This document shows positions 1-51,428 of a stretch of DNA of 51,428 nucleotides, in pieces (within the stretch, counting starts at the first letter, position 1; the number at the start of each line of letters is the position of its first letter). A program made the position numbers and the translations under genes. The notes below the pieces were generated by a model that was not told the DNA's origin, searched no databases, and saw nothing but the letters and a program-made list of their open reading frames with translations. The DNA is taken from positions 1 to 51,428 of the forward strand of contig NZ_CALEMX010000146.1 of assembly GCF_937910335.1 (NCBI RefSeq), given 5' to 3'. The DNA is from an uncultured Gimesia sp. (lineage in GTDB: Bacteria > Planctomycetota > Planctomycetia > Planctomycetales > Planctomycetaceae).

Positions 1-110
1 ACTCTTGAATTCACCGGAATTTGTGTTTGTTCCTTAGTGCGGAAAATCAACATACCAGAAATCAAGAAAAATATTACTACATTTTAAACTCACAATAATA
101 AGAGTAAATC

Positions 111-1451
111 ATGCACGATTTTCATTCCACACGCCGCGATTTTTTACGACAGGCCTCTGTCTCAGGTTTGGCAGCATCCGCTTTGGGGACTCCCTGGCAA
201 CAGCTTCTGGCTGCCGAAAAACACGGGGCCAAAAAACATGGAACCAAAAAACTTCCTATGCCCGTAGGAAAAGCAGAGCATTGTATCATGGTCTGGCTGG
301 GAGGCGGCTCCTGTCACATCGATACCTGGGACCCCAAAATCAAAGGCGATCCGAAAGCCAAAAAAGCCGGTTCCTATTATGATCCCATTCCAACTGCGAT
401 TAAGGGAACAGAAGTTTGTCAGCATCTTTCCAAGTGTGCGCCCATCCTGGATCGATTCAATATTGTCCGCAGCGTGCATCATGAAGTGATCGACGAACAT
501 GCCGCCGCAACGAACCGCATGCATACCGGCCGACCTACTACGGGAACGATTACTTATCCTTCCGTTGGTTCTGTCGTCGCCCATCAAAGAGGCGCCGCCA
601 GCGAGCATGCACCCGCTTATGTTTTAATCGGATATCCTAATGTCACCCGCGGTCCCGGTTTTCTGGGCAGTAAAGCCGGCTATGTCTATCTGACAGATAC
701 GCATGCAGGCCCTAGCGGTTTCACGAGATCTTCCCGCGTCAGTCAGAGTCGGCAAGATCGACGCGAACGCTTGCTTGCAAAGGTGAGAGCAGAATATCGG
801 CAGAAAAGCTTTGGTGGGCAAACGATACAGGATTATGACGAATCGGTTGCCGAAGCACTCCGCCTGTCCGGTCCCGAGTTCATGAAAGTATTCCAACTGG
901 ATAACGAAAAGAGTGAATTGCGAACTGGATACGGCGGCGAATTTGGACAACGCTGTCTGTTGTCACGTCGGTTGATTCAGTCCGGCGTGCGGTTTATCGA
1001 AGTCTCGCATAACCTGAATTTTGTGAACGGCACCGGTTGGGATACTCACAATGACGGACAACTCAATCAATACCTGTTGATTAAAGAGCTCGATTCGGCA
1101 TTGTCCGCTCTGGTACTCGACCTGGAACAAAATAAGCTGCTAGACAAAACATTAATCGTCGTTGCATCCGAATTTGGGCGTCCTGCCAAGTTCGATTCAG
1201 GCGGCGGCCGCGGTCATCAGTCCAAAGCCTTCAGCGTCGTACTGGCGGGTGGCGGTTTACAAAATGGAAAAACGATTGGCGTGACCGATGAACTCGGGCA
1301 ATCGATTGTCTCCCGTCCGGTCTCTGTTCCCGATCTGCATGCGACCATCTATTGTGCGCTGGGCATTGATCCTTCCGAAGAACTGCATTCCGGCGATCGC
1401 CCTGTACCAATTACCGATATGGGACAACCCGTGCGTGAACTCTTTGGTTAA
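111..1451 (+). CDS. Tat-exported DUF1501 domain protein
   Basis: A 446-aa protein beginning with a twin-arginine signal (TRRDFLRQ at residues 7-14, then an Ala/Gly-rich stretch ending near LLAAEK). The body matches the planctomycete DUF1501 family, a sulfatase/alkaline-phosphatase-like fold: GGGSCHIDTWDPK near residue 65, a late VVASEFGR segment, and GRGHQ before the C-terminal lobe. Members are typically encoded just downstream of a DUF1549/DUF1553 cytochrome-type protein; that partner would lie left of the window edge and is not visible. The substrate is unknown; the extracytoplasmic location is inferred from the Tat signal. The ATG is preceded by an AT-rich stretch with a weak AAGAG ribosome-binding site. 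A rho-independent terminator follows at once, so this appears to be the last gene of its transcript. Confidence 0.9.
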   Translation: MHDFHSTRRDFLRQASVSGLAASALGTPWQQLLAAEKHGAKKHGTKKLPMPVGKAEHCIMVWLGGGSCHIDTWDPKIKGDPKAKKAGSYYDPIPTAIKGTEVCQHLSKCAPILDRFNIVRSVHHEVIDEHAAATNRMHTGRPTTGTITYPSVGSVVAHQRGAASEHAPAYVLIGYPNVTRGPGFLGSKAGYVYLTDTHAGPSGFTRSSRVSQSRQDRRERLLAKVRAEYRQKSFGGQTIQDYDESVAEALRLSGPEFMKVFQLDNEKSELRTGYGGEFGQRCLLSRRLIQSGVRFIEVSHNLNFVNGTGWDTHNDGQLNQYLLIKELDSALSALVLDLEQNKLLDKTLIVVASEFGRPAKFDSGGGRGHQSKAFSVVLAGGGLQNGKTIGVTDELGQSIVSRPVSVPDLHATIYCALGIDPSEELHSGDRPVPITDMGQPVRELFG

Positions 1452-1486
1452 GCAAAAGTTCACATCGTTTCCGATTCATCTAAATA

Positions 1487-1520
1487 AAGGATGGCTGATT
1501 TCCAGTCATCCTTTTTTATT
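1487..1520 (+). terminator. Rho-independent terminator after the DUF1501 gene
   Basis: An 11-bp stem with one mismatch (AAGGATGGCTG paired with CAGTCATCCTT) around a 5-nt loop, followed by a T-rich run (TTTTTTATTTT). It lies 36 bases after the DUF1501 stop codon. Confidence 0.8.
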
Positions 1521-1648
1521 TTCCTGAAATGAATAATTCAGTGGGCTTCTACTCGCAAACGGCCCACAGGTTGGCTGACATCTGCTGGCAGGAAGTGTAT
1601 CCTTAAAGGAAGGGTTCTTGCTATAGATTTCGAAATAAGGTTGGTTCC

Positions 1649-4600
1649 ATGTCGTACCGCTCATCTCATATCGCCATCATCGTGGCTGTGGTCCTCTTTC
1701 TGGGAATGCTGATCCTGTTTTCAACGGTGGAACAACCACCTCCTGCAAACGGGCTGGCTGAGTTTCAGTCAATCTCCTACGAAAAAGCCAACGAATTACT
1801 GCGCTATAAAAATGAAGGCATTGCTTACCTGGAAAACGAACGTTATCAAGACAGCGATCCCCTGTTAAAGCGTTTAATGGAAGGATTACCCAATGAAGTG
1901 ATTGGCTTTCGTAATTTAACAGTCTGTCGCTTGCTGCAGCTCTCGGCCGAAAAGGTCTCCGATCAAAAGGCAGGGCAGGAGTTAACGAAACAGGCAATCG
2001 CCACTGTTGACCAATTAATTCAAATCGCACCCGAATCCGAAATCAGCTACATCCTCTCATCACGTATTTACACAGCGCTCAGCGATCATCCTCGGGCATT
2101 GGCAGCGTTGCAAAAAGCGATGGAATTGGATCCGAAAAATGCAGTGATCTGGTTTGAAATTTCGCAGGTACAAAAACAGATTCAAAAACCCGACGCCCAG
2201 ACGGAAGCGAACGTGTCATTGAAAAACGCTTGGGAACTGCAACCGGACAATCTGTTTCTGGCGCTCGATTATCTGCAGATCGTAACACAGCAGAAAACCA
2301 ATCAGGCAACCCCTGTATTCGAAAAAGTCAAACAGTTAGCAGGCCCGTTAGCAGTCAGCGTTAAAGATCATACGCGACTGGATTTGAACAAATTGATCGA
2401 TGACTCTTTGACTGCAGTAAAGGGTGAAAAATGGAATACGGTGATCCGAAACGCACGCATCCTCAGAAACGTGTTGATCGCCGAAGATCTGGTGAAGAGT
2501 GATCGTCGGCGAGTAGAACAGAATCCGCTGGAGTTTGTGATTCACGATTTCCCACCTGCGTTTTACGCCGCCGTCAAATGGCCCGATCAAGGGCAACCGT
2601 TATCGGTAGAATTCGACGAAGTCAGGCCGCCACTCTTCAGCAAAGCACCCTCAACTGAAATTAGAGATTTTCAGATCGACGATTTCAACCTCGATGGCAA
2701 ACCAGATTTGATTCTGCTCAGTAGTCAGCAGGTCTCCGTCTTCAGTCGAAATGCAGCCAATGCCTGGGAACTTTTCGTACAGCAAGACTATGTCGGTGAT
2801 TATTCGCAGGTTTTTGTCGTTGATCTCGATGCTGATATTCAACAACTCAATCAGTCTGCAACCACCGAGAAAATAGAACAAAAGGTCTTTCCGATTTCTC
2901 CCTCTCGCGATGCCGATTTGGATCTCGTATTGGCTGGCAAATCAGGACTTAAAGTATTTGAAAATCAATGGAATTCTAAAACCGGTAAACGATCGCTGGT
3001 TGTGAAAGCTCAAAAAAATACGCTGGAATCGTTGAACGATATTCTGGCGCTCAATTTTACCGATCTGGATCATGATGGCGATCTGGATCTGATAGCTTCC
3101 ACATCCAAAGGCCTTTCACTCTGGTCGAATCGAGGCGATTTCTCCTTTCAGAACATCAGTGCCAATTCTCAGTTGCCTCCCGTTGATCTAGGCGTGACCT
3201 CCATCATCCGCGTCGACTGGGATCGTGACGTCGATCTCGATCTCATTCTGTCCAGTCGTCAATCGAAGCAGTCAGGTTATCTGGAAAATCTGCGCCACGG
3301 TCGATTTCGTTGGAGACAATTCAACGCAGAAGAACCGCAGGCAGCCATCAATCAGTTTGAAGAATGTCAACTGACAGACTTTGATCGAAATGGTTCCTGG
3401 GATTTGATAGGAGTCAGTGAAACGACATTAATGCTGGCAGAGACGAATCGACCATCGCCGGGCAGCGTGCAGATTAAATCTGTCCAACCGCTGAAAGGGT
3501 CAGAACCCGTCAACGCTGAAGGGGCTGTTTTACAGACCGGCGACTTGAATAATGACGGCGTACTCGATGTCGTCGCCTCAAGTCCCAAGGGACTGCAACT
3601 CTGTCTGGGTACATCTGAAATAAATGCAGAACAGACCGCCTATCGGAAAGATCAGGTTCTCGCCTATTCAAAACCAATTCGAAAATTTCTCCTGCATGAT
3701 TTGAATCAGGATGGCAGTCTCGATCTGATCGCACTTGCGGATAATGAACTCATCCATTGGCAAAACAAGGGTAATGACTATCACTGGATCGATGTCTCAC
3801 TCCGCGCAGAGCAAGTCAAAGGAGAAGTCAAATCAGCCAGCGGACGCGTGAATCATTACGGCATTGGCAGTCTCTTAGAACTGCGCAGCGGTGCGATCTA
3901 TCAACCGCAGATCGTCGCCGGGCAATCAACACATTTCGGTTTGGGAAAACAAACGGTCGCCGAAGCGATTCGCGTTTTGTGGACGAATGGCATCCCCATG
4001 AATATCATCAACGCGAAATCTGATCAGCGCATTTATGAAAAGCAAACGCTCATGGGCTCCTGTCCTTACCTTTATACCTGGGACGGCGAAAAATTTGCCT
4101 TTCATACCGATCTCCTCTGGGCGGCTCCCATCGGTTTGCAGTTTGGAAAAGGCATCGTCGCGCCCTGTCGTGATTGGGAATTTCTCAAAATTGAGGGAGA
4201 CCGTTTAAAAGCAAAAGATGGTTTCTATGAACTGCGGATCACCGAAGAACTTTGGGAAGCCGGCTACTTCGATCTGGTAGAACTGATCGCCGTCGACCAC
4301 CCGGCAGAAGTAGATGTCTTCACTAACGAAAAAGTAGGTCCCCCCGATCTGGCAGAGTTTGATATACATGTAGTTCGACATCCACTAATGCCCCGCGCTG
4401 CAGTTAATCATCGGAAGCGGGATGTATTGCCAGAGATCAAAGACGCTGACGACATTTATGCAAAGACATTCGACGAAAAATATCGACAGGGTCTCACCGA
4501 AAATCATGCTCTGGAACTGGACCTGAATACGCAGGCAGTAAAGACCGCGAAAACAACGCCGCGGATCAAACTGTTTCTCACCGGTTGGCTCTATCCCACT

Positions 4601-5353
4601 GATACCGGCATCAACCTGGCGCTATCGGAAAATCCGTCAATGCCTTCTGCGCAACCTCCTTCACTTTCTGTTCCCGATAAGAACGGAAACTGGAAAGTCA
4701 TTCAACCCTTCATGGGATTTCCCGGCGGCAAAACGAAAACGATCGTCGTGGATTTGAAAGACCAGTTTCTGACAAACGATTATCGCGTCCGCATCGAAAC
4801 CAATATGGAATTCTATTGGGACCAGGTCTTTTTCACCGTGAATGAAACAGCCGATGAATGGACCACGCAACCATCGCCACTGGAATCCGCGACCTTGAAC
4901 TATCGCGGATTTTCCACTCCCCAAATTCATCCCGGAAATGGTCCCGAACGTTACGATTATCATAGCCTCTCAAACACCATTCAATGGCCCCCCATGCAGG
5001 GGCACTTTACCCGTTATGGCGATGTCAAACCGCTCGTCGAATCAGCCGACAATCGACTCGTCATTCTTGGAGCAGGAGATGAAATGCAACTCCGCTTTTC
5101 ATCCCCAGAAATACCACTCAAACCCGGCTGGAAACGTGACTTCATTCTCCACAACATCGGCTGGGACAAAGACGCCAATCTGCATACGATTCTAGGGCAA
5201 TCCGTCGAACCACTCCCATTTCAGGAGATGCCCGGCTATCCCTATCCGACCCGGGAATATCCTGACGAAAAGCTTTTGCAGCAGGATCAGCAGCATTATC
5301 ATACACGTCGACAAAACAGTCACCGCTTCTGGAATCATCTGCAAAAACCCTAA
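1649..5353 (+). CDS. TPR / VCBS(FG-GAP) repeat / ASPIC-UnbV exported protein
   Basis: A 1234-aa protein with an N-terminal signal anchor (hydrophobic residues 8-26). Residues about 45-290 are helical with TPR-type repeats (for example the segment around ALAALQKAMELDPKNA). Residues about 340-740 carry at least six VCBS/FG-GAP calcium-type loops, seen as DFNLDGKPDLI, DLDHDGDLDLI, DWDRDVDLDLI, DFDRNGSWDLI, DLNNDGVLDVV and DLNQDGSLDLI. An ASPIC/UnbV-like segment follows (residues about 725-790, with GIGSLLELRSG and FGLGKQTVAEAIRVLW). The last ~430 residues begin GSCPYLYTWDGEKFAFHTDLLW and form a domain I cannot name. The family is expanded in planctomycetes and is presumed surface or periplasmic; its function is unknown. 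The same modules occur as two separate adjacent genes at 30.1-33.3 kb. Confidence 0.88.
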   Translation: MSYRSSHIAIIVAVVLFLGMLILFSTVEQPPPANGLAEFQSISYEKANELLRYKNEGIAYLENERYQDSDPLLKRLMEGLPNEVIGFRNLTVCRLLQLSAEKVSDQKAGQELTKQAIATVDQLIQIAPESEISYILSSRIYTALSDHPRALAALQKAMELDPKNAVIWFEISQVQKQIQKPDAQTEANVSLKNAWELQPDNLFLALDYLQIVTQQKTNQATPVFEKVKQLAGPLAVSVKDHTRLDLNKLIDDSLTAVKGEKWNTVIRNARILRNVLIAEDLVKSDRRRVEQNPLEFVIHDFPPAFYAAVKWPDQGQPLSVEFDEVRPPLFSKAPSTEIRDFQIDDFNLDGKPDLILLSSQQVSVFSRNAANAWELFVQQDYVGDYSQVFVVDLDADIQQLNQSATTEKIEQKVFPISPSRDADLDLVLAGKSGLKVFENQWNSKTGKRSLVVKAQKNTLESLNDILALNFTDLDHDGDLDLIASTSKGLSLWSNRGDFSFQNISANSQLPPVDLGVTSIIRVDWDRDVDLDLILSSRQSKQSGYLENLRHGRFRWRQFNAEEPQAAINQFEECQLTDFDRNGSWDLIGVSETTLMLAETNRPSPGSVQIKSVQPLKGSEPVNAEGAVLQTGDLNNDGVLDVVASSPKGLQLCLGTSEINAEQTAYRKDQVLAYSKPIRKFLLHDLNQDGSLDLIALADNELIHWQNKGNDYHWIDVSLRAEQVKGEVKSASGRVNHYGIGSLLELRSGAIYQPQIVAGQSTHFGLGKQTVAEAIRVLWTNGIPMNIINAKSDQRIYEKQTLMGSCPYLYTWDGEKFAFHTDLLWAAPIGLQFGKGIVAPCRDWEFLKIEGDRLKAKDGFYELRITEELWEAGYFDLVELIAVDHPAEVDVFTNEKVGPPDLAEFDIHVVRHPLMPRAAVNHRKRDVLPEIKDADDIYAKTFDEKYRQGLTENHALELDLNTQAVKTAKTTPRIKLFLTGWLYPTDTGINLALSENPSMPSAQPPSLSVPDKNGNWKVIQPFMGFPGGKTKTIVVDLKDQFLTNDYRVRIETNMEFYWDQVFFTVNETADEWTTQPSPLESATLNYRGFSTPQIHPGNGPERYDYHSLSNTIQWPPMQGHFTRYGDVKPLVESADNRLVILGAGDEMQLRFSSPEIPLKPGWKRDFILHNIGWDKDANLHTILGQSVEPLPFQEMPGYPYPTREYPDEKLLQQDQQHYHTRRQNSHRFWNHLQKP

Positions 5354-5443
5354 GCCACATTTCTTGAGTGCAATTGCCCGCGGTTTTCGATAAACTAATT
5401 TCTAGTCTTTTTATTTCCGTTTCATCATCAGGTACTCCTTACA

Positions 5444-6286
5444 ATGCAATTTTTCTTTCGAAGTTGTTCGAGTATTTTAGTACTCACGTTTCTCTGTTCC
5501 ACAAATATCCTCCAGGCAGCCGAGATGTTATACCCCCTGTCCGTAGCGTCTGCCGACAAAGGCCCCGTCTATGTCGCCGATCGCAAGCTGCCGGGAATCT
5601 GGAGTATCGAGAAAGGTAAAGCCACCAGCTACTTCACCGGCTCGAAAGTCTTCCGCACGCCTCTGAACGCCGTCCGCTGTGTTACCGTCGACCCCCAGGG
5701 TCGCGTACTCGCCGGCGATTCGTCGACGCGCGAAGTCTATCGTTTCGAAAAACCAGGCGCGGAACCTATGCCACTCACCAAAGGGGGCATCGGCATTCCC
5801 ATGGATGTCGTCGTCACAAAATCCGGCGACTTGTTCGTTTCCGATCTCGAACTGCATCAAATCTGGAAAGTGCCAGCAGCCGGAGGCAAACCAACATTGT
5901 TCGCTAAAGTCAGCGCGCCCCGTGGGTTGGCCCTCGATCAGGCTGAGAACCTCTGGGTCGTTTCCGGCACCGCAGATCAGCTTTTGAAAGTCACACCGGA
6001 CGGAAAAATCTCGGTGATCGTCAAAGGCCGCCCCTTCAATTTTCCTCACGATGTCGTCCTCCTCGAAGACGGAACCGCGATCGTCACCGACGGCTATGAG
6101 AAAGCACTCTGGAAAGTCACACCCGATGGAAAAACAGAAAAATGGATCTCCGGTGAGCCTTTCAAAAATCCGGTCGGCATCACATTGCAGGGAAAAAACA
6201 TTCTCGTCGCCGACCCGCATGCCAAAACCATCTTCTCGATTGATCCCGAGAAAAAAATCACCGACCTGTTGAAACCAGCCAAATAA
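5444..6286 (+). CDS. Secreted NHL / SMP-30-like beta-propeller protein
   Basis: A 280-aa protein with a cleavable signal peptide (residues 1-26, FLCSTNILQAAE). The rest is a chain of NHL-type blades, each with a P-x-x-[VL]-x-[VL] start and a V-A/S-D turn: VTVDPQGRVLAGDS, MDVVVTKSGDLFVSDLE, RGLALDQAENLWVVSG, HDVVLLEDGTAIVTDG and VGITLQGKNILVADP. This resembles SMP-30/gluconolactonase/NHL proteins, but the metal ligands that define gluconolactonases were not identified, so an enzymatic role is not claimed. The gene starts 90 bases after the preceding 1234-aa protein gene on the same strand and may be co-transcribed. No terminator is evident downstream; a long non-coding stretch follows. Confidence 0.8.
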   Translation: MQFFFRSCSSILVLTFLCSTNILQAAEMLYPLSVASADKGPVYVADRKLPGIWSIEKGKATSYFTGSKVFRTPLNAVRCVTVDPQGRVLAGDSSTREVYRFEKPGAEPMPLTKGGIGIPMDVVVTKSGDLFVSDLELHQIWKVPAAGGKPTLFAKVSAPRGLALDQAENLWVVSGTADQLLKVTPDGKISVIVKGRPFNFPHDVVLLEDGTAIVTDGYEKALWKVTPDGKTEKWISGEPFKNPVGITLQGKNILVADPHAKTIFSIDPEKKITDLLKPAK

Positions 6287-6759
6287 TCGCGTTCCTGAAA
6301 CGCTTCCGCACCAGACAGACCGGTGATATGAGCACTGCATAAAATGAACTTGACAGCGTCTCGCGCTTCGCGAATATGCGTTATAAGCGTCGCGCGCGAG
6401 TGAGAGAAATATCCACTGCTGAAAACACCAGCCATTCAAAAACGACACTATTAAAGTCCCTCGTTTCAGAAAAGTGGACGTCAACATCTCTTGAACTCGT
6501 TCCAGATGAGCACCACTTATCGAACGCGTTCGGTCGCTTATCAACCACCTATCGACACGTTTCAACCACGTATCGGCGCCCATCAAACACTCTTCGCGCA
6601 ATAAAAAAACATTGACACACTCATGACCATCACGAAAATCAGAACCAGTCAAACAACGCACGCTCCCGTAGCGTGAGAACAAGTTCAACAGTAAGTATTC
6701 CAGATACCACATACCAGACATTCCCTGACTGACAATGAGCTAAAATTGAGCGGATCGGC

Positions 6760-6943
6760 GCCAGGTAGTGTTTATTATTTCTAATAGTTCTTTGCAACTT
6801 GAGAGTAACCGTGGCTAACGCCATTCGGCTAATGATCAAAAACAAGATCAGCCGCAAGGCATTAGCCGCGGTTAATACCGATCTCATTAAAGGTGTCTTT
6901 CTTGAGAATGATCCTCAAAACGATTAAATAAACACTACCTGGC
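6760..6943. repeat. MITE-like / palindromic element with 17-bp inverted ends
   Basis: The ends are a perfect 17-bp inverted repeat: GCCAGGTAGTGTTTATT at 6760-6776 and its reverse complement at 6927-6943. Inside is a strong imperfect hairpin: left arm 6807-6837, loop AAAAACAA at 6838-6845, right arm 6846-6873. The arms match except for a few substitutions and a 3-base bulge, and both contain GGCTAA(C/T)GCC and CGGCT. The element is about 184 bp with no coding capacity. No clear target-site duplication is visible. It could be a non-autonomous transposable element or a REP-type palindrome; only one copy is in this window. Confidence 0.65.
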
Positions 6944-7087
6944 CACCGTTCGTCACAAGTAAAAAGTCACTATCCAAAACAGGCGCGACAATTCACACAG
7001 GAAAAGATTCTACCCTATAACAATAATCACCCCGCAGATGAAAATCCGGAACTGGTAGAAAGAGCAGGGGATGTTTTCAGGAATTTC

Positions 7088-7115
7088 TTGTCCAAAGTGA
7101 CTTTTGCTGTATAAT
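7088..7115 (+). promoter_or_regulatory. Candidate sigma-70-type promoter for the gene at 7231
   Basis: TTGTCC at 7088-7093, a 16-base spacer, and a perfect TATAAT at 7110-7115, about 115 bases upstream of the start codon. It rests on motif match only. Confidence 0.4.
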
Positions 7116-7230
7116 TGAAGCGTCTTGAGAAATGAACTGCTGACTGTGATCTGACAAATACATACCCAGGATTAGAAAATCATAACCAGACCGGGATTGG
7201 AAAATCAAAAACATAAAAGAGCAGCCTAAA

Positions 7231-8007
7231 ATGAACGAGCCCTCACCCCCTGTCACGACCGATACGAAAGGGCAGCCATCAATGCGATCAAGGATTGTAG
7301 AAAACAGTCCTGTTTTGTTGAGCATTGTATTATTTGTGGCTTTTGCTGTTTTTCTGAGAAGTCTTTCAACCAGCAAAGATTTAAATATTCACTCACTCAA
7401 TAATTTAAGAAATATAGGTTTAGCAACTATCAATTACAGTTCTGGTGCGCTCTCCAATTTGCCAATGGGTGGCACAACAGACCAGCAGGGGAATCCACAG
7501 CACGGTTGGGTGACCGCGATTCTTCCTTATCTAAATCAGGTCGAACTCTCAAAACAGATCAATCATAAAAAACCGTGGAATGATCCTGAAAACGAAACCG
7601 TATTTAAAACCAGTCTTCCCAGTTTTCTCAATCCCGGTATTCAAGGCCAGACATTCAATTCGAAAGGTTATGCCCTGTCTCATTACACGGCTAATTCACG
7701 AGTAATGGGCCTCAACAATAATTCCAGTCTCTCCGGTATTTCTTTAGCAGATGGGATGACGTACACAATACTCCTTGGCGAAATCAACGCGAACTTTCCC
7801 GCCTGGGGATCAGCTACTAACATGCGAGATCCCGCGAAAGGACTTAACGGCGGCCCAGACAGTTTTGGCAGCCCATCAGCTAATGGGGTTGTAGTCATCT
7901 TCGCAGATGGCAGCGGCAAACTTCTGAATAAAAATATCGATCCCAAAGTTCTAAAAGCCCTCAGCACCCCCAACGGCGGAGAAACAATCTCACCAAACGA
8001 CTTCTAG
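7231..8007 (+). CDS. DUF1559-like protein lacking the prepilin leader
   Basis: A 258-aa protein with one N-terminal membrane segment (residues about 28-46, SPVLLSIVLFVAFAVFLRSL). The remainder resembles the DUF1559 body of planctomycete pseudopilin-like proteins: NNLRNIGLATINYSS matches the usual LKQLGLALHNY region, WVTAILPYLNQVEL the usual LLPYLEQ region, and GMTYTILLGEI the usual TSNTLLLGE. The ending VVVIFADGSGKLLNKNIDPKVLKALST corresponds to the H-x9-DG region, with the His replaced. It lacks the [17 protein letters not shown] prepilin helix of true family members, so it is probably membrane-anchored and not a processed pilin. The convergent TIR-WD40 gene ends 42 bases downstream. Function unknown. 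Confidence 0.75.
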   Translation: MNEPSPPVTTDTKGQPSMRSRIVENSPVLLSIVLFVAFAVFLRSLSTSKDLNIHSLNNLRNIGLATINYSSGALSNLPMGGTTDQQGNPQHGWVTAILPYLNQVELSKQINHKKPWNDPENETVFKTSLPSFLNPGIQGQTFNSKGYALSHYTANSRVMGLNNNSSLSGISLADGMTYTILLGEINANFPAWGSATNMRDPAKGLNGGPDSFGSPSANGVVVIFADGSGKLLNKNIDPKVLKALSTPNGGETISPNDF

Positions 8008-8049
8008 AGCGCACATCCCTGATTTCATCAACAAAGACTTCAATTTGCC

Positions 8050-11000
8050 CTATTTCTGGTTAGGTTGGTCCTTCAACCATTGCTTCAAAAAAGCCAACCG
8101 CTCCTTGCCGTATGCGTCCCCGGCGTCTGCTGCTTTTTGACACCATTTGAGTGCCTTATCATTCTCGCTATTGCGATCATAACAAAGTCCCAATTGTGTC
8201 ATTGCGTTGGCATCCTTCGCTTCGGCGCGTAAAATCCAATGAAACGGATGTGTGACTGGCCACCGCGGCGATGAGAAAGGACGCCCGTGTAATTTCGCTG
8301 TTGGAATATCTGCGGGCACAATATCAACCTTTTCTAACTTCAACCCCAAGCGGTTTTGAGCGTCTGCAATTTCTTGTTCTGTCGGCAATCTGTCTAAATA
8401 GTCGTTGTATCTCCAAGTGCGAATCGAATTGTCATCCGAACCCGATGCAATCGTCTTACCGTCGGCAGAGAACGCTACGCTGTTGACACCATCGGTATGC
8501 CCCTCCAGAACGGCTTTCTGTTTCCCCGTCTGCACATTCCACAAACGCACTGAGTCGTCGGACGCCCCAGAAACAATGGTCCTGCCATCGAGTGAGAATG
8601 CTACAGTAGTTACAAATTGTGTGTGTCCTGTTAAGACAGCCTTCTGTTTTCCGTTTTCTACATTTCGCAGCACAACGGTATAGTCAATCATGCCTAAAGC
8701 ACTCGTTTGGCCATCAGGTGAAAATGCAAGGAGATTATCGACAGTATACTTGTCCCAAATAATATCTTGCTTCTGAGTTCCGACATCCCACAACCGAACG
8801 GTCCCAAATTTAGATCTCGAAATAATCGACCGACCATCAGAAGAAAACTCCACATTTTCTACCGAACTCCGATGCTTTGCCAGGACAGCTTTCTGTGTTT
8901 TACTTTCAACATCCCACAAGCAGACTGTCTTGTCTCGTGATCCCGAAACGATTATCGTACTGTCTGGAGAAAATGCGACACTTTCCACAACATCCGTGTG
9001 TCCCTTCAATTCGGCTTTCTCTTTTCCAGTAGCCACATCCCAGAGCCGGACGGTCTTATCTCCTGCTCCCGAAACAATCGTTTTGCCATCGGGGGAGAAC
9101 GAAACGCTGAACACGCCTCCAGAATGTCCTTTCAATACGGCTTTCTGTTTTCCGGTGACTAGATCCCAAAGTCGGACGGTACTATCAATTGAACCAGAAA
9201 CAACGAATCGGCCATCGAGCGAAAACGCGACACAGTTCACATAGCTGCTATGACCCTCCAGAGTGGATTTCTGTTTTTCAAAACTGACATCCCACATCCG
9301 GATGGTCCCATCAGATGCCCCTGAAACAATCGTCTGCCCATCGAGGGAATACGACACAGCATATACGTGACTCAAATGGCCTGTCAGGACAGCCTTCTGC
9401 GTTTCGCTTGCAACATCCCATAAGCGGACGGTATTGTCTCTTGCTCCCGAAACGATTGTCTTTCCATCGGGAGAAAATGCGACACTTTCCACTTGACCTG
9501 TGTGCCCTTTCAATACCGTTTTCTGCTTTGCGCTACTTACATCCCATAGCCGAATCGTATTGTCGGATGCTCCTGAAACCACCTTGTGTCCATCGGGCGA
9601 AAACGACACACTTCCTACCGATCCGGTGTGTCCTTTCAATATGATTTTTTTGTTGAAACTCGATACGTCCAATATACAGACAGTACCATTACGTGCTCCG
9701 ACAACGATCGTCTTACTATCGGGAGAAAATGCAACGCCAAAGATATCTCCGTCATATCCCGCAAAAACTTGCTTTTGTTTTCCGCTTGCCACATCCCATA
9801 AACGCATGGTCTCTGGTTCTAATTCAAAATCAGCTGACTTAGCTCCCGAAACAATCGTCTTACCATCGGGCGAGAATGAAACGCTGAACACGCCTCCCGA
9901 ATGCCCTTTCAATACGGTTTTCTGTTTTCCAGTCGCCACGTTCCACAGCCGGACGGTTTGGTCTAAGGCTCCCGAAACAATCGTCAAACCATCGGGGGAA
10001 AAGGCAATGCTTCTGACATCATCGGTATGTCCTTTCAGGACCCGTATCTGTACTCCATAAATTACGCTCCATAAACGAATGGTATCGTCAGGCGCTCCCC
10101 AGGCAATCAACCTTCCATCAGGAGAAACCGCAACACTGTATGTCGACTTGCGAAAATCTATAACATTGATTGCTTGAAAAATAGTTGGAAAAATCGAGTG
10201 ACTCATTGTGAGGCCGACCATTTTCGCTCTTGTAGATTCTTCCGTTTCGGGATCAAGCTTTCTCAGTGACTGTAACGCATACAGATGGGCTGAGTTGTAT
10301 TCCTGTTGTTCCAAAGCCCTCTCGGCTTTTGAGGCAAAGACCACGCCAAGGTTGCTCTCTGCGATTGCCAATTGTTTCTGTGTGGCCTTCTCGGAAACGA
10401 TGACTTTTGCTTTTTCTCGTTCTACTTTGGCTTTCTCTAGTTCGACTTGTTTCGTTTTCTTTTGTGCAGTTAGTTCATTCTGTTTCGCAATACCACGCTG
10501 CTCCCAGGCGACTATTCCACTAACGATGGCGACGACAGCGAATATTACAATTGCAGTGAGCCATCGTCGTAACACCTTGGCTCTCCGGCGCTCTTTTTTC
10601 AGTTGATAAGCCTTGTCTCGCTGCGTCAAAGTTCTAAGTGGAACACCCATTACTCCCGCCAGTACCTTGTATAATCCATGGACCAACTCCTTTTGATACG
10701 CATTGACTTTCTCTGTGATCTCCTGGCTCGTGTGTTCGTTTAGGTTTTGAAGTGCTTCGCGATATGCCGCGGGAGTTGTCCATCCCTGTTGACCGCCGGG
10801 CATCAACCGAAAATCTGCAGCAATCGGCTCGGCATGTTTCGACTGATCGATTTCGCCCCGTGCATCAACGGGGTGACGCAAAGGAAGCGGGAGACATTCC
10901 TGCTCCGGTTTGAACCCTGCCTTGTGCTTACCGCTGTCCCAACTGGCATTGGGTTCTCCCTCAATCATCACCGATAAGATGCGATCAGACCTGCCTATCT

Positions 11001-11367
11001 TTTTGAAATAGGCGATCTCTGCACAGACATATTCGCTCGTTACCGATCTCGGAGAACAAATAACGATCAGATAAGATGATCGTTCCAGTGCAGAAATGAC
11101 CGACTTAGCCAGATCGGCATCTGCAGGCAATTCATCCTCATCCCGGAAGATGGGATACAATGTTTCGGGTATCTGAAAGCCCAGCTCGTTTTCAAAGCCA
11201 ACAAGGTCTTCTGGTACCTCATAGCTCTCGATGGATTGATGTAGCCAGGTCGCCCACTGTCGTCCATATTGCTGATTATCCAAGTGACGGTAACTGATAA
11301 AAGCCAGGTATTCTTTCTTCAAATTCTGCGCATGATAAGAGGATTGGCGTTTGCTGGAATCAGACAT
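8050..11367 (-). CDS. TIR domain - TM - double WD40 propeller - Sel1-like protein
   Basis: A 1105-aa protein. Residues about 18-135 form a TIR domain: AFISYRHLD at 22-30 is the box-1 type strand, and SPRSVTSEYVCAEIAYF at 105-121 contains Glu117 where TIR NADases carry the catalytic Glu. One membrane helix lies at about 269-288, followed by a charged Lys/Glu-rich coiled-coil-like segment (289-335). From about 408 to 1000 there are 14 WD40 repeats with the pattern VAFSPDG-x-IVSG-x-D-x-TVRLWDV and GH, enough for two seven-blade propellers. The C-terminus (about 1045-1090, AMTQLGLCYD and ALKWCQKAADAGD) resembles a Sel1/TPR unit. TIR plus WD40 proteins are common in planctomycetes and cyanobacteria as signalling or candidate defence proteins; the TM suggests a membrane-bound sensor-effector. 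The ATG has AAGG about 10 bases upstream. Blades 2-3 and 8-9 are nearly identical. Confidence 0.9.
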   Translation of the reverse strand: MSDSSKRQSSYHAQNLKKEYLAFISYRHLDNQQYGRQWATWLHQSIESYEVPEDLVGFENELGFQIPETLYPIFRDEDELPADADLAKSVISALERSSYLIVICSPRSVTSEYVCAEIAYFKKIGRSDRILSVMIEGEPNASWDSGKHKAGFKPEQECLPLPLRHPVDARGEIDQSKHAEPIAADFRLMPGGQQGWTTPAAYREALQNLNEHTSQEITEKVNAYQKELVHGLYKVLAGVMGVPLRTLTQRDKAYQLKKERRRAKVLRRWLTAIVIFAVVAIVSGIVAWEQRGIAKQNELTAQKKTKQVELEKAKVEREKAKVIVSEKATQKQLAIAESNLGVVFASKAERALEQQEYNSAHLYALQSLRKLDPETEESTRAKMVGLTMSHSIFPTIFQAINVIDFRKSTYSVAVSPDGRLIAWGAPDDTIRLWSVIYGVQIRVLKGHTDDVRSIAFSPDGLTIVSGALDQTVRLWNVATGKQKTVLKGHSGGVFSVSFSPDGKTIVSGAKSADFELEPETMRLWDVASGKQKQVFAGYDGDIFGVAFSPDSKTIVVGARNGTVCILDVSSFNKKIILKGHTGSVGSVSFSPDGHKVVSGASDNTIRLWDVSSAKQKTVLKGHTGQVESVAFSPDGKTIVSGARDNTVRLWDVASETQKAVLTGHLSHVYAVSYSLDGQTIVSGASDGTIRMWDVSFEKQKSTLEGHSSYVNCVAFSLDGRFVVSGSIDSTVRLWDLVTGKQKAVLKGHSGGVFSVSFSPDGKTIVSGAGDKTVRLWDVATGKEKAELKGHTDVVESVAFSPDSTIIVSGSRDKTVCLWDVESKTQKAVLAKHRSSVENVEFSSDGRSIISRSKFGTVRLWDVGTQKQDIIWDKYTVDNLLAFSPDGQTSALGMIDYTVVLRNVENGKQKAVLTGHTQFVTTVAFSLDGRTIVSGASDDSVRLWNVQTGKQKAVLEGHTDGVNSVAFSADGKTIASGSDDNSIRTWRYNDYLDRLPTEQEIADAQNRLGLKLEKVDIVPADIPTAKLHGRPFSSPRWPVTHPFHWILRAEAKDANAMTQLGLCYDRNSENDKALKWCQKAADAGDAYGKERLAFLKQWLKDQPNQK

Positions 11368-11568
11368 CTGGTCTTACCTTCGGTTTCGCAGGTTAAGGGT
11401 ATTTTTGTCGGAGAAGCTTCAAGGCTCAGTATAGTCTGATCTTACGCCGAGGCTTCACTTTTGCCAAGAGTGGCAACTTTTTAAAGGAAGGCGCCTTGGC
11501 TGATTGAGTTATGAGATGTGGTGCGTGTGCATTGAAAACCAGGTGAGCATACATTTGATGCGTCTTTG

Positions 11569-12201
11569 TTACATCATCCACCAGAAATTATCGGAGATGT
11601 CAGGAAATTCGTTGCATTGTAGCGTGATTACTAATCTTCCGTCGGGCGATAATGAGTCCTTGAAAACGGAAAATGTCAGGCCCAGCCGCTGCATGTTATG
11701 GTCCTCAATTGGAATTTGCACTTTCGGTTCGGAATCCATAATTTGATCATGCATTGCGTAATCCATACACAAAGAAAGACCCATATAAGATTCCAGGAAA
11801 TCCTGTGCGATCTCTTTGATGTGTGCAGCTTTAGAATCATGGTCAACCGACTGAGAATTGATTAGTTCCGCGTCGATCGTCAATGCCACTTTAGCCGCAT
11901 CTCTTACGACAAATTGTTTCCCAGGTTTGACGGACGGTTCCCATCCTTCACGTAGAGCGTGGTTAATAATGCGTACAACGTGGGCTGGGCGTATGCATTG
12001 TTTTTGAGAATGAAATCGCCATTGATCATCGTCACCCCGTATATAGAGATCACGACATTCGAAATACGCAAGTAGCCGTTGTCCGGGTTCCTTCATAAGT
12101 TCCACCACGAGGTTGACGGAATTGTCGTGAATCGAAACCACCCAGCGATATTGGACTCCGTCAACTGTCAGGGTGCGGCTACCCTTCTTAGGAATGGCCA
12201 T
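11569..12201 (-). CDS. Unrecognised 210-aa protein upstream of the TIR-WD40 gene
   Basis: I do not recognise this family. The frame stays open upstream to 12297, but the preferred start is the ATG at 12201 (protein beginning MAIPKKGSR), which has GGGAGA about 10 bases upstream. There is no signal peptide or membrane segment, so it is probably cytoplasmic. The N-terminal half contains VDGVQYRWVVSIHDNSVNL and a segment rich in Trp and charged residues. A middle part, IRPAHVVRIINHALREGWEP, resembles a helix followed by a short loop that ends many small planctomycete and actinobacterial hypothetical proteins. The tail ends FWWMM. It lies 201 bases upstream of the TIR-WD40 gene on the same strand, so a joint transcript is possible but unproven. 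Confidence 0.7.
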   Translation of the reverse strand: MAIPKKGSRTLTVDGVQYRWVVSIHDNSVNLVVELMKEPGQRLLAYFECRDLYIRGDDDQWRFHSQKQCIRPAHVVRIINHALREGWEPSVKPGKQFVVRDAAKVALTIDAELINSQSVDHDSKAAHIKEIAQDFLESYMGLSLCMDYAMHDQIMDSEPKVQIPIEDHNMQRLGLTFSVFKDSLSPDGRLVITLQCNEFPDISDNFWWMM

Positions 12202-12584
12202 GTAAAAAAGTCTCCCTTTGCGCAACTTAAGAGAAGTTGATTTAGATACAATACTACAACATGACGCTGGTGACACATTTTTAAAAATATAGTTCACTTA
12301 CTATAAAAAGGTCATCCCCATTCGAATTCAACACAGCTCATATTATCTTACTCAGTTTCTAGGCAACATTTTTTTTTCGTGAATTTCGTGTCTTTCGTGG
12401 TTACTAAAATACTTAATCGATACAGAGAAAAAACTAACTCATTATCCCTAAAAACTGTTAGGGATGACTGATTTTTGATATCATATACGATGCAGGAAGT
12501 GGTATTATGAAAGTGCCCGTTGATTCGGGCCAGGATCCAAACTTTGACCGCCTCTAGACTCAACCTCTAAGAGAGTATAACGAT
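12202..12584. other. 383-bp divergent intergenic region
   Basis: It separates the minus-strand 210-aa gene from the plus-strand oxidoreductase gene and should carry both promoters, though none stands out. It contains one copy of a 20-bp dispersed repeat at 12384-12403. The remainder is AT-rich, with an ACTGTTAGGGATGACTG stretch near 12453. No gene is seen. Confidence 0.6.
12384..12403. repeat. 20-bp dispersed repeat, copy 1
   Basis: TTTCGTGTCTTTCGTGGTTA, identical to 14022-14041. The reverse complement begins TAACCACGAAAGACACGAAA, a short repeat family I recall from many bacterial genomes that yields spurious peptides such as TTKDTK. In this copy the repeat continues to the left as a further TTCGTGAA unit. 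Confidence 0.7.
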
Positions 12585-13979
12585 ATGCAAAACAACGATT
12601 CCCGTTCCACCCCTCAAAACAAGAGCAACAAGCTGACGCGGCGTGACTTCATCGCAGCCGCCGGTGCAGCCGCCAGTACCGCCTTTGTGGCGCCGATCAT
12701 CGTTCCCAGTTCTGTGTTTGGTGCGAATGCTCCCAGTAACCGTATCAACGTGGCCCAGATTGGTTGTGGAAATCAAAGTCGTGCCGATTTACCAGGCATG
12801 TTGCGGCTCGCTGATGCCCAGGTGGTCGCCGTCTGCGATGTCAACAAAGCCAGTGGTGGCTATGCACGAAAAGAACATTTTCTGGGACGCGAACCCGCTC
12901 AGAAAAAGGTGAATGAGTACTATGCCAAAAAAACGCGTTCGGGAAAATATCAGGGATGCGATGCTTACAGTGACTTTCGCGATGTCCTGGCACGCGATGA
13001 TGTCGACGCCGTCATGGTTACGCTGCCCGATCATTGGCACGCATTAGCAACCAAGAAGGCCTGCGAAGCCGGGAAAGACGTTTATTGCCAAAAGCCCATG
13101 TCACTCACAGTCCACGATGGTCAGCAGATGATCAAAGCGGTTCGCAAGCACAATCGGATCTTGCAGACCGGCTCTCAGTATCGTTCGAATAAAGTCGTAC
13201 GTCGTATGTGTGAATTGGTACGCAATGGACGAATCGGTAAGGTGAAACGAGTCGTTTCTATTATCAACGGCAGCGGTGCCGGACCAGAACCGGGCTGGAA
13301 GGAAATGCCCGTACCCGCTGGCTTTGATTATGACATGTGGCTCGGCCCTGCACCCCTGGCCCCCTATCACATCGACCGCTGCCTGTACCGTTTCCGTTTT
13401 CATCTCGATTATTCCGGGGGGCAGGTGACAAATACGGGCGCCCATTCAACCGATATCATTCAATGGGCGCTCGGCATGGATGGTACTGGTCCGGTGGAAT
13501 TCGAGCATCAACCAGGGGTCGTCTGGCCGCCAAAAGGGCATCTTTACACCACGGCCATGAAAACCGACTTCCGCGCACGCTACGCCAACGGGATCGAGTT
13601 TATCTGTCGCACGCAGGATCCCGGCTTCGGAGCCCGCATCGAGGGAACCGAAGGCTGGGTGCAGTTCAGTGTCAATAATATGAGAGAGGTGGAAGCATCC
13701 TCCGATGCCATCAAGAATTCGGTCATCACAGCCGAGGAAATTCATCTACCCGTCAGCAACAATCATTACCAGAACTTCATTGACAGTGTCAAATCGCGGA
13801 AAGATCCCATTGAACCCGTAGAAGCCGGACATTCCACAGCCAGCATTTGCCATCTCGGCAACATCGCCATGCGGCTGAAACGAAAACTAAAGTGGAATCC
13901 AAAGAAAGAACAGTTCATCGGTGATGACGAAGCCAACCAGATGCTGCAACGCCCCTATCGCGAGCCCTGGAATATCTGA
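12585..13979 (+). CDS. Tat-exported Gfo/Idh/MocA family oxidoreductase
   Basis: A 464-aa protein with a Tat signal (TRRDFIAA at residues 18-25, Ala-rich core, cleavage near VFGANA). The mature part begins with a Rossmann NAD(P)-binding segment (INVAQIGCGNQSR). It carries the family lysine motif region GKDVYCQKPMSLTV, where Lys in the EKP-like QKP sequence normally acts in substrate reduction/oxidation. Further family segments include LQTGSQYRS and the C-terminal VEAGHSTASICHLGNIAMRLKRKLKWNP. Planctomycetes encode many such Tat-exported Gfo/Idh proteins, presumed to act on sugars or sugar derivatives outside the cytoplasm; the substrate is unknown. AAGAGAG about 8 bases upstream supports the ATG. 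The gene stands alone between two copies of a 20-bp repeat. Confidence 0.9.
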   Translation: MQNNDSRSTPQNKSNKLTRRDFIAAAGAAASTAFVAPIIVPSSVFGANAPSNRINVAQIGCGNQSRADLPGMLRLADAQVVAVCDVNKASGGYARKEHFLGREPAQKKVNEYYAKKTRSGKYQGCDAYSDFRDVLARDDVDAVMVTLPDHWHALATKKACEAGKDVYCQKPMSLTVHDGQQMIKAVRKHNRILQTGSQYRSNKVVRRMCELVRNGRIGKVKRVVSIINGSGAGPEPGWKEMPVPAGFDYDMWLGPAPLAPYHIDRCLYRFRFHLDYSGGQVTNTGAHSTDIIQWALGMDGTGPVEFEHQPGVVWPPKGHLYTTAMKTDFRARYANGIEFICRTQDPGFGARIEGTEGWVQFSVNNMREVEASSDAIKNSVITAEEIHLPVSNNHYQNFIDSVKSRKDPIEPVEAGHSTASICHLGNIAMRLKRKLKWNPKKEQFIGDDEANQMLQRPYREPWNI

Positions 13980-14021
13980 AACGGGGACGGCACCAGAAAC
14001 AGCATTTCGCAACCTGAAATT

Positions 14022-14041
14022 TTTCGTGTCTTTCGTGGTTA
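14022..14041. repeat. 20-bp dispersed repeat, copy 2
   Basis: The same 20 bases and orientation as 12384-12403, located 42 bases after the oxidoreductase stop codon. The two copies therefore bracket the gene as direct repeats 1.6 kb apart. Confidence 0.7.
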
Positions 14042-14120
14042 GAAAAAAGTCATCTAGAACTCGCGCAGGCGCGTTAACCGTTTGGAGTTTGCATTACCCG
14101 TCGCTATTAAACCTACCGGG

Positions 14121-15641
14121 TTATTTCGATTTCCCCAGCCCTTCATTCCACCAGATGGAAAACCATTTGGAAGGAGCGTCCGGGTTCGCCTCGCGGGCTT
14201 CAAAATTTCCGACTGCCAGATCCAGATCGCCGTCGGCGTCAAAATCGCCCGCTTCGATCACCGCATGTTGACCTTTCGAATAATCGAGTGGATGCGCGAC
14301 AAAATGTCCCGGCGTTTTCTGTTCGTACCAGACCACCGTGTTGCGAGGCGCCTCATAATCCCAAGTCATCGTGCAGGCAGCAACGTCGATATCCCCATCG
14401 CCGTCAAAGTCGCCGTGTGTGGCACCATAGGCGCCCGTCAATTCTGCAATCGGATGATGTTGAAAGGGAAACGTGCCTTTGTTTTCCAGCCATTGGACTG
14501 AATGGCTGGGCCGTAACTCAAAGCTGTCCATCGTATCGCCGTTCGTGTAAAGCAGATCGAGGTCCTGATCTTGGTCGAGATCCACCAGCGAAATGCTGGA
14601 ACTACCATAGGCGGGATCGGGGGCCTGATATATCGTTTCTTTTTTGAAGCGGCCTTCTCCCTGATTCAAAAATGCGACGATGATTTCATGCTCCTGCGAG
14701 AACATCGCCACAAAATCGAGCCGGCCATCTTGATTCAAATCGGTGACCAGCACATGACTGGCGCCATGCCGCTCGTCGAGAACCTGAAGTTCAAATTTCA
14801 AATCTGTCTTTGAGGGAGAGACATTTTTCAGATACAGCAATCGTCCGGTGTCTCGCCAGCCGAATTCTGCCACGATCAGGTCCAGGTCCTGATCACCATC
14901 GAAGTCAGCCGCTTTGACATCAGCCACACGCCCCAATCCTGTCTGTAGATCATGAGGCTGATAACGTTGCGTTTTCTCATCGAACATCAATAGCGTGACT
15001 TTTCCCCGGTCGTGATCTTCCGGCCCGAAACTTCCCAGGTCGGCGATGAGATAATCGTCGTGTTGATCCTGATTTAAATCCACGCGTTCAATGTGAGCCG
15101 GGTGATTCCGTTTTGCCAGAGACTGGAAAGCGGGTTTGCCTGCGGAAAACAGAACGCGACCGATTTCCCCCGTACCCAGATCGGTGACCAATAATTCGTG
15201 CGGTAAATTACCGCCAGCGATCCAGTTCAAATCCGAAACACCGGGAATTTGATCGGCCACCAGTCGCGGGAATTCCTGCTTCCGAAAGGTCAGGGGACCC
15301 GTTGGGACTTTGACAACTTGTGTTGGCAGTTGATGTTTCTCTGGTGCCTGCGAGACGAAATACTTGATGACTTCCGGCTCCGGAGGCACGCGTTGTTGTT
15401 TTTTTTGCGAACGTTCATAGTGCGCATACTCGCGGGGAATCTGCATCCGCCAGAATTCTTTGGTCAAAATACCCGGGTCGGGGCAGAGATGACAGCTCCC
15501 GCAGAACGTTTGAATCTCAGCATGGAATTCCTGAAAACGTGCGTCCGCAGGCAGTGCAACCTCTGGTTGTGTCGGCGGTTTCTGTTTCCCGCACGATTGT
15601 AAACACGCGAGAAACAGAAAGAAACAGAGGCGGAACCGCAT
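14121..15641 (-). CDS. VCBS/FG-GAP repeat lipoprotein with a c-type haem motif
   Basis: A 506-aa protein (507 if the GTG directly before the ATG is used). It has a lipoprotein signal: hydrophobic FRLCFFLFLACL, then lipobox LQSC with the lipidated Cys at residue 17 (ATG numbering). Shortly after comes CGSCH (Cys47, Cys50, His51), the covalent haem c attachment motif, in a short cytochrome-like segment FCGSCHLCPDP. The rest is VCBS/FG-GAP propeller with loops such as DLNQDQHDDYLI, DFDGDQDLDLIV, DLNQDGRLDFVA, DLDQDQDLDLLY, DFDGDGDIDVAA and DFDADGDLDLAV. It is probably envelope-anchored; a redox role is suggested by the haem motif but unproven. Its start overlaps the stop of the SGNH hydrolase gene (TGATG), indicating translational coupling. 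Confidence 0.85.
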   Translation of the reverse strand: MRFRLCFFLFLACLQSCGKQKPPTQPEVALPADARFQEFHAEIQTFCGSCHLCPDPGILTKEFWRMQIPREYAHYERSQKKQQRVPPEPEVIKYFVSQAPEKHQLPTQVVKVPTGPLTFRKQEFPRLVADQIPGVSDLNWIAGGNLPHELLVTDLGTGEIGRVLFSAGKPAFQSLAKRNHPAHIERVDLNQDQHDDYLIADLGSFGPEDHDRGKVTLLMFDEKTQRYQPHDLQTGLGRVADVKAADFDGDQDLDLIVAEFGWRDTGRLLYLKNVSPSKTDLKFELQVLDERHGASHVLVTDLNQDGRLDFVAMFSQEHEIIVAFLNQGEGRFKKETIYQAPDPAYGSSSISLVDLDQDQDLDLLYTNGDTMDSFELRPSHSVQWLENKGTFPFQHHPIAELTGAYGATHGDFDGDGDIDVAACTMTWDYEAPRNTVVWYEQKTPGHFVAHPLDYSKGQHAVIEAGDFDADGDLDLAVGNFEAREANPDAPSKWFSIWWNEGLGKSK

Positions 15642-16792
15642 CACTTTGAGTGTTGCTCAAGAATGGGCTTCAACACTTTTTCAAAGGCGTCGGCCTGCCG
15701 GAAAAAACCGAGATCGGTCGGGTGTGATCCATCCACGGTGTCTTCACTGTCATCACCCAGAAGTGTGTTGCCTTCCAGATAATACAAGTTTTTCACGCCC
15801 TCTTTTTTCAATCGTTCATAAGCATTGCGGAGTTCCAGGCGGCTCGTACGATGGCGGTCCTGACTGCTCGGTTTGAGAAACGCATTCGAATACGTGCGGT
15901 CTTCTACCAGCAGAATGGGTGTCTCGGGATGGGCGGCCCTTAACGTTTTGACGAGCGGCTCGGTTTCTTTTTTCACCACATTCGCAGTCACATTCGGCAG
16001 GCAGTCTATAATAAACACGCTCGCATCCAGCTCGGCAATCAGTTTCGCAACTTCTGGTTCCATCCGACCATTGCCCGAAAAACCGAGATTGATCACCGGG
16101 CGATCGAGTCTGCGTCCGAGAATCGCCGTATGCACCATGCCGGTACGAGAGGCACAGCCTCCTTGTGTGATCGATGTACCCCAGAAAATGAGTGGTTTAT
16201 CTTTGCCTGCCTCGCGTGCGGGCGCTTTCCAGAGCTTACTGCTTTCGGGAATTCCAATCTCAACCGATTTGACGCCGTTATACAGGGGCAGATAAAGAAT
16301 ATATTCTCGTTTCCCGGGAGATATACCTGAGGTGAGTGAAACACTGTTTTTCTGTTGGCTGGGTTTGCCAACTGCCAGCCAGCGCCATTTTCCCGATTTC
16401 GTTTTCACGTAAAGATCCAGACCACTCACGCCGGTTGCCGCCATATGATTCATGGCAATGCTGGGAGAGGTCAGTTCCCATTTTGCTTTGATCGCGGTGG
16501 CGTTAGTCACAAAGCGGACTGCCATACCCGCGGAATGTTTGCTGAGCGACCAGACAGGGGGGCGCACAACGCCTTTCGCCTTTTTGGGGAGACGGTCATA
16601 AAACGATTCTGTTTCCGTCCAGCCTTTACCTTCCATACCCAGGTTCTTGATATCGAACCAATGTGTTTTGCTTTTCTTATCGACAGTGAAATCAGAAACC
16701 GGCGCTTCGTCTGCATTCAGAGTATTCTGTAAAGCAACAATCGAAAGCAGAGCTGTGAAGAACAGTACAAACGGGCGAGGTTGAAATGTCAT
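15641..16792 (-). CDS. Secreted SGNH/GDSL-family hydrolase
   Basis: A 383-aa protein from the ATG at 16792, which has AGGA 8 bases upstream; the frame also reaches a TTG at 16810, without support. The signal peptide ends near TLNADE. An N-terminal beta-rich domain (residues about 30-185) precedes the SGNH hydrolase domain: FWGTSITQGG (block I, nucleophile Ser in GTS), VINLGFSGNG (block II, Gly and Asn), and GSHPTDLGF near the C-terminus (Asp/His of block V). Such proteins in planctomycetes are predicted carbohydrate or lipid esterases; the substrate is unknown. The following VCBS/haem gene starts inside this stop codon, so the two are likely made together. Confidence 0.87.
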   Translation of the reverse strand: MTFQPRPFVLFFTALLSIVALQNTLNADEAPVSDFTVDKKSKTHWFDIKNLGMEGKGWTETESFYDRLPKKAKGVVRPPVWSLSKHSAGMAVRFVTNATAIKAKWELTSPSIAMNHMAATGVSGLDLYVKTKSGKWRWLAVGKPSQQKNSVSLTSGISPGKREYILYLPLYNGVKSVEIGIPESSKLWKAPAREAGKDKPLIFWGTSITQGGCASRTGMVHTAILGRRLDRPVINLGFSGNGRMEPEVAKLIAELDASVFIIDCLPNVTANVVKKETEPLVKTLRAAHPETPILLVEDRTYSNAFLKPSSQDRHRTSRLELRNAYERLKKEGVKNLYYLEGNTLLGDDSEDTVDGSHPTDLGFFRQADAFEKVLKPILEQHSK

Positions 16793-16919
16793 GCGATTTC
16801 CTGTCGTCAACTCAAAAGAAGAGATACAAATTAGAACTCAATTTATCTTAACAGTAGAGTTCATGAAAAAGAAAGTTGACGACCGGGCTCGAATCCAAAG
16901 TTTTTTCAAGTCAAATCGA

Positions 16920-17516
16920 TCAGGAATCCTGCTGATTCAGTCGCGTGACGAAGTTTGTCAGTTCTTGTCCCTGATACAGAACTTGCTGCTGCCGTTTTTC
17001 ATCTTTCAAATTACCGAGCTCGTCAAATGCATCATGCGCACTGGAGACAGCCGTTTGAGCGGGCAGCATAAGACAACCCAGGCCTCCCAGAATGGCCCGC
17101 ACGTGAACCAGCCCTCTCAAGCCTCCCAGTCCGCCGGGAGAAGCACTCATCAGGGAGACGACTTTGCCACGAAACGCAGGCAGAGAGCCTGGCGCTTCTC
17201 CTTCATCGGCGCGAGTAGCCCAGTCGATTGCATTTTTAAGAACGGCGGAAATAGAGCCGTTATATTCGGGAGAGGAAATCAGAATCCCATCGCTTTCCAT
17301 CAGCAGTTGTTTGAATTTGAGAGCGTGCTCATTTTTACCCTCACTGGCTTCCAGGTCTTCATCAAAAAGAGGCATAGGGTAATCGTGTAGATTGATCAGC
17401 GTAACCACGGCTCCTGCCTCTCTCGCTCCCGTTGCGGCCAGAGCTACTAATTTTTTATTAAACGAATCTTTGCGTGTACTGCCTGCGAAAGCCAATATGC
17501 GAGGTTGGTAGCTCAT
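16920..17516 (-). CDS. NADPH-dependent FMN reductase (flavodoxin-like)
   Basis: A 198-aa cytoplasmic protein of the NADPH:FMN/azobenzene/chromate reductase family. The phosphate-binding loop AFAGSTRKDSFNKKLV (residues about 9-24) and the flavin-contacting SPEYNGSISAVLKNAIDW (residues about 81-98) are both intact, followed by GKVVSLMSASPGGLGGLRG. The usual length is 180-200 residues. It should reduce FMN or quinone-like compounds with NAD(P)H; the physiological substrate cannot be told from the sequence. It is transcribed alone, with 127 bases to the SGNH hydrolase gene downstream and about 210 bases to the DUF1559 gene upstream. Confidence 0.9.
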   Translation of the reverse strand: MSYQPRILAFAGSTRKDSFNKKLVALAATGAREAGAVVTLINLHDYPMPLFDEDLEASEGKNEHALKFKQLLMESDGILISSPEYNGSISAVLKNAIDWATRADEGEAPGSLPAFRGKVVSLMSASPGGLGGLRGLVHVRAILGGLGCLMLPAQTAVSSAHDAFDELGNLKDEKRQQQVLYQGQELTNFVTRLNQQDS

Positions 17517-17664
17517 CGTGTTCTTTTCTTTCTACATTGGATGAAGTAGATGCAACCGGGGTCCATCTCAGTGATTCTATTTCTGAGTGATTCTATTATA
17601 GGGGGGCAGCCTGGAATCAATAGTCAGAAAAGGGAAATTGTGATTGAGTGGCAAACCAGCACAA

Positions 17665-17699
17665 TAAAAAAGGAGTCAACCTGCAACCAGATGAACTCC
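17665..17699 (-). terminator. Candidate terminator after the DUF1559 gene
   Basis: Read on the minus strand: GGAGTT ... GACTCC stem around a long loop, followed by TTTTTTATT. It lies about 30 bases past the stop codon of the gene at 17729-18733. The stem is short, so confidence is moderate. Confidence 0.5.
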
Positions 17700-17728
17700 C
17701 TGTGTTTCCACTGTCACTCAAGTTTAAT

Positions 17729-18733
17729 TTAGAATTCGCCGAGGACTTCCCCGTTTTGACGCGTGCCCAAAGCACGCCAGATATCCAGAGAGATATTTTC
17801 GCTGATTGTGCGCACTGAACCGTCCACAAGTACGGCGTTGACGACTCCAATATGATGACTTCGCGAAGTGATGATGGCATAAGTGGGTGCGCCGGCACCT
17901 CCATTTTTGCCTTCCTGCCACGAATTGTAATCAGCGTTGTACTCTGTACCCGCATTGGTATAAGGCACATACGTATTGGGATTCATCGTAACGGTAAAAC
18001 CGGTGTGATGCACGCGGCCATCGGGCCATTCGGTGTGTCCTGTATTGGTTTTAAAACTGGATCCCGTTGCCGTGATGATGGCAGCTTCGGACGCAGTATT
18101 GGGAATGGTCGTGGTTGAGGGGCCGCCATTGCGAGTATAAGGCTGCCAGCTTTTTACTTCCGAGGCCAGCAGCGTGTTACTGGTTCCATCGGTAAACGCC
18201 GACATCGTTAAACTGGCATTGGGGTAAAACGCGCCGTTACCACCGCTCCCATTTGCAGGATCAAACACAAACCAGGTTCCATAGTTGAAACCATAATTGG
18301 TCGGATACAGTTTTACTTTTCCACCACCGGGGTCGCGCACCTGATCACTTTGAGGATCGCTGGGGCAGGCATAAACGGGTATTTTCAAACCATCAATGGC
18401 TGTCTGAAAATCCCAGGCGATCGAGAGATCCACATTGTTATAAAGGTTTCCCTGTTCCAGCAATGGTAAAATCCGACCATGCACGCCCCACGAACCATTA
18501 TTGCCCGTCGTAGAAACTGAAAGATCGATGCTCGCTCCGGGGGGCAGATAGCGATAGCTGCTGGCATAGTTATGGACTGCCAGACCTAACTGTTTCAAGT
18601 GATTTTTACACTGGGTGCGTCGGGCAGCTTCTCGCGCCTGCTGAATCGCCGGCAGCAGCAACGCGATTAAAATCGCGATGATGGCAATTACTACCAGTAA
18701 TTCGATTAATGTAAATCCACGTCTGCTGCGCAT
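17729..18733 (-). CDS. DUF1559 prepilin-type N-terminal methylation domain protein
   Basis: A 334-aa protein from the ATG at 18733 (a TTG directly before it could add one residue). A type IV prepilin-like leader and helix, [19 protein letters not shown] at residues 4-22, is followed by the invariant planctomycete [26 protein letters not shown]. The DUF1559 domain ends in the H-x9-DG motif ([20 protein letters not shown]). These pseudopilin-like proteins are present in dozens of copies per planctomycete genome and are presumed to be processed by a prepilin peptidase and placed in or on the envelope; individual roles are unknown. A terminator-like hairpin follows. The gene is divergent from the histidine kinase gene. 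Confidence 0.93.
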
Positions 18734-19115
18734 CAAAGTATTTCCTTATCGCTGACATCATCGTTTCTATTGTCAATTCTATACAAAAAGTAAGCAAAAT
18801 GTGTACCAAAGCGGCTGTTTTACAGGGACTTCCATGATTTCTAGAGTCTCATGTGCGGTTTATAGCGAATTGAGATATGTACAACCTGCAAACAAACCTG
18901 GGAAGTGTTCTTTAAATAGACAGAGGCGCTGAAATGTACGACATCTTGTTTGCTCGGATTCTTCCGTGACGGGAAATCGATAAGGAAAGCCGGGCGATAT
19001 TTCTGGATGATCTATCAGATTAATCATTTTTTATCGTCCCCGCATGTCATAAAATGGAATCTTTTGAAATCCATTGATTAGCCAATTTTTTCAGTAAGAG
19101 AAAGCAGCCCTTCCG
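18734..19115. other. 382-bp divergent intergenic region
   Basis: It lies between the DUF1559 gene (-) and the histidine kinase gene (+). It is AT-rich and should hold both promoters. I looked for a sigma-54 (GG-N10-GC) site serving the neighbouring NtrC-type regulator and found none that stands out. No gene is seen. Confidence 0.55.
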
Positions 19116-20540
19116 ATGCGCTGGCCGTTAAGGTATCAGATTCTTATTCCCATGGTCGGGATCATGATTTGTGCGATTGTGAGCGTGACTTTATGCCACG
19201 CCTACCTTTCGACCAATCAAATTAAATTACAGATTCGTGATCAGTTTCGTCAAATTGCGCATACGTTGAACGATGCCACTTTTCCTTTAACCGTAGCGGT
19301 TTTAAATCAGACGAAAGGGCTTTCGGGGGCCGATTTTGTACTCGTGGGGCAGAAAGGTGAGGTCGTATCTACAACGCGCCCCGGGTTTGTACCACAGACC
19401 GTTTCACACGAACCACCTGCATGGAGTCAGTTACAGATTTCTGATGTAAATCAGACTGACGATGTCTTATTTTTTCATACAGTTGTAAAAATTCAACAAC
19501 GCCCCAGAACACAGGGTTTAGAGTATCTGCATATTTATTACCCGGTGAAAGAATATCGAGAGGCACTCTCGAATGCCATCTATCCCTCTTTGTTGGCAGG
19601 CAGTATCGCGATTGCAATAGTCGCATTTTTGGCAACAGTCATTGCCGCGCGCGTCACGCGCCCTTTGCAGCGGTTGGACAAAAAAGTGGCACAGATTGCA
19701 CATGGAAACTTCCAGCCTATGGTTCAGCCGACTCGCGATGATGAAATTCGTGATTTGAGTATTTCCATCAATCAGATGGCAGGACTGTTAGGTGATTATG
19801 AAGACGAAATCAAACGCAGTGAGCGGTTGAAAACATTGGGTCAACTGCGCGGTGCGATCGCGCATCAGTTACGAAATGCTGTCACCGGTTGTCACATCGC
19901 TTTGGATCTGCATTTCCGTAAATGTCCAGAGAGTCAAGATGAAACATTACAGGTTGCCAATCGTCAATTGTGCATGATCGAACAATATTTACAAAGTTTT
20001 CTGGAAGATAAGGGTGGCCATTTTTCCAGTTTTGAGCCTGTCTGTCTGAGTGAAATTGTTTCCAGGATGATCAGTCTGGTCACGCCGACCGCGAAACACT
20101 TTAGAATTGAATTAGAAACCGCAGCTGTTGCGAACGCAATTAGTATTCTGGGAGATGCTGAATCTCTGGAGCAATTGATTAATAATTTGCTATTGAATGC
20201 GATTGAAGCTGCGGTTCCCGTTGATGCAGACCAGAACTCAAAGAGTGAGGATGTCGGTCAGGTCAGCATCAGGCTATTTCAAAGTAGTCTAGAGTCTGTT
20301 ACTTTGGAAGTACTGGATACAGGAGCAGGGCCGGAGCCGACGATTGTCAATAAAATGTTTGAGCCACTGGTGACAGGCAAGAAGGATGGAACTGGTTTGG
20401 GTTTGTTTGTAGCAAGTGAAATTGTGAAGAATCATTCCGGACAGATTCGCTGGGAGCGGCGAGATCAGAAGACCTGTTTTATCGTCGAATTGCCTTTGGT
20501 GAACGCGGAGAATGAGCGTGTCGAGATTATTAATCGTTGA
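19116..20540 (+). CDS. Membrane sensor histidine kinase (HAMP, HisKA, HATPase)
   Basis: A 474-aa protein with TM1 at about 10-30, an extracytoplasmic sensor region of about 125 residues, and TM2 at about 157-178. A HAMP linker begins ARVTRPLQRLDKKV. The phosphoacceptor segment GQLRGAIAHQLRNAVTGC places the phospho-His at residue 250; the sequence HQLRN replaces the more usual HELRN. ATP-binding boxes are present: NNLLLNAIEAA (N box), LDTGAGP (G1) and GTGLGLFVASEIV (G2). This layout is typical of NtrB/ZraS-like kinases that pair with sigma-54 activators. The next gene, such a regulator, overlaps this one by 29 bases, so the two are an obvious cognate pair. The signal sensed is unknown. Confidence 0.93.
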   Translation: MRWPLRYQILIPMVGIMICAIVSVTLCHAYLSTNQIKLQIRDQFRQIAHTLNDATFPLTVAVLNQTKGLSGADFVLVGQKGEVVSTTRPGFVPQTVSHEPPAWSQLQISDVNQTDDVLFFHTVVKIQQRPRTQGLEYLHIYYPVKEYREALSNAIYPSLLAGSIAIAIVAFLATVIAARVTRPLQRLDKKVAQIAHGNFQPMVQPTRDDEIRDLSISINQMAGLLGDYEDEIKRSERLKTLGQLRGAIAHQLRNAVTGCHIALDLHFRKCPESQDETLQVANRQLCMIEQYLQSFLEDKGGHFSSFEPVCLSEIVSRMISLVTPTAKHFRIELETAAVANAISILGDAESLEQLINNLLLNAIEAAVPVDADQNSKSEDVGQVSIRLFQSSLESVTLEVLDTGAGPEPTIVNKMFEPLVTGKKDGTGLGLFVASEIVKNHSGQIRWERRDQKTCFIVELPLVNAENERVEIINR

Positions 20541-21930
20541 TGATGAAGAATCCATCTGTTGGGGCTTAAGCCAGTTAGGTGAGAGTCAAGGGCATCAGGT
20601 TATGATAGCATCGACGGCTGAGCAGGCGTTAAGTCTGGCAGAAGCTGAGCGGCCGGATGTGGTTGTGATGGATGTTCGCTTGCCCGGCATGGACGGGCTG
20701 ACTGCCATGCAGGGTCTCTATGAACGGATCGGCCCAGTGCCTGTGATCGTGATTACCGCTTACGGTGATTTAGAAACCGCTGTCGAAGCGGTCCGCAATG
20801 GTGCCTTTGATTATATTGTAAAGCCATTCGATTTGAATCAGATGGAACAGGTATTAGAGAAAGCCATCAACGAATCAGAGCGAAAAGAACCATTAGTAGA
20901 CGAAAATCGTCAGCTGGAAGGTCTGGTTGGTTCCACGCTCGAAATGCAAAAGGTATTCAAGTCGATCGCGTTGGTTGCAGGTTCGGAGGCGAGTGTTCTG
21001 CTTTCCGGCGAGAGTGGAACGGGCAAGGAACTGGCGGCGCAGGCTATTCATCGCTTTAGTGAAAGATCCACAGGTCCTTTCGTGGCTGTGAATATTGCGT
21101 CTCTGAGCGAAAATCTGGCAGAGAGTGAACTGTTCGGCCATGCGCAAGGATCCTTCACTGGTGCAGAAACGGCGCGGATGGGTTTTCTGGAGCAGGCCGA
21201 TCAGGGGACGCTGTTTCTGGATGAAGTTGCCGACATCCCACTGTCGATTCAGATTAAACTTTTAAGGGCTCTTGAAGAAGGAGAGGTCTTGCCTGTTGGG
21301 TCGAATAAAAAGGTCAAAACGAATTTTCGTGTGATAGCCGCCACACATCGTAATTTGGAATCGTTGATCAGACAGCGAAAATTTCGCCACGATCTCTATT
21401 TTCGATTGTGTACATTTCAGATTGACATCCCTTCTTTGAGAAAGCGTGTAGGGGATATTTCCGTGCTCGCCGATTTTTTTCTGGAGCGGTTTGTGGATCG
21501 TCAGACTGGCATGCAACATCGATTGACGCAGGAAACCGTTGCAGAACTCGAAAGACGTCCCTGGTATGGTAATGTACGCGAATTGAGAAATTCGATTGAA
21601 CATGCGGCTTTACGCGCACGCGGGGGAACCATCCTCCCGGAGGACTTGCCGGCTTCTGTATCCAGATCATTTCTGGGAATGGATGATTCCCAAACAGGCT
21701 CGGATGCACAAATTCTCGAACTTCTCAAGCAATGGGCCGAACAGCAACTGACTGATCCTGATCAGGCCGCTAATATTTATAAAAAATTACTTTCGCTGAT
21801 CGAACCTCCGGTAATGGAAGTCGCGTTGGAAAAATTTCATGGACAATGTGCGCCGGCAGCACGCTGTCTGGGGTTGCATCGAACCACTTTGAGTAAGAAA
21901 CTAAAACAATACGAGATTGAAAATAGCTGA
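20512..21930 (+). CDS. NtrC-family sigma-54-dependent response regulator
   Basis: A 472-aa protein in three parts. The receiver domain (1-120) has the acidic pocket VDDEE, phosphoacceptor Asp54 in VVMDVRLPG, and Lys in IVKPFD. The AAA+ sigma-54 activation domain (about 137-375) has Walker A GESGTGKE, the sigma-54-contact loop GSFTGA (consensus GAFTGA), Walker B LFLDEVAD, and the arginine-finger region RHDLYFRL. The C-terminal Fis-type helix-turn-helix is CAPAARCLGLHRTTLSKKLKQ. It activates sigma-54 promoters after phosphorylation by the kinase encoded immediately upstream (29-base overlap). A sulfatase gene starts 26 bases downstream and may share the transcript. The target regulon is not evident. 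Confidence 0.94.
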   Translation: MSVSRLLIVDDEESICWGLSQLGESQGHQVMIASTAEQALSLAEAERPDVVVMDVRLPGMDGLTAMQGLYERIGPVPVIVITAYGDLETAVEAVRNGAFDYIVKPFDLNQMEQVLEKAINESERKEPLVDENRQLEGLVGSTLEMQKVFKSIALVAGSEASVLLSGESGTGKELAAQAIHRFSERSTGPFVAVNIASLSENLAESELFGHAQGSFTGAETARMGFLEQADQGTLFLDEVADIPLSIQIKLLRALEEGEVLPVGSNKKVKTNFRVIAATHRNLESLIRQRKFRHDLYFRLCTFQIDIPSLRKRVGDISVLADFFLERFVDRQTGMQHRLTQETVAELERRPWYGNVRELRNSIEHAALRARGGTILPEDLPASVSRSFLGMDDSQTGSDAQILELLKQWAEQQLTDPDQAANIYKKLLSLIEPPVMEVALEKFHGQCAPAARCLGLHRTTLSKKLKQYEIENS

Positions 21931-21956
21931 AGAACTTTCAACGGGAGTCATTCAAC

Positions 21957-23447
21957 ATGAGACCTGGGGCGCGCTGCTTAGCGGCATTATTCACTTTACT
22001 GGCTCTGGAAAGCAACTTTGTTTTTGGTGTTGAGAAAGCCAGACAAAAACCCTTGAACTTTGTGTTCATACTCGTGGATGATCTCGGCTATATGGATGTC
22101 GGCTGCAATAATCCACAGACATTCTATGAGACACCACACATTGATCAACTCGCAAAATCAGGGATGCGTTTTACCAACGGCTACGCTGCCAATCCTGTGT
22201 GCAGCCCCACGCGTTACAGTATCATGACCGGGAAATATCCCACGCGCGTCGATGCCACCAACTTCTTTTCCGGCAAACGTGCGGGCAAGTTTCTCCCGGC
22301 TCCACTGAACGACCGGATGCCTTTAAATGAAGTAACCATCGCGGAAGCTTTGAAAGAACATGGTTACGCCACCTTTTTCGCCGGCAAGTGGCATCTGGGA
22401 CCAACTGAAGAGTTCTGGCCGGAAAAACAGGGCTTCGATGTGAATCGTGGTGGCTGGTTACGCGGCGGTCCTTACGGTGGCAAAAGATATTTCTCGCCTT
22501 ATGGTAACCCCCGCTTAACCGATGGACCGGACGGCGAGCATCTGCCCGATCGACTGGCAAGTGAAACAGCAAAGTTCATCGACGAACATCGAGAACAACC
22601 CTTCCTGGCCTATCTCTCTTTTTATTCCGTGCATACACCCTTGATGGGACCCAAGGCATTAGTGGCCAAATACCAGGCGAAGGCAAAACGCTTAGGCTTG
22701 ACCGATCAGGAAGAGTTCGCCGATGAAGAGCAGGTTTTCGACGTCAAGCAAAAGCGGAAAGTCAGAATTCTGCAAAAGCATGCCGTCTATGCGTCGATGG
22801 TGGAATCGATGGACCGCGCGGTAGGCAAAGTCTTGAAACAATTGGAGGATTCAGGCTTGGCTGAGAATACAGTGGTCATGTTAAACGCTGACAATGGCGG
22901 CTTGAGTACGTCCGAAGGTTCACCCACTTCGAATCTCCCGCTCAGAGGCGGGAAGGGCTGGTTGTATGAAGGGGGCATTCGCGAAGTCTTTCTCATTCGC
23001 TGGCCGGGAGGCACTAAACCGGGCAGCACCAGCGATGAACCGGTTATCAGCACCGATTTCTATCCGACGATTCTCGATCTGGCCGGCTTGCCTGCCAGAC
23101 CATCACAGCATAGCGATGGCGTCAGTCTGAAGCCTTTGCTGAAAGGGGAAGCACACCTGAACCGAGATGCCCTGTATTGGCATTATCCGCATTACTCCAA
23201 TCAGGGAGGCATCCCGGGCGGCGCGATTCGTATGGGCAACTGGAAACTGATTGAGCGTTTCGAGGACGGAAGTACGCGACTTTACAATTTGAAAGAAGAC
23301 CTGGGAGAGAAGACGGACCTGACAGAAAAGCATCCCGAGCGTGTCGCATCAATGCGTCAGAAACTACACCGATGGTATCAGGAAACCGATGCAAAATTTT
23401 TACGCGCGAAGCCCAATGGACCGGAGCCCTGGCAACCAGAGAAATGA
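21957..23447 (+). CDS. Secreted type I sulfatase (formylglycine-dependent)
   Basis: A 496-aa protein with a signal peptide (about residues 1-25). The metal-binding start FVFILVDDLGYMDVGC supplies two Asp ligands. The sulfatase signature VCSPTRYSIMTGKYPTR contains C-x-P-x-R; Cys82 would be converted to formylglycine by the maturation enzyme. A second signature, GYATFFAGKWHLG, and the late NADNGG metal-site segment are present. It hydrolyses sulfate esters, presumably of sulfated polysaccharides as inferred for the many planctomycete sulfatases; the exact substrate is unknown. GGGAG lies about 12 bases upstream of the ATG. The 26-base gap from the regulator gene suggests co-transcription or local control by the two-component pair. 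Confidence 0.93.
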   Translation: MRPGARCLAALFTLLALESNFVFGVEKARQKPLNFVFILVDDLGYMDVGCNNPQTFYETPHIDQLAKSGMRFTNGYAANPVCSPTRYSIMTGKYPTRVDATNFFSGKRAGKFLPAPLNDRMPLNEVTIAEALKEHGYATFFAGKWHLGPTEEFWPEKQGFDVNRGGWLRGGPYGGKRYFSPYGNPRLTDGPDGEHLPDRLASETAKFIDEHREQPFLAYLSFYSVHTPLMGPKALVAKYQAKAKRLGLTDQEEFADEEQVFDVKQKRKVRILQKHAVYASMVESMDRAVGKVLKQLEDSGLAENTVVMLNADNGGLSTSEGSPTSNLPLRGGKGWLYEGGIREVFLIRWPGGTKPGSTSDEPVISTDFYPTILDLAGLPARPSQHSDGVSLKPLLKGEAHLNRDALYWHYPHYSNQGGIPGGAIRMGNWKLIERFEDGSTRLYNLKEDLGEKTDLTEKHPERVASMRQKLHRWYQETDAKFLRAKPNGPEPWQPEK

Positions 23448-23583
23448 AAGGGCGAATTTAAGAGGAAAAGGACAGCAAGACACAAAGCGTGTGCCAATTT
23501 CTCCAAAGGCACTGCTTCACAAAAAAATGGTTTTTGGTCACTTCGAATTATTTTCATGTCAATCCTTTCATTTTTCTGTGATC

Positions 23584-23592
23584 TGCTATAAT
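23584..23592 (+). promoter_or_regulatory. Candidate extended -10 promoter for the MoxR operon
   Basis: TGCTATAAT, a perfect extended -10 motif, about 100 bases upstream of the MoxR start codon. No good -35 hexamer is visible, as is usual for extended -10 promoters. Motif match only. Confidence 0.4.
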
Positions 23593-23690
23593 TCAAGATG
23601 TCCCATGGGTTTGTGATGAAATTTCATTTTCAAAAATCACTTGGAATCTGCATCTCTCCAATCAACGTCTATAGATAATTGAGAAGTCGA

Positions 23691-24653
23691 ATGGCGCAAT
23701 CCACGTTGCCGGAACAGGATGAAAAATATTCCGACATGCTCAGCCTGTTGCGGAAAAATTTGAGCAGTGTGATTCGGGGAAAGTCAGAAAGCATCGACAT
23801 GATGATGGTCGCGCTGCTTTCCAGCGGGTCGGTGCTGATGGAAGATGTGCCGGGAACCGGAAAAACGACGCTTGCCAAAGCACTGGCACGCTCTCTGGAT
23901 GTGCCCTTCAATCGTGTGCAGTTTACTCCCGATCTGCTGCCGACAGACATTTTAGGATCATCAATCTATAATCCCGTCGATGGCACATTTCATTTTCGGG
24001 AAGGACCGATCTTTTGTAATATTTTACTGGCCGACGAAATCAATCGTGCTTCTCCCCGCACACAGTCAGCGCTACTGGAAGCCATGAGTGAATCGCAGGC
24101 CACCATTGAAGGCGTACGCTATATCCTGCCGGCTCCCTTTTTTGTGTTGGCAACACAGAATCCGGTAGACTTTCACGGGACCTATCCCTTACCGGAAGCA
24201 CAACTGGATCGGTTTTTAATTCACTTGCAGCTCGGCTATCCGGATGCAGAGAATGAAATGGAAATTCTGTTCGCGCAATCAACCGAACATCCCATTGATC
24301 ATCTGAAACGCGTTCTCAGCCATGAAGAAGTATTGCAGATGCAGAATCAGGTAAAATTAGTGCATGTCGAGCAGAGCGTCGCTCGTTATATGATTGATCT
24401 CGTGCAGGCCACACGCACAGATCCCCGGTTGAAGCTAGGGGTCAGTCCTCGCGGTACACTCATGATGTTTCGTGCTTCACAGGCGATCGCGTTCCTCAAA
24501 GGCAGAAGTTATGTACTGCCCGATGATGTCCAGCATATGGCAGAATATGTTTTAGCACACCGACTGATATTAACATCAAAAGCAAAATACAGCAGCATCA
24601 CTAAAATGGATGTGGTATCGGATATTGTTCAAAAAGTAAAAGTTCCCAATTAG
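23691..24653 (+). CDS. MoxR-family AAA+ ATPase
   Basis: A 320-aa protein from the ATG at 23691, with GAGAAG 5 bases upstream; the frame also reaches a TTG at 23679. Walker A DVPGTGKTTLAKAL is at about residues 53-66. Walker B LLADEINRASPRTQSALLEAM is followed by the sensor and arginine-finger regions (LATQNPVDFHGTYPLPEAQLDRF). The C-terminal lid matches the usual MoxR form (LGVSPRG and the ALAF-type RASQAIAFLKGRSYVLPDDV). MoxR ATPases act as chaperones and almost always sit next to DUF58 and transglutaminase-like genes, as here. Together these suggest remodelling or maturation of an envelope protein complex. The substrate is unknown. Confidence 0.93.
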   Translation: MAQSTLPEQDEKYSDMLSLLRKNLSSVIRGKSESIDMMMVALLSSGSVLMEDVPGTGKTTLAKALARSLDVPFNRVQFTPDLLPTDILGSSIYNPVDGTFHFREGPIFCNILLADEINRASPRTQSALLEAMSESQATIEGVRYILPAPFFVLATQNPVDFHGTYPLPEAQLDRFLIHLQLGYPDAENEMEILFAQSTEHPIDHLKRVLSHEEVLQMQNQVKLVHVEQSVARYMIDLVQATRTDPRLKLGVSPRGTLMMFRASQAIAFLKGRSYVLPDDVQHMAEYVLAHRLILTSKAKYSSITKMDVVSDIVQKVKVPN

Positions 24654-24721
24654 CATTTTGCAAAAGGGATCTGAGTGGAATCAACTTCTCGACTCATTCA
24701 ATAAGAAGTATTGAAACCGTA

Positions 24722-26059
24722 ATGCATGTCTCGGAATACGATCCCTATTCACCCACGATCAGAAAAAAAGATTCGTTTACCAATCGTCTGCTCTTGGTGC
24801 GAATGCACAAGCATTACTGGTACTACCGCGTCACGTCTCCCGGAAAAATATTGTTGTTTGGATTCTTTTTGTCCGGCATCGGTACGATTTCCGTCACTGT
24901 ACCCATTTATAATCTCTTCAGCGTACTGATGGCGCTGATTCTGATCGACGGAATGGCATCCTGGATCTTCCGGCCCCGTTGTGATCTCAAAGGAGATTTC
25001 CCCGCGCAAACCACCGCCGGTCAACCTGCAGTGGGTCATTTTACCGTGACCAACAAGGGTTGGTTGCCCATTTACGATATGGCAGTCGCCTTTCGCTGGT
25101 TGGAAAAACCGCTCTCACAAACCGATCGTGATGATACATTGAAATGCCTGTCGCGCGGAGAATCTGCCGAGATCACCGTGACCATCGATGCACCACAAAG
25201 AGGCTTCTACGCACTTCCCAAACTGGGCGTGCATACCTTGTTTCCTTTTCATCTCAACCGCTCAGGCAGTGCAGCCCTACCCGGGAAATCTCTATTGGTG
25301 CTGCCCAGCTTTCATCAAATCTCAACGGTCGATTTACCAGTCGGCAGCAAATTTCAGCCAGGCGGCATCGCCCTGACTTCCAATGTGGGAGAATCGCCCG
25401 AGTACATAGGGAATCGGGAATATGTTCCGGGAGAACCTGCCCGCAGACTCGATTTTCGATCCTTCGCCCGGCTTGGTAAGCCCGTGGTTCGAGAGTACCA
25501 GGAAGAATACTACTGCCGTATTGCCTTGATTCTCGATACCTATATGCCACCTGAAACCTGGCTGAAGCGCAAGCTGAAATCGCTGAATCAGCGCTGGTAT
25601 TCCAAAGCGGATGTCAAGCAACCTGTCAATGTACTCGAAGCGGGAATTAGTTTGACGGCATCAATTGCAGATGCATTGTCGCGCGGAGAATATCTGATCG
25701 ACCTGTTTGCTGCAGGTCCGGAGCTGTATGTATTTCGGGCAGGGCGCCATACCGCGCACTTTGATAATGTTCTGGAAATTTTGTCTTGTGTAGATCGTTG
25801 TCCCGATGATCCATTCGAAACCATTGGACCAGCCGTCTTTGAAGAACTCTCCAATATCTCGACCGCCGTTTGTATTTTTCTGGATTGGGATGAACAACGG
25901 GAAAAAATGGCGAGGGCTGTTCTCGATTCAGGTTCCAGTTTAAAAACGATCATCATTCATGATGGTGAAACGACATTGCCTTACAATTCCGCGGAATTCG
26001 GTCATGCCGCTCATTTCACACCCGAACAGATTGCAACAGGGAAGGTGGAATCGCTATGA
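24722..26059 (+). CDS. DUF58 domain membrane protein (MoxR operon)
   Basis: A 445-aa protein with two N-terminal membrane segments (about residues 38-60 and 62-80). The DUF58 signature follows in the form NREYVPGEPARRLDFRSFARLGKPVVREYQEEY (residues about 225-258), close to the family consensus REY-x-PGD-x-x-R-x-IDW-x-x-x-AR. Downstream is a von Willebrand-like fold (LILDTY, SIADALSRGEYLIDLFAAG, AVCIFLDWD). The role is unknown, but DUF58 proteins are consistent partners of MoxR ATPases. The last four bases (ATGA) overlap the start of the transglutaminase gene, showing tight coupling. Confidence 0.9.
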   Translation: MHVSEYDPYSPTIRKKDSFTNRLLLVRMHKHYWYYRVTSPGKILLFGFFLSGIGTISVTVPIYNLFSVLMALILIDGMASWIFRPRCDLKGDFPAQTTAGQPAVGHFTVTNKGWLPIYDMAVAFRWLEKPLSQTDRDDTLKCLSRGESAEITVTIDAPQRGFYALPKLGVHTLFPFHLNRSGSAALPGKSLLVLPSFHQISTVDLPVGSKFQPGGIALTSNVGESPEYIGNREYVPGEPARRLDFRSFARLGKPVVREYQEEYYCRIALILDTYMPPETWLKRKLKSLNQRWYSKADVKQPVNVLEAGISLTASIADALSRGEYLIDLFAAGPELYVFRAGRHTAHFDNVLEILSCVDRCPDDPFETIGPAVFEELSNISTAVCIFLDWDEQREKMARAVLDSGSSLKTIIIHDGETTLPYNSAEFGHAAHFTPEQIATGKVESL

Positions 26060-28077
26060 GCTCGCAGCGTACGGTTGCCTTCATTTTGATCAGTCTGGAG
26101 TGCGCCACCCTCGGCATTCTATCGCAGACGCTTTTTTTCTCTGCCAGTATTGTTTTGCTGGCTGCCTTATCGTATCTCCCGATTTTACATTATTCATTTT
26201 CCCGTCGTCAGGTGTTCTGGACCACCAGCATTCTAGCCATCTTGTTTATGGTAAAGTATATGCTCTCTCCGCACGAGTTCGGCCAGGATCGAACGGAAAT
26301 GATCAGAACTCCGCTGGCCTATGCAGCTGCACAATTTATAATAGCCCTGCAGCTACGTCAGCTATTTGATAAGCATTTTATTCCTTTCCTGCCGAACTCT
26401 TTTCCTTTACTCGGTATCCTGGTGTTTATTCTCATTGGCGATATTCAAGTCCATGGATCCATAAACGTCTATTATCAGATTTTTGTTTTCAGCTATGTGC
26501 TGATGACAGGTGTGTTTTATCAATTTGGGCATGTAGTGCGTTCACAGAAGAGCAAAGTCAAAAAGAAGTGGGTTGTTTATCTCATTCGCGTAAACTTTTT
26601 TATTGTCATCTGGTTAGTTGGCTGGTTGACTGCCACCGGATTACATCGTTACGAGCGAGAATTGGATCAACTCTATTATCGACTGATTGAGCCGCGCACT
26701 TCAGGAATGGCTTCTCGTGCTGGATTCTCGACGATTTCAAAGCTCGGCAGCCTGACCAAACAATTTGACTCCGATGCCCAGCAAGTCAAATTACGTATCA
26801 AATCTTCCGATGAACCAGGCTACATGCGTGGTCGGGCTTTCGTGCAGTTTTTTAATTCGGAATGGCATTCTGAGATTGGCAATCAAAATGTCGCCAGCAT
26901 AGGCTTGCCACCCGCGGGTGTTAAAACGGAGATCATACCGGAAGGTAACTGGTTTCAAATCGGACAGGCAAACTCTTCTGATTGGATTGAATATGAAGTC
27001 TGGTCGACGAGCCCCGAGCATATTTATGCACCTTTGAATACACCATTGGTTCATGCGGTCGCTGAGAATATTCAAATTGATAGTCAGAATATTCTGACTT
27101 CACGTACAATGGAATATGGATATCCCTATGCTCTCTTTCTGCCACGCAAACAGCTTCCACCGGCTCCTGAATCGGTAGTCTCTTTAAGGAGGTTGCTGCA
27201 ACTTCCGTTTGGCTTTTCGCCCCGCGTGCAACAGCTGGCAAACCAGATTTTTGCCGACTGCCAAACTTCTGCAGAGAAAATTAACCGCGTTCAAAACTAT
27301 TTCCAAAATCAATATGAATATGAAATCGGAATCAAGATCCCTCAAGGCAATGATCCCCTTACATATTTTCTACTGGAAAAGCCGAACGCTCATTGTGAAT
27401 ATTTTGCATCGGGAACCGCAATCTTATTAAGAATGGCTGGAGTCCCCTGCCGTTACATCACAGGTTATATCGTGCGCGAAAGAAATGTCTACGACCAGTT
27501 CTGGGTTGCACGTAGCAGGCACGCGCATGCCTGGGTCGAAGCCTGGGATGAACAACGAGGCTGGGTCACTGTCGAATCCACGCCGGCAGCCGGTCGGCCC
27601 GATCAAAATACACCCGCCGGGGTCAGGCAGTACTGGGAATCGTTAATAGGCCAGTATTCCCGATTGAAAACAGCTTTGCAACGCGGAGAGTGGGTCCTGG
27701 CGCTCTCTGAGGCACAGCTTCCTTTGGCACTGCTCATCTGCGGGGTAGCGCTCTGGTTTGGGTTCAGGCGGATTATTCAAATCTGTCAAAAACGACTGCA
27801 AGAGCGGGCTCTCTTTCTACAAAATCCGGAACATGTTCAGGAACTGCATCAACTGCTGGCACAAATGGATCGACTGCTGGGGAAACATAAAATCGTGCGC
27901 AAGCCCGGCGAAACGTTGATGCAGTTTTCCAGACGCATCCAGAGCCAGGCTATTGCACAATGGTATCAAAACTACGCCTGTAGCCGCTTCATGCCGGAAT
28001 CTGCAGAGACCAACGAGCTGATTTTGCAGTTGAAACAGCAATTACTGGAATTTCGACAGAAAAAATCCCTCATTTAA
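26056..28077 (+). CDS. Membrane transglutaminase-like (DUF3488-TgpA type) protein
   Basis: A 673-aa protein with about six N-terminal membrane segments (residues 6-195), an extracytoplasmic transglutaminase-like domain (about 390-520) and a late membrane segment (about 553-573), followed by a cytoplasmic tail of about 95 residues. The catalytic Cys is Cys447 in NAHCEYFASGTAILLRMAGVPCRYITGY and the His is His491 in HAHAWVEAW. The third residue, normally Asp in D-P-T, is Glu507 in VTVESTP. The conserved Cys/His suggest a protease or amidase-type activity as in TgpA. It overlaps the DUF58 gene by four bases, and it completes the MoxR-DUF58-TGase operon. Confidence 0.9.
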   Translation: MSSQRTVAFILISLECATLGILSQTLFFSASIVLLAALSYLPILHYSFSRRQVFWTTSILAILFMVKYMLSPHEFGQDRTEMIRTPLAYAAAQFIIALQLRQLFDKHFIPFLPNSFPLLGILVFILIGDIQVHGSINVYYQIFVFSYVLMTGVFYQFGHVVRSQKSKVKKKWVVYLIRVNFFIVIWLVGWLTATGLHRYERELDQLYYRLIEPRTSGMASRAGFSTISKLGSLTKQFDSDAQQVKLRIKSSDEPGYMRGRAFVQFFNSEWHSEIGNQNVASIGLPPAGVKTEIIPEGNWFQIGQANSSDWIEYEVWSTSPEHIYAPLNTPLVHAVAENIQIDSQNILTSRTMEYGYPYALFLPRKQLPPAPESVVSLRRLLQLPFGFSPRVQQLANQIFADCQTSAEKINRVQNYFQNQYEYEIGIKIPQGNDPLTYFLLEKPNAHCEYFASGTAILLRMAGVPCRYITGYIVRERNVYDQFWVARSRHAHAWVEAWDEQRGWVTVESTPAAGRPDQNTPAGVRQYWESLIGQYSRLKTALQRGEWVLALSEAQLPLALLICGVALWFGFRRIIQICQKRLQERALFLQNPEHVQELHQLLAQMDRLLGKHKIVRKPGETLMQFSRRIQSQAIAQWYQNYACSRFMPESAETNELILQLKQQLLEFRQKKSLI

Positions 28078-28276
28078 TACCGGGATCGGCAGATTTGGCA
28101 GGTCAAAATGGGCTTGGCAGACAAACACCGTCTGGCTAGAATCCGTCCCTCATCTCTCACTTCTCAAATCAAAAAAATCCATTTCATATCGACTGTCAAA
28201 AAAGACCAGCAGTTCATGCGCTCTTTTTGTATGCGCATTTGCAAACGGAATACTTTATCTGAACGGGATTCTCTCA

Positions 28277-28501
28277 ATGAAAGTTTTCTCGATGAAAATT
28301 CTCTCAAAAGCACTCCTCGTATTGATCATTCCCAGCATTTCATTTTTTGCATCCGGCTGTGAAATGTTGCCACACGCACTACAACCCAACCAATGGTCGA
28401 AGTTAAACCGCGGCCCGGCTCCGCGTGAGGATACCTATTTTTCCGTGCCTGATTACATTCCGGAACTGGAACAGAAAAAAAGTTCACAGAACGTCGACTG
28501 A
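28277..28501 (+). CDS. Small lipoprotein, 74 aa
   Basis: A 74-aa protein (69 aa if the ATG at 28292 is used). Hydrophobic leader ILSKALLVLIIPSISFF, then lipobox FASGC with the lipidated Cys at residue 28. The mature part is about 47 residues, Pro-rich and charged, with no recognised domain. It lies 199 bases after the transglutaminase gene on the same strand and its product may sit in the envelope. The function is unknown; the lipobox and lack of an overlapping gene are the main support. Confidence 0.6.
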   Translation: MKVFSMKILSKALLVLIIPSISFFASGCEMLPHALQPNQWSKLNRGPAPREDTYFSVPDYIPELEQKKSSQNVD

Positions 28502-28552
28502 TTCTGACCACACCAGTGGCATTGAAACAGCAACGTCGGGCAGTCCGTACGC

Positions 28553-29707
28553 TTACGGTTTGATTTTTCCACGTGCTGGTTTGGAAAAAATCTGACGGTC
28601 AAGGATTTCGCCCTGTAAACTCTTCATCTCAACCGTCAGCTTCCCTGAAGACCGTTCGCAGGTCAGCATCAGATAGCCATCTTTGCCGGCCAAAAACTTC
28701 GAATGGGGGTCCGCATATTGTGCACCCTTTCCACCGAGTGATGTGTTGTAATAGGTCAATCCATCCAGCTCTGCCCGTTCAGCATAATATCCAAAGCCGG
28801 TCACACACATCGTTCCTCTAAGAAACAACCGATGCCAGCCTCCCTGAAGTTGACTGCGTATACTAGCATTACGCTCGTTGTAAAGTGTGACAAGATGGCC
28901 GGGGACATTTTTTGTAACGGAATCGTACCAGCGATATTGTGCAGAATTCTGGTCGAAGGCATGACAGGTCTGCCAGCTATTGCCGAAGTCTGAGATGTGG
29001 TTAAAGTCGAGACCAATGAATCGCACATCAAATTCGGGGATCTCAAAATGCCATTTCCATTCCTCATCGGGAAGTTCAAAAAAGCGACGAAATGCAATCG
29101 CTTCAATATCATACACGGCATGCGCGGGTGGCTTTTTTCCACGCGGATGGATTTGGCGGTCATGATTTCCCAGGACAGGCATGAAGGGCGTCGATCGAAA
29201 TAACTTCGGGTAAGCACTGATTAAATTGACATAAGGAGTGATGCAGTCGCGCTCTCCCGGTCCGCATTTCTGCCAGAGATTGTTAATATTGTCTCCCGCC
29301 GTCAACAGCAGGTGCACGTCTTCTTTCATCAGATGCGACAAGTCGGGTTGAGACTGCCAGTCCGCAACAATCGCCACGCGCAGTTCATCGGTGGGATATG
29401 CTTTAAAAGTAGCCACCGCCGACTTCTGGTTTCCCGTTTTTACCGAGTAGAAATAGATTGTGTCTCGATGAGCTATGGGAATTTCAACATGATGTAGAGT
29501 CGTCTCTTCTTTAATTTGAATCGTTTTCATGTTCTCCCGAGAGAGACCAAATCGCACTACGGAATCGCCCGGCTCTTTACTCAACCAGTTCACAACAATT
29601 TGATCTGGTTCATGGGATTTGTGCGTCAGCCAGATCTGCTGAATTTCTTCTGCCGATACTATTTGAGGGAATAAGTAAAGACAGCTAAACAGAATCAGAT
29701 ATTTCAT
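28553..29707 (-). CDS. Secreted metallophosphoesterase (purple acid phosphatase-like)
   Basis: A 384-aa protein with a signal peptide (ILFSCLYLFPQIVSAEE). Residues about 22-105 form a fibronectin-III-like N-terminal domain with IWLTHKSHEPDQIVVNW and DSVVRFGLS, as in purple acid phosphatases. The calcineurin-type metal-site motifs follow: VADWQS (first Asp; the usual DxH/DxG is here DxQ), LLTAGDNINNLW (GDN) and VLGNHDRQ (GNHD). Later metal-ligand His regions are present (for example around the middle of the domain). It should hydrolyse phosphate esters outside the cytoplasm; the substrate is unknown. It converges with the small lipoprotein gene, and its 5' side faces a 417-bp divergent gap. 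Confidence 0.83.
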   Translation of the reverse strand: MKYLILFSCLYLFPQIVSAEEIQQIWLTHKSHEPDQIVVNWLSKEPGDSVVRFGLSRENMKTIQIKEETTLHHVEIPIAHRDTIYFYSVKTGNQKSAVATFKAYPTDELRVAIVADWQSQPDLSHLMKEDVHLLLTAGDNINNLWQKCGPGERDCITPYVNLISAYPKLFRSTPFMPVLGNHDRQIHPRGKKPPAHAVYDIEAIAFRRFFELPDEEWKWHFEIPEFDVRFIGLDFNHISDFGNSWQTCHAFDQNSAQYRWYDSVTKNVPGHLVTLYNERNASIRSQLQGGWHRLFLRGTMCVTGFGYYAERAELDGLTYYNTSLGGKGAQYADPHSKFLAGKDGYLMLTCERSSGKLTVEMKSLQGEILDRQIFSKPARGKIKP

Positions 29708-30124
29708 GAAGTATTTCTCGTGTAATTAATTTGGGAATAGTGATCCCGATGTTCTCCCGATTCTTGGAAGACGGCATTGAGTATGTATGGCAGTTGTTTC
29801 TTTTGAAAAACAGACTTTGATGATACGGAATTTTCAATGACAACATCTGTCTCAGCTTTTGTCTTAATCTTATTAAAATATTCGGGACAGCTTGAATGTT
29901 TTGACCAACATCATTCAAGTTGTATTCGTATTAATGGATAATCATAACGAAGTTGTAATAATTCAGCTATTTTGTGGGTGATTTTTTCTTTAGGGCAGGA
30001 AAAGTGCAGATAGGGCTTCTAAGATAATATGACACGCGGTCCGATGTAGATTTGAAATCCGTTTTTTTTTGGAATTTCGGGTGTTCGATTGACAATTTCT
30101 GTAAACGATTCGAGAGAAAAAAAA
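29708..30124. other. 417-bp divergent AT-rich intergenic region
   Basis: It separates the metallophosphoesterase gene (-) from the TPR gene (+). It is AT-rich and contains a short ATTCTTGG...ATTTTCAATGACAAC stretch and a run of nine T at 30062-30070. No gene, terminator or clear operator is seen. Confidence 0.5.
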
Positions 30125-31486
30125 GTGGCGTTTAGAGCACGAAAAAAGCTCATCCTCTCTCTTGTTATCTTGCTGGTGGCGATATTGAGTTCTCCTGTCT
30201 GGGGGCGAGGATTGTGGATCAGCCTCTTTCAGGATCGCGCTGTACAGAATTTACTGGAACGCAATCCTGAAAATGCCTTGGAATGGCTCGCGTATGCGCA
30301 GGCTCTGGATGATCAGAATCCAACAACGAAGATCCTGTTTGCGCGTGCGTATAGAAAATCGCGTGATGTCGAACAGGCTTATAGCGTGTTAATGAAATAT
30401 TATGAATTGGCCGGTTCTACAGAAGAATATCTACAAGAACAATGGCTGTTAAAAGCACAAATCGGCGACAATGCCGATTTGCAAAAACACTTGAGTGAAT
30501 TGCTCATCAAAGATCAGGCAGATATGCAGGATATTTGTGAGACTTATGTTAACAGTTGTATCTTGAATTATCAGTTTAACGACGCACTCAAAATTCTGGA
30601 GCTCTGGGAAGCCGATTTTCCGGAAGATCCACTTCCCAATTTTATGCGAGGGAAAATTTATGAGCATGAAAGGGCGTTGCAAGATGCAATCAAAGAGTTT
30701 CAGAAAACCCTGGATAAAGACCGCACATATGCCCCCGCCGCGTATAGTCTCGCACGCATTCAGTTAACGCTCAAAAAAACAGAAGCCGCAATGAAATATT
30801 ATCAAACGACGCTGGCGAATACAAAATTTAAATCACCCGCCAAAGTAGGGTTGGCGCGTTGTTACAGACTGTTAAACCAAAATCAGAAGGCAAAACAACT
30901 TCTATTAGAGGTTCTGGAAAAAGACGTCAAAGAATTACAAAAAGAATATCAGGTTATGGGGGAGCCGAAGTTTTTAGCAAATTCCGCCGCTCATCTGGAA
31001 ATGGGAACTCTGGAACTCACTGCAAAAAATTATGAGGCCGCTTTGAAATGGCTGGAACCGGCTGCCAAAGCCAACCCCAGAGATCTGGGAATTAAAAATG
31101 CGCTGGCCATTGTTTATAGCCGTCTAGGGAGAAAGCAGGAGGCGAAAGAACTCAGTCAGACGATTAAAGAAACCAATAATGCTTTGGCGGAGATCCAGGA
31201 CTTGTTAGACCAAATGCGGAAAGAACCACCCAATCCAGAGTTGCGATTTCAGATAGGTAAAGCTTACTTGAAGTATATTTCAGAAGAACAGGGAATTGTC
31301 TGGCTGAATAGTGTCTTGCGATCTCTGCCCCACCATAGGGGTACACATATAGAATTGGCTCGATATTACGAACAGAATCGAGCCCGCGGGGAGAGTTTTG
31401 AACGACTGGCAAAAATCCATCGCGAAAAAGCAAATGCATTAACAAAAAAAACTGAGAATTCACCTGTAAAATCAGATCAGAAATAG
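30125..31486 (+). CDS. TPR-repeat membrane-anchored protein
   Basis: A 453-aa protein from the GTG at 30125, which has GAGAG about 9 bases upstream; the frame also reaches a TTG at 30089. One N-terminal signal anchor (residues about 10-25, ILSLVILLVAILSSPVWG). The rest is helical with repeated TPR-like units: ALEWLAYAQALDDQNPT, AIKEFQKTLDKDRTYAPAAYSLA, AMKYYQTTLANTKFKSPAKVGLA, and ALKWLEPAAKANPRDLGIKNALA. The products of TPR genes normally mediate protein-protein contacts. The gene is followed after 20 bases by a VCBS/ASPIC lipoprotein gene, so the pair is almost certainly one operon and the proteins may interact. Confidence 0.85.
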   Translation: MAFRARKKLILSLVILLVAILSSPVWGRGLWISLFQDRAVQNLLERNPENALEWLAYAQALDDQNPTTKILFARAYRKSRDVEQAYSVLMKYYELAGSTEEYLQEQWLLKAQIGDNADLQKHLSELLIKDQADMQDICETYVNSCILNYQFNDALKILELWEADFPEDPLPNFMRGKIYEHERALQDAIKEFQKTLDKDRTYAPAAYSLARIQLTLKKTEAAMKYYQTTLANTKFKSPAKVGLARCYRLLNQNQKAKQLLLEVLEKDVKELQKEYQVMGEPKFLANSAAHLEMGTLELTAKNYEAALKWLEPAAKANPRDLGIKNALAIVYSRLGRKQEAKELSQTIKETNNALAEIQDLLDQMRKEPPNPELRFQIGKAYLKYISEEQGIVWLNSVLRSLPHHRGTHIELARYYEQNRARGESFERLAKIHREKANALTKKTENSPVKSDQK

Positions 31487-31506
31487 AATCCCCACCGGAA
31501 ACGGAC

Positions 31507-33279
31507 ATGATAAAATTAAGCAACGGTATGACAGACTTCAACAAATGGATATCGCATTGGAATTCCCAGGCCCCGCTGATATTTGCTTTGGGCCTGTGTT
31601 TCCTTGTTGTTGGATGTACTTCGGACAAAGCCGATGAGCTGGACAGACTAACAACAGAATCGAATGAAAAGTTGATTCAGGAACATTCCGAAACGAGCCT
31701 GCGCCCCGAATTTGTCGATGTCTGGCCTGAACAAAATTTAAATTTTACTTACCACAATGGTCAGGACGCGGGTGAATTAGCGATTCTCGAAACGCTGGGC
31801 GGTGGTACTGCGGTTTTAGACTACGATCGAGATGGACTTCTCGATCTCTTTTATACCGGCGGTGGTAGCTTTGAAAATAAAACGACCAAAGGCGCTCCCT
31901 CCATTTTGTTACGCCACACAGGAGACTTCCATTTTCTTGACAAAACGAGTGCAGCAAATATGGATCTGGCCGACTTTTATAGTAATGGATGTTCGGTGGG
32001 AGATTATGACAACGATGGCTTTCAGGATTTGATTGTAACCGGTTACGGAGGTTCCATACTGTGGAAGAATCTAGGGGATGGCACATTTGAAGAAACGTCC
32101 ATCGCCGCCGGCTTGCGAGATTGTTATTGGGGTTCCAGTGCTGCCTGGGGGGATATTAATGGGGATGGTTTACTGGATCTTTATTTGACTCAATATACAG
32201 ACTGGTCTTTTCAGAATCATCCTGAATGTCAATTAACACCGGGTCGTCCCGATGTCTGTTCGCCGCATTCTTTTAAAGGCGTAGGAGACCTTCTGTTTTT
32301 CAACCGGGGTGATGGTACGTTTTATGACGCGACGAAAACAGCGGGCCTGGTTCCGGAAGGGAAAGGGCTCGGCGTGATTCTCGCTGATCTCGATAATGAT
32401 ACGGACCTGGATGCATATGTCTGCAACGATACCGTCGAAAACTTTTTATACCTGAATGATGGAAAGGGCAAATTCGAGGAAGTTGGTTTGATCAATGGTG
32501 CGGCCGTCGATGATCGGGCAACGCCCAACGGAAGCATGGGCGTAGATATTATGGATTATAATCATGATGGCTTGCCAGACTTATGGGTTGCCAACTATGA
32601 AAAAGAAGCCTTCGCTTTATATCGCAATGATGGAGATGCCCAGTTTTTGTATGTCAGTAATGATACCGGAGTGACTTCCATTGGAGCGTTGTTTGTCGGA
32701 TTTGGAACAGCGTGTGCCGATTTTGACTGGGATGGAGATGAAGACATCGTTGTGGCAAATGGACACGTCGCTTATTTCTCTACGAATTCTCCGTTCAGAC
32801 AAGAACCACTTTATCTCGAGAATCGGAAAGGACGCTTTGCTCAGCTTGAGTATTCCGATTCGTCTTACTTCGGACAGAGTCATACAGGCCGCGGTTTAGC
32901 GCTGGCTGATTTCAATGAAGATGGAAATCTCGATATCGCCATCTCAAATTTTAGCGATCCACCAGGAATTCTCAAAAATACATCTGACACAAAAGGGAAG
33001 TGGATCTCCGTGCGGTTAATCGGAACGCGCAGTAATCGGGATGCAATTGGCGCGCGACTGATTCTACATACTTCAGCCGGTGACCAGGTCCGGCAGATCA
33101 AAGGGGGAGGCAGTTATCTCTCTTCAAGTGACATACGTGTTCATTGGGGAATTCGCGCTGATGTAATCATAAGGGGCATTAGTATTTACTGGCCAAGCGG
33201 TGTTCAGCAGGAAGTGAAGACCCTTCAACCGAATACGTCAAATCTGATACTGGAACCTAACACAAATCCAGAATCCTAA
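31507..33279 (+). CDS. CRTAC1-like VCBS/FG-GAP and ASPIC/UnbV lipoprotein
   Basis: A 590-aa protein with a lipoprotein signal (LIFALGLCFLVVGC, lipidated Cys at residue 38). Six or more FG-GAP/VCBS loops follow: DYDRDGLLDLF, DYDNDGFQDLI, DINGDGLLDLY, DLDNDTDLDAYV, DYNHDGLPDLW, DFDWDGDEDIV and DFNEDGNLDIA. The C-terminus is an ASPIC/UnbV domain (GARLILHTSAGDQVRQIKGGGSYLSSSDIRVHWGI and ISIYWPSGVQQEV). The mammalian relative is the cartilage acidic protein CRTAC1; the bacterial function is unknown. The ATG has GGAAACGG upstream. It is the second gene of the TPR/VCBS pair. Confidence 0.9.
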   Translation: MIKLSNGMTDFNKWISHWNSQAPLIFALGLCFLVVGCTSDKADELDRLTTESNEKLIQEHSETSLRPEFVDVWPEQNLNFTYHNGQDAGELAILETLGGGTAVLDYDRDGLLDLFYTGGGSFENKTTKGAPSILLRHTGDFHFLDKTSAANMDLADFYSNGCSVGDYDNDGFQDLIVTGYGGSILWKNLGDGTFEETSIAAGLRDCYWGSSAAWGDINGDGLLDLYLTQYTDWSFQNHPECQLTPGRPDVCSPHSFKGVGDLLFFNRGDGTFYDATKTAGLVPEGKGLGVILADLDNDTDLDAYVCNDTVENFLYLNDGKGKFEEVGLINGAAVDDRATPNGSMGVDIMDYNHDGLPDLWVANYEKEAFALYRNDGDAQFLYVSNDTGVTSIGALFVGFGTACADFDWDGDEDIVVANGHVAYFSTNSPFRQEPLYLENRKGRFAQLEYSDSSYFGQSHTGRGLALADFNEDGNLDIAISNFSDPPGILKNTSDTKGKWISVRLIGTRSNRDAIGARLILHTSAGDQVRQIKGGGSYLSSSDIRVHWGIRADVIIRGISIYWPSGVQQEVKTLQPNTSNLILEPNTNPES

Positions 33280-33631
33280 TTTGAGAAATCGGTTACTTTC
33301 TAATATTACCAAAGAAATTAAATTGTACGATTTGTGCATGCTTCAATGTGTGTGATGGCATTGGATTAGTTTGTAACGCTTTGTTATTAAATAACTTAAG
33401 TAAACAAAATCACGTTAAGAAGTTGGGTTTTCTTGCTGTTTTTGTATGATAAGAACTTGTCTCTTTCCCCAAAAAAAATAGAATTCTAGATGGTCTCCGT
33501 TTTCTATCTTTCTACAGAAAACATCCATTTTGTCGCTCGAAAGTCTCTGTGTTATATATTTGTGATACATAGCAAATCTGTCTAGCAGGCTGGGTGCGTA
33601 ATTTTTCTTTTTCTTTTTTAGGAGAGTGTCT
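33280..33631. other. 352-bp AT-rich leader region before the DUF1559 gene
   Basis: It is AT-rich, with a run of A near 33471 and pyrimidine-rich TTTTTCTTTTTCTTTTTTA just before the GGAGAG ribosome-binding site at 33621. It probably contains the promoter and untranslated leader of the DUF1559 gene. A frame on the minus strand here was judged spurious. Confidence 0.5.
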
Positions 33632-34630
33632 ATGAGCGTCTTACGAAGGAGACGAGCATTCACGCTGATTGAATTGCTCGTTGTCATCGCCATTATTGCG
33701 ATTTTAATTGCCCTCTTATTGCCGGCTGTCCAACAGGCCAGAGAAGCGGCCCGCCGCTCGACATGTAAAAATAACCTGAAACAGTTCGGGTTGGCATTAC
33801 ATAACTATCATGAAACACATCGTTGCTTTGGCCAGATGCTACTCTCTGGTAGTCGAACTGGAGCGATTACACCATGGGTGGGATTTAGCCCACAGACGAT
33901 GTTGCTGCCATTTATGGATCAGGCCAACATTTATAATCGTATGGATTTTAATTTGAACTGTGAAGAATCTCCTAACACCGATGTAGGAATTCGGGCTGCT
34001 GCCATTGGTGTCTTTAAATGTCCTACTGACCTGCGCTATCCGGTTTATTCGGAAGGATCTTTGAACTACTATGTGTCTGTTGGTCCTTGTTTGGGATTTG
34101 GCGTGACCCGCACATCGCAAGTTGGGCTTTTTCGATACCAGCAGATTACCCGAGTGTCTGATGTTCTCGATGGAACATCGAATGTCATTGCCATGGGCGA
34201 ACGAATTGTGGGGTCTGCCAATGGCACTGTCTTCGATCGGAAAGGTGACGTACGACGGGCAGTGGCATTTGGTCCTGGTAATAACACGATCTTTCCAACA
34301 AAGTCAGATCTAGATACGCATGCTACCGCTTGTGCAGCCGCAGGTGCTTTCTACAACCACCGTGGATCACGTTGGATGCGAGGTGACGAGACCTGGTTTA
34401 ATACCTGGAATACTCCAAACTCACCCAATGATGACTGCAGTACCGGAAATGGTGGTCATGCAGGGGGCGATGCGTCTTCAGCCCAGGCAGCGCGTAGCCG
34501 TCATACCGGTGGTGCTCATGTATTGATGGCCGATGGATCTGTGCACTTCGTTTCAGAAAACATCGATTTACTGAATTGGCATCGACTGGGAGCGATTGCC
34601 GATGGTGAGCCTGTCAGCATCAGCGATTAA
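33632..34630 (+). CDS. DUF1559 prepilin-type N-terminal methylation domain protein
   Basis: A 332-aa protein from the ATG at 33632; GGAGAG lies 6 bases upstream, and a GTG two codons earlier is the other possible start. Prepilin-like [19 protein letters not shown] at residues 7-25, followed by [26 protein letters not shown]. The DUF1559 domain ends in the H-x9-DG motif as [23 protein letters not shown] signature of the class paired with a downstream small lipoprotein is visible: the next gene, 125 bases away, encodes one. A terminator-like hairpin between them may reduce rather than abolish read-through. Confidence 0.93.
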
Positions 34631-34657
34631 TTCATCCATTGCTCAACGGTTTTAATT

Positions 34658-34698
34658 AATCAGCTCGGCAATCATCGTTACCGAGCTGATTTTCTTTT
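34658..34698 (+). terminator. Intercistronic terminator after DUF1559 gene
   Basis: A perfect 10-bp stem (ATCAGCTCGG at 34659-34668, CCGAGCTGAT at 34681-34690) with a 12-base loop and a T-rich tail. It lies between the DUF1559 gene and the small lipoprotein gene and could act as a partial terminator or stabiliser. Confidence 0.7.
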
Positions 34699-34755
34699 AT
34701 ATAATGAGAATCTGAAAAAGTCATTAATAGTAACTAACAAGAGAAAGGGCTAACG

Positions 34756-35061
34756 ATGAATAAATTGGCTTTATTCTGTCTGTCAATGAGCTTAATGTTG
34801 GCAGGCTGTGGAGGGGGGGGGGCAGGTGAAGTGGCACCTGCCAATCAGGAAACACCTGCTACGCAGGATTTATCAACCGTCAAAGCATCTTTAAATACAA
34901 TCGCTGAATCAGGAGTGATTGACAGTAGTTTCTTTGGAATTCCGGAAAGTCTGGAGCAGGCTGGTAAAACTGAACTGGCTGCGGAAGCGAAAAAACTGGA
35001 GTCTATGAAAAGCGCAAAACAAATTAAGGCAGCTGCCAAAAAAATCGCCGATCAGCTCTGA
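34756..35061 (+). CDS. Small lipoprotein downstream of DUF1559
   Basis: A 101-aa protein. Signal LALFCLSMSLMLAGC with the lipidated Cys at residue 18, followed by Gly19-Gly22. The mature region, ending AEAKKLESMKSAKQIKAAAKKIADQL, is an Ala/Lys-rich helix. Small lipoproteins of this kind commonly follow DUF1559 genes in planctomycetes. The Gly run is encoded by a 10-G tract (34813-34822), which is a candidate slippage site. A terminator follows the stop codon. The function is unknown. Confidence 0.8.
   Translation: MNKLALFCLSMSLMLAGCGGGGAGEVAPANQETPATQDLSTVKASLNTIAESGVIDSSFFGIPESLEQAGKTELAAEAKKLESMKSAKQIKAAAKKIADQL
34813..34822 (+). repeat. 10-G homopolymer tract within the lipoprotein gene
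   Basis: Ten consecutive G in the codons immediately after the lipobox Cys (GGA GGG GGG GGG GCA). Gain or loss of a base would shift the frame of the mature protein. Confidence 0.85.
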
Positions 35062-35104
35062 GCATACTAAATTTAATGTGTGACTGTGTTACACGATTAG
35101 ACTC

Positions 35105-35140
35105 AACGCCTTTGAGATTCATTTATCGAAGGCGTTTTTT
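35105..35140 (+). terminator. Terminator after the small lipoprotein gene
   Basis: A perfect 8-bp stem AACGCCTT / AAGGCGTT (35105-35112 and 35129-35136) directly followed by TTTT, 44 bases after the stop codon. Confidence 0.75.
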
Positions 35141-35165
35141 ATTGAGCTATGGCATTGAATCAGAC

Positions 35166-35201
35166 AATAAAAAAAGGGGGCCAGCACAATTGCCGGCTCC
35201 C
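35166..35201 (-). terminator. Terminator after the Gfo/Idh gene
   Basis: On the minus strand: GGGAGCCGGC, loop AATTGT, GCTGGCCCCC, then TTTTTTTATT. The 10-bp stem has two mismatched positions. It lies about 38 bases past the stop codon of the minus-strand oxidoreductase gene. Confidence 0.8.
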
Positions 35202-35238
35202 TTGTTTTAATGCTTTAATGCACAAAGATCTGAAAGTC

Positions 35239-36522
35239 TCAGACTTTGGGTTCCCAGCCTGGTTCGTAATCTCGCGTCCATAGTGCCATGGCTGCTTTGT
35301 CATTTAGAATGTGACCATTGGCAGGGTCACAGGTCATCGTGCGACCGGTGCGATGCGCGATATTACCGATATGACACAAGAGCGTACTTTTGTGCCCAAT
35401 TTCAATTTCGGCATTCAAACTCAGTGGCTCATCATTGCGAATCGCATCAATGAAGTTTTGAGCGTGTTCGCTCATTCCCTGGCCACCACCCACTTTTTCA
35501 ATTTCTTTGTCTTTGGCGTCCAATATTCGGTATCCACCAGAGGTACCGAATATCATGGTCCCTTTGCTGCCAAAGAACGTGACAAACTCATTCTTGTGAC
35601 GGTTACAACTGGTTCCCTGCCACGTAATCTGTTTGCCTCCGTCAAATTCGTAAGCAACAACGTGAGTATCAGGTGTTTGCTGATCGTCTTCGTAAGCATA
35701 ACGGCCGCCACTGGAAACAACACGAGTTGGGTACTCGACACCCAGACCCCAACGGCAGATATCCAGTGAATGTACGCCGTTGTTTCCGAGTTCACCATTC
35801 CCATACTGCCAGAACCAGTGCCAATTATAAGGGATTCTGTTATCCACATATTTCTCACGGGGAGCGGGTCCCTGCCAGAGATCATAGTTCAGATTGCCGG
35901 GAACAGGCGCGGGTTTGCCGGTGCCGATCGAACCGCGGGCACTTTGATAAAAAGCCCGCGCCAGGTAGACATCGCCAATCACCCCTTCTTTAACTTTTTG
36001 AATCCCTTCAATGATTGATTCACTACTACGTCGTTGGCTTCCCATCTGGACGGCTCGTTTGTTTTTGCGAGCCGCTGCCACCATCATTTCACCCTCTTTG
36101 GGATTGTGGCTACAAGGTTTTTCCACGTAAACATGTTTCCCTGCAGAGCAACCCAGGATCGTAGCCGGTGAATGCCAATGGTTCGGCGGGGCGGCAATCA
36201 ACGCATCGACTTCTTTGTCGTCCAGAATTTTTCGAAAATCACCAATGGGTTGAGGGGCCTTCTTGGTAGCCTTTTCGACTGTTTTGACGGCGTTCGCCAT
36301 GCGGTCAGCATCAGTATCGCAAACATATTTGATTTCTACGCCATCCAATGCACCAAACGTTTTCGCCAAAAAAAGACCACGTTGCATCCCCATAATTCCG
36401 ATGGTGACTTTTTTACTGGGAGCTTTGTTGGCGGCGGAAAGGATCGCGGGGGCAGCGATACCGGCGGCGGTCGCAGCCGCGGTTTGACCGAGAAAAGTGC
36501 GACGATTGACAGAATCGGACAT
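35239..36522 (-). CDS. Tat-exported Gfo/Idh/MocA family oxidoreductase
   Basis: A 427-aa protein with a Tat signal (NRRTFLGQ at residues 6-13, Ala-rich core ending near ILSAAN). The Rossmann start KVTIGIMGMQRGLFLAKTFG is a variant of the usual G-x-G-x-x-G. The lysine-bearing motif is GKHVYVEKPCSHNP (the canonical EKP). Further family segments include QMGSQRRSSESI and GNNGVHSLDICRWGLGVEYP, and the C-terminal ALNAEIEIGHKSTLLCHIGNIAHRTGR-type end. Presumed extracytoplasmic sugar oxidoreductase; substrate unknown. It ends with a strong terminator, and the 627-aa gene lies 177 bases upstream of its start. Confidence 0.9.
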   Translation of the reverse strand: MSDSVNRRTFLGQTAAATAAGIAAPAILSAANKAPSKKVTIGIMGMQRGLFLAKTFGALDGVEIKYVCDTDADRMANAVKTVEKATKKAPQPIGDFRKILDDKEVDALIAAPPNHWHSPATILGCSAGKHVYVEKPCSHNPKEGEMMVAAARKNKRAVQMGSQRRSSESIIEGIQKVKEGVIGDVYLARAFYQSARGSIGTGKPAPVPGNLNYDLWQGPAPREKYVDNRIPYNWHWFWQYGNGELGNNGVHSLDICRWGLGVEYPTRVVSSGGRYAYEDDQQTPDTHVVAYEFDGGKQITWQGTSCNRHKNEFVTFFGSKGTMIFGTSGGYRILDAKDKEIEKVGGGQGMSEHAQNFIDAIRNDEPLSLNAEIEIGHKSTLLCHIGNIAHRTGRTMTCDPANGHILNDKAAMALWTRDYEPGWEPKV

Positions 36523-36699
36523 GACTGGTTCTCCATTGGTAGAGGAGTTAGGGCAAGGCGGGGTGAATTTTTAACAACCCATATTCTAATCAGTTCATAA
36601 AGCAATGAACACGGTAAAAACAAACACGAATTCAATTTCTTAAAATAACTAATTATATACCGGGATCAAATCAAAATCGCGAGCTATCGACGTAAGTCG

Positions 36700-38583
36700 C
36701 TATGCTTTACGAATATAATGAGCGGCAAAGCTGCGAATTTCCTGACCGTTGAGGACATGGAACATCCGCAGTTGTTGCAGAGTTTCTTGACTGAAGCGGC
36801 CGATGGGAACGTGTATCAATTTCTTCTGATACCGTTTCGCCAGACGCCGCCAGCCCGCACCGGGGGGGGCATTACTAAGCAATGCGATGTGCTTCTCTTC
36901 ACTGTAATGGCAGGCGGCTACCAGCAGGCGTTCCTCAAGTGTATCAACAAAATCAAATTGGACGTCGTTCCAGATATCATAAATCGGACGGGGCGGAAAC
37001 AGGAACAACGCGCCTCCATAACTTGCCAGACCGATGCCAGGCCCCACCATTTCTTTTCGGTGATCAGTGGCAAAAAATGCCAGCGTCGATTCGTCCTGAT
37101 GTTCGGCGTGCCAGGTCAGCCGATAGGGATAATCCCGGGGGTCTGCAGGACTATCAAACAGCATAATCACACAATCCAGCTTGCCTCGACTGGGGGGGAG
37201 CACTTTAACGTGAAGTTCGCCCGTATGCCAGTTCCGTAATGTTTCGCGCAGATCAAGTCCGTCCTTCAAACTCGTCGTAAATTTTTCGGTGCGCGCCAGA
37301 TCAACACCCAACAGAGACAGGGCATGGTCTTTCACACTCGTACGAAATTTTTCGATGGCAACATCTTCGGGAGGCCAGCTACATTGTTTGTAGGGATCCC
37401 AGTTCATATCCCATTCATCCTGTTTCGGCTGGGGAGGTTTGGGAATCAATTCACAACTTCTCCAGGAGATGGGATTACCGGGTAAGCGATTGCTTAATTC
37501 GACCATGCTGCCGTCGGGAAGCTCTGCCTGTTCAATTCCGAATCTGAGCGACTCGAAAGGCAGTAAATGCACATACGGGTATTCTCGCGCTGTCTCGGCA
37601 ACTTGAATGGCAAACTGATCACCGGCAACCTGTTGGGCCGCTTTGACCAGAGTATAGAGATCCGGGGTCATGCGGCGCTCGATGAGCGACAGGTTGCGTA
37701 CATAACGAAAATAGACCGAAAGAATTTTCGGCGTAATTTTTCGGCCTCGTGATTTCAATTCCAGTCGATAGCGATCGCGGGCCGTCAACGCCATCTCCTT
37801 GATCCCATCGACTGATAAATTTTCATCATCACCCAGTTCGGAACGGGCGGCCTCGTACAAGCCGGTAATGTAAGGAAGTTCGCCCAGCATGAATAGCAGC
37901 GTTTCAGGAGCAGCAGCATATACTTTGGTGTCGTTCACTTCTTCATCTTCAACTTTCAGCGGTATCTGATCGATATAGGCGTCATGAATCCAGGGCCAGT
38001 CTGAGAGCGAGCAAACCAGCAAGATCGACTGATACTTTGTTTCCAGTTCGCGCAAACGGTGCGCCATCATCGTGCAGCGGTCCAGAGGTTGTCCTTCCGG
38101 CACTTTTTTCAGTGATGGCAATACAGCGGCGGAAAACGTTTCCAGAGGGACTTTCTTCAAGGCATACGGATCTGGTAATGAAGCAGAAATGCTTTCAAAG
38201 CGTTGTGTTTCCAGATCAATGAAATGCCGATCCATGCGTTCCATCATCGCAATTCTCAGAGCCGCTATCACACCCTGACAGGGATCAATGGGAACATAGC
38301 TGAAAACGCGCTGGCTTTCTTCGTCATCTTCCGCTTCTTCCCAGGGTGCACCGCCTGTGATCGGGGGCTCTTCCTGCAGCACCGTCATGATACTGGGAAG
38401 AAAAGTTATGGCCCGTTCAACGTCTTCCTGAAACGATTGAGGCAGGGGAACAGCCAGGCAATCAAACTGATTTGTCAGCATCACGCGACGTACTTCGATC
38501 GCGAAATCGCCGCTTCCGTGAATCAAAGGCAACACGGAAATCCGAGGACTGATTTTCAAAAAACTGGAATGAGAGGCTGTCAT
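36700..38583 (-). CDS. Large conserved-type hypothetical protein, possible TraB/DUF5682 relative
   Basis: A 627-aa protein from the ATG at 38583 (a TTG at 38601 is the only earlier start). No signal peptide or TM segment; probably cytoplasmic. I do not recognise it with certainty. Segments recall the DUF5682/TraB/EreA-like superfamily: VLPLIHGSGDFAIEVRRVM near residues 17-35, AALRIAMMERMDRHFIDLETQ near 107-127, and MMAHRLRELETKYQSILLVC near 172-191 (usual form: R-x-x-MA-x-x-L ... VAVVCGAWH). The usual His of the last motif is missing (LSDWPWI). The second half (about 300-627) has no recognised features. The dehydrogenase gene lies 56 bases upstream on the same strand, so the two are probably co-transcribed. 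Confidence 0.6.
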   Translation of the reverse strand: MTASHSSFLKISPRISVLPLIHGSGDFAIEVRRVMLTNQFDCLAVPLPQSFQEDVERAITFLPSIMTVLQEEPPITGGAPWEEAEDDEESQRVFSYVPIDPCQGVIAALRIAMMERMDRHFIDLETQRFESISASLPDPYALKKVPLETFSAAVLPSLKKVPEGQPLDRCTMMAHRLRELETKYQSILLVCSLSDWPWIHDAYIDQIPLKVEDEEVNDTKVYAAAPETLLFMLGELPYITGLYEAARSELGDDENLSVDGIKEMALTARDRYRLELKSRGRKITPKILSVYFRYVRNLSLIERRMTPDLYTLVKAAQQVAGDQFAIQVAETAREYPYVHLLPFESLRFGIEQAELPDGSMVELSNRLPGNPISWRSCELIPKPPQPKQDEWDMNWDPYKQCSWPPEDVAIEKFRTSVKDHALSLLGVDLARTEKFTTSLKDGLDLRETLRNWHTGELHVKVLPPSRGKLDCVIMLFDSPADPRDYPYRLTWHAEHQDESTLAFFATDHRKEMVGPGIGLASYGGALFLFPPRPIYDIWNDVQFDFVDTLEERLLVAACHYSEEKHIALLSNAPPGAGWRRLAKRYQKKLIHVPIGRFSQETLQQLRMFHVLNGQEIRSFAAHYIRKA

Positions 38584-38639
38584 AATGAATCCAGTTTCCA
38601 ACTGCCAGAAATGTCAACAGAACCAGTTTGTCAAGAGAG

Positions 38640-39629
38640 CTACTTTGACCATTTCCAGTCTGTTGTGTTTTTTAAATTCACCACACACTCTTCAGGCCAG
38701 TCTCCCTGATATAATCTTACGATATTTTGAGCCGCCATCGCATAAGCATCACGGTGCGATTCCCGATCCAGGCCGCCCGTATGACAACTCAATAATACAT
38801 TTTCGAGTTTGATCAAAGGACTATCAACAGGTAATGGCTCTTTTTTATAAACATCCAGGCCCGCGGCCCGTAAATGCCCTGATTCCAGGGCTTCAATCAA
38901 CGCCTCTTCGTCAACGAGCCCCCCACGTGCAGTATTAATCAAAACAGAGCTTGATTTCATTTTTGCCAGCGTGTCTCTGTTAATAATGTCCCGCGTCTCA
39001 GGGGTGACGGGCAGATGTAACGTGACATAATCCGATTGCTCTAACAGTTCATTCAGATCAACGAGTTTGATTTGATGTTCATCGGCAAATGCCTGATTGG
39101 GAAAAGGGTCGTAAGCCAGAACCGTCATGCCCATTCCGATGGCGCGTGTAGCCATTGCCTGGCCAATCCGTCCGAGACCCATAATTCCGATGGTGCTGCC
39201 CCAGACGCGCGGTGTTAAATGCCACTCCCATTGACCAGCACGGACTGCCTGGTCCTGTGAACGCGACAGCCGAGCGATGCCCATGATCAATGTAAAAGCC
39301 TGTTCTGCCACAGAGTGATGATTCACTCCCGGCGTAATCGTCACCACTTTTCCCAAATCATCGCAGGCTTCCAAATCGACGGCATCATAGCCGACACCAT
39401 AGCGCGAAATCACTTTTAAGTCCGGAAGCTGTTCGAGAACTTCTCTGGTAAAGGGCTCGGCACCAGCAATCACTGCTTCATAACCTTGGACCTGTTCTAC
39501 GACGCGGTGTGGTTCTTTACGTAAGTCAACGTCGGCAGGAACAGTGGCTACTTCAAATCCGCCGGCTTGCAGAATTTCGAAATGGGGACCAAAGTCACAC
39601 ATTTTAGCAGTACAAAACGCACGAGGCAT
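38640..39629 (-). CDS. D-2-hydroxyacid dehydrogenase (SerA-like)
   Basis: A 329-aa protein of the D-isomer-specific 2-hydroxyacid dehydrogenase family. NAD-binding motif TIGIMGLGRIGQAMATRA (residues about 145-162), followed by the acidic residue in AYDPFPN. The catalytic Arg is in VLINTARGGLVDEEAL, a conserved Glu follows in LDVYKKEPLPVD, and the catalytic His is in LLSCHTGGLDRES. Phosphoglycerate dehydrogenase-like but without the C-terminal ACT domain, so the substrate is open; SerA would normally be longer. Likely first gene of the transcript continuing into the 627-aa gene. An ATG with GCATG context fits the start. Confidence 0.88.
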   Translation of the reverse strand: MPRAFCTAKMCDFGPHFEILQAGGFEVATVPADVDLRKEPHRVVEQVQGYEAVIAGAEPFTREVLEQLPDLKVISRYGVGYDAVDLEACDDLGKVVTITPGVNHHSVAEQAFTLIMGIARLSRSQDQAVRAGQWEWHLTPRVWGSTIGIMGLGRIGQAMATRAIGMGMTVLAYDPFPNQAFADEHQIKLVDLNELLEQSDYVTLHLPVTPETRDIINRDTLAKMKSSSVLINTARGGLVDEEALIEALESGHLRAAGLDVYKKEPLPVDSPLIKLENVLLSCHTGGLDRESHRDAYAMAAQNIVRLYQGDWPEECVVNLKNTTDWKWSK

Positions 39630-39693
39630 GATAAGAATTCTTCTATATAGGCAGTACTTAAATAAGAGAAAAACCGTACTGCTACTCTAGCGA

Positions 39694-39717
39694 AACGTTG
39701 TAGCGACTGACAACGTT
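39694..39717 (-). terminator. Hairpin after the CPFC gene, weak terminator
   Basis: A perfect 8-bp stem AACGTTGT / ACAACGTT with an 8-base loop (AGCGACTG). There is no T-run on either side, so it may be a pause or stabilising hairpin and not a classical terminator. It lies 34 bases past the stop codon of the gene at 39751-40941. Confidence 0.35.
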
Positions 39718-39750
39718 CCCAAGGCGAAAAAACGAAATGCCAGCGAATCC

Positions 39751-40941
39751 TTATCTTAAGAAAAAGAACCGTTGTGCACTTTCAACCGTTTTTGGGTCTG
39801 CTTTACGCAATTGGGAAAGATGGCGTTTTGCCTTTTCTGCAGTAACCGCATCAGAGCCAATTCCTTTTTTGTTCTTGCCTTTGGAAGCGACCATCAGATA
39901 ACGCACGATGGCCCGCTTGGTAGCTCGGTTGTCGTAAGCCTCTTCGCCGTAAAGATTCATCAGGCGGTCCACCACACTCCAGTCTTCCCAGCGCGCGAGG
40001 TTCGTGATCACTCTGTCGGCCAATACCGGGCGATTTAATAAAAGTCGCATCGATTGACGCATTCGTTCTTTGCTGATCTGGCTCTCTTTATAAGTCCAGA
40101 TGAAACTCAGTGCCTCCATGGCGGCATACGTTTCACTAAACTCAACATCTTTGGAGACGAATTTGCTCTGATCAATTTGATCCAGTCCAGCGGCTCCCGT
40201 CAGCATCAGGTATCCCGAAATCAAACCACCAATGCCCATCCTGATTTGTTTCCCAGGCTCCTTGATCTTCTTTTCCATAAACGCAATGTCAGATTCCTGA
40301 CCACAAAGACCCAATAGCAAACCGTACAGTCCCAGTCGAGGCACGGGTGTCTTTGAACTGATGAGCCATTTTCGAAATTTTTCCCGAGGCAGCTCATCGG
40401 CAAGCAACGCGATCTCGTCGAAAGGAGCATTCGCGAATTCAGCAAAGGCATCCGTGGCTATCTTCTGGTCCGGGTGTTCCAGAAACTTCAGGAAATAGCG
40501 TAAACGGTCAGTCGTTTTTTCCTCAAGTGCAGGCGCGTGTGTCATGTAGTGGAAGCACGTTTCGCTGATTTCAATCGGTGGGTCCCAGATCATGCTGGTC
40601 TCTCTGGTGCCCAGTAACAGAAACAGGGCTCCTTTTTTCCCAACGCGATGTCGATTGAAGAAAACGGAATCGCCGACTTTCAATTTGCTTTTGTCTGTTT
40701 GATGGACAATCTCTTTGACTTCAAAGATCGTTTTGCCCGACTTTTTGAAGGTACCTTCTTCCGCGGAAACCCATGTCGCCAGCACAGCGACTTCGGCCTG
40801 TGAAAGCTTTTCAGTCAAAGGCGTCGAAGGACCCGGGCAGAAAGGGCACGCTTCTGCCTCAGAGATTTGTGCGATGAACAACAGACCGCAAATCAGTCCT
40901 GTGAGATAACGGTTTGCAACAAGCGTGTTTCGAACAATCAT
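39751..40941 (-). CDS. CPFC-motif exported protein, paralog 2
   Basis: A 396-aa protein from the ATG at 40941, with AAGGA about 8 bases upstream; a TTG at 40959 is less likely. Signal peptide or anchor (YLTGLICGLLFIAQISEA) followed at once by ACPFC at residues about 29-33. After that comes a beta-rich domain (EVAVLATWVSAEEGTFKKSG, KLKVGDSVFFNRHR, GALFLLLGTRE), then helical repeats (about 130-396) with PRLGLYGLLLGLCGQESDIAFM and GKNKKGIGSDAVTAEKAKRHL. I know no named family. It is a gapless co-linear paralog of the 396-aa gene just upstream, the products matching over more than half of positions by eye. The CPFC pair suggests thiol or metal chemistry. It is the last gene of the cluster. Confidence 0.78.
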   Translation of the reverse strand: MIVRNTLVANRYLTGLICGLLFIAQISEAEACPFCPGPSTPLTEKLSQAEVAVLATWVSAEEGTFKKSGKTIFEVKEIVHQTDKSKLKVGDSVFFNRHRVGKKGALFLLLGTRETSMIWDPPIEISETCFHYMTHAPALEEKTTDRLRYFLKFLEHPDQKIATDAFAEFANAPFDEIALLADELPREKFRKWLISSKTPVPRLGLYGLLLGLCGQESDIAFMEKKIKEPGKQIRMGIGGLISGYLMLTGAAGLDQIDQSKFVSKDVEFSETYAAMEALSFIWTYKESQISKERMRQSMRLLLNRPVLADRVITNLARWEDWSVVDRLMNLYGEEAYDNRATKRAIVRYLMVASKGKNKKGIGSDAVTAEKAKRHLSQLRKADPKTVESAQRFFFLR

Positions 40942-41026
40942 TGCCGATCCTTCGGTCAATTGAGTGTGGATTTATGAAAATAAATTCTGTACTTCGTTCC
41001 CATCCGATGGGGTAATTGTCGGCTCA

Positions 41027-42217
41027 TTATTTAAAGAAAAAGAAACGTTCTGCACTTTTGACGGTTTTCGGATCTTCTTTGCGCAACTTATCGAGTAATG
41101 CTTTTGCTTTTTCAGTCGTGGCTGCATCGGGGCCGATTCCTTTTTTGTTCTTGCCTTTGGAAGCGACCAGCAGATAACGGACAATGGCCCGTTTGATAGA
41201 CGGGATGTCGTAATCTCCCGTGCCATACATTTTCATCAGACGATCCTGAACACTCCAGTCATTCCAGCGGGCGAGGTCAGCCACAACCAGGTCGGTCAGT
41301 TCGGGGCGGTCCAGTAATAACTGCATCGATTTTCTCAAACGTTCTTTGCTGATGCGCTCATCGCCATAAGTCCACATGAAACGCAACGCTTGCATGGCAG
41401 CATACGTTTCGCTGAAGGCGACATTTTTTGGAATGAATTTTGTCTTGTCAATTTTATCCAACCCTTCTGCGCCGGTCAGTAACAGGTATCCTGAGATCAC
41501 GCCATCAATGCCCAGTCGGAACTCTTTTGTCGGTTCATTGATCTTTTTTTCCATAAACGCGACATCAGATTCCTGACCACACAGGCCCAGCAAAAGACCA
41601 TATAAACCCAGGCGAGTCACCGGCGTGTCTGGGTCGACAATCCATTTTCGAAGTTTTTCGCGCGGCAGATCCTTGGCTAAGGGAGTAATGTCTTCATAGG
41701 GAGCATTTGCGAATTCGGCATAGGCATCGTTCGAGACCATCTGGTCCGGGTACTCCAGGAACTTCAAAAAGTAACGCAAGCGTTTTGTTGTTTTCTCTTC
41801 CGGAGCGGGCGCCTGAGAAATGTAATGGAAGCTCGTTTCGGTAACTTCAATGGGATCTCCCCAGTCGATGCTGGTCCCTTTGGTGCCGAGCAGCAAAAAC
41901 AGATTTCCCTTTTTCCCGGGACGATGGCGGTTGATGGTAATCTGATCGCCGACTTTCAATTTGTCTTTGTCTGATTGGCGGACAATCTCTTTGACTTCAA
42001 AGACCGTCTTCCCCGCTTTTTCGAGCGTCCCCTTTTCAGCTTCCGACCATTGCACAAGTACAGCAACATCAGACTGCGAGAGCTGTTCGGTTAAGGTCAA
42101 CGAAGGGGCAGAACAGAATGGACAAGCTGTGACAAAAGGCAGTTGCGCCATCACAAGCAGACCGCAGATCAGTCCCAGAAAAAGGCGATTGTTAATGTAT
42201 CTTTTTAGACCGTTCAT
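41027..42217 (-). CDS. CPFC-motif exported protein, paralog 1
   Basis: A 396-aa protein from the ATG at 42217, chosen over the ATG at 42241 because ATGAGG lies about 9 bases upstream and the signal sequence then begins normally. The hydrophobic leader LFLGLICGLLVMAQLPFV ends at TACPFC. The domain plan is the same as in its neighbour: a beta-rich part (SQSDVAVLVQWSEAEKGTLEKAG, KLKVGDQITINRHRP, NLFLLLGTKG), then helical repeats with TRLGLYGLLLGLCGQESDVAFM. Identical length, no gaps and strongly conserved central motifs show a tandem duplication. It lies 76 bases downstream of the DUF3299-like lipoprotein gene, in the same direction. Function unknown. Confidence 0.78.
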   Translation of the reverse strand: MNGLKRYINNRLFLGLICGLLVMAQLPFVTACPFCSAPSLTLTEQLSQSDVAVLVQWSEAEKGTLEKAGKTVFEVKEIVRQSDKDKLKVGDQITINRHRPGKKGNLFLLLGTKGTSIDWGDPIEVTETSFHYISQAPAPEEKTTKRLRYFLKFLEYPDQMVSNDAYAEFANAPYEDITPLAKDLPREKLRKWIVDPDTPVTRLGLYGLLLGLCGQESDVAFMEKKINEPTKEFRLGIDGVISGYLLLTGAEGLDKIDKTKFIPKNVAFSETYAAMQALRFMWTYGDERISKERLRKSMQLLLDRPELTDLVVADLARWNDWSVQDRLMKMYGTGDYDIPSIKRAIVRYLLVASKGKNKKGIGPDAATTEKAKALLDKLRKEDPKTVKSAERFFFFK

Positions 42218-42293
42218 TTGTCGAACCTCATGGCGATTCATATCTGTTTTGAAAATACGAAATAGGTAATTATCAGTTTAAAACCTTATGGCA

Positions 42294-43271
42294 TTATTTG
42301 TCGATCACGATGGCGTCTTCGATGATGTAAATGGATTCTAATTCGTCTCCGATCGTTTCGACTTTGATGTGAAAGACGCCGACCACATCAAAGGGACGAT
42401 TGAGAATATAGTCTGACGTAACTCCATCCCGCATGACAACGGGAAACAGGTCATAAATTTTCGGGTTTTTCCCAAAGCAGCAGATCTGATTATCTCGGGC
42501 CAGATAAAAAGCTTCAATTCCCGTCTGCTGAAAAGGGGGATACATGAATCCTCTGATCCGAATCCGCTTACCATCCAGATCTTTGAGCCATTGGGGCATT
42601 AATTCCGGTGCATTGGGTGTGACCGGTTCCATATTCATGACTTTCAGCAAGTCAATATCATCGTAGGAAACCCGGAGCACATTTCCCGGAGACGTTTTGC
42701 TGAAGGCGTGATCCTTGATGAGTATTTTGACTTCGCGCGGTTTGCTGTTCTTCAGTTCTTTTTCTTCCTCTGCAGTCAACGCGCGTAGCTTAGGATCGGG
42801 TTTGCGCGCGACCAGAGCCACGACAACATCGCCGGACTCTTTTTCAGGTTGCTGTGTCTTTGATGCGGATATTGTTTTGGCTGGAGTCAAGTCTGTTGCC
42901 GTTAAAGGTAATTTCTCTGTGTCAGGCCGGAGTGTTGAATCTGTCAGCGTTTTCGCTACTGCTTTTGTTTTTTCCGGTTGCTGATCTTGTTTCGCAACAG
43001 ATGATTTCGAATCAGTGTCAACAGATACTGCAACCGTTTTCGGATCGTTCTGGTCGTTTTTATCGATCTTCTCGCTGAACTGGCGGTACTCTGTCGGTTC
43101 CGATGAAGAACAGCCGACTCCGAAGACAGGAAGACTGACTAACGTCAGCAACAGCAAAAAAAGAATTGTCTGGCGGGTGGGATAAAGGTGGGCCTGCACG
43201 TGATCAAACTCCTGATGATCGGGTGGTTGCACCAACTTCTTTACAAAGTTGATAATGGCCCAGACTGTCAT
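42294..43271 (-). CDS. DUF3299-like lipoprotein with CCFG motif
   Basis: A 325-aa protein. Hydrophobic segment TILFLLLLTLVSLPVFGVGC with a lipobox-like Cys at about residue 54, then a low-complexity Lys/Thr/Ser/Glu-rich linker of about 120 residues. The C-terminal domain (about 205-325) has LDGKRIRIRGFMYPPFQQTGIEAFYLARDNQICCFGKNPKIYDLF and LNRPFDVVGVFHI, resembling DUF3299 proteins, where the typical metal/thiol motif differs. Here the CC pair replaces the usual ACIH-type motif. The same CCFG core occurs in the neighbouring gene. It is probably outer-membrane or inner-membrane anchored. The gap to the 237-aa gene upstream is 67 bases. Confidence 0.72.
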   Translation of the reverse strand: MTVWAIINFVKKLVQPPDHQEFDHVQAHLYPTRQTILFLLLLTLVSLPVFGVGCSSSEPTEYRQFSEKIDKNDQNDPKTVAVSVDTDSKSSVAKQDQQPEKTKAVAKTLTDSTLRPDTEKLPLTATDLTPAKTISASKTQQPEKESGDVVVALVARKPDPKLRALTAEEEKELKNSKPREVKILIKDHAFSKTSPGNVLRVSYDDIDLLKVMNMEPVTPNAPELMPQWLKDLDGKRIRIRGFMYPPFQQTGIEAFYLARDNQICCFGKNPKIYDLFPVVMRDGVTSDYILNRPFDVVGVFHIKVETIGDELESIYIIEDAIVIDK

Positions 43272-43338
43272 TCAATCTGAGCCAATCGGTAAATAAATTT
43301 CTAAATCGTCTTGCTCTCTCTGTCGATGGGCACATCAA

Positions 43339-44052
43339 TCAATAGGCGGTCCGTGCCTGCTCAAAGTTTGTTCCCTTTAATTGATAAACGGGTTTTAGTT
43401 CGCCTGCGGTGGTAGGAGCTTCCGCTTGAAATTCCCCAGACACTGATACCAGGCCTGCGTAAAAATTAGCAATCTTATCACCTTGCATCTCGACCAGGAT
43501 CATATCCTTAGCGTCAGGTTGTCCACCAAAGCAGCATTGGCCATTGTCTTTGACCAGAATAAAACTTTTCAAATTTTTTGTTTGTCGGGTGGGATACATG
43601 TAACCTTTGATGAAAATGTTTTGCTTATCCCAACTCATCACGTCAGGATTCACTCTGCTGACACCATCTTTTTCGACAAAATCCTTGGCCGAAATATCAC
43701 TGCTAAAGTTGAGCCGATGGTAACCTTCGGGAACTTCATGTGCATAGACAAAAGACTGATAGGAAATACCGGTGATCAGGAAAAACGTAGAAAGTACGAT
43801 CGCCGCGAGCGCCACTGTTTTTCCTCCCAGTTCTCCAGCAGATCGTTTGATGCTGAAGATACTGAAGAGCGAGACAATGATACCGAAAACGGCAATTCCC
43901 AACCCGATAATTCCGAATAACGCAATAAACGAAAGCAACCCCAGAGCCAGACCAACGACGGCGGTAGGGGGCACGGGTTTGTAAGAAAACTCGTCCTGGA
44001 GATCGACGGCGTTTTGATACGATTGATTGGATCCATCAAGAACTTGCGACAT
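43339..44052 (-). CDS. DUF4190-like membrane plus CCFG DUF3299-like protein
   Basis: A 237-aa protein. The N-terminal part (about 30-100) has two or three membrane segments of DUF4190-like type (AVVGLALGLLSFIALFGIIGLGIAV and ALAAIVLSTFFLITG). The C-terminal soluble part (about 130-237) contains IFIKGYMYPTRQTKNLKSFILVKDNGQCCFGGQPDAKD, closely matching the CCFG core of the DUF3299-like lipoprotein encoded next. The soluble half would face the extracytoplasmic side. Function is unknown; the two proteins likely work in the same system. The start codon ATG is followed downstream by the second CCFG gene after 67 bases, so they are co-transcribed. Confidence 0.72.
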   Translation of the reverse strand: MSQVLDGSNQSYQNAVDLQDEFSYKPVPPTAVVGLALGLLSFIALFGIIGLGIAVFGIIVSLFSIFSIKRSAGELGGKTVALAAIVLSTFFLITGISYQSFVYAHEVPEGYHRLNFSSDISAKDFVEKDGVSRVNPDVMSWDKQNIFIKGYMYPTRQTKNLKSFILVKDNGQCCFGGQPDAKDMILVEMQGDKIANFYAGLVSVSGEFQAEAPTTAGELKPVYQLKGTNFEQARTAY

Positions 44053-44600
44053 GTTGCAAGGCCTTTCAATTATTCAGCAAGAATCAGGAATAAAGAGAAA
44101 TACTATAAATGATCGTCGCACACTTACGAGGTACATTCCCCGACCTTCGCAGTGAACCACTTTGAATACTGGTATCATAACATGCCCAAGGGCTCGAAGC
44201 ACCCCTGAATTTGCACAGAAAACCGGAGAAATCATCTAAGACCGGGCAGAAATCAGGGTTTACCGACCTATCCCGAAAAGTCAACCAATGCTCCTTTACA
44301 GGAAACGACTTACATACCCCAGGCAATACAATATATACGCTGCAGCGTCGTTTTTCGTTGAATTATTATGAAACTTAAAAATAGGCATTGCCCGTTTCAT
44401 ACGAATGTCAGCTTCAATAAAACATATTCGATACAACGTCGATAGATAAGATGTGAATAACTAAGCACTTATAGGTTGTTTGCAAGTCTATCAAACAAAA
44501 ATCGTGAGTTCTGTTAAATAGTTCACTAAAGCCTTGTTACTGATTCGAATATGCCAACGACGTCTGGCGAAAGACGTCTGATCGTGCGTTTGATGAATAA
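44053..44600. other. 548-bp intergenic region between the CCFG genes and ABC permease
   Basis: It should hold the promoter of the CCFG/CPFC genes, since the ABC permease lies upstream on the same strand. A short frame here (44084-44326) has no support. A GACGTC-palindrome hairpin (44559-44578) lies 22 bases past the permease stop; it lacks a T-run, so termination there is uncertain. No gene is seen. Confidence 0.5.
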
Positions 44601-45947
44601 TCAATCACTCAATGTGCTGGCGACATCGGTGCGGTAGGCGGTCATGGCCGGGATGAATCCGACCAGCGAAGCCAGCACAACCAGAACCGGCAGCAGAACC
44701 AGTTCGACGGAACTGAACGCAAAGGGGTTAATCAACAGTCCGCTGCGGGCCTCAATAATGGGGGAAGCAACAAAGACCAGACCATGCCCCAGAACAATTC
44801 CCAGTAAACCACCACCCAGACAGAGCAGTACCGATTCGGAGAGAATAATGGTGAAGACTGCAGTGCGGCCAGCTCCCAGAGCGCGCATGATGGCGATTTC
44901 TTTTTTGCGGTCGGACATCGAATTATAAATGCTGACAAAAATACTCACGCCGGAAACAATAATAATCAGAGACGTCAACACAATCAGCATCGTGCGCACA
45001 TTACCCACAATGTTTGTCATCAGCCAGGTGATCTGTTGAATGGGATTGACGGCTTGAGCCTGATTGCCCTCTTTCAATTGCGATTGGAACTTGATCGTGG
45101 CAAAGCCTCGTAAGCGATCACCTTTCATCTGAACCAGAATCGCGGTGACTTCTTTCTGAGCATCTGGTACTGCATGAGCATGACCGTGGCCGCTGTGATC
45201 ATGATGATCGTGGCTCGCGTTTTCTTTCAGGAGCGCTTTCAGCTTTTCCTCATCCACTTTCTCACCAAAGAATGCCGCTTCCCGGCGGATTGCTTCTTCC
45301 AGTGGTTTTTCATGGCCGGAAACCTGGTAAAACCCACGCAGATTGACGAATACCGTTCGATCATTGGGAGTTCCCGTGGGCGCCAAGATCCCCACGATTT
45401 TAAATTTTTCATCATGCACGTGCCCGCTTTCTGCAGATCCATGAATCAGTTGGAATTCATCACCCATCTTCCAGTTGTTCTGTTTTGCGACCGCAGAGCC
45501 AATCACCGAATCCCAGGTAGATGGCAAAAATTTACCCTCGCTGTTGATCCGAAAATGGCGACCGGGAATGTATTCCAGCGCAAAATAGCGTGGAATGGTA
45601 CCGACAATCGGAAAGCCTCCTTTTTGAGTGACATCACCTATGGCAAAGGGAATCGCTTCTTCAATACGGGGGTCATTCTTCAATTCGGTGTAGTAACGAT
45701 AAGGCAGGTTTTCAATCGGCGCTCCGACACGAAAAACCGTATTCAATACCAGTTGTAGGGGACTGCCTTTCGGACCAACAATCAAGTCATAACCGCTGGC
45801 CGTCTGATTAAACATGCGGTCAATTACGCCATTGATCACAAGCACTGAGATCATCAGAGTGACACCCAGGGCAACACTCAATGCCGTCAACAGAGAGGCG
45901 ACACGACGTTGTCGGATACTTTTCCAGGCGATAGTCAGAGTATTCAT
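44601..45947 (-). CDS. ABC transporter permease (FtsX/MacB-like) with His-rich loop
   Basis: A 448-aa protein with the FtsX/MacB arrangement: one N-terminal membrane helix (about 18-40), a large extracytoplasmic domain (about 41-315), then three C-terminal helices (about 315-340, 365-390, 410-435). The large domain contains the family GPKGSPLQLVLNTVFR and VVGT-type segments. A His-rich insert HDHHDHSGHGHAHA (residues 246-259) has seven His in about 13 residues and would bind zinc or nickel. Unlike lipoprotein exporters LolC/E, such loops are typical of zinc-linked permeases. It works with the ATPase encoded 63 bases upstream on the same strand. Its role is inferred as extrusion or delivery of a substrate across the inner membrane, possibly under metal control. 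Confidence 0.85.
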   Translation of the reverse strand: MNTLTIAWKSIRQRRVASLLTALSVALGVTLMISVLVINGVIDRMFNQTASGYDLIVGPKGSPLQLVLNTVFRVGAPIENLPYRYYTELKNDPRIEEAIPFAIGDVTQKGGFPIVGTIPRYFALEYIPGRHFRINSEGKFLPSTWDSVIGSAVAKQNNWKMGDEFQLIHGSAESGHVHDEKFKIVGILAPTGTPNDRTVFVNLRGFYQVSGHEKPLEEAIRREAAFFGEKVDEEKLKALLKENASHDHHDHSGHGHAHAVPDAQKEVTAILVQMKGDRLRGFATIKFQSQLKEGNQAQAVNPIQQITWLMTNIVGNVRTMLIVLTSLIIIVSGVSIFVSIYNSMSDRKKEIAIMRALGAGRTAVFTIILSESVLLCLGGGLLGIVLGHGLVFVASPIIEARSGLLINPFAFSSVELVLLPVLVVLASLVGFIPAMTAYRTDVASTLSD

Positions 45948-46010
45948 AATGGGCTGTTACTTTTGTTCGCTGAATAAAAAGATGAGGACATCAATCAATA
46001 ATCATGAGAA

Positions 46011-46685
46011 CTATACTGGAGCGTGAACTTTGTTGAATTCCGTCAGAGTTTCCACACGGTCAAACTGGTTGGCCACTTCCTGAGAGTGCGTCACCAGCAG
46101 CATCGCAATTTGATTCTGGGCACAGGCTTCGCGCAACAGCTTCAGGATCGTATCCTGATTCGCAAGATCGACATTCGCCGTCGGTTCATCCGCCAGTAAT
46201 AATTTAGGTTGATTCGCTAGAGCCCGGGCAACCGCCACGCGCTGTTGCTCACCAACGGACATCTGTTTGGGATGGTGATGCAACCGGCGTTCCAGACCCA
46301 CCAGCGCCAGAAGTTCTTTCGCGCGGTCACGGTTCGGCTTTTTGCGAGAAAAACTCATTCCCAGCAATACGTTTTCCAACGCCGAAAAAGCAGGTAACAA
46401 GTTGAATGTTTGAAAGACGAAGCCAATTCGCTCGGCACGAAACCGGTCACGGACTACCTCTGCCATCGAAGCAATTTCGGTCCCCGCGATTGTCACCTTT
46501 CCACTATCGGCGGCGGTGATGCCAGAGATGACATTCAGCAGAGTCGATTTTCCCGAACCGCTCTCGCCGATCAAAGCAACCTGTTCGTTCTCTTTCAATT
46601 CAAACCGCGCGATATCCAGGATGGGCAGAACGGAGCCATTCGGCTCACGGTAACTCTTTTTAACGTTTTCCAGCAGCAGGGACAT
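46011..46685 (-). CDS. ABC transporter ATP-binding protein (LolD/MacB-like)
   Basis: A 224-aa protein with Walker A GESGSGKST at residues 40-48, a Q-loop VFQTFNLLPA, the signature MSVGEQQRVAVARAL (142-156; canonical LSGGQ is here MSVGE), Walker B KLLLADEPTANVD and the switch His in LLVTH at residue 200. The usual length of LolD/MacB/YbbA ATPases is 220-240. It is the first gene of the cluster and presumably powers the permease encoded 63 bases downstream. The upstream gap (313 bp, divergent from an L,D-transpeptidase gene) contains an 18-bp perfect palindrome. Confidence 0.9.
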   Translation of the reverse strand: MSLLLENVKKSYREPNGSVLPILDIARFELKENEQVALIGESGSGKSTLLNVISGITAADSGKVTIAGTEIASMAEVVRDRFRAERIGFVFQTFNLLPAFSALENVLLGMSFSRKKPNRDRAKELLALVGLERRLHHHPKQMSVGEQQRVAVARALANQPKLLLADEPTANVDLANQDTILKLLREACAQNQIAMLLVTHSQEVANQFDRVETLTEFNKVHAPV

Positions 46686-46998
46686 ACTGACCTCGTTCAG
46701 GGAATCTGAGGAAAGGAACCAAATTTCTGAGAACAGACCTCGGCAATTGTTATTGCAAATGTAATGCAGTAAGCAGGTGGTTGCCTAGGGGTGTTTTGAC
46801 AAATCTTTGCAATTATTCCCGATCAGGGAGACTTGCCGGCAAGTCTTAAATAATTATCGATAGGTGACTTACGACTAAGAAAGTCCAACCCGGCTCTCTC
46901 TGGATCGCAGTAGGCTGATTTACGTCAATTTGCTATAGTTCCGCCTCTCTGATTTTAACCAATGTGTGTAGGAATTGTGAATCAAGGATGATAGCAAG
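46686..46998. other. 313-bp divergent intergenic region
   Basis: It separates the ABC ATPase gene (-) from the L,D-transpeptidase gene (+) and should hold both promoters. It contains the palindrome at 46829-46846 and, toward the ATPase gene, a TTGTTATTGCAAATGTAATG stretch that loosely resembles a Fur/Zur-type box; the latter is a weak impression. Confidence 0.5.
46829..46846. promoter_or_regulatory. 18-bp perfect palindrome, candidate operator
   Basis: AGACTTGCCGGCAAGTCT is a perfect 18-bp palindrome with no spacer, in the intergenic region shared by two divergent genes. No regulator can be assigned from the sequence. Confidence 0.45.
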
Positions 46999-48273
46999 AT
47001 GCGAAGTCGTTACCAGCGCCGATTAATGACTCCCTTTCGTTTCGTAATGATCGTGGGACTGGGAATTATAGGGACTGCTGCATGGAAATTTGATATGCTC
47101 CCATTTCACATGGGCAGTGCACCCACCGGCTCTTTGGAAGAGGCCTCATCCGATGATGCTTCTCTGTCCGGCAAAGGTCAGTCTGCTTCTGGATATGTGG
47201 AACCCGTTTTGTCCGAGGAGACAATCATCGCACAGTCGGAACCACCGGCTGAAGAATTACTGGAAGGCAATGATAATCAACGCGCCTATCAGAGCAGAGA
47301 TATCGAAGTACCTCGAATTTACAAGCGGACATTGACCGGGGAAGTCGTAGAGGCTCCTACCAAAGTCGACTCTCCTGTAAACGAAGCCCTCGAACCAAAA
47401 CGATTCAATGGATCTGCCGAGCCTTTGCGTAAAGAAGACAAATCACTCGGTTCTCAACAGGTCGCGGCAAAAAATGTTCCGAGGAATTTGATCCCACCAG
47501 AAGGAATAAAACGTGCGAGCCCGCGCGTCATCAAGTCTGCCGAGAATGCCAGTTTTAAAGAGGAAGTGGCTGGAACGCAGGCGAAGAATAACACTCCTGA
47601 TTTAATCGCCATCGACCAGTTAATTCAACAGGGGAAAATTCTGGATGCTCACAAGCAGCTTTCAAAAATTTATTGGAAACAGCCTCAATTATATCCGGTC
47701 ATTAAATCGCGCATCGAAGAGACAGCACGCATCATTTATTTTACCCCGCAACCACATTTTATGACGCCACATGAAATCGAGCCCGGCGATCAACTGAGAA
47801 AAGTAGCGACACATTATAAAATTACCTGGGAGTATCTGGCGAAACTCAATCAGATTGACCCTAAAAAAATTCGGCCCGGCCAGAAATTGAAAGTCATTAA
47901 GGGACCATTTTTTGCCTTTGTGGATTTGAGCGAATTCACGCTGACTATCCATTCGCACGGATATTTCGTCAAACGCTACGCGATCGGAATTGGTAAAGAT
48001 CACTCCACGCCAACCGGGAAATTTCAAGTCAAAGATAAACTCGTTGATCCGATTTATTACGGTCAGGATGGTGTGATTGCCAACGATGATCCGGAAAATC
48101 CATTGGGAGAACGCTGGATTGATATCGGCGACAGCTATGGCATTCACGGCACGATCGATCCGGCTTCGATCGGTAAAGCAGAATCAAAAGGGTGTGTGCG
48201 AATGCACAATGAAGATGTTGCCGAAGTCTACGACCTGCTGGGTCTGGACTCAGAAGTGGTCATTCGGCCCTGA
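46999..48273 (+). CDS. LysM + L,D-transpeptidase (YkuD) protein
   Basis: A 424-aa protein with one N-terminal membrane segment (about residues 14-32), a long disordered linker (about 35-200, rich in Glu, Ser, Pro), then a LysM-like segment at about 254-296 (HEIEPGDQLRKVATHYKITWEYLAKLNQI). The YkuD L,D-transpeptidase domain follows (about 305-424). The catalytic motif HGT...SKGCVRMHNED has His383 and Cys399. The family cross-links or trims peptidoglycan or attaches proteins to it. Planctomycetes do make peptidoglycan, so a cell-wall role is plausible. The ATG has AAGGATG about 8 bases upstream. Confidence 0.9.
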   Translation: MRSRYQRRLMTPFRFVMIVGLGIIGTAAWKFDMLPFHMGSAPTGSLEEASSDDASLSGKGQSASGYVEPVLSEETIIAQSEPPAEELLEGNDNQRAYQSRDIEVPRIYKRTLTGEVVEAPTKVDSPVNEALEPKRFNGSAEPLRKEDKSLGSQQVAAKNVPRNLIPPEGIKRASPRVIKSAENASFKEEVAGTQAKNNTPDLIAIDQLIQQGKILDAHKQLSKIYWKQPQLYPVIKSRIEETARIIYFTPQPHFMTPHEIEPGDQLRKVATHYKITWEYLAKLNQIDPKKIRPGQKLKVIKGPFFAFVDLSEFTLTIHSHGYFVKRYAIGIGKDHSTPTGKFQVKDKLVDPIYYGQDGVIANDDPENPLGERWIDIGDSYGIHGTIDPASIGKAESKGCVRMHNEDVAEVYDLLGLDSEVVIRP

Positions 48274-48400
48274 TTTCTGCTTTTGACGCGAATACGATTA
48301 GAACATGCCCATGAAACGCGAATTCGCGCGATTCTTTCACCGCGGTCTGTTTGAATGTTGAATTCCAGCCTGTAGAATGGGTGAGGCTGAGCCTGATGCG

Positions 48401-48426
48401 GTACGTTTGCGATAAACGTACTTTTT
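48401..48426 (+). terminator. Terminator-like hairpin in the pyrE leader
   Basis: A perfect 8-bp stem GTACGTTT / AAACGTAC with a 5-base loop, then TTTTT (48401-48421 plus tail). It lies 128 bases after the L,D-transpeptidase stop codon and 54 bases before the pyrE start. It may terminate the upstream gene, or act as an attenuator of pyrE. Confidence 0.65.
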
Positions 48427-48479
48427 CACAGGTTCTACATCATTAATGACACACATTCAGGTTAGAGAAGAGAACATTC

Positions 48480-49040
48480 ATGTTTGATCGGGAAAAGCTG
48501 ATCGAGTTGTTTCGAGAACGCGCTTTAAAATTTGGTGATTTCACGCTGGTTTCGGGAAAGAAAAGCAGTTACTACCTTGATGGAAAACAGGTCGTGCTGC
48601 ATTCGCATGGGCTCCGCCTGGTGAGTGAGGGGTTACTGGAAATGCTGGCCGATGTCGAATTTGATGCCATCGGCGGCATGTCCATTGGTGCAGATCCGAT
48701 CGTCGCCGGTGTACTGGCAATCGCTGCTGAACAGGGAAAATCCTTAAACGGCTTTATGGTTCGCAAAGAACCTAAAGGGCACGGCACTAATAAATATGTC
48801 GAAGGCCCCGTCCAGCCTGGCGATAAAGTGGTCATTGTTGATGATGTCATTACAACCGCCGGTAGCGCTTTACTCTCCGTTGATCGTGCAGAAGAATTTG
48901 GCTGCAAAGTAGTGCGGGCATTAGGAGTCGTCGACCGTTTACAAGGTGGCGCCGCGAACTTCGAAAAACGGAATATTCCCTTCGAAGCACTGCTGACGAT
49001 CGAAGACTTTGGAATTGAACCACCCGCGGAAGATGCTTGA
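48480..49040 (+). CDS. pyrE: Orotate phosphoribosyltransferase
   Basis: A 186-aa protein of the usual PyrE length. It converts orotate plus PRPP to orotidine 5'-monophosphate, the fifth step of pyrimidine synthesis, in the cytoplasm. The PRPP-binding signature VVIVDDVITTAGSALLSVDRA is intact (residues about 119-139). The mobile catalytic loop region RKEPKGHGTNKYVEG carries the Lys/His residues expected. The N-terminal LVSGKKSSYYLDGKQV is the usual orotate-binding start. A terminator-like hairpin sits just upstream. The pgi gene follows after 40 bases on the same strand, so the two may be co-transcribed. Confidence 0.95.
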   Translation: MFDREKLIELFRERALKFGDFTLVSGKKSSYYLDGKQVVLHSHGLRLVSEGLLEMLADVEFDAIGGMSIGADPIVAGVLAIAAEQGKSLNGFMVRKEPKGHGTNKYVEGPVQPGDKVVIVDDVITTAGSALLSVDRAEEFGCKVVRALGVVDRLQGGAANFEKRNIPFEALLTIEDFGIEPPAEDA

Positions 49041-49080
49041 TCGTTGTAAGTCTACAGAGCTTTGATGAAAGATATTTCGG

Positions 49081-50490
49081 ATGACAAATATTCTGCGTTA
49101 TGATGATTCCGCGGCCCGACGTTTGATTGATAATCAATTATACGAAACACTTCAGCCTGATCTCATCGCAGCCCGCGATGAAATGCTGGCCGATATCGCG
49201 CTGTTGGGAACCGATCAGATTCCTGCCCACAAGCAGCCGTTAGATGCCGGTTTTCAAAACCTGCCTCAGCAACTATTGGATGAATATGATTCAGAGCAGG
49301 GCAAAAGTCTGCTGGGAAAAATTGAATCCAAAGCCCGGGAACTGCGCGAGCAGTCCGACCGTTTTGTGGTATTGGGGATTGGTGGCTCCTATATGGGGAT
49401 GCGGGCTCTGTTCGAAGCGGTCTGCAATCCCTGGCATAACGAATTGACTCGCGCGCAAAGACAGGGTGTACCCCGTCTATATTTTGAAGGTAATAATGTC
49501 GACAACGATTCTGTATCCGCTTTGCGTGACTTATTACAAAGTGGATGTCAGGACCCCCATGATGTGTTGCAACGTTGGAGTCTGACGGTCATCAGCAAAT
49601 CGGGGGGAACTTTGGAAACCGCGGTAGGCTTCCGCTTATTCCGTGAATTACTGGAAAATTATTACGGAGTCGATTCTGACGAGAGCCGCTCTCTGGTTGT
49701 TCCCGTGACCGGACTGGAAGGCAAGTTGCGAAACTTTTCCAACCAGAAAGGTTATTCCAGCGTTTTTCCAATTCCCGACATTGTCGGAGGGCGTTTTTCT
49801 GTGTTCACCGCGGTGGGGCTGTTTCCCGCGGCCGTCATGGGGCTGGATATTAAGCAGCTCCTGCAAGGTGCCGCCGATATGACACAGAGATTTGTCAGTC
49901 AGCCGATGGGCGATAATCCGGTCCTGGATTATACCGCGACCTGCCATCTGTTTGAAAAAGAGAAAAATGTTTCGATTCGGATTCTTTCCACCTGGGGAAA
50001 ACGCCTCGAAGCGTTGGGACTCTGGTATGATCAATTACTGGCGGAAAGTCTAGGGAAAGAAGAAAAAGGGGCAACCCCTTTGACGGTCGTGAATACCAGA
50101 GACCTGCACAGTCGAGGCCAGCAACATCAGGAAGGGGCGCTGGATAAACTGATTACCAATTTGATCGTCGAAAAATCCAACTCTGATTCCGTTCCCGTTC
50201 CCGTTGTTCCGGAAAATCAAAATCAGGACGAACTCAATAAGCTGGATGGGAAAACCATTCCCGATATTCTTTCTGCTGCAATCGAGGGCACGAATCGGGC
50301 CTATGCAGATGCCGATCGACCCACTGCTGATTTCATTTTGCCTGTCCTCGATGAATATACGCTAGGTCAGACTTTGCAATTACTGATGCTGGCAACGGTT
50401 CTGGAAGGACGTTTGATCAAGATCAATCCGTACGGTCAGCCCGGTGTCGAAGCCTATAAAATGAACATGCAGGAAGTTTTGAATCGCTGA
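49081..50490 (+). CDS. pgi: Glucose-6-phosphate isomerase
   Basis: A 469-aa protein matching bacterial glucose-6-phosphate isomerases, which interconvert glucose 6-phosphate and fructose 6-phosphate. The phosphate-binding GIGGSYMGMRALFEAV and VISKSGGTLET are intact. The signature FPIPDIVGGRFSVFTAVGLFPAAVMGLD carries the expected catalytic Arg of the first PGI pattern. Late residues include the conserved QQHQEGALDKL and the C-terminal QPGVEAYKMNMQEVL with the catalytic Lys. The length fits the compact bacterial form. It follows pyrE after 40 bases, and the downstream convergent gene ends 14 bases away. Confidence 0.95.
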   Translation: MTNILRYDDSAARRLIDNQLYETLQPDLIAARDEMLADIALLGTDQIPAHKQPLDAGFQNLPQQLLDEYDSEQGKSLLGKIESKARELREQSDRFVVLGIGGSYMGMRALFEAVCNPWHNELTRAQRQGVPRLYFEGNNVDNDSVSALRDLLQSGCQDPHDVLQRWSLTVISKSGGTLETAVGFRLFRELLENYYGVDSDESRSLVVPVTGLEGKLRNFSNQKGYSSVFPIPDIVGGRFSVFTAVGLFPAAVMGLDIKQLLQGAADMTQRFVSQPMGDNPVLDYTATCHLFEKEKNVSIRILSTWGKRLEALGLWYDQLLAESLGKEEKGATPLTVVNTRDLHSRGQQHQEGALDKLITNLIVEKSNSDSVPVPVVPENQNQDELNKLDGKTIPDILSAAIEGTNRAYADADRPTADFILPVLDEYTLGQTLQLLMLATVLEGRLIKINPYGQPGVEAYKMNMQEVLNR

Positions 50491-50504
50491 ATGATTCGCG
50501 CTCC

Positions 50505-51014
50505 TCATTCAGTTCCGGGTGCTTTCTGATTTTTATCAATCGGAACACCGATCATCTGTCCGCTGAAGACGGTCTTTCCCTCGACGAGACCCTGGAAATT
50601 GAACTCGGCTCGCTTGCCGGCGCGAATGCGGTGTAGCTGCGCCATGATGACCAGACGCTGGTTAGGATAGACGGGACGACGAAAACGAACATCGTTCATG
50701 CCACCAAAGCCCAGGAAGTCGCCGCCCAGTAATTTGAACTTGCGGGCATAAAATCCAGCTAGCTGAGCCGAACATTCACAAAGCACCACTCCGGGCATCA
50801 AAGGAAAATCGGGCATATGGCCACGGCACCAGAATTCATTTTCGGTAATATCTTTAAAGCCGACGATCCCATGCTTTTCGTTATCGATATGGACAATCCC
50901 CGTCAGTTGTTCCATCTCAAATCGCTGAGGGTTGATTTCCCTGATTTCTTCGATGCCGAATACAGGGTTCTCAAAATCAAAGTCGATTCCATCATATAGC
51001 AACTTGGGAGGCAT
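50505..51014 (-). CDS. FabZ-like 3-hydroxyacyl-ACP dehydratase
   Basis: A 169-aa hot-dog-fold protein. The catalytic segment CRGHMPDFPLMPGVVLCECSAQLAGF matches the FabZ signature GHFPDFPVMPGVLL-x-E-x-x-AQ with both catalytic His and Glu. The rest (GDFLGFGGMNDVRFRRPVYPNQRLVIMAQLHRIRAGKRAEFNFQGLVEGKTVFSGQMIGVPI) is the usual second half. It may act in fatty-acid elongation or be one of the several FabZ paralogs planctomycetes carry; no fatty-acid genes are adjacent. GGAGAAAAGAG lies just upstream of the ATG. Confidence 0.85.
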   Translation of the reverse strand: MPPKLLYDGIDFDFENPVFGIEEIREINPQRFEMEQLTGIVHIDNEKHGIVGFKDITENEFWCRGHMPDFPLMPGVVLCECSAQLAGFYARKFKLLGGDFLGFGGMNDVRFRRPVYPNQRLVIMAQLHRIRAGKRAEFNFQGLVEGKTVFSGQMIGVPIDKNQKAPGTE

Positions 51015-51194
51015 GGTCTCTTTTCTCCGTATGGGGTATCCAACGATACAGCACTGATTTATTGATCGTGACCATTACGCAATTGAAATGGCTTAGATAA
51101 GGCAAAAGTAGTTTCTACCAACGATTCACAATCTAATACAGACTACACAGATCGCCGGTAAAACTCGCGATCTTAGCAAACTTGGTATTATTTG

Positions 51195-51428
51195 TTAATC
51201 GAGGATTTGCGTTAATTGGCTTAAATTGGTGATCAATCTATCAGGTTTTGTGTCAGGATTTCGGACTTCTTCTTTACTGGCCTGCATACTGAGGCTGTCA
51301 CCCGCAAATAATGCCGTTTTCATCCCCAGATTTTTGGCGATTGCCAGATCATCGTGAATCCGAGTGCCGACGTGCAGGATTTCCTGTGGCGAAATTCCCA
51401 GCTGTTCGAACCGATCAATTAGTTTTTG
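51195..51428 (-). CDS. HAD-family hydrolase, C-terminal part (runs off right edge)
   Basis: The last 77 residues of a protein whose start lies beyond the window. The motif-IV region QEILHVGTRIHDDLAIAKNLGMKTALFAGD is typical of HAD-superfamily phosphatases such as HAD-IA enzymes; the acidic pair DD is present. The remainder, with TKPDRLITNLSQLTQILD at the very end, fits the family (D-x-x-I-x-x-L-x-x-L). Reaction and substrate cannot be given from the fragment. Confidence 0.75.
   Translation of the reverse strand, partial: QKLIDRFEQLGISPQEILHVGTRIHDDLAIAKNLGMKTALFAGDSLSMQASKEEVRNPDTKPDRLITNLSQLTQILD

Follow-up and report, generated by a model that had tools for sequence, protein, structure and literature searches.

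Six minus-strand genes lie in a row at positions 39751-46685 of the window, the 51,428-nucleotide stretch of DNA from an uncultured Gimesia sp. analysed here, and they raise the question of what an ABC transporter pair does in the planctomycete envelope in the company of proteins marked by CCFG and CPFC motifs. The answer favoured here, with a probability of about 55%, is that the cluster represents a Zrg-type, MacB-like, ATP-driven planctomycete envelope system for zinc or cobalt whose periplasmic partner has been swapped. All six genes (P0001-P0006) are found as open reading frames where a preliminary description had placed them. The intergenic gaps from P0001 to P0006 measure 63, 548, 67, 52, and 67 bp; the 548 bp behind the ABC pair suggest a division into two units, one formed by that pair and the other by a DUF3299-DUF3299-CPFC-CPFC set. 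Gene order is identical in both of the other Gimesia genomes fetched (L077 and L078) and recurs in many named loci, and this conservation, together with the linkage of CPFC and permease genes in eight families, indicates that the neighbourhood is not due to chance.

P0001 (46011..46685, minus strand) is the ABC ATPase of the cluster, a ZrgC-like nucleotide-binding subunit of the LolD/MacB type (Pfam ABC_tran, 4.7e-35). Its proposed LolD-like character stands insofar as LolD is the nearest NCBIfam model, but the score of 202.1 bits lies below the cut-off of 307.75, and direct comparison does not tell LolD and ZrgC apart (164 bits to E. coli LolD versus 134-161 bits to ZrgC). P0002 (44601..45947, minus strand), the ZrgB-like permease, carries the FtsX and MacB_PCD domains of Pfam, in keeping with its original description as FtsX/MacB-like, and scores 147-161 bits against four zrg-type permeases, versus 42 bits against MacB, 21 against LolE, and 18 against LolC. 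A Thermus permease whose annotated neighbours include no DUF3299 gene reaches 146 bits to P0002, about the zrg level. LolCDE and MacAB share superfamily and domain make-up with the pair, but the scores fall far under their family cut-offs: P0002 attains 41.4 bits against NCBIfam LolCE (cut-off 362.45), and the MacB equivalog cut-off of 966 bits is reached neither by the ATPase (152.6) nor by the permease (33.7). The Pfam scan found no MacA-type adaptor gene among the six cluster genes. P0002 retrieves the ABC permeases of zrg operons from outside Planctomycetota; DUF3299 adjoins the permease in four of the five neighbourhoods opened there and ZrgA (DUF2796) in three, one of these three having a Fur-family gene upstream. 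In a permease tree that takes in nine of the 21 permeases of the named loci, a long branch leads to the zrg permeases, whose position is not firm; long branches also lead to MacB, LolC/E, Thermus, and L092. The sequence comparisons support P0002 and P0001 as a MacB-type permease with a separate ATPase of the ZrgB/ZrgC kind. The seven-His loop reported for the permease is exact, spanning residues 246-258 (45174..45212, minus strand; H246, 248, 249, 251, 254, 256, and 258), and at least five His per 20 residues occur in 14 of 21 CPFC-linked permeases.

The two CCFG proteins provide the second link to zrg operons. P0003 (43339..44052, minus strand; CCFG at residues 173-176) has N-terminal membrane segments, with hydrophobic stretches within residues 26-102, and matches Pfam DUF3299 at 22.7 bits, narrowly above the cut-off of 22; profile comparison with zrg DUF3299 proteins gives 97%. 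It had been described as a DUF4190-CCFG protein; the motif is there, and its DUF4190 match stays below the cut-off, with 16 bits against 35, although one homologue exceeds that cut-off (36.0 bits). P0004 (42294..43271, minus strand; CCFG at residues 264-267) has no Pfam match on its own, and a profile set led by its domain matches zrg DUF3299 at 93%. The best structural match of its model is PA4066 (4hsp; Z 9.6, runner-up 7.6), which is also its only Foldseek match at E<=0.001 and the sole match of the DUF3299 profile against the PDB (2.2e-10). Profile and model thus bear out the DUF3299-like assignment of P0004, for which a lipoprotein nature is possible, yet DUF3299 extends to both CCFG proteins and not to one. 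Sequence profiles and a predicted structure support both as DUF3299 proteins with an OB fold, of the same kind as ZrgE and PA4066. The relatives of P0002 and the DUF3299 matches agree with the likeness to Vibrio zrg clusters first suggested. By eye, some DUF3299 homologues look like lipoproteins. TIGR03943/DUF1980_C touches DUF3299 members in seven of 34 cases with NCBIfam (E<=0.1) and in four of 34 with Pfam (E<=1).

The association of permease and DUF3299 recurs in a sample of the phylum. Among 149 planctomycete genomes, 58 have a strong permease match, and a DUF3299 gene lies within 6 kb of the permease in 39 of these; the other 19 show no DUF3299 match within 6 kb. The underlying DUF3299 list, with one row per permease gene, omitted, for several loci, the second DUF3299 gene, as well as those P0003 rows that match the DUF4190 part only (G010, G037, G055, G099, G127, and G121:574138), and leaving rows out cannot raise the number of permeases with a DUF3299 neighbour.

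The same genes bear on an alternative in which the transporter is a metal-unrelated lipoprotein or envelope ABC system of LolCDE/MacB kind, its permease releasing or moving both the DUF3299 lipoprotein and the CPFC proteins, as structural parts of the envelope. The rank of LolD for the ATPase, the lipoprotein-like DUF3299 homologues, and a divergent L,D-transpeptidase gene that adjoins the cluster in the neighbour scan are all compatible with it; the permease, however, is far from LolC and LolE and does not reach the cut-offs for Lol and MacB, and the partner set matches that of zrg operons, which makes this explanation unlikely.

The Zrg-type reading draws on ZrgABCDE of Vibrio and PA4063-PA4066 of Pseudomonas aeruginosa, which share with the cluster a separate ABC ATPase, a MacB-like permease, and an adjoining DUF3299 protein. 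According to the published reports, the Vibrio and P. aeruginosa operons are Zur-regulated and aid growth in low zinc, the benefit in V. cholerae and P. aeruginosa being seen in strains already without other zinc uptake (PMC9817125, PMC9820375, PMC11481552). The cluster differs in having no ZrgA and in adding CPFC proteins, in having two DUF3299 proteins, one with N-terminal membrane segments and both carrying CCFG where the Zrg-type DUF3299 proteins have ACxHxPPPP, and in the 548 bp that separate the ABC pair from the remaining genes; the His-rich stretch, found in ZrgA in the Zrg systems, is here often in the permease. ATP hydrolysis would drive a conformational change of the permease periplasmic domain, as in MacB-type mechanotransmitters, and this movement may be passed on to the DUF3299 and CPFC proteins. 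Their substrate would be a transition metal, either zinc or cobalt as its stand-in, or a complex of that metal, handled presumably on the outer surface of the inner membrane. The CPFC proteins would fill the role of ZrgA, often together with a His loop of the permease.

The way in which ZrgBC works is disputed between zinc import and metallophore export, and planctomycete proteins allow this question to be tested outside pathogens. The V. cholerae work argues for import (PMC9820375), and PA4064-PA4065 have been proposed to export a pyochelin-cobalt complex, with mutant phenotypes reported in P. aeruginosa (PMC11481552). An equivalent system that exports a metallophore or a metal complex, with the CPFC and DUF3299 proteins as periplasmic adaptors, would fit the MacB architecture as well as those phenotypes; against it stand the V. 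cholerae argument and the lack, in the six genes and the scanned neighbours, of any metallophore synthesis gene and of any membrane-fusion or outer-membrane channel family, so that it appears decidedly improbable here.

ZrgA itself appears to have been replaced in these bacteria. None of 198 Planctomycetia genomes has a ZrgA (PF10986) match above the Pfam cut-off, eight weak matches lying below it, and the window's own genome has none at E<=0.001. A family of His-rich lipoproteins is present at 14 of the 40 loci fetched, and the 79 CPFC loci contain no member of it. The aligned examples (L093-L095, L099, L102-L105, L112, and L114) share the ABC pair and a DUF3299 protein with the cluster and differ in having the His-rich lipoprotein in place of CPFC. 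Two of ten such lipoproteins touch the Pfam ZrgA model, one at 28.0 bits versus 27.4, and the match shown covers the signal-plus-His stretch. Comparison by hhalign with three ZrgA proteins gave a probability of 0.8%, and kinship with ZrgA was rejected; on sequence grounds, the lipoproteins are called ZrgA analogues without detectable homology.

The CPFC proteins belong to a little-known planctomycete family, for which the cluster provides a first context. P0005 (41027..42241, minus strand) is predicted to comprise a probable signal peptide, an NTR-like domain, and HEAT-like helical repeats, and its paralogue P0006 (39751..40959, minus strand) is 65% identical in alignment. The true start of P0006 may be the ATG at 40941. 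As first noted, both carry the motif, its cysteines (C40/C43 in P0005, C38/C41 in P0006) being preceded by an N-terminal stretch that resembles a signal peptide; the hydrophobicity threshold is passed by that of P0005 (19-43) only. Neither protein matches a family in Pfam or NCBIfam, consistent with the suggestion that they are undescribed. C40, P41, and C43 are invariant in 63 aligned rows, an invariance that follows from the choice of rows for the motif; CPxC is present in 73 of 76 first copies and in 39 of 48 later copies. In the P0005 model (mean pLDDT 93.3), meteorin, meteorin-like, and TIMP-1 appear at Foldseek ranks 41, 47, and 48 (probability 1.00, TMt 0.45-0.50, E ~0.04; none at E<=0.001), and sequence searches gave no similarity to NTR domains. 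The C-terminal helices (residues 136-404) reach VIA-align Z scores of up to 12.6, a range common for helical repeats, and Pfam HEAT_2 is found in five of 14 CPFC homologues (best 3.2e-7) and absent from P0005 and P0006. From the model, the proteins look like an NTR-type domain joined to a HEAT-like domain and not like a thiol enzyme of known kind. A glutaredoxin/thioredoxin identity was rejected, since its matches were confined to the motif itself and weak (E 0.2-1.3). Neither Foldseek nor VIA-align has a thioredoxin-like fold in its list of 50 P0005 matches, an absence that proves nothing.

The CPFC family occurs in 148 of the 198 sampled Planctomycetia genomes, and the proposed co-conservation with the ABC genes gives a mixed picture: CPFC is present in 84 of the 94 genomes with a strong permease match versus 64 of 104 others (the genomes are related and thus not independent), and at least 29 of the 94, in at least eight families, have it no more than 6.5 kb from the permease, these counts being lower bounds because the CPFC list lacks most second copies; on the other side, a permease match at 1e-40 is lacking in 64 of the 148 CPFC genomes. 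The two genes are apart in many Planctomycetaceae that keep both: in 35 of 51 genomes of this family, some with short contigs, the permease is not within 6.5 kb of any CPFC gene among the matches listed, and 34 of 50 named loci likewise show no such proximity. Of 63 named loci, 50 have one or more DUF3299 genes directly upstream of CPFC and 13 have none there; among six CPFC loci without DUF3299 viewed by eye, the neighbours show no common theme. The proteins might just happen to be co-regulated with the ABC core and act as CxxC thiol-disulphide proteins or TIMP-like inhibitors that bind metalloenzymes, as the frequency of CPxC in first copies, the weak glutaredoxin matches, TIMP-1 among the NTR-domain matches, and the 13 loci without an upstream DUF3299 gene would allow. 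Since the motif is often lost in later copies, the NTR match is one of structure only, and adjacency to the ABC core in at least eight families argues for a joint role, this is not a likely explanation.

TIMPs start with Cys. The CPFC N-terminal domain resembles TIMP/netrin (NTR) domains in its model and in a probable mature N-terminal Cys; it differs in that the cysteines of the P0005 domain are the motif pair only, and in the lack of sequence similarity. A broader and rather doubtful extension of the Zrg-type reading is that the ABC-DUF3299 core of Zrg works as a general engine of the envelope with an exchangeable metal-binding partner: proteobacteria would use ZrgA, some planctomycetes a His-rich lipoprotein, and Planctomycetaceae and kin an NTR-HEAT CPFC protein, whose mature N-terminal Cys may grip a metal or metalloprotein in the manner of TIMP. 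A lineage that keeps the ABC-DUF3299 core and swaps the binding partner helps to separate machine from adaptor.

Regulation was approached through palindromes. An imperfect, Gimesia-conserved palindrome upstream of the ATPase gene (46753..46769, minus strand) lies in a block kept in all six aligned upstream regions; elsewhere in three Gimesia genomes only scattered two-mismatch sites occur, one of them common to two genomes, and no clear regulon emerges from these searches. In each of the three genomes, ZnuA-type genes number two and Fur-family genes two or three. A palindrome precedes the stronger of the ZnuA genes; a search of the same three genomes with it gave no site at this cluster, and no shared Zur-type site emerged. 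As the ZnuA transporter might in fact be one for manganese, this test is a weak one. The ZnuA-type palindrome recurs upstream of a DUF1559-like gene, pilin-like by eye.

The cluster at 39751-46685 (minus strand) is a Zrg-like core combined with a new partner family, the CPFC proteins. The six minus-strand genes reported for this interval in the preliminary description are all present. In the family scan, the ATPase P0001 matches ABC_tran and the permease P0002 matches FtsX and MacB_PCD, and all seven histidines of the claimed permease loop are found (H246-H258). The first CCFG protein, P0003, is a DUF3299 match in Pfam (22.7 bits versus a cut-off of 22), the second, P0004, has no match in the Pfam scan and reaches NCBIfam TIGR03943 weakly (8e-6, far under that model's cut-off), and the CPFC proteins P0005 and P0006 give no family match of weight in Pfam or NCBIfam scans. 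Intergenic gaps along the cluster measure 63, 548, 67, 52, and 67 bp; the wide gap, compared with those of 52-67 bp, therefore suggests that the ABC pair probably makes up one putative transcription unit and the DUF3299/CPFC group another.

The permease P0002 scores 147-161 bits against four zrg-type permeases and 146 bits against a Thermus permease, versus 42 for MacB, 21 for LolE, and 18 for LolC, whereas P0001 is not discriminating (164 bits for LolD versus 134-161 for ZrgC). Relatives of P0002 occur in 108 plasmid records, and five such neighbourhoods were opened (P. aeruginosa, Sulfitobacter, Phaeobacter, Catenovulum, and Thermus). The order DUF2796(ZrgA)-ATPase-permease-DUF3299 is found on the P. 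aeruginosa, Sulfitobacter, and Phaeobacter plasmids, with a Fur-family gene directly upstream of the run on the last; the Catenovulum ABC pair adjoins a divergent DUF3299 gene with no annotated ZrgA, and the Thermus neighbourhood has neither DUF3299 nor ZrgA annotated. In a permease tree including, besides P0002, 12 CPFC-linked permeases (9 of the 21 from named loci, plus those of loci L077-L079), all CPFC-linked permeases fall into a single 17-row clade (100/99) together with the permeases of sampled genomes G024, G087, G105, and G137, and zrg permeases take no firm position.

DUF3299 proteins form the second element of the core. Searched against the PDB, a profile built on 34 CCFG-type proteins of planctomycetes hits a single chain, 4hsp (2.2e-10), which is identified as PA4066 in PMC8561739. 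Against a profile of five DUF3299 proteins encoded in the opened plasmid neighbourhoods, this profile scores 97% and a set led by the P0004 domain 93%; CCFG in the planctomycete proteins occupies the site of ACxHxPPPP in the plasmid (zrg-type) ones. The model of the P0004 domain (pLDDT 91.3) has 4hsp as its best Foldseek match (8.9e-5) and the sole one at E<=0.001, and structural alignment to it yields Z 9.6 (rmsd 3.1, 117 aligned; next row Z 7.6). Pfam DUF3299 is reached at E<=1 by 27/34 CCFG-type members. A distant kinship of DUF3299 with TIGR03943/DUF1980_C is possible from sequence; within alignment A1, 7/34 DUF3299 members touch NCBIfam TIGR03943 and 4/34 Pfam DUF1980_C.

ZrgA was searched for and is absent, so the cluster is not classed as ZrgABCDE: it shares the Zrg-like core and has the CPFC family as its new partner. 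None of the 198 class-sample genomes reaches the ZrgA cut-off (8 weak matches lie under it). A His-rich family, read as lipoproteins, occurs in 14 of 40 loci picked from permease, DUF3299, and CPFC matches, a proportion that is no census, 10 of the 14 having gone into building the family's profile; it is found at 0/79 CPFC loci. Permeases of named CPFC loci carry His clusters (>=5 per 20 residues) in 14/21 cases, as do 4/28 permease loci (L089-L116) outside the CPFC-linked clade.

CPFC proteins are present in 148/198 class-sample genomes (1e-8) and 10/149 phylum-sample genomes (1e-4). A named-genome scan gave 473 relatives, with 79 loci kept, all titled with planctomycete names except L194 ('bacterium'); two are Gimesia. 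The P0005 model (pLDDT 93.3) has strands at 59-127 followed by helices at 135-402, and Foldseek returns nothing at E<=0.001, with ERAP1 and armadillo repeats as top rows. Further rows, at probability 1.00 (E 0.027-0.039, TMt 0.45-0.50), are the NTR domains of meteorin (7tlh), meteorin-like (7tlw), and TIMP-1 (2j0t), as well as 6xzu, the C-terminal domain of C3b. The modelled N-terminal domain is therefore likely NTR-like, although this is not settled; its sequence profiles found no NTR protein. The helices resemble HEAT/ARM-type proteins (Z up to 12.6), and 5/14 members touch Pfam HEAT_2. Across 63 rows selected for having the motif, C40, P41, and C43 never vary, and CPxC is kept in 73/76 first and 39/48 later copies (all closed copies >360 residues). 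Across 114 CPxC-bearing copies, Ala stands at -1 in 82 and A, V, L, or T at -3 in 103, a pattern that fits predicted signal peptidase I cleavage immediately ahead of the Cys; the motif itself is modelled poorly (pLDDT <50 at 38-40 and 43-45). Some decay of the additional copies is possible: in G190, G210, G229, and G289, genomes of the window's genus, a single TAA stop interrupts the part of the second copy that was matched, and a middle copy in L117 reads CPFG.

The check named in the preliminary description, whether the ABC genes and the CCFG/CPFC genes are conserved together, gives a mixed picture. The permease occurs in 58/149 phylum-sample genomes (1e-20), with a DUF3299 match <=6 kb away in 39/58 genomes (40/64 permease places; none in 19/58), where chance expectation is well below 1 by rough arithmetic. 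Among the 198 class-sample genomes, 94 have the permease (1e-40): 84 carry permease and CPFC, 10 permease only, 64 CPFC only, and 40 neither (Fisher p 7e-6, for genomes related to one another). CPFC lies <=6.5 kb from the permease in at least 29/94 genomes (families f1, f2, f83, f86, f87, f88, f89, and f91); in Planctomycetaceae (f1), all 51 genomes among the matches listed have both, linked in at least 16. Named loci place at least one DUF3299 gene directly upstream of CPFC in 50/63 and, where there is enough DNA, the permease upstream of CPFC in 16/50. The permease and CPFC modules therefore tend to share genomes, yet often stand apart, and CPFC is also found alone.

Any metal role of the cluster would rest on its relatives. 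Low zinc induces V. parahaemolyticus zrg genes 76- to 206-fold, as reported in PMC9817125; zinc-limited growth of V. cholerae without znuA requires ZrgA, according to PMC9820375; and PMC11481552 describes, for P. aeruginosa without two other zinc systems, less growth in low zinc and higher cobalt content upon PA4065 loss. No zinc-type regulatory site is demonstrated at the cluster in the window's genus. A conserved block (46753-46769, minus strand; aligned counterparts at L077, L078, L117, L118, and L121), which reads TTGCATAACATTTGCAA in five of the six aligned regions, precedes the start of the window's ATPase gene by ~70 bp and is possibly an operator or part of a promoter. Elsewhere, a 22-bp palindrome lies upstream of a ZnuA-type transporter gene (G000:C546:15649-15670; also G048, G069, and L220-L222), has one mismatch in the window's genome, and recurs ahead of a DUF1559-like gene as a pair of weaker, adjacent sites. 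Open-licence literature on DUF3299 had nothing on planctomycetes by title, that on planctomycete CPFC gave titles on haem synthesis and ferrochelatases, that on bacterial NTR domain/TIMP/HEAT the netrin-1 topic, and neither these last two, DUF2796-zinc, nor, by title among the matches listed, Planctomycetes Zur/zinc literature contained anything on the cluster.

Divergent from the cluster is a LysM and L,D-transpeptidase (YkuD) gene (46999-48273, plus), whose place is taken at L077 and L078 by a 424-aa gene of equal length. Farther away, 8050-11367 (minus) encodes a 1105-aa protein with many WD40 repeats and an N-terminal region that looks TIR-like by eye. FG-GAP proteins are encoded at 1649-5353 and 30089-33279 (both plus), one of the two with UnbV_ASPIC; TPR-like sequence occurs below cut-off in the former and, by eye, in the gene preceding the latter.
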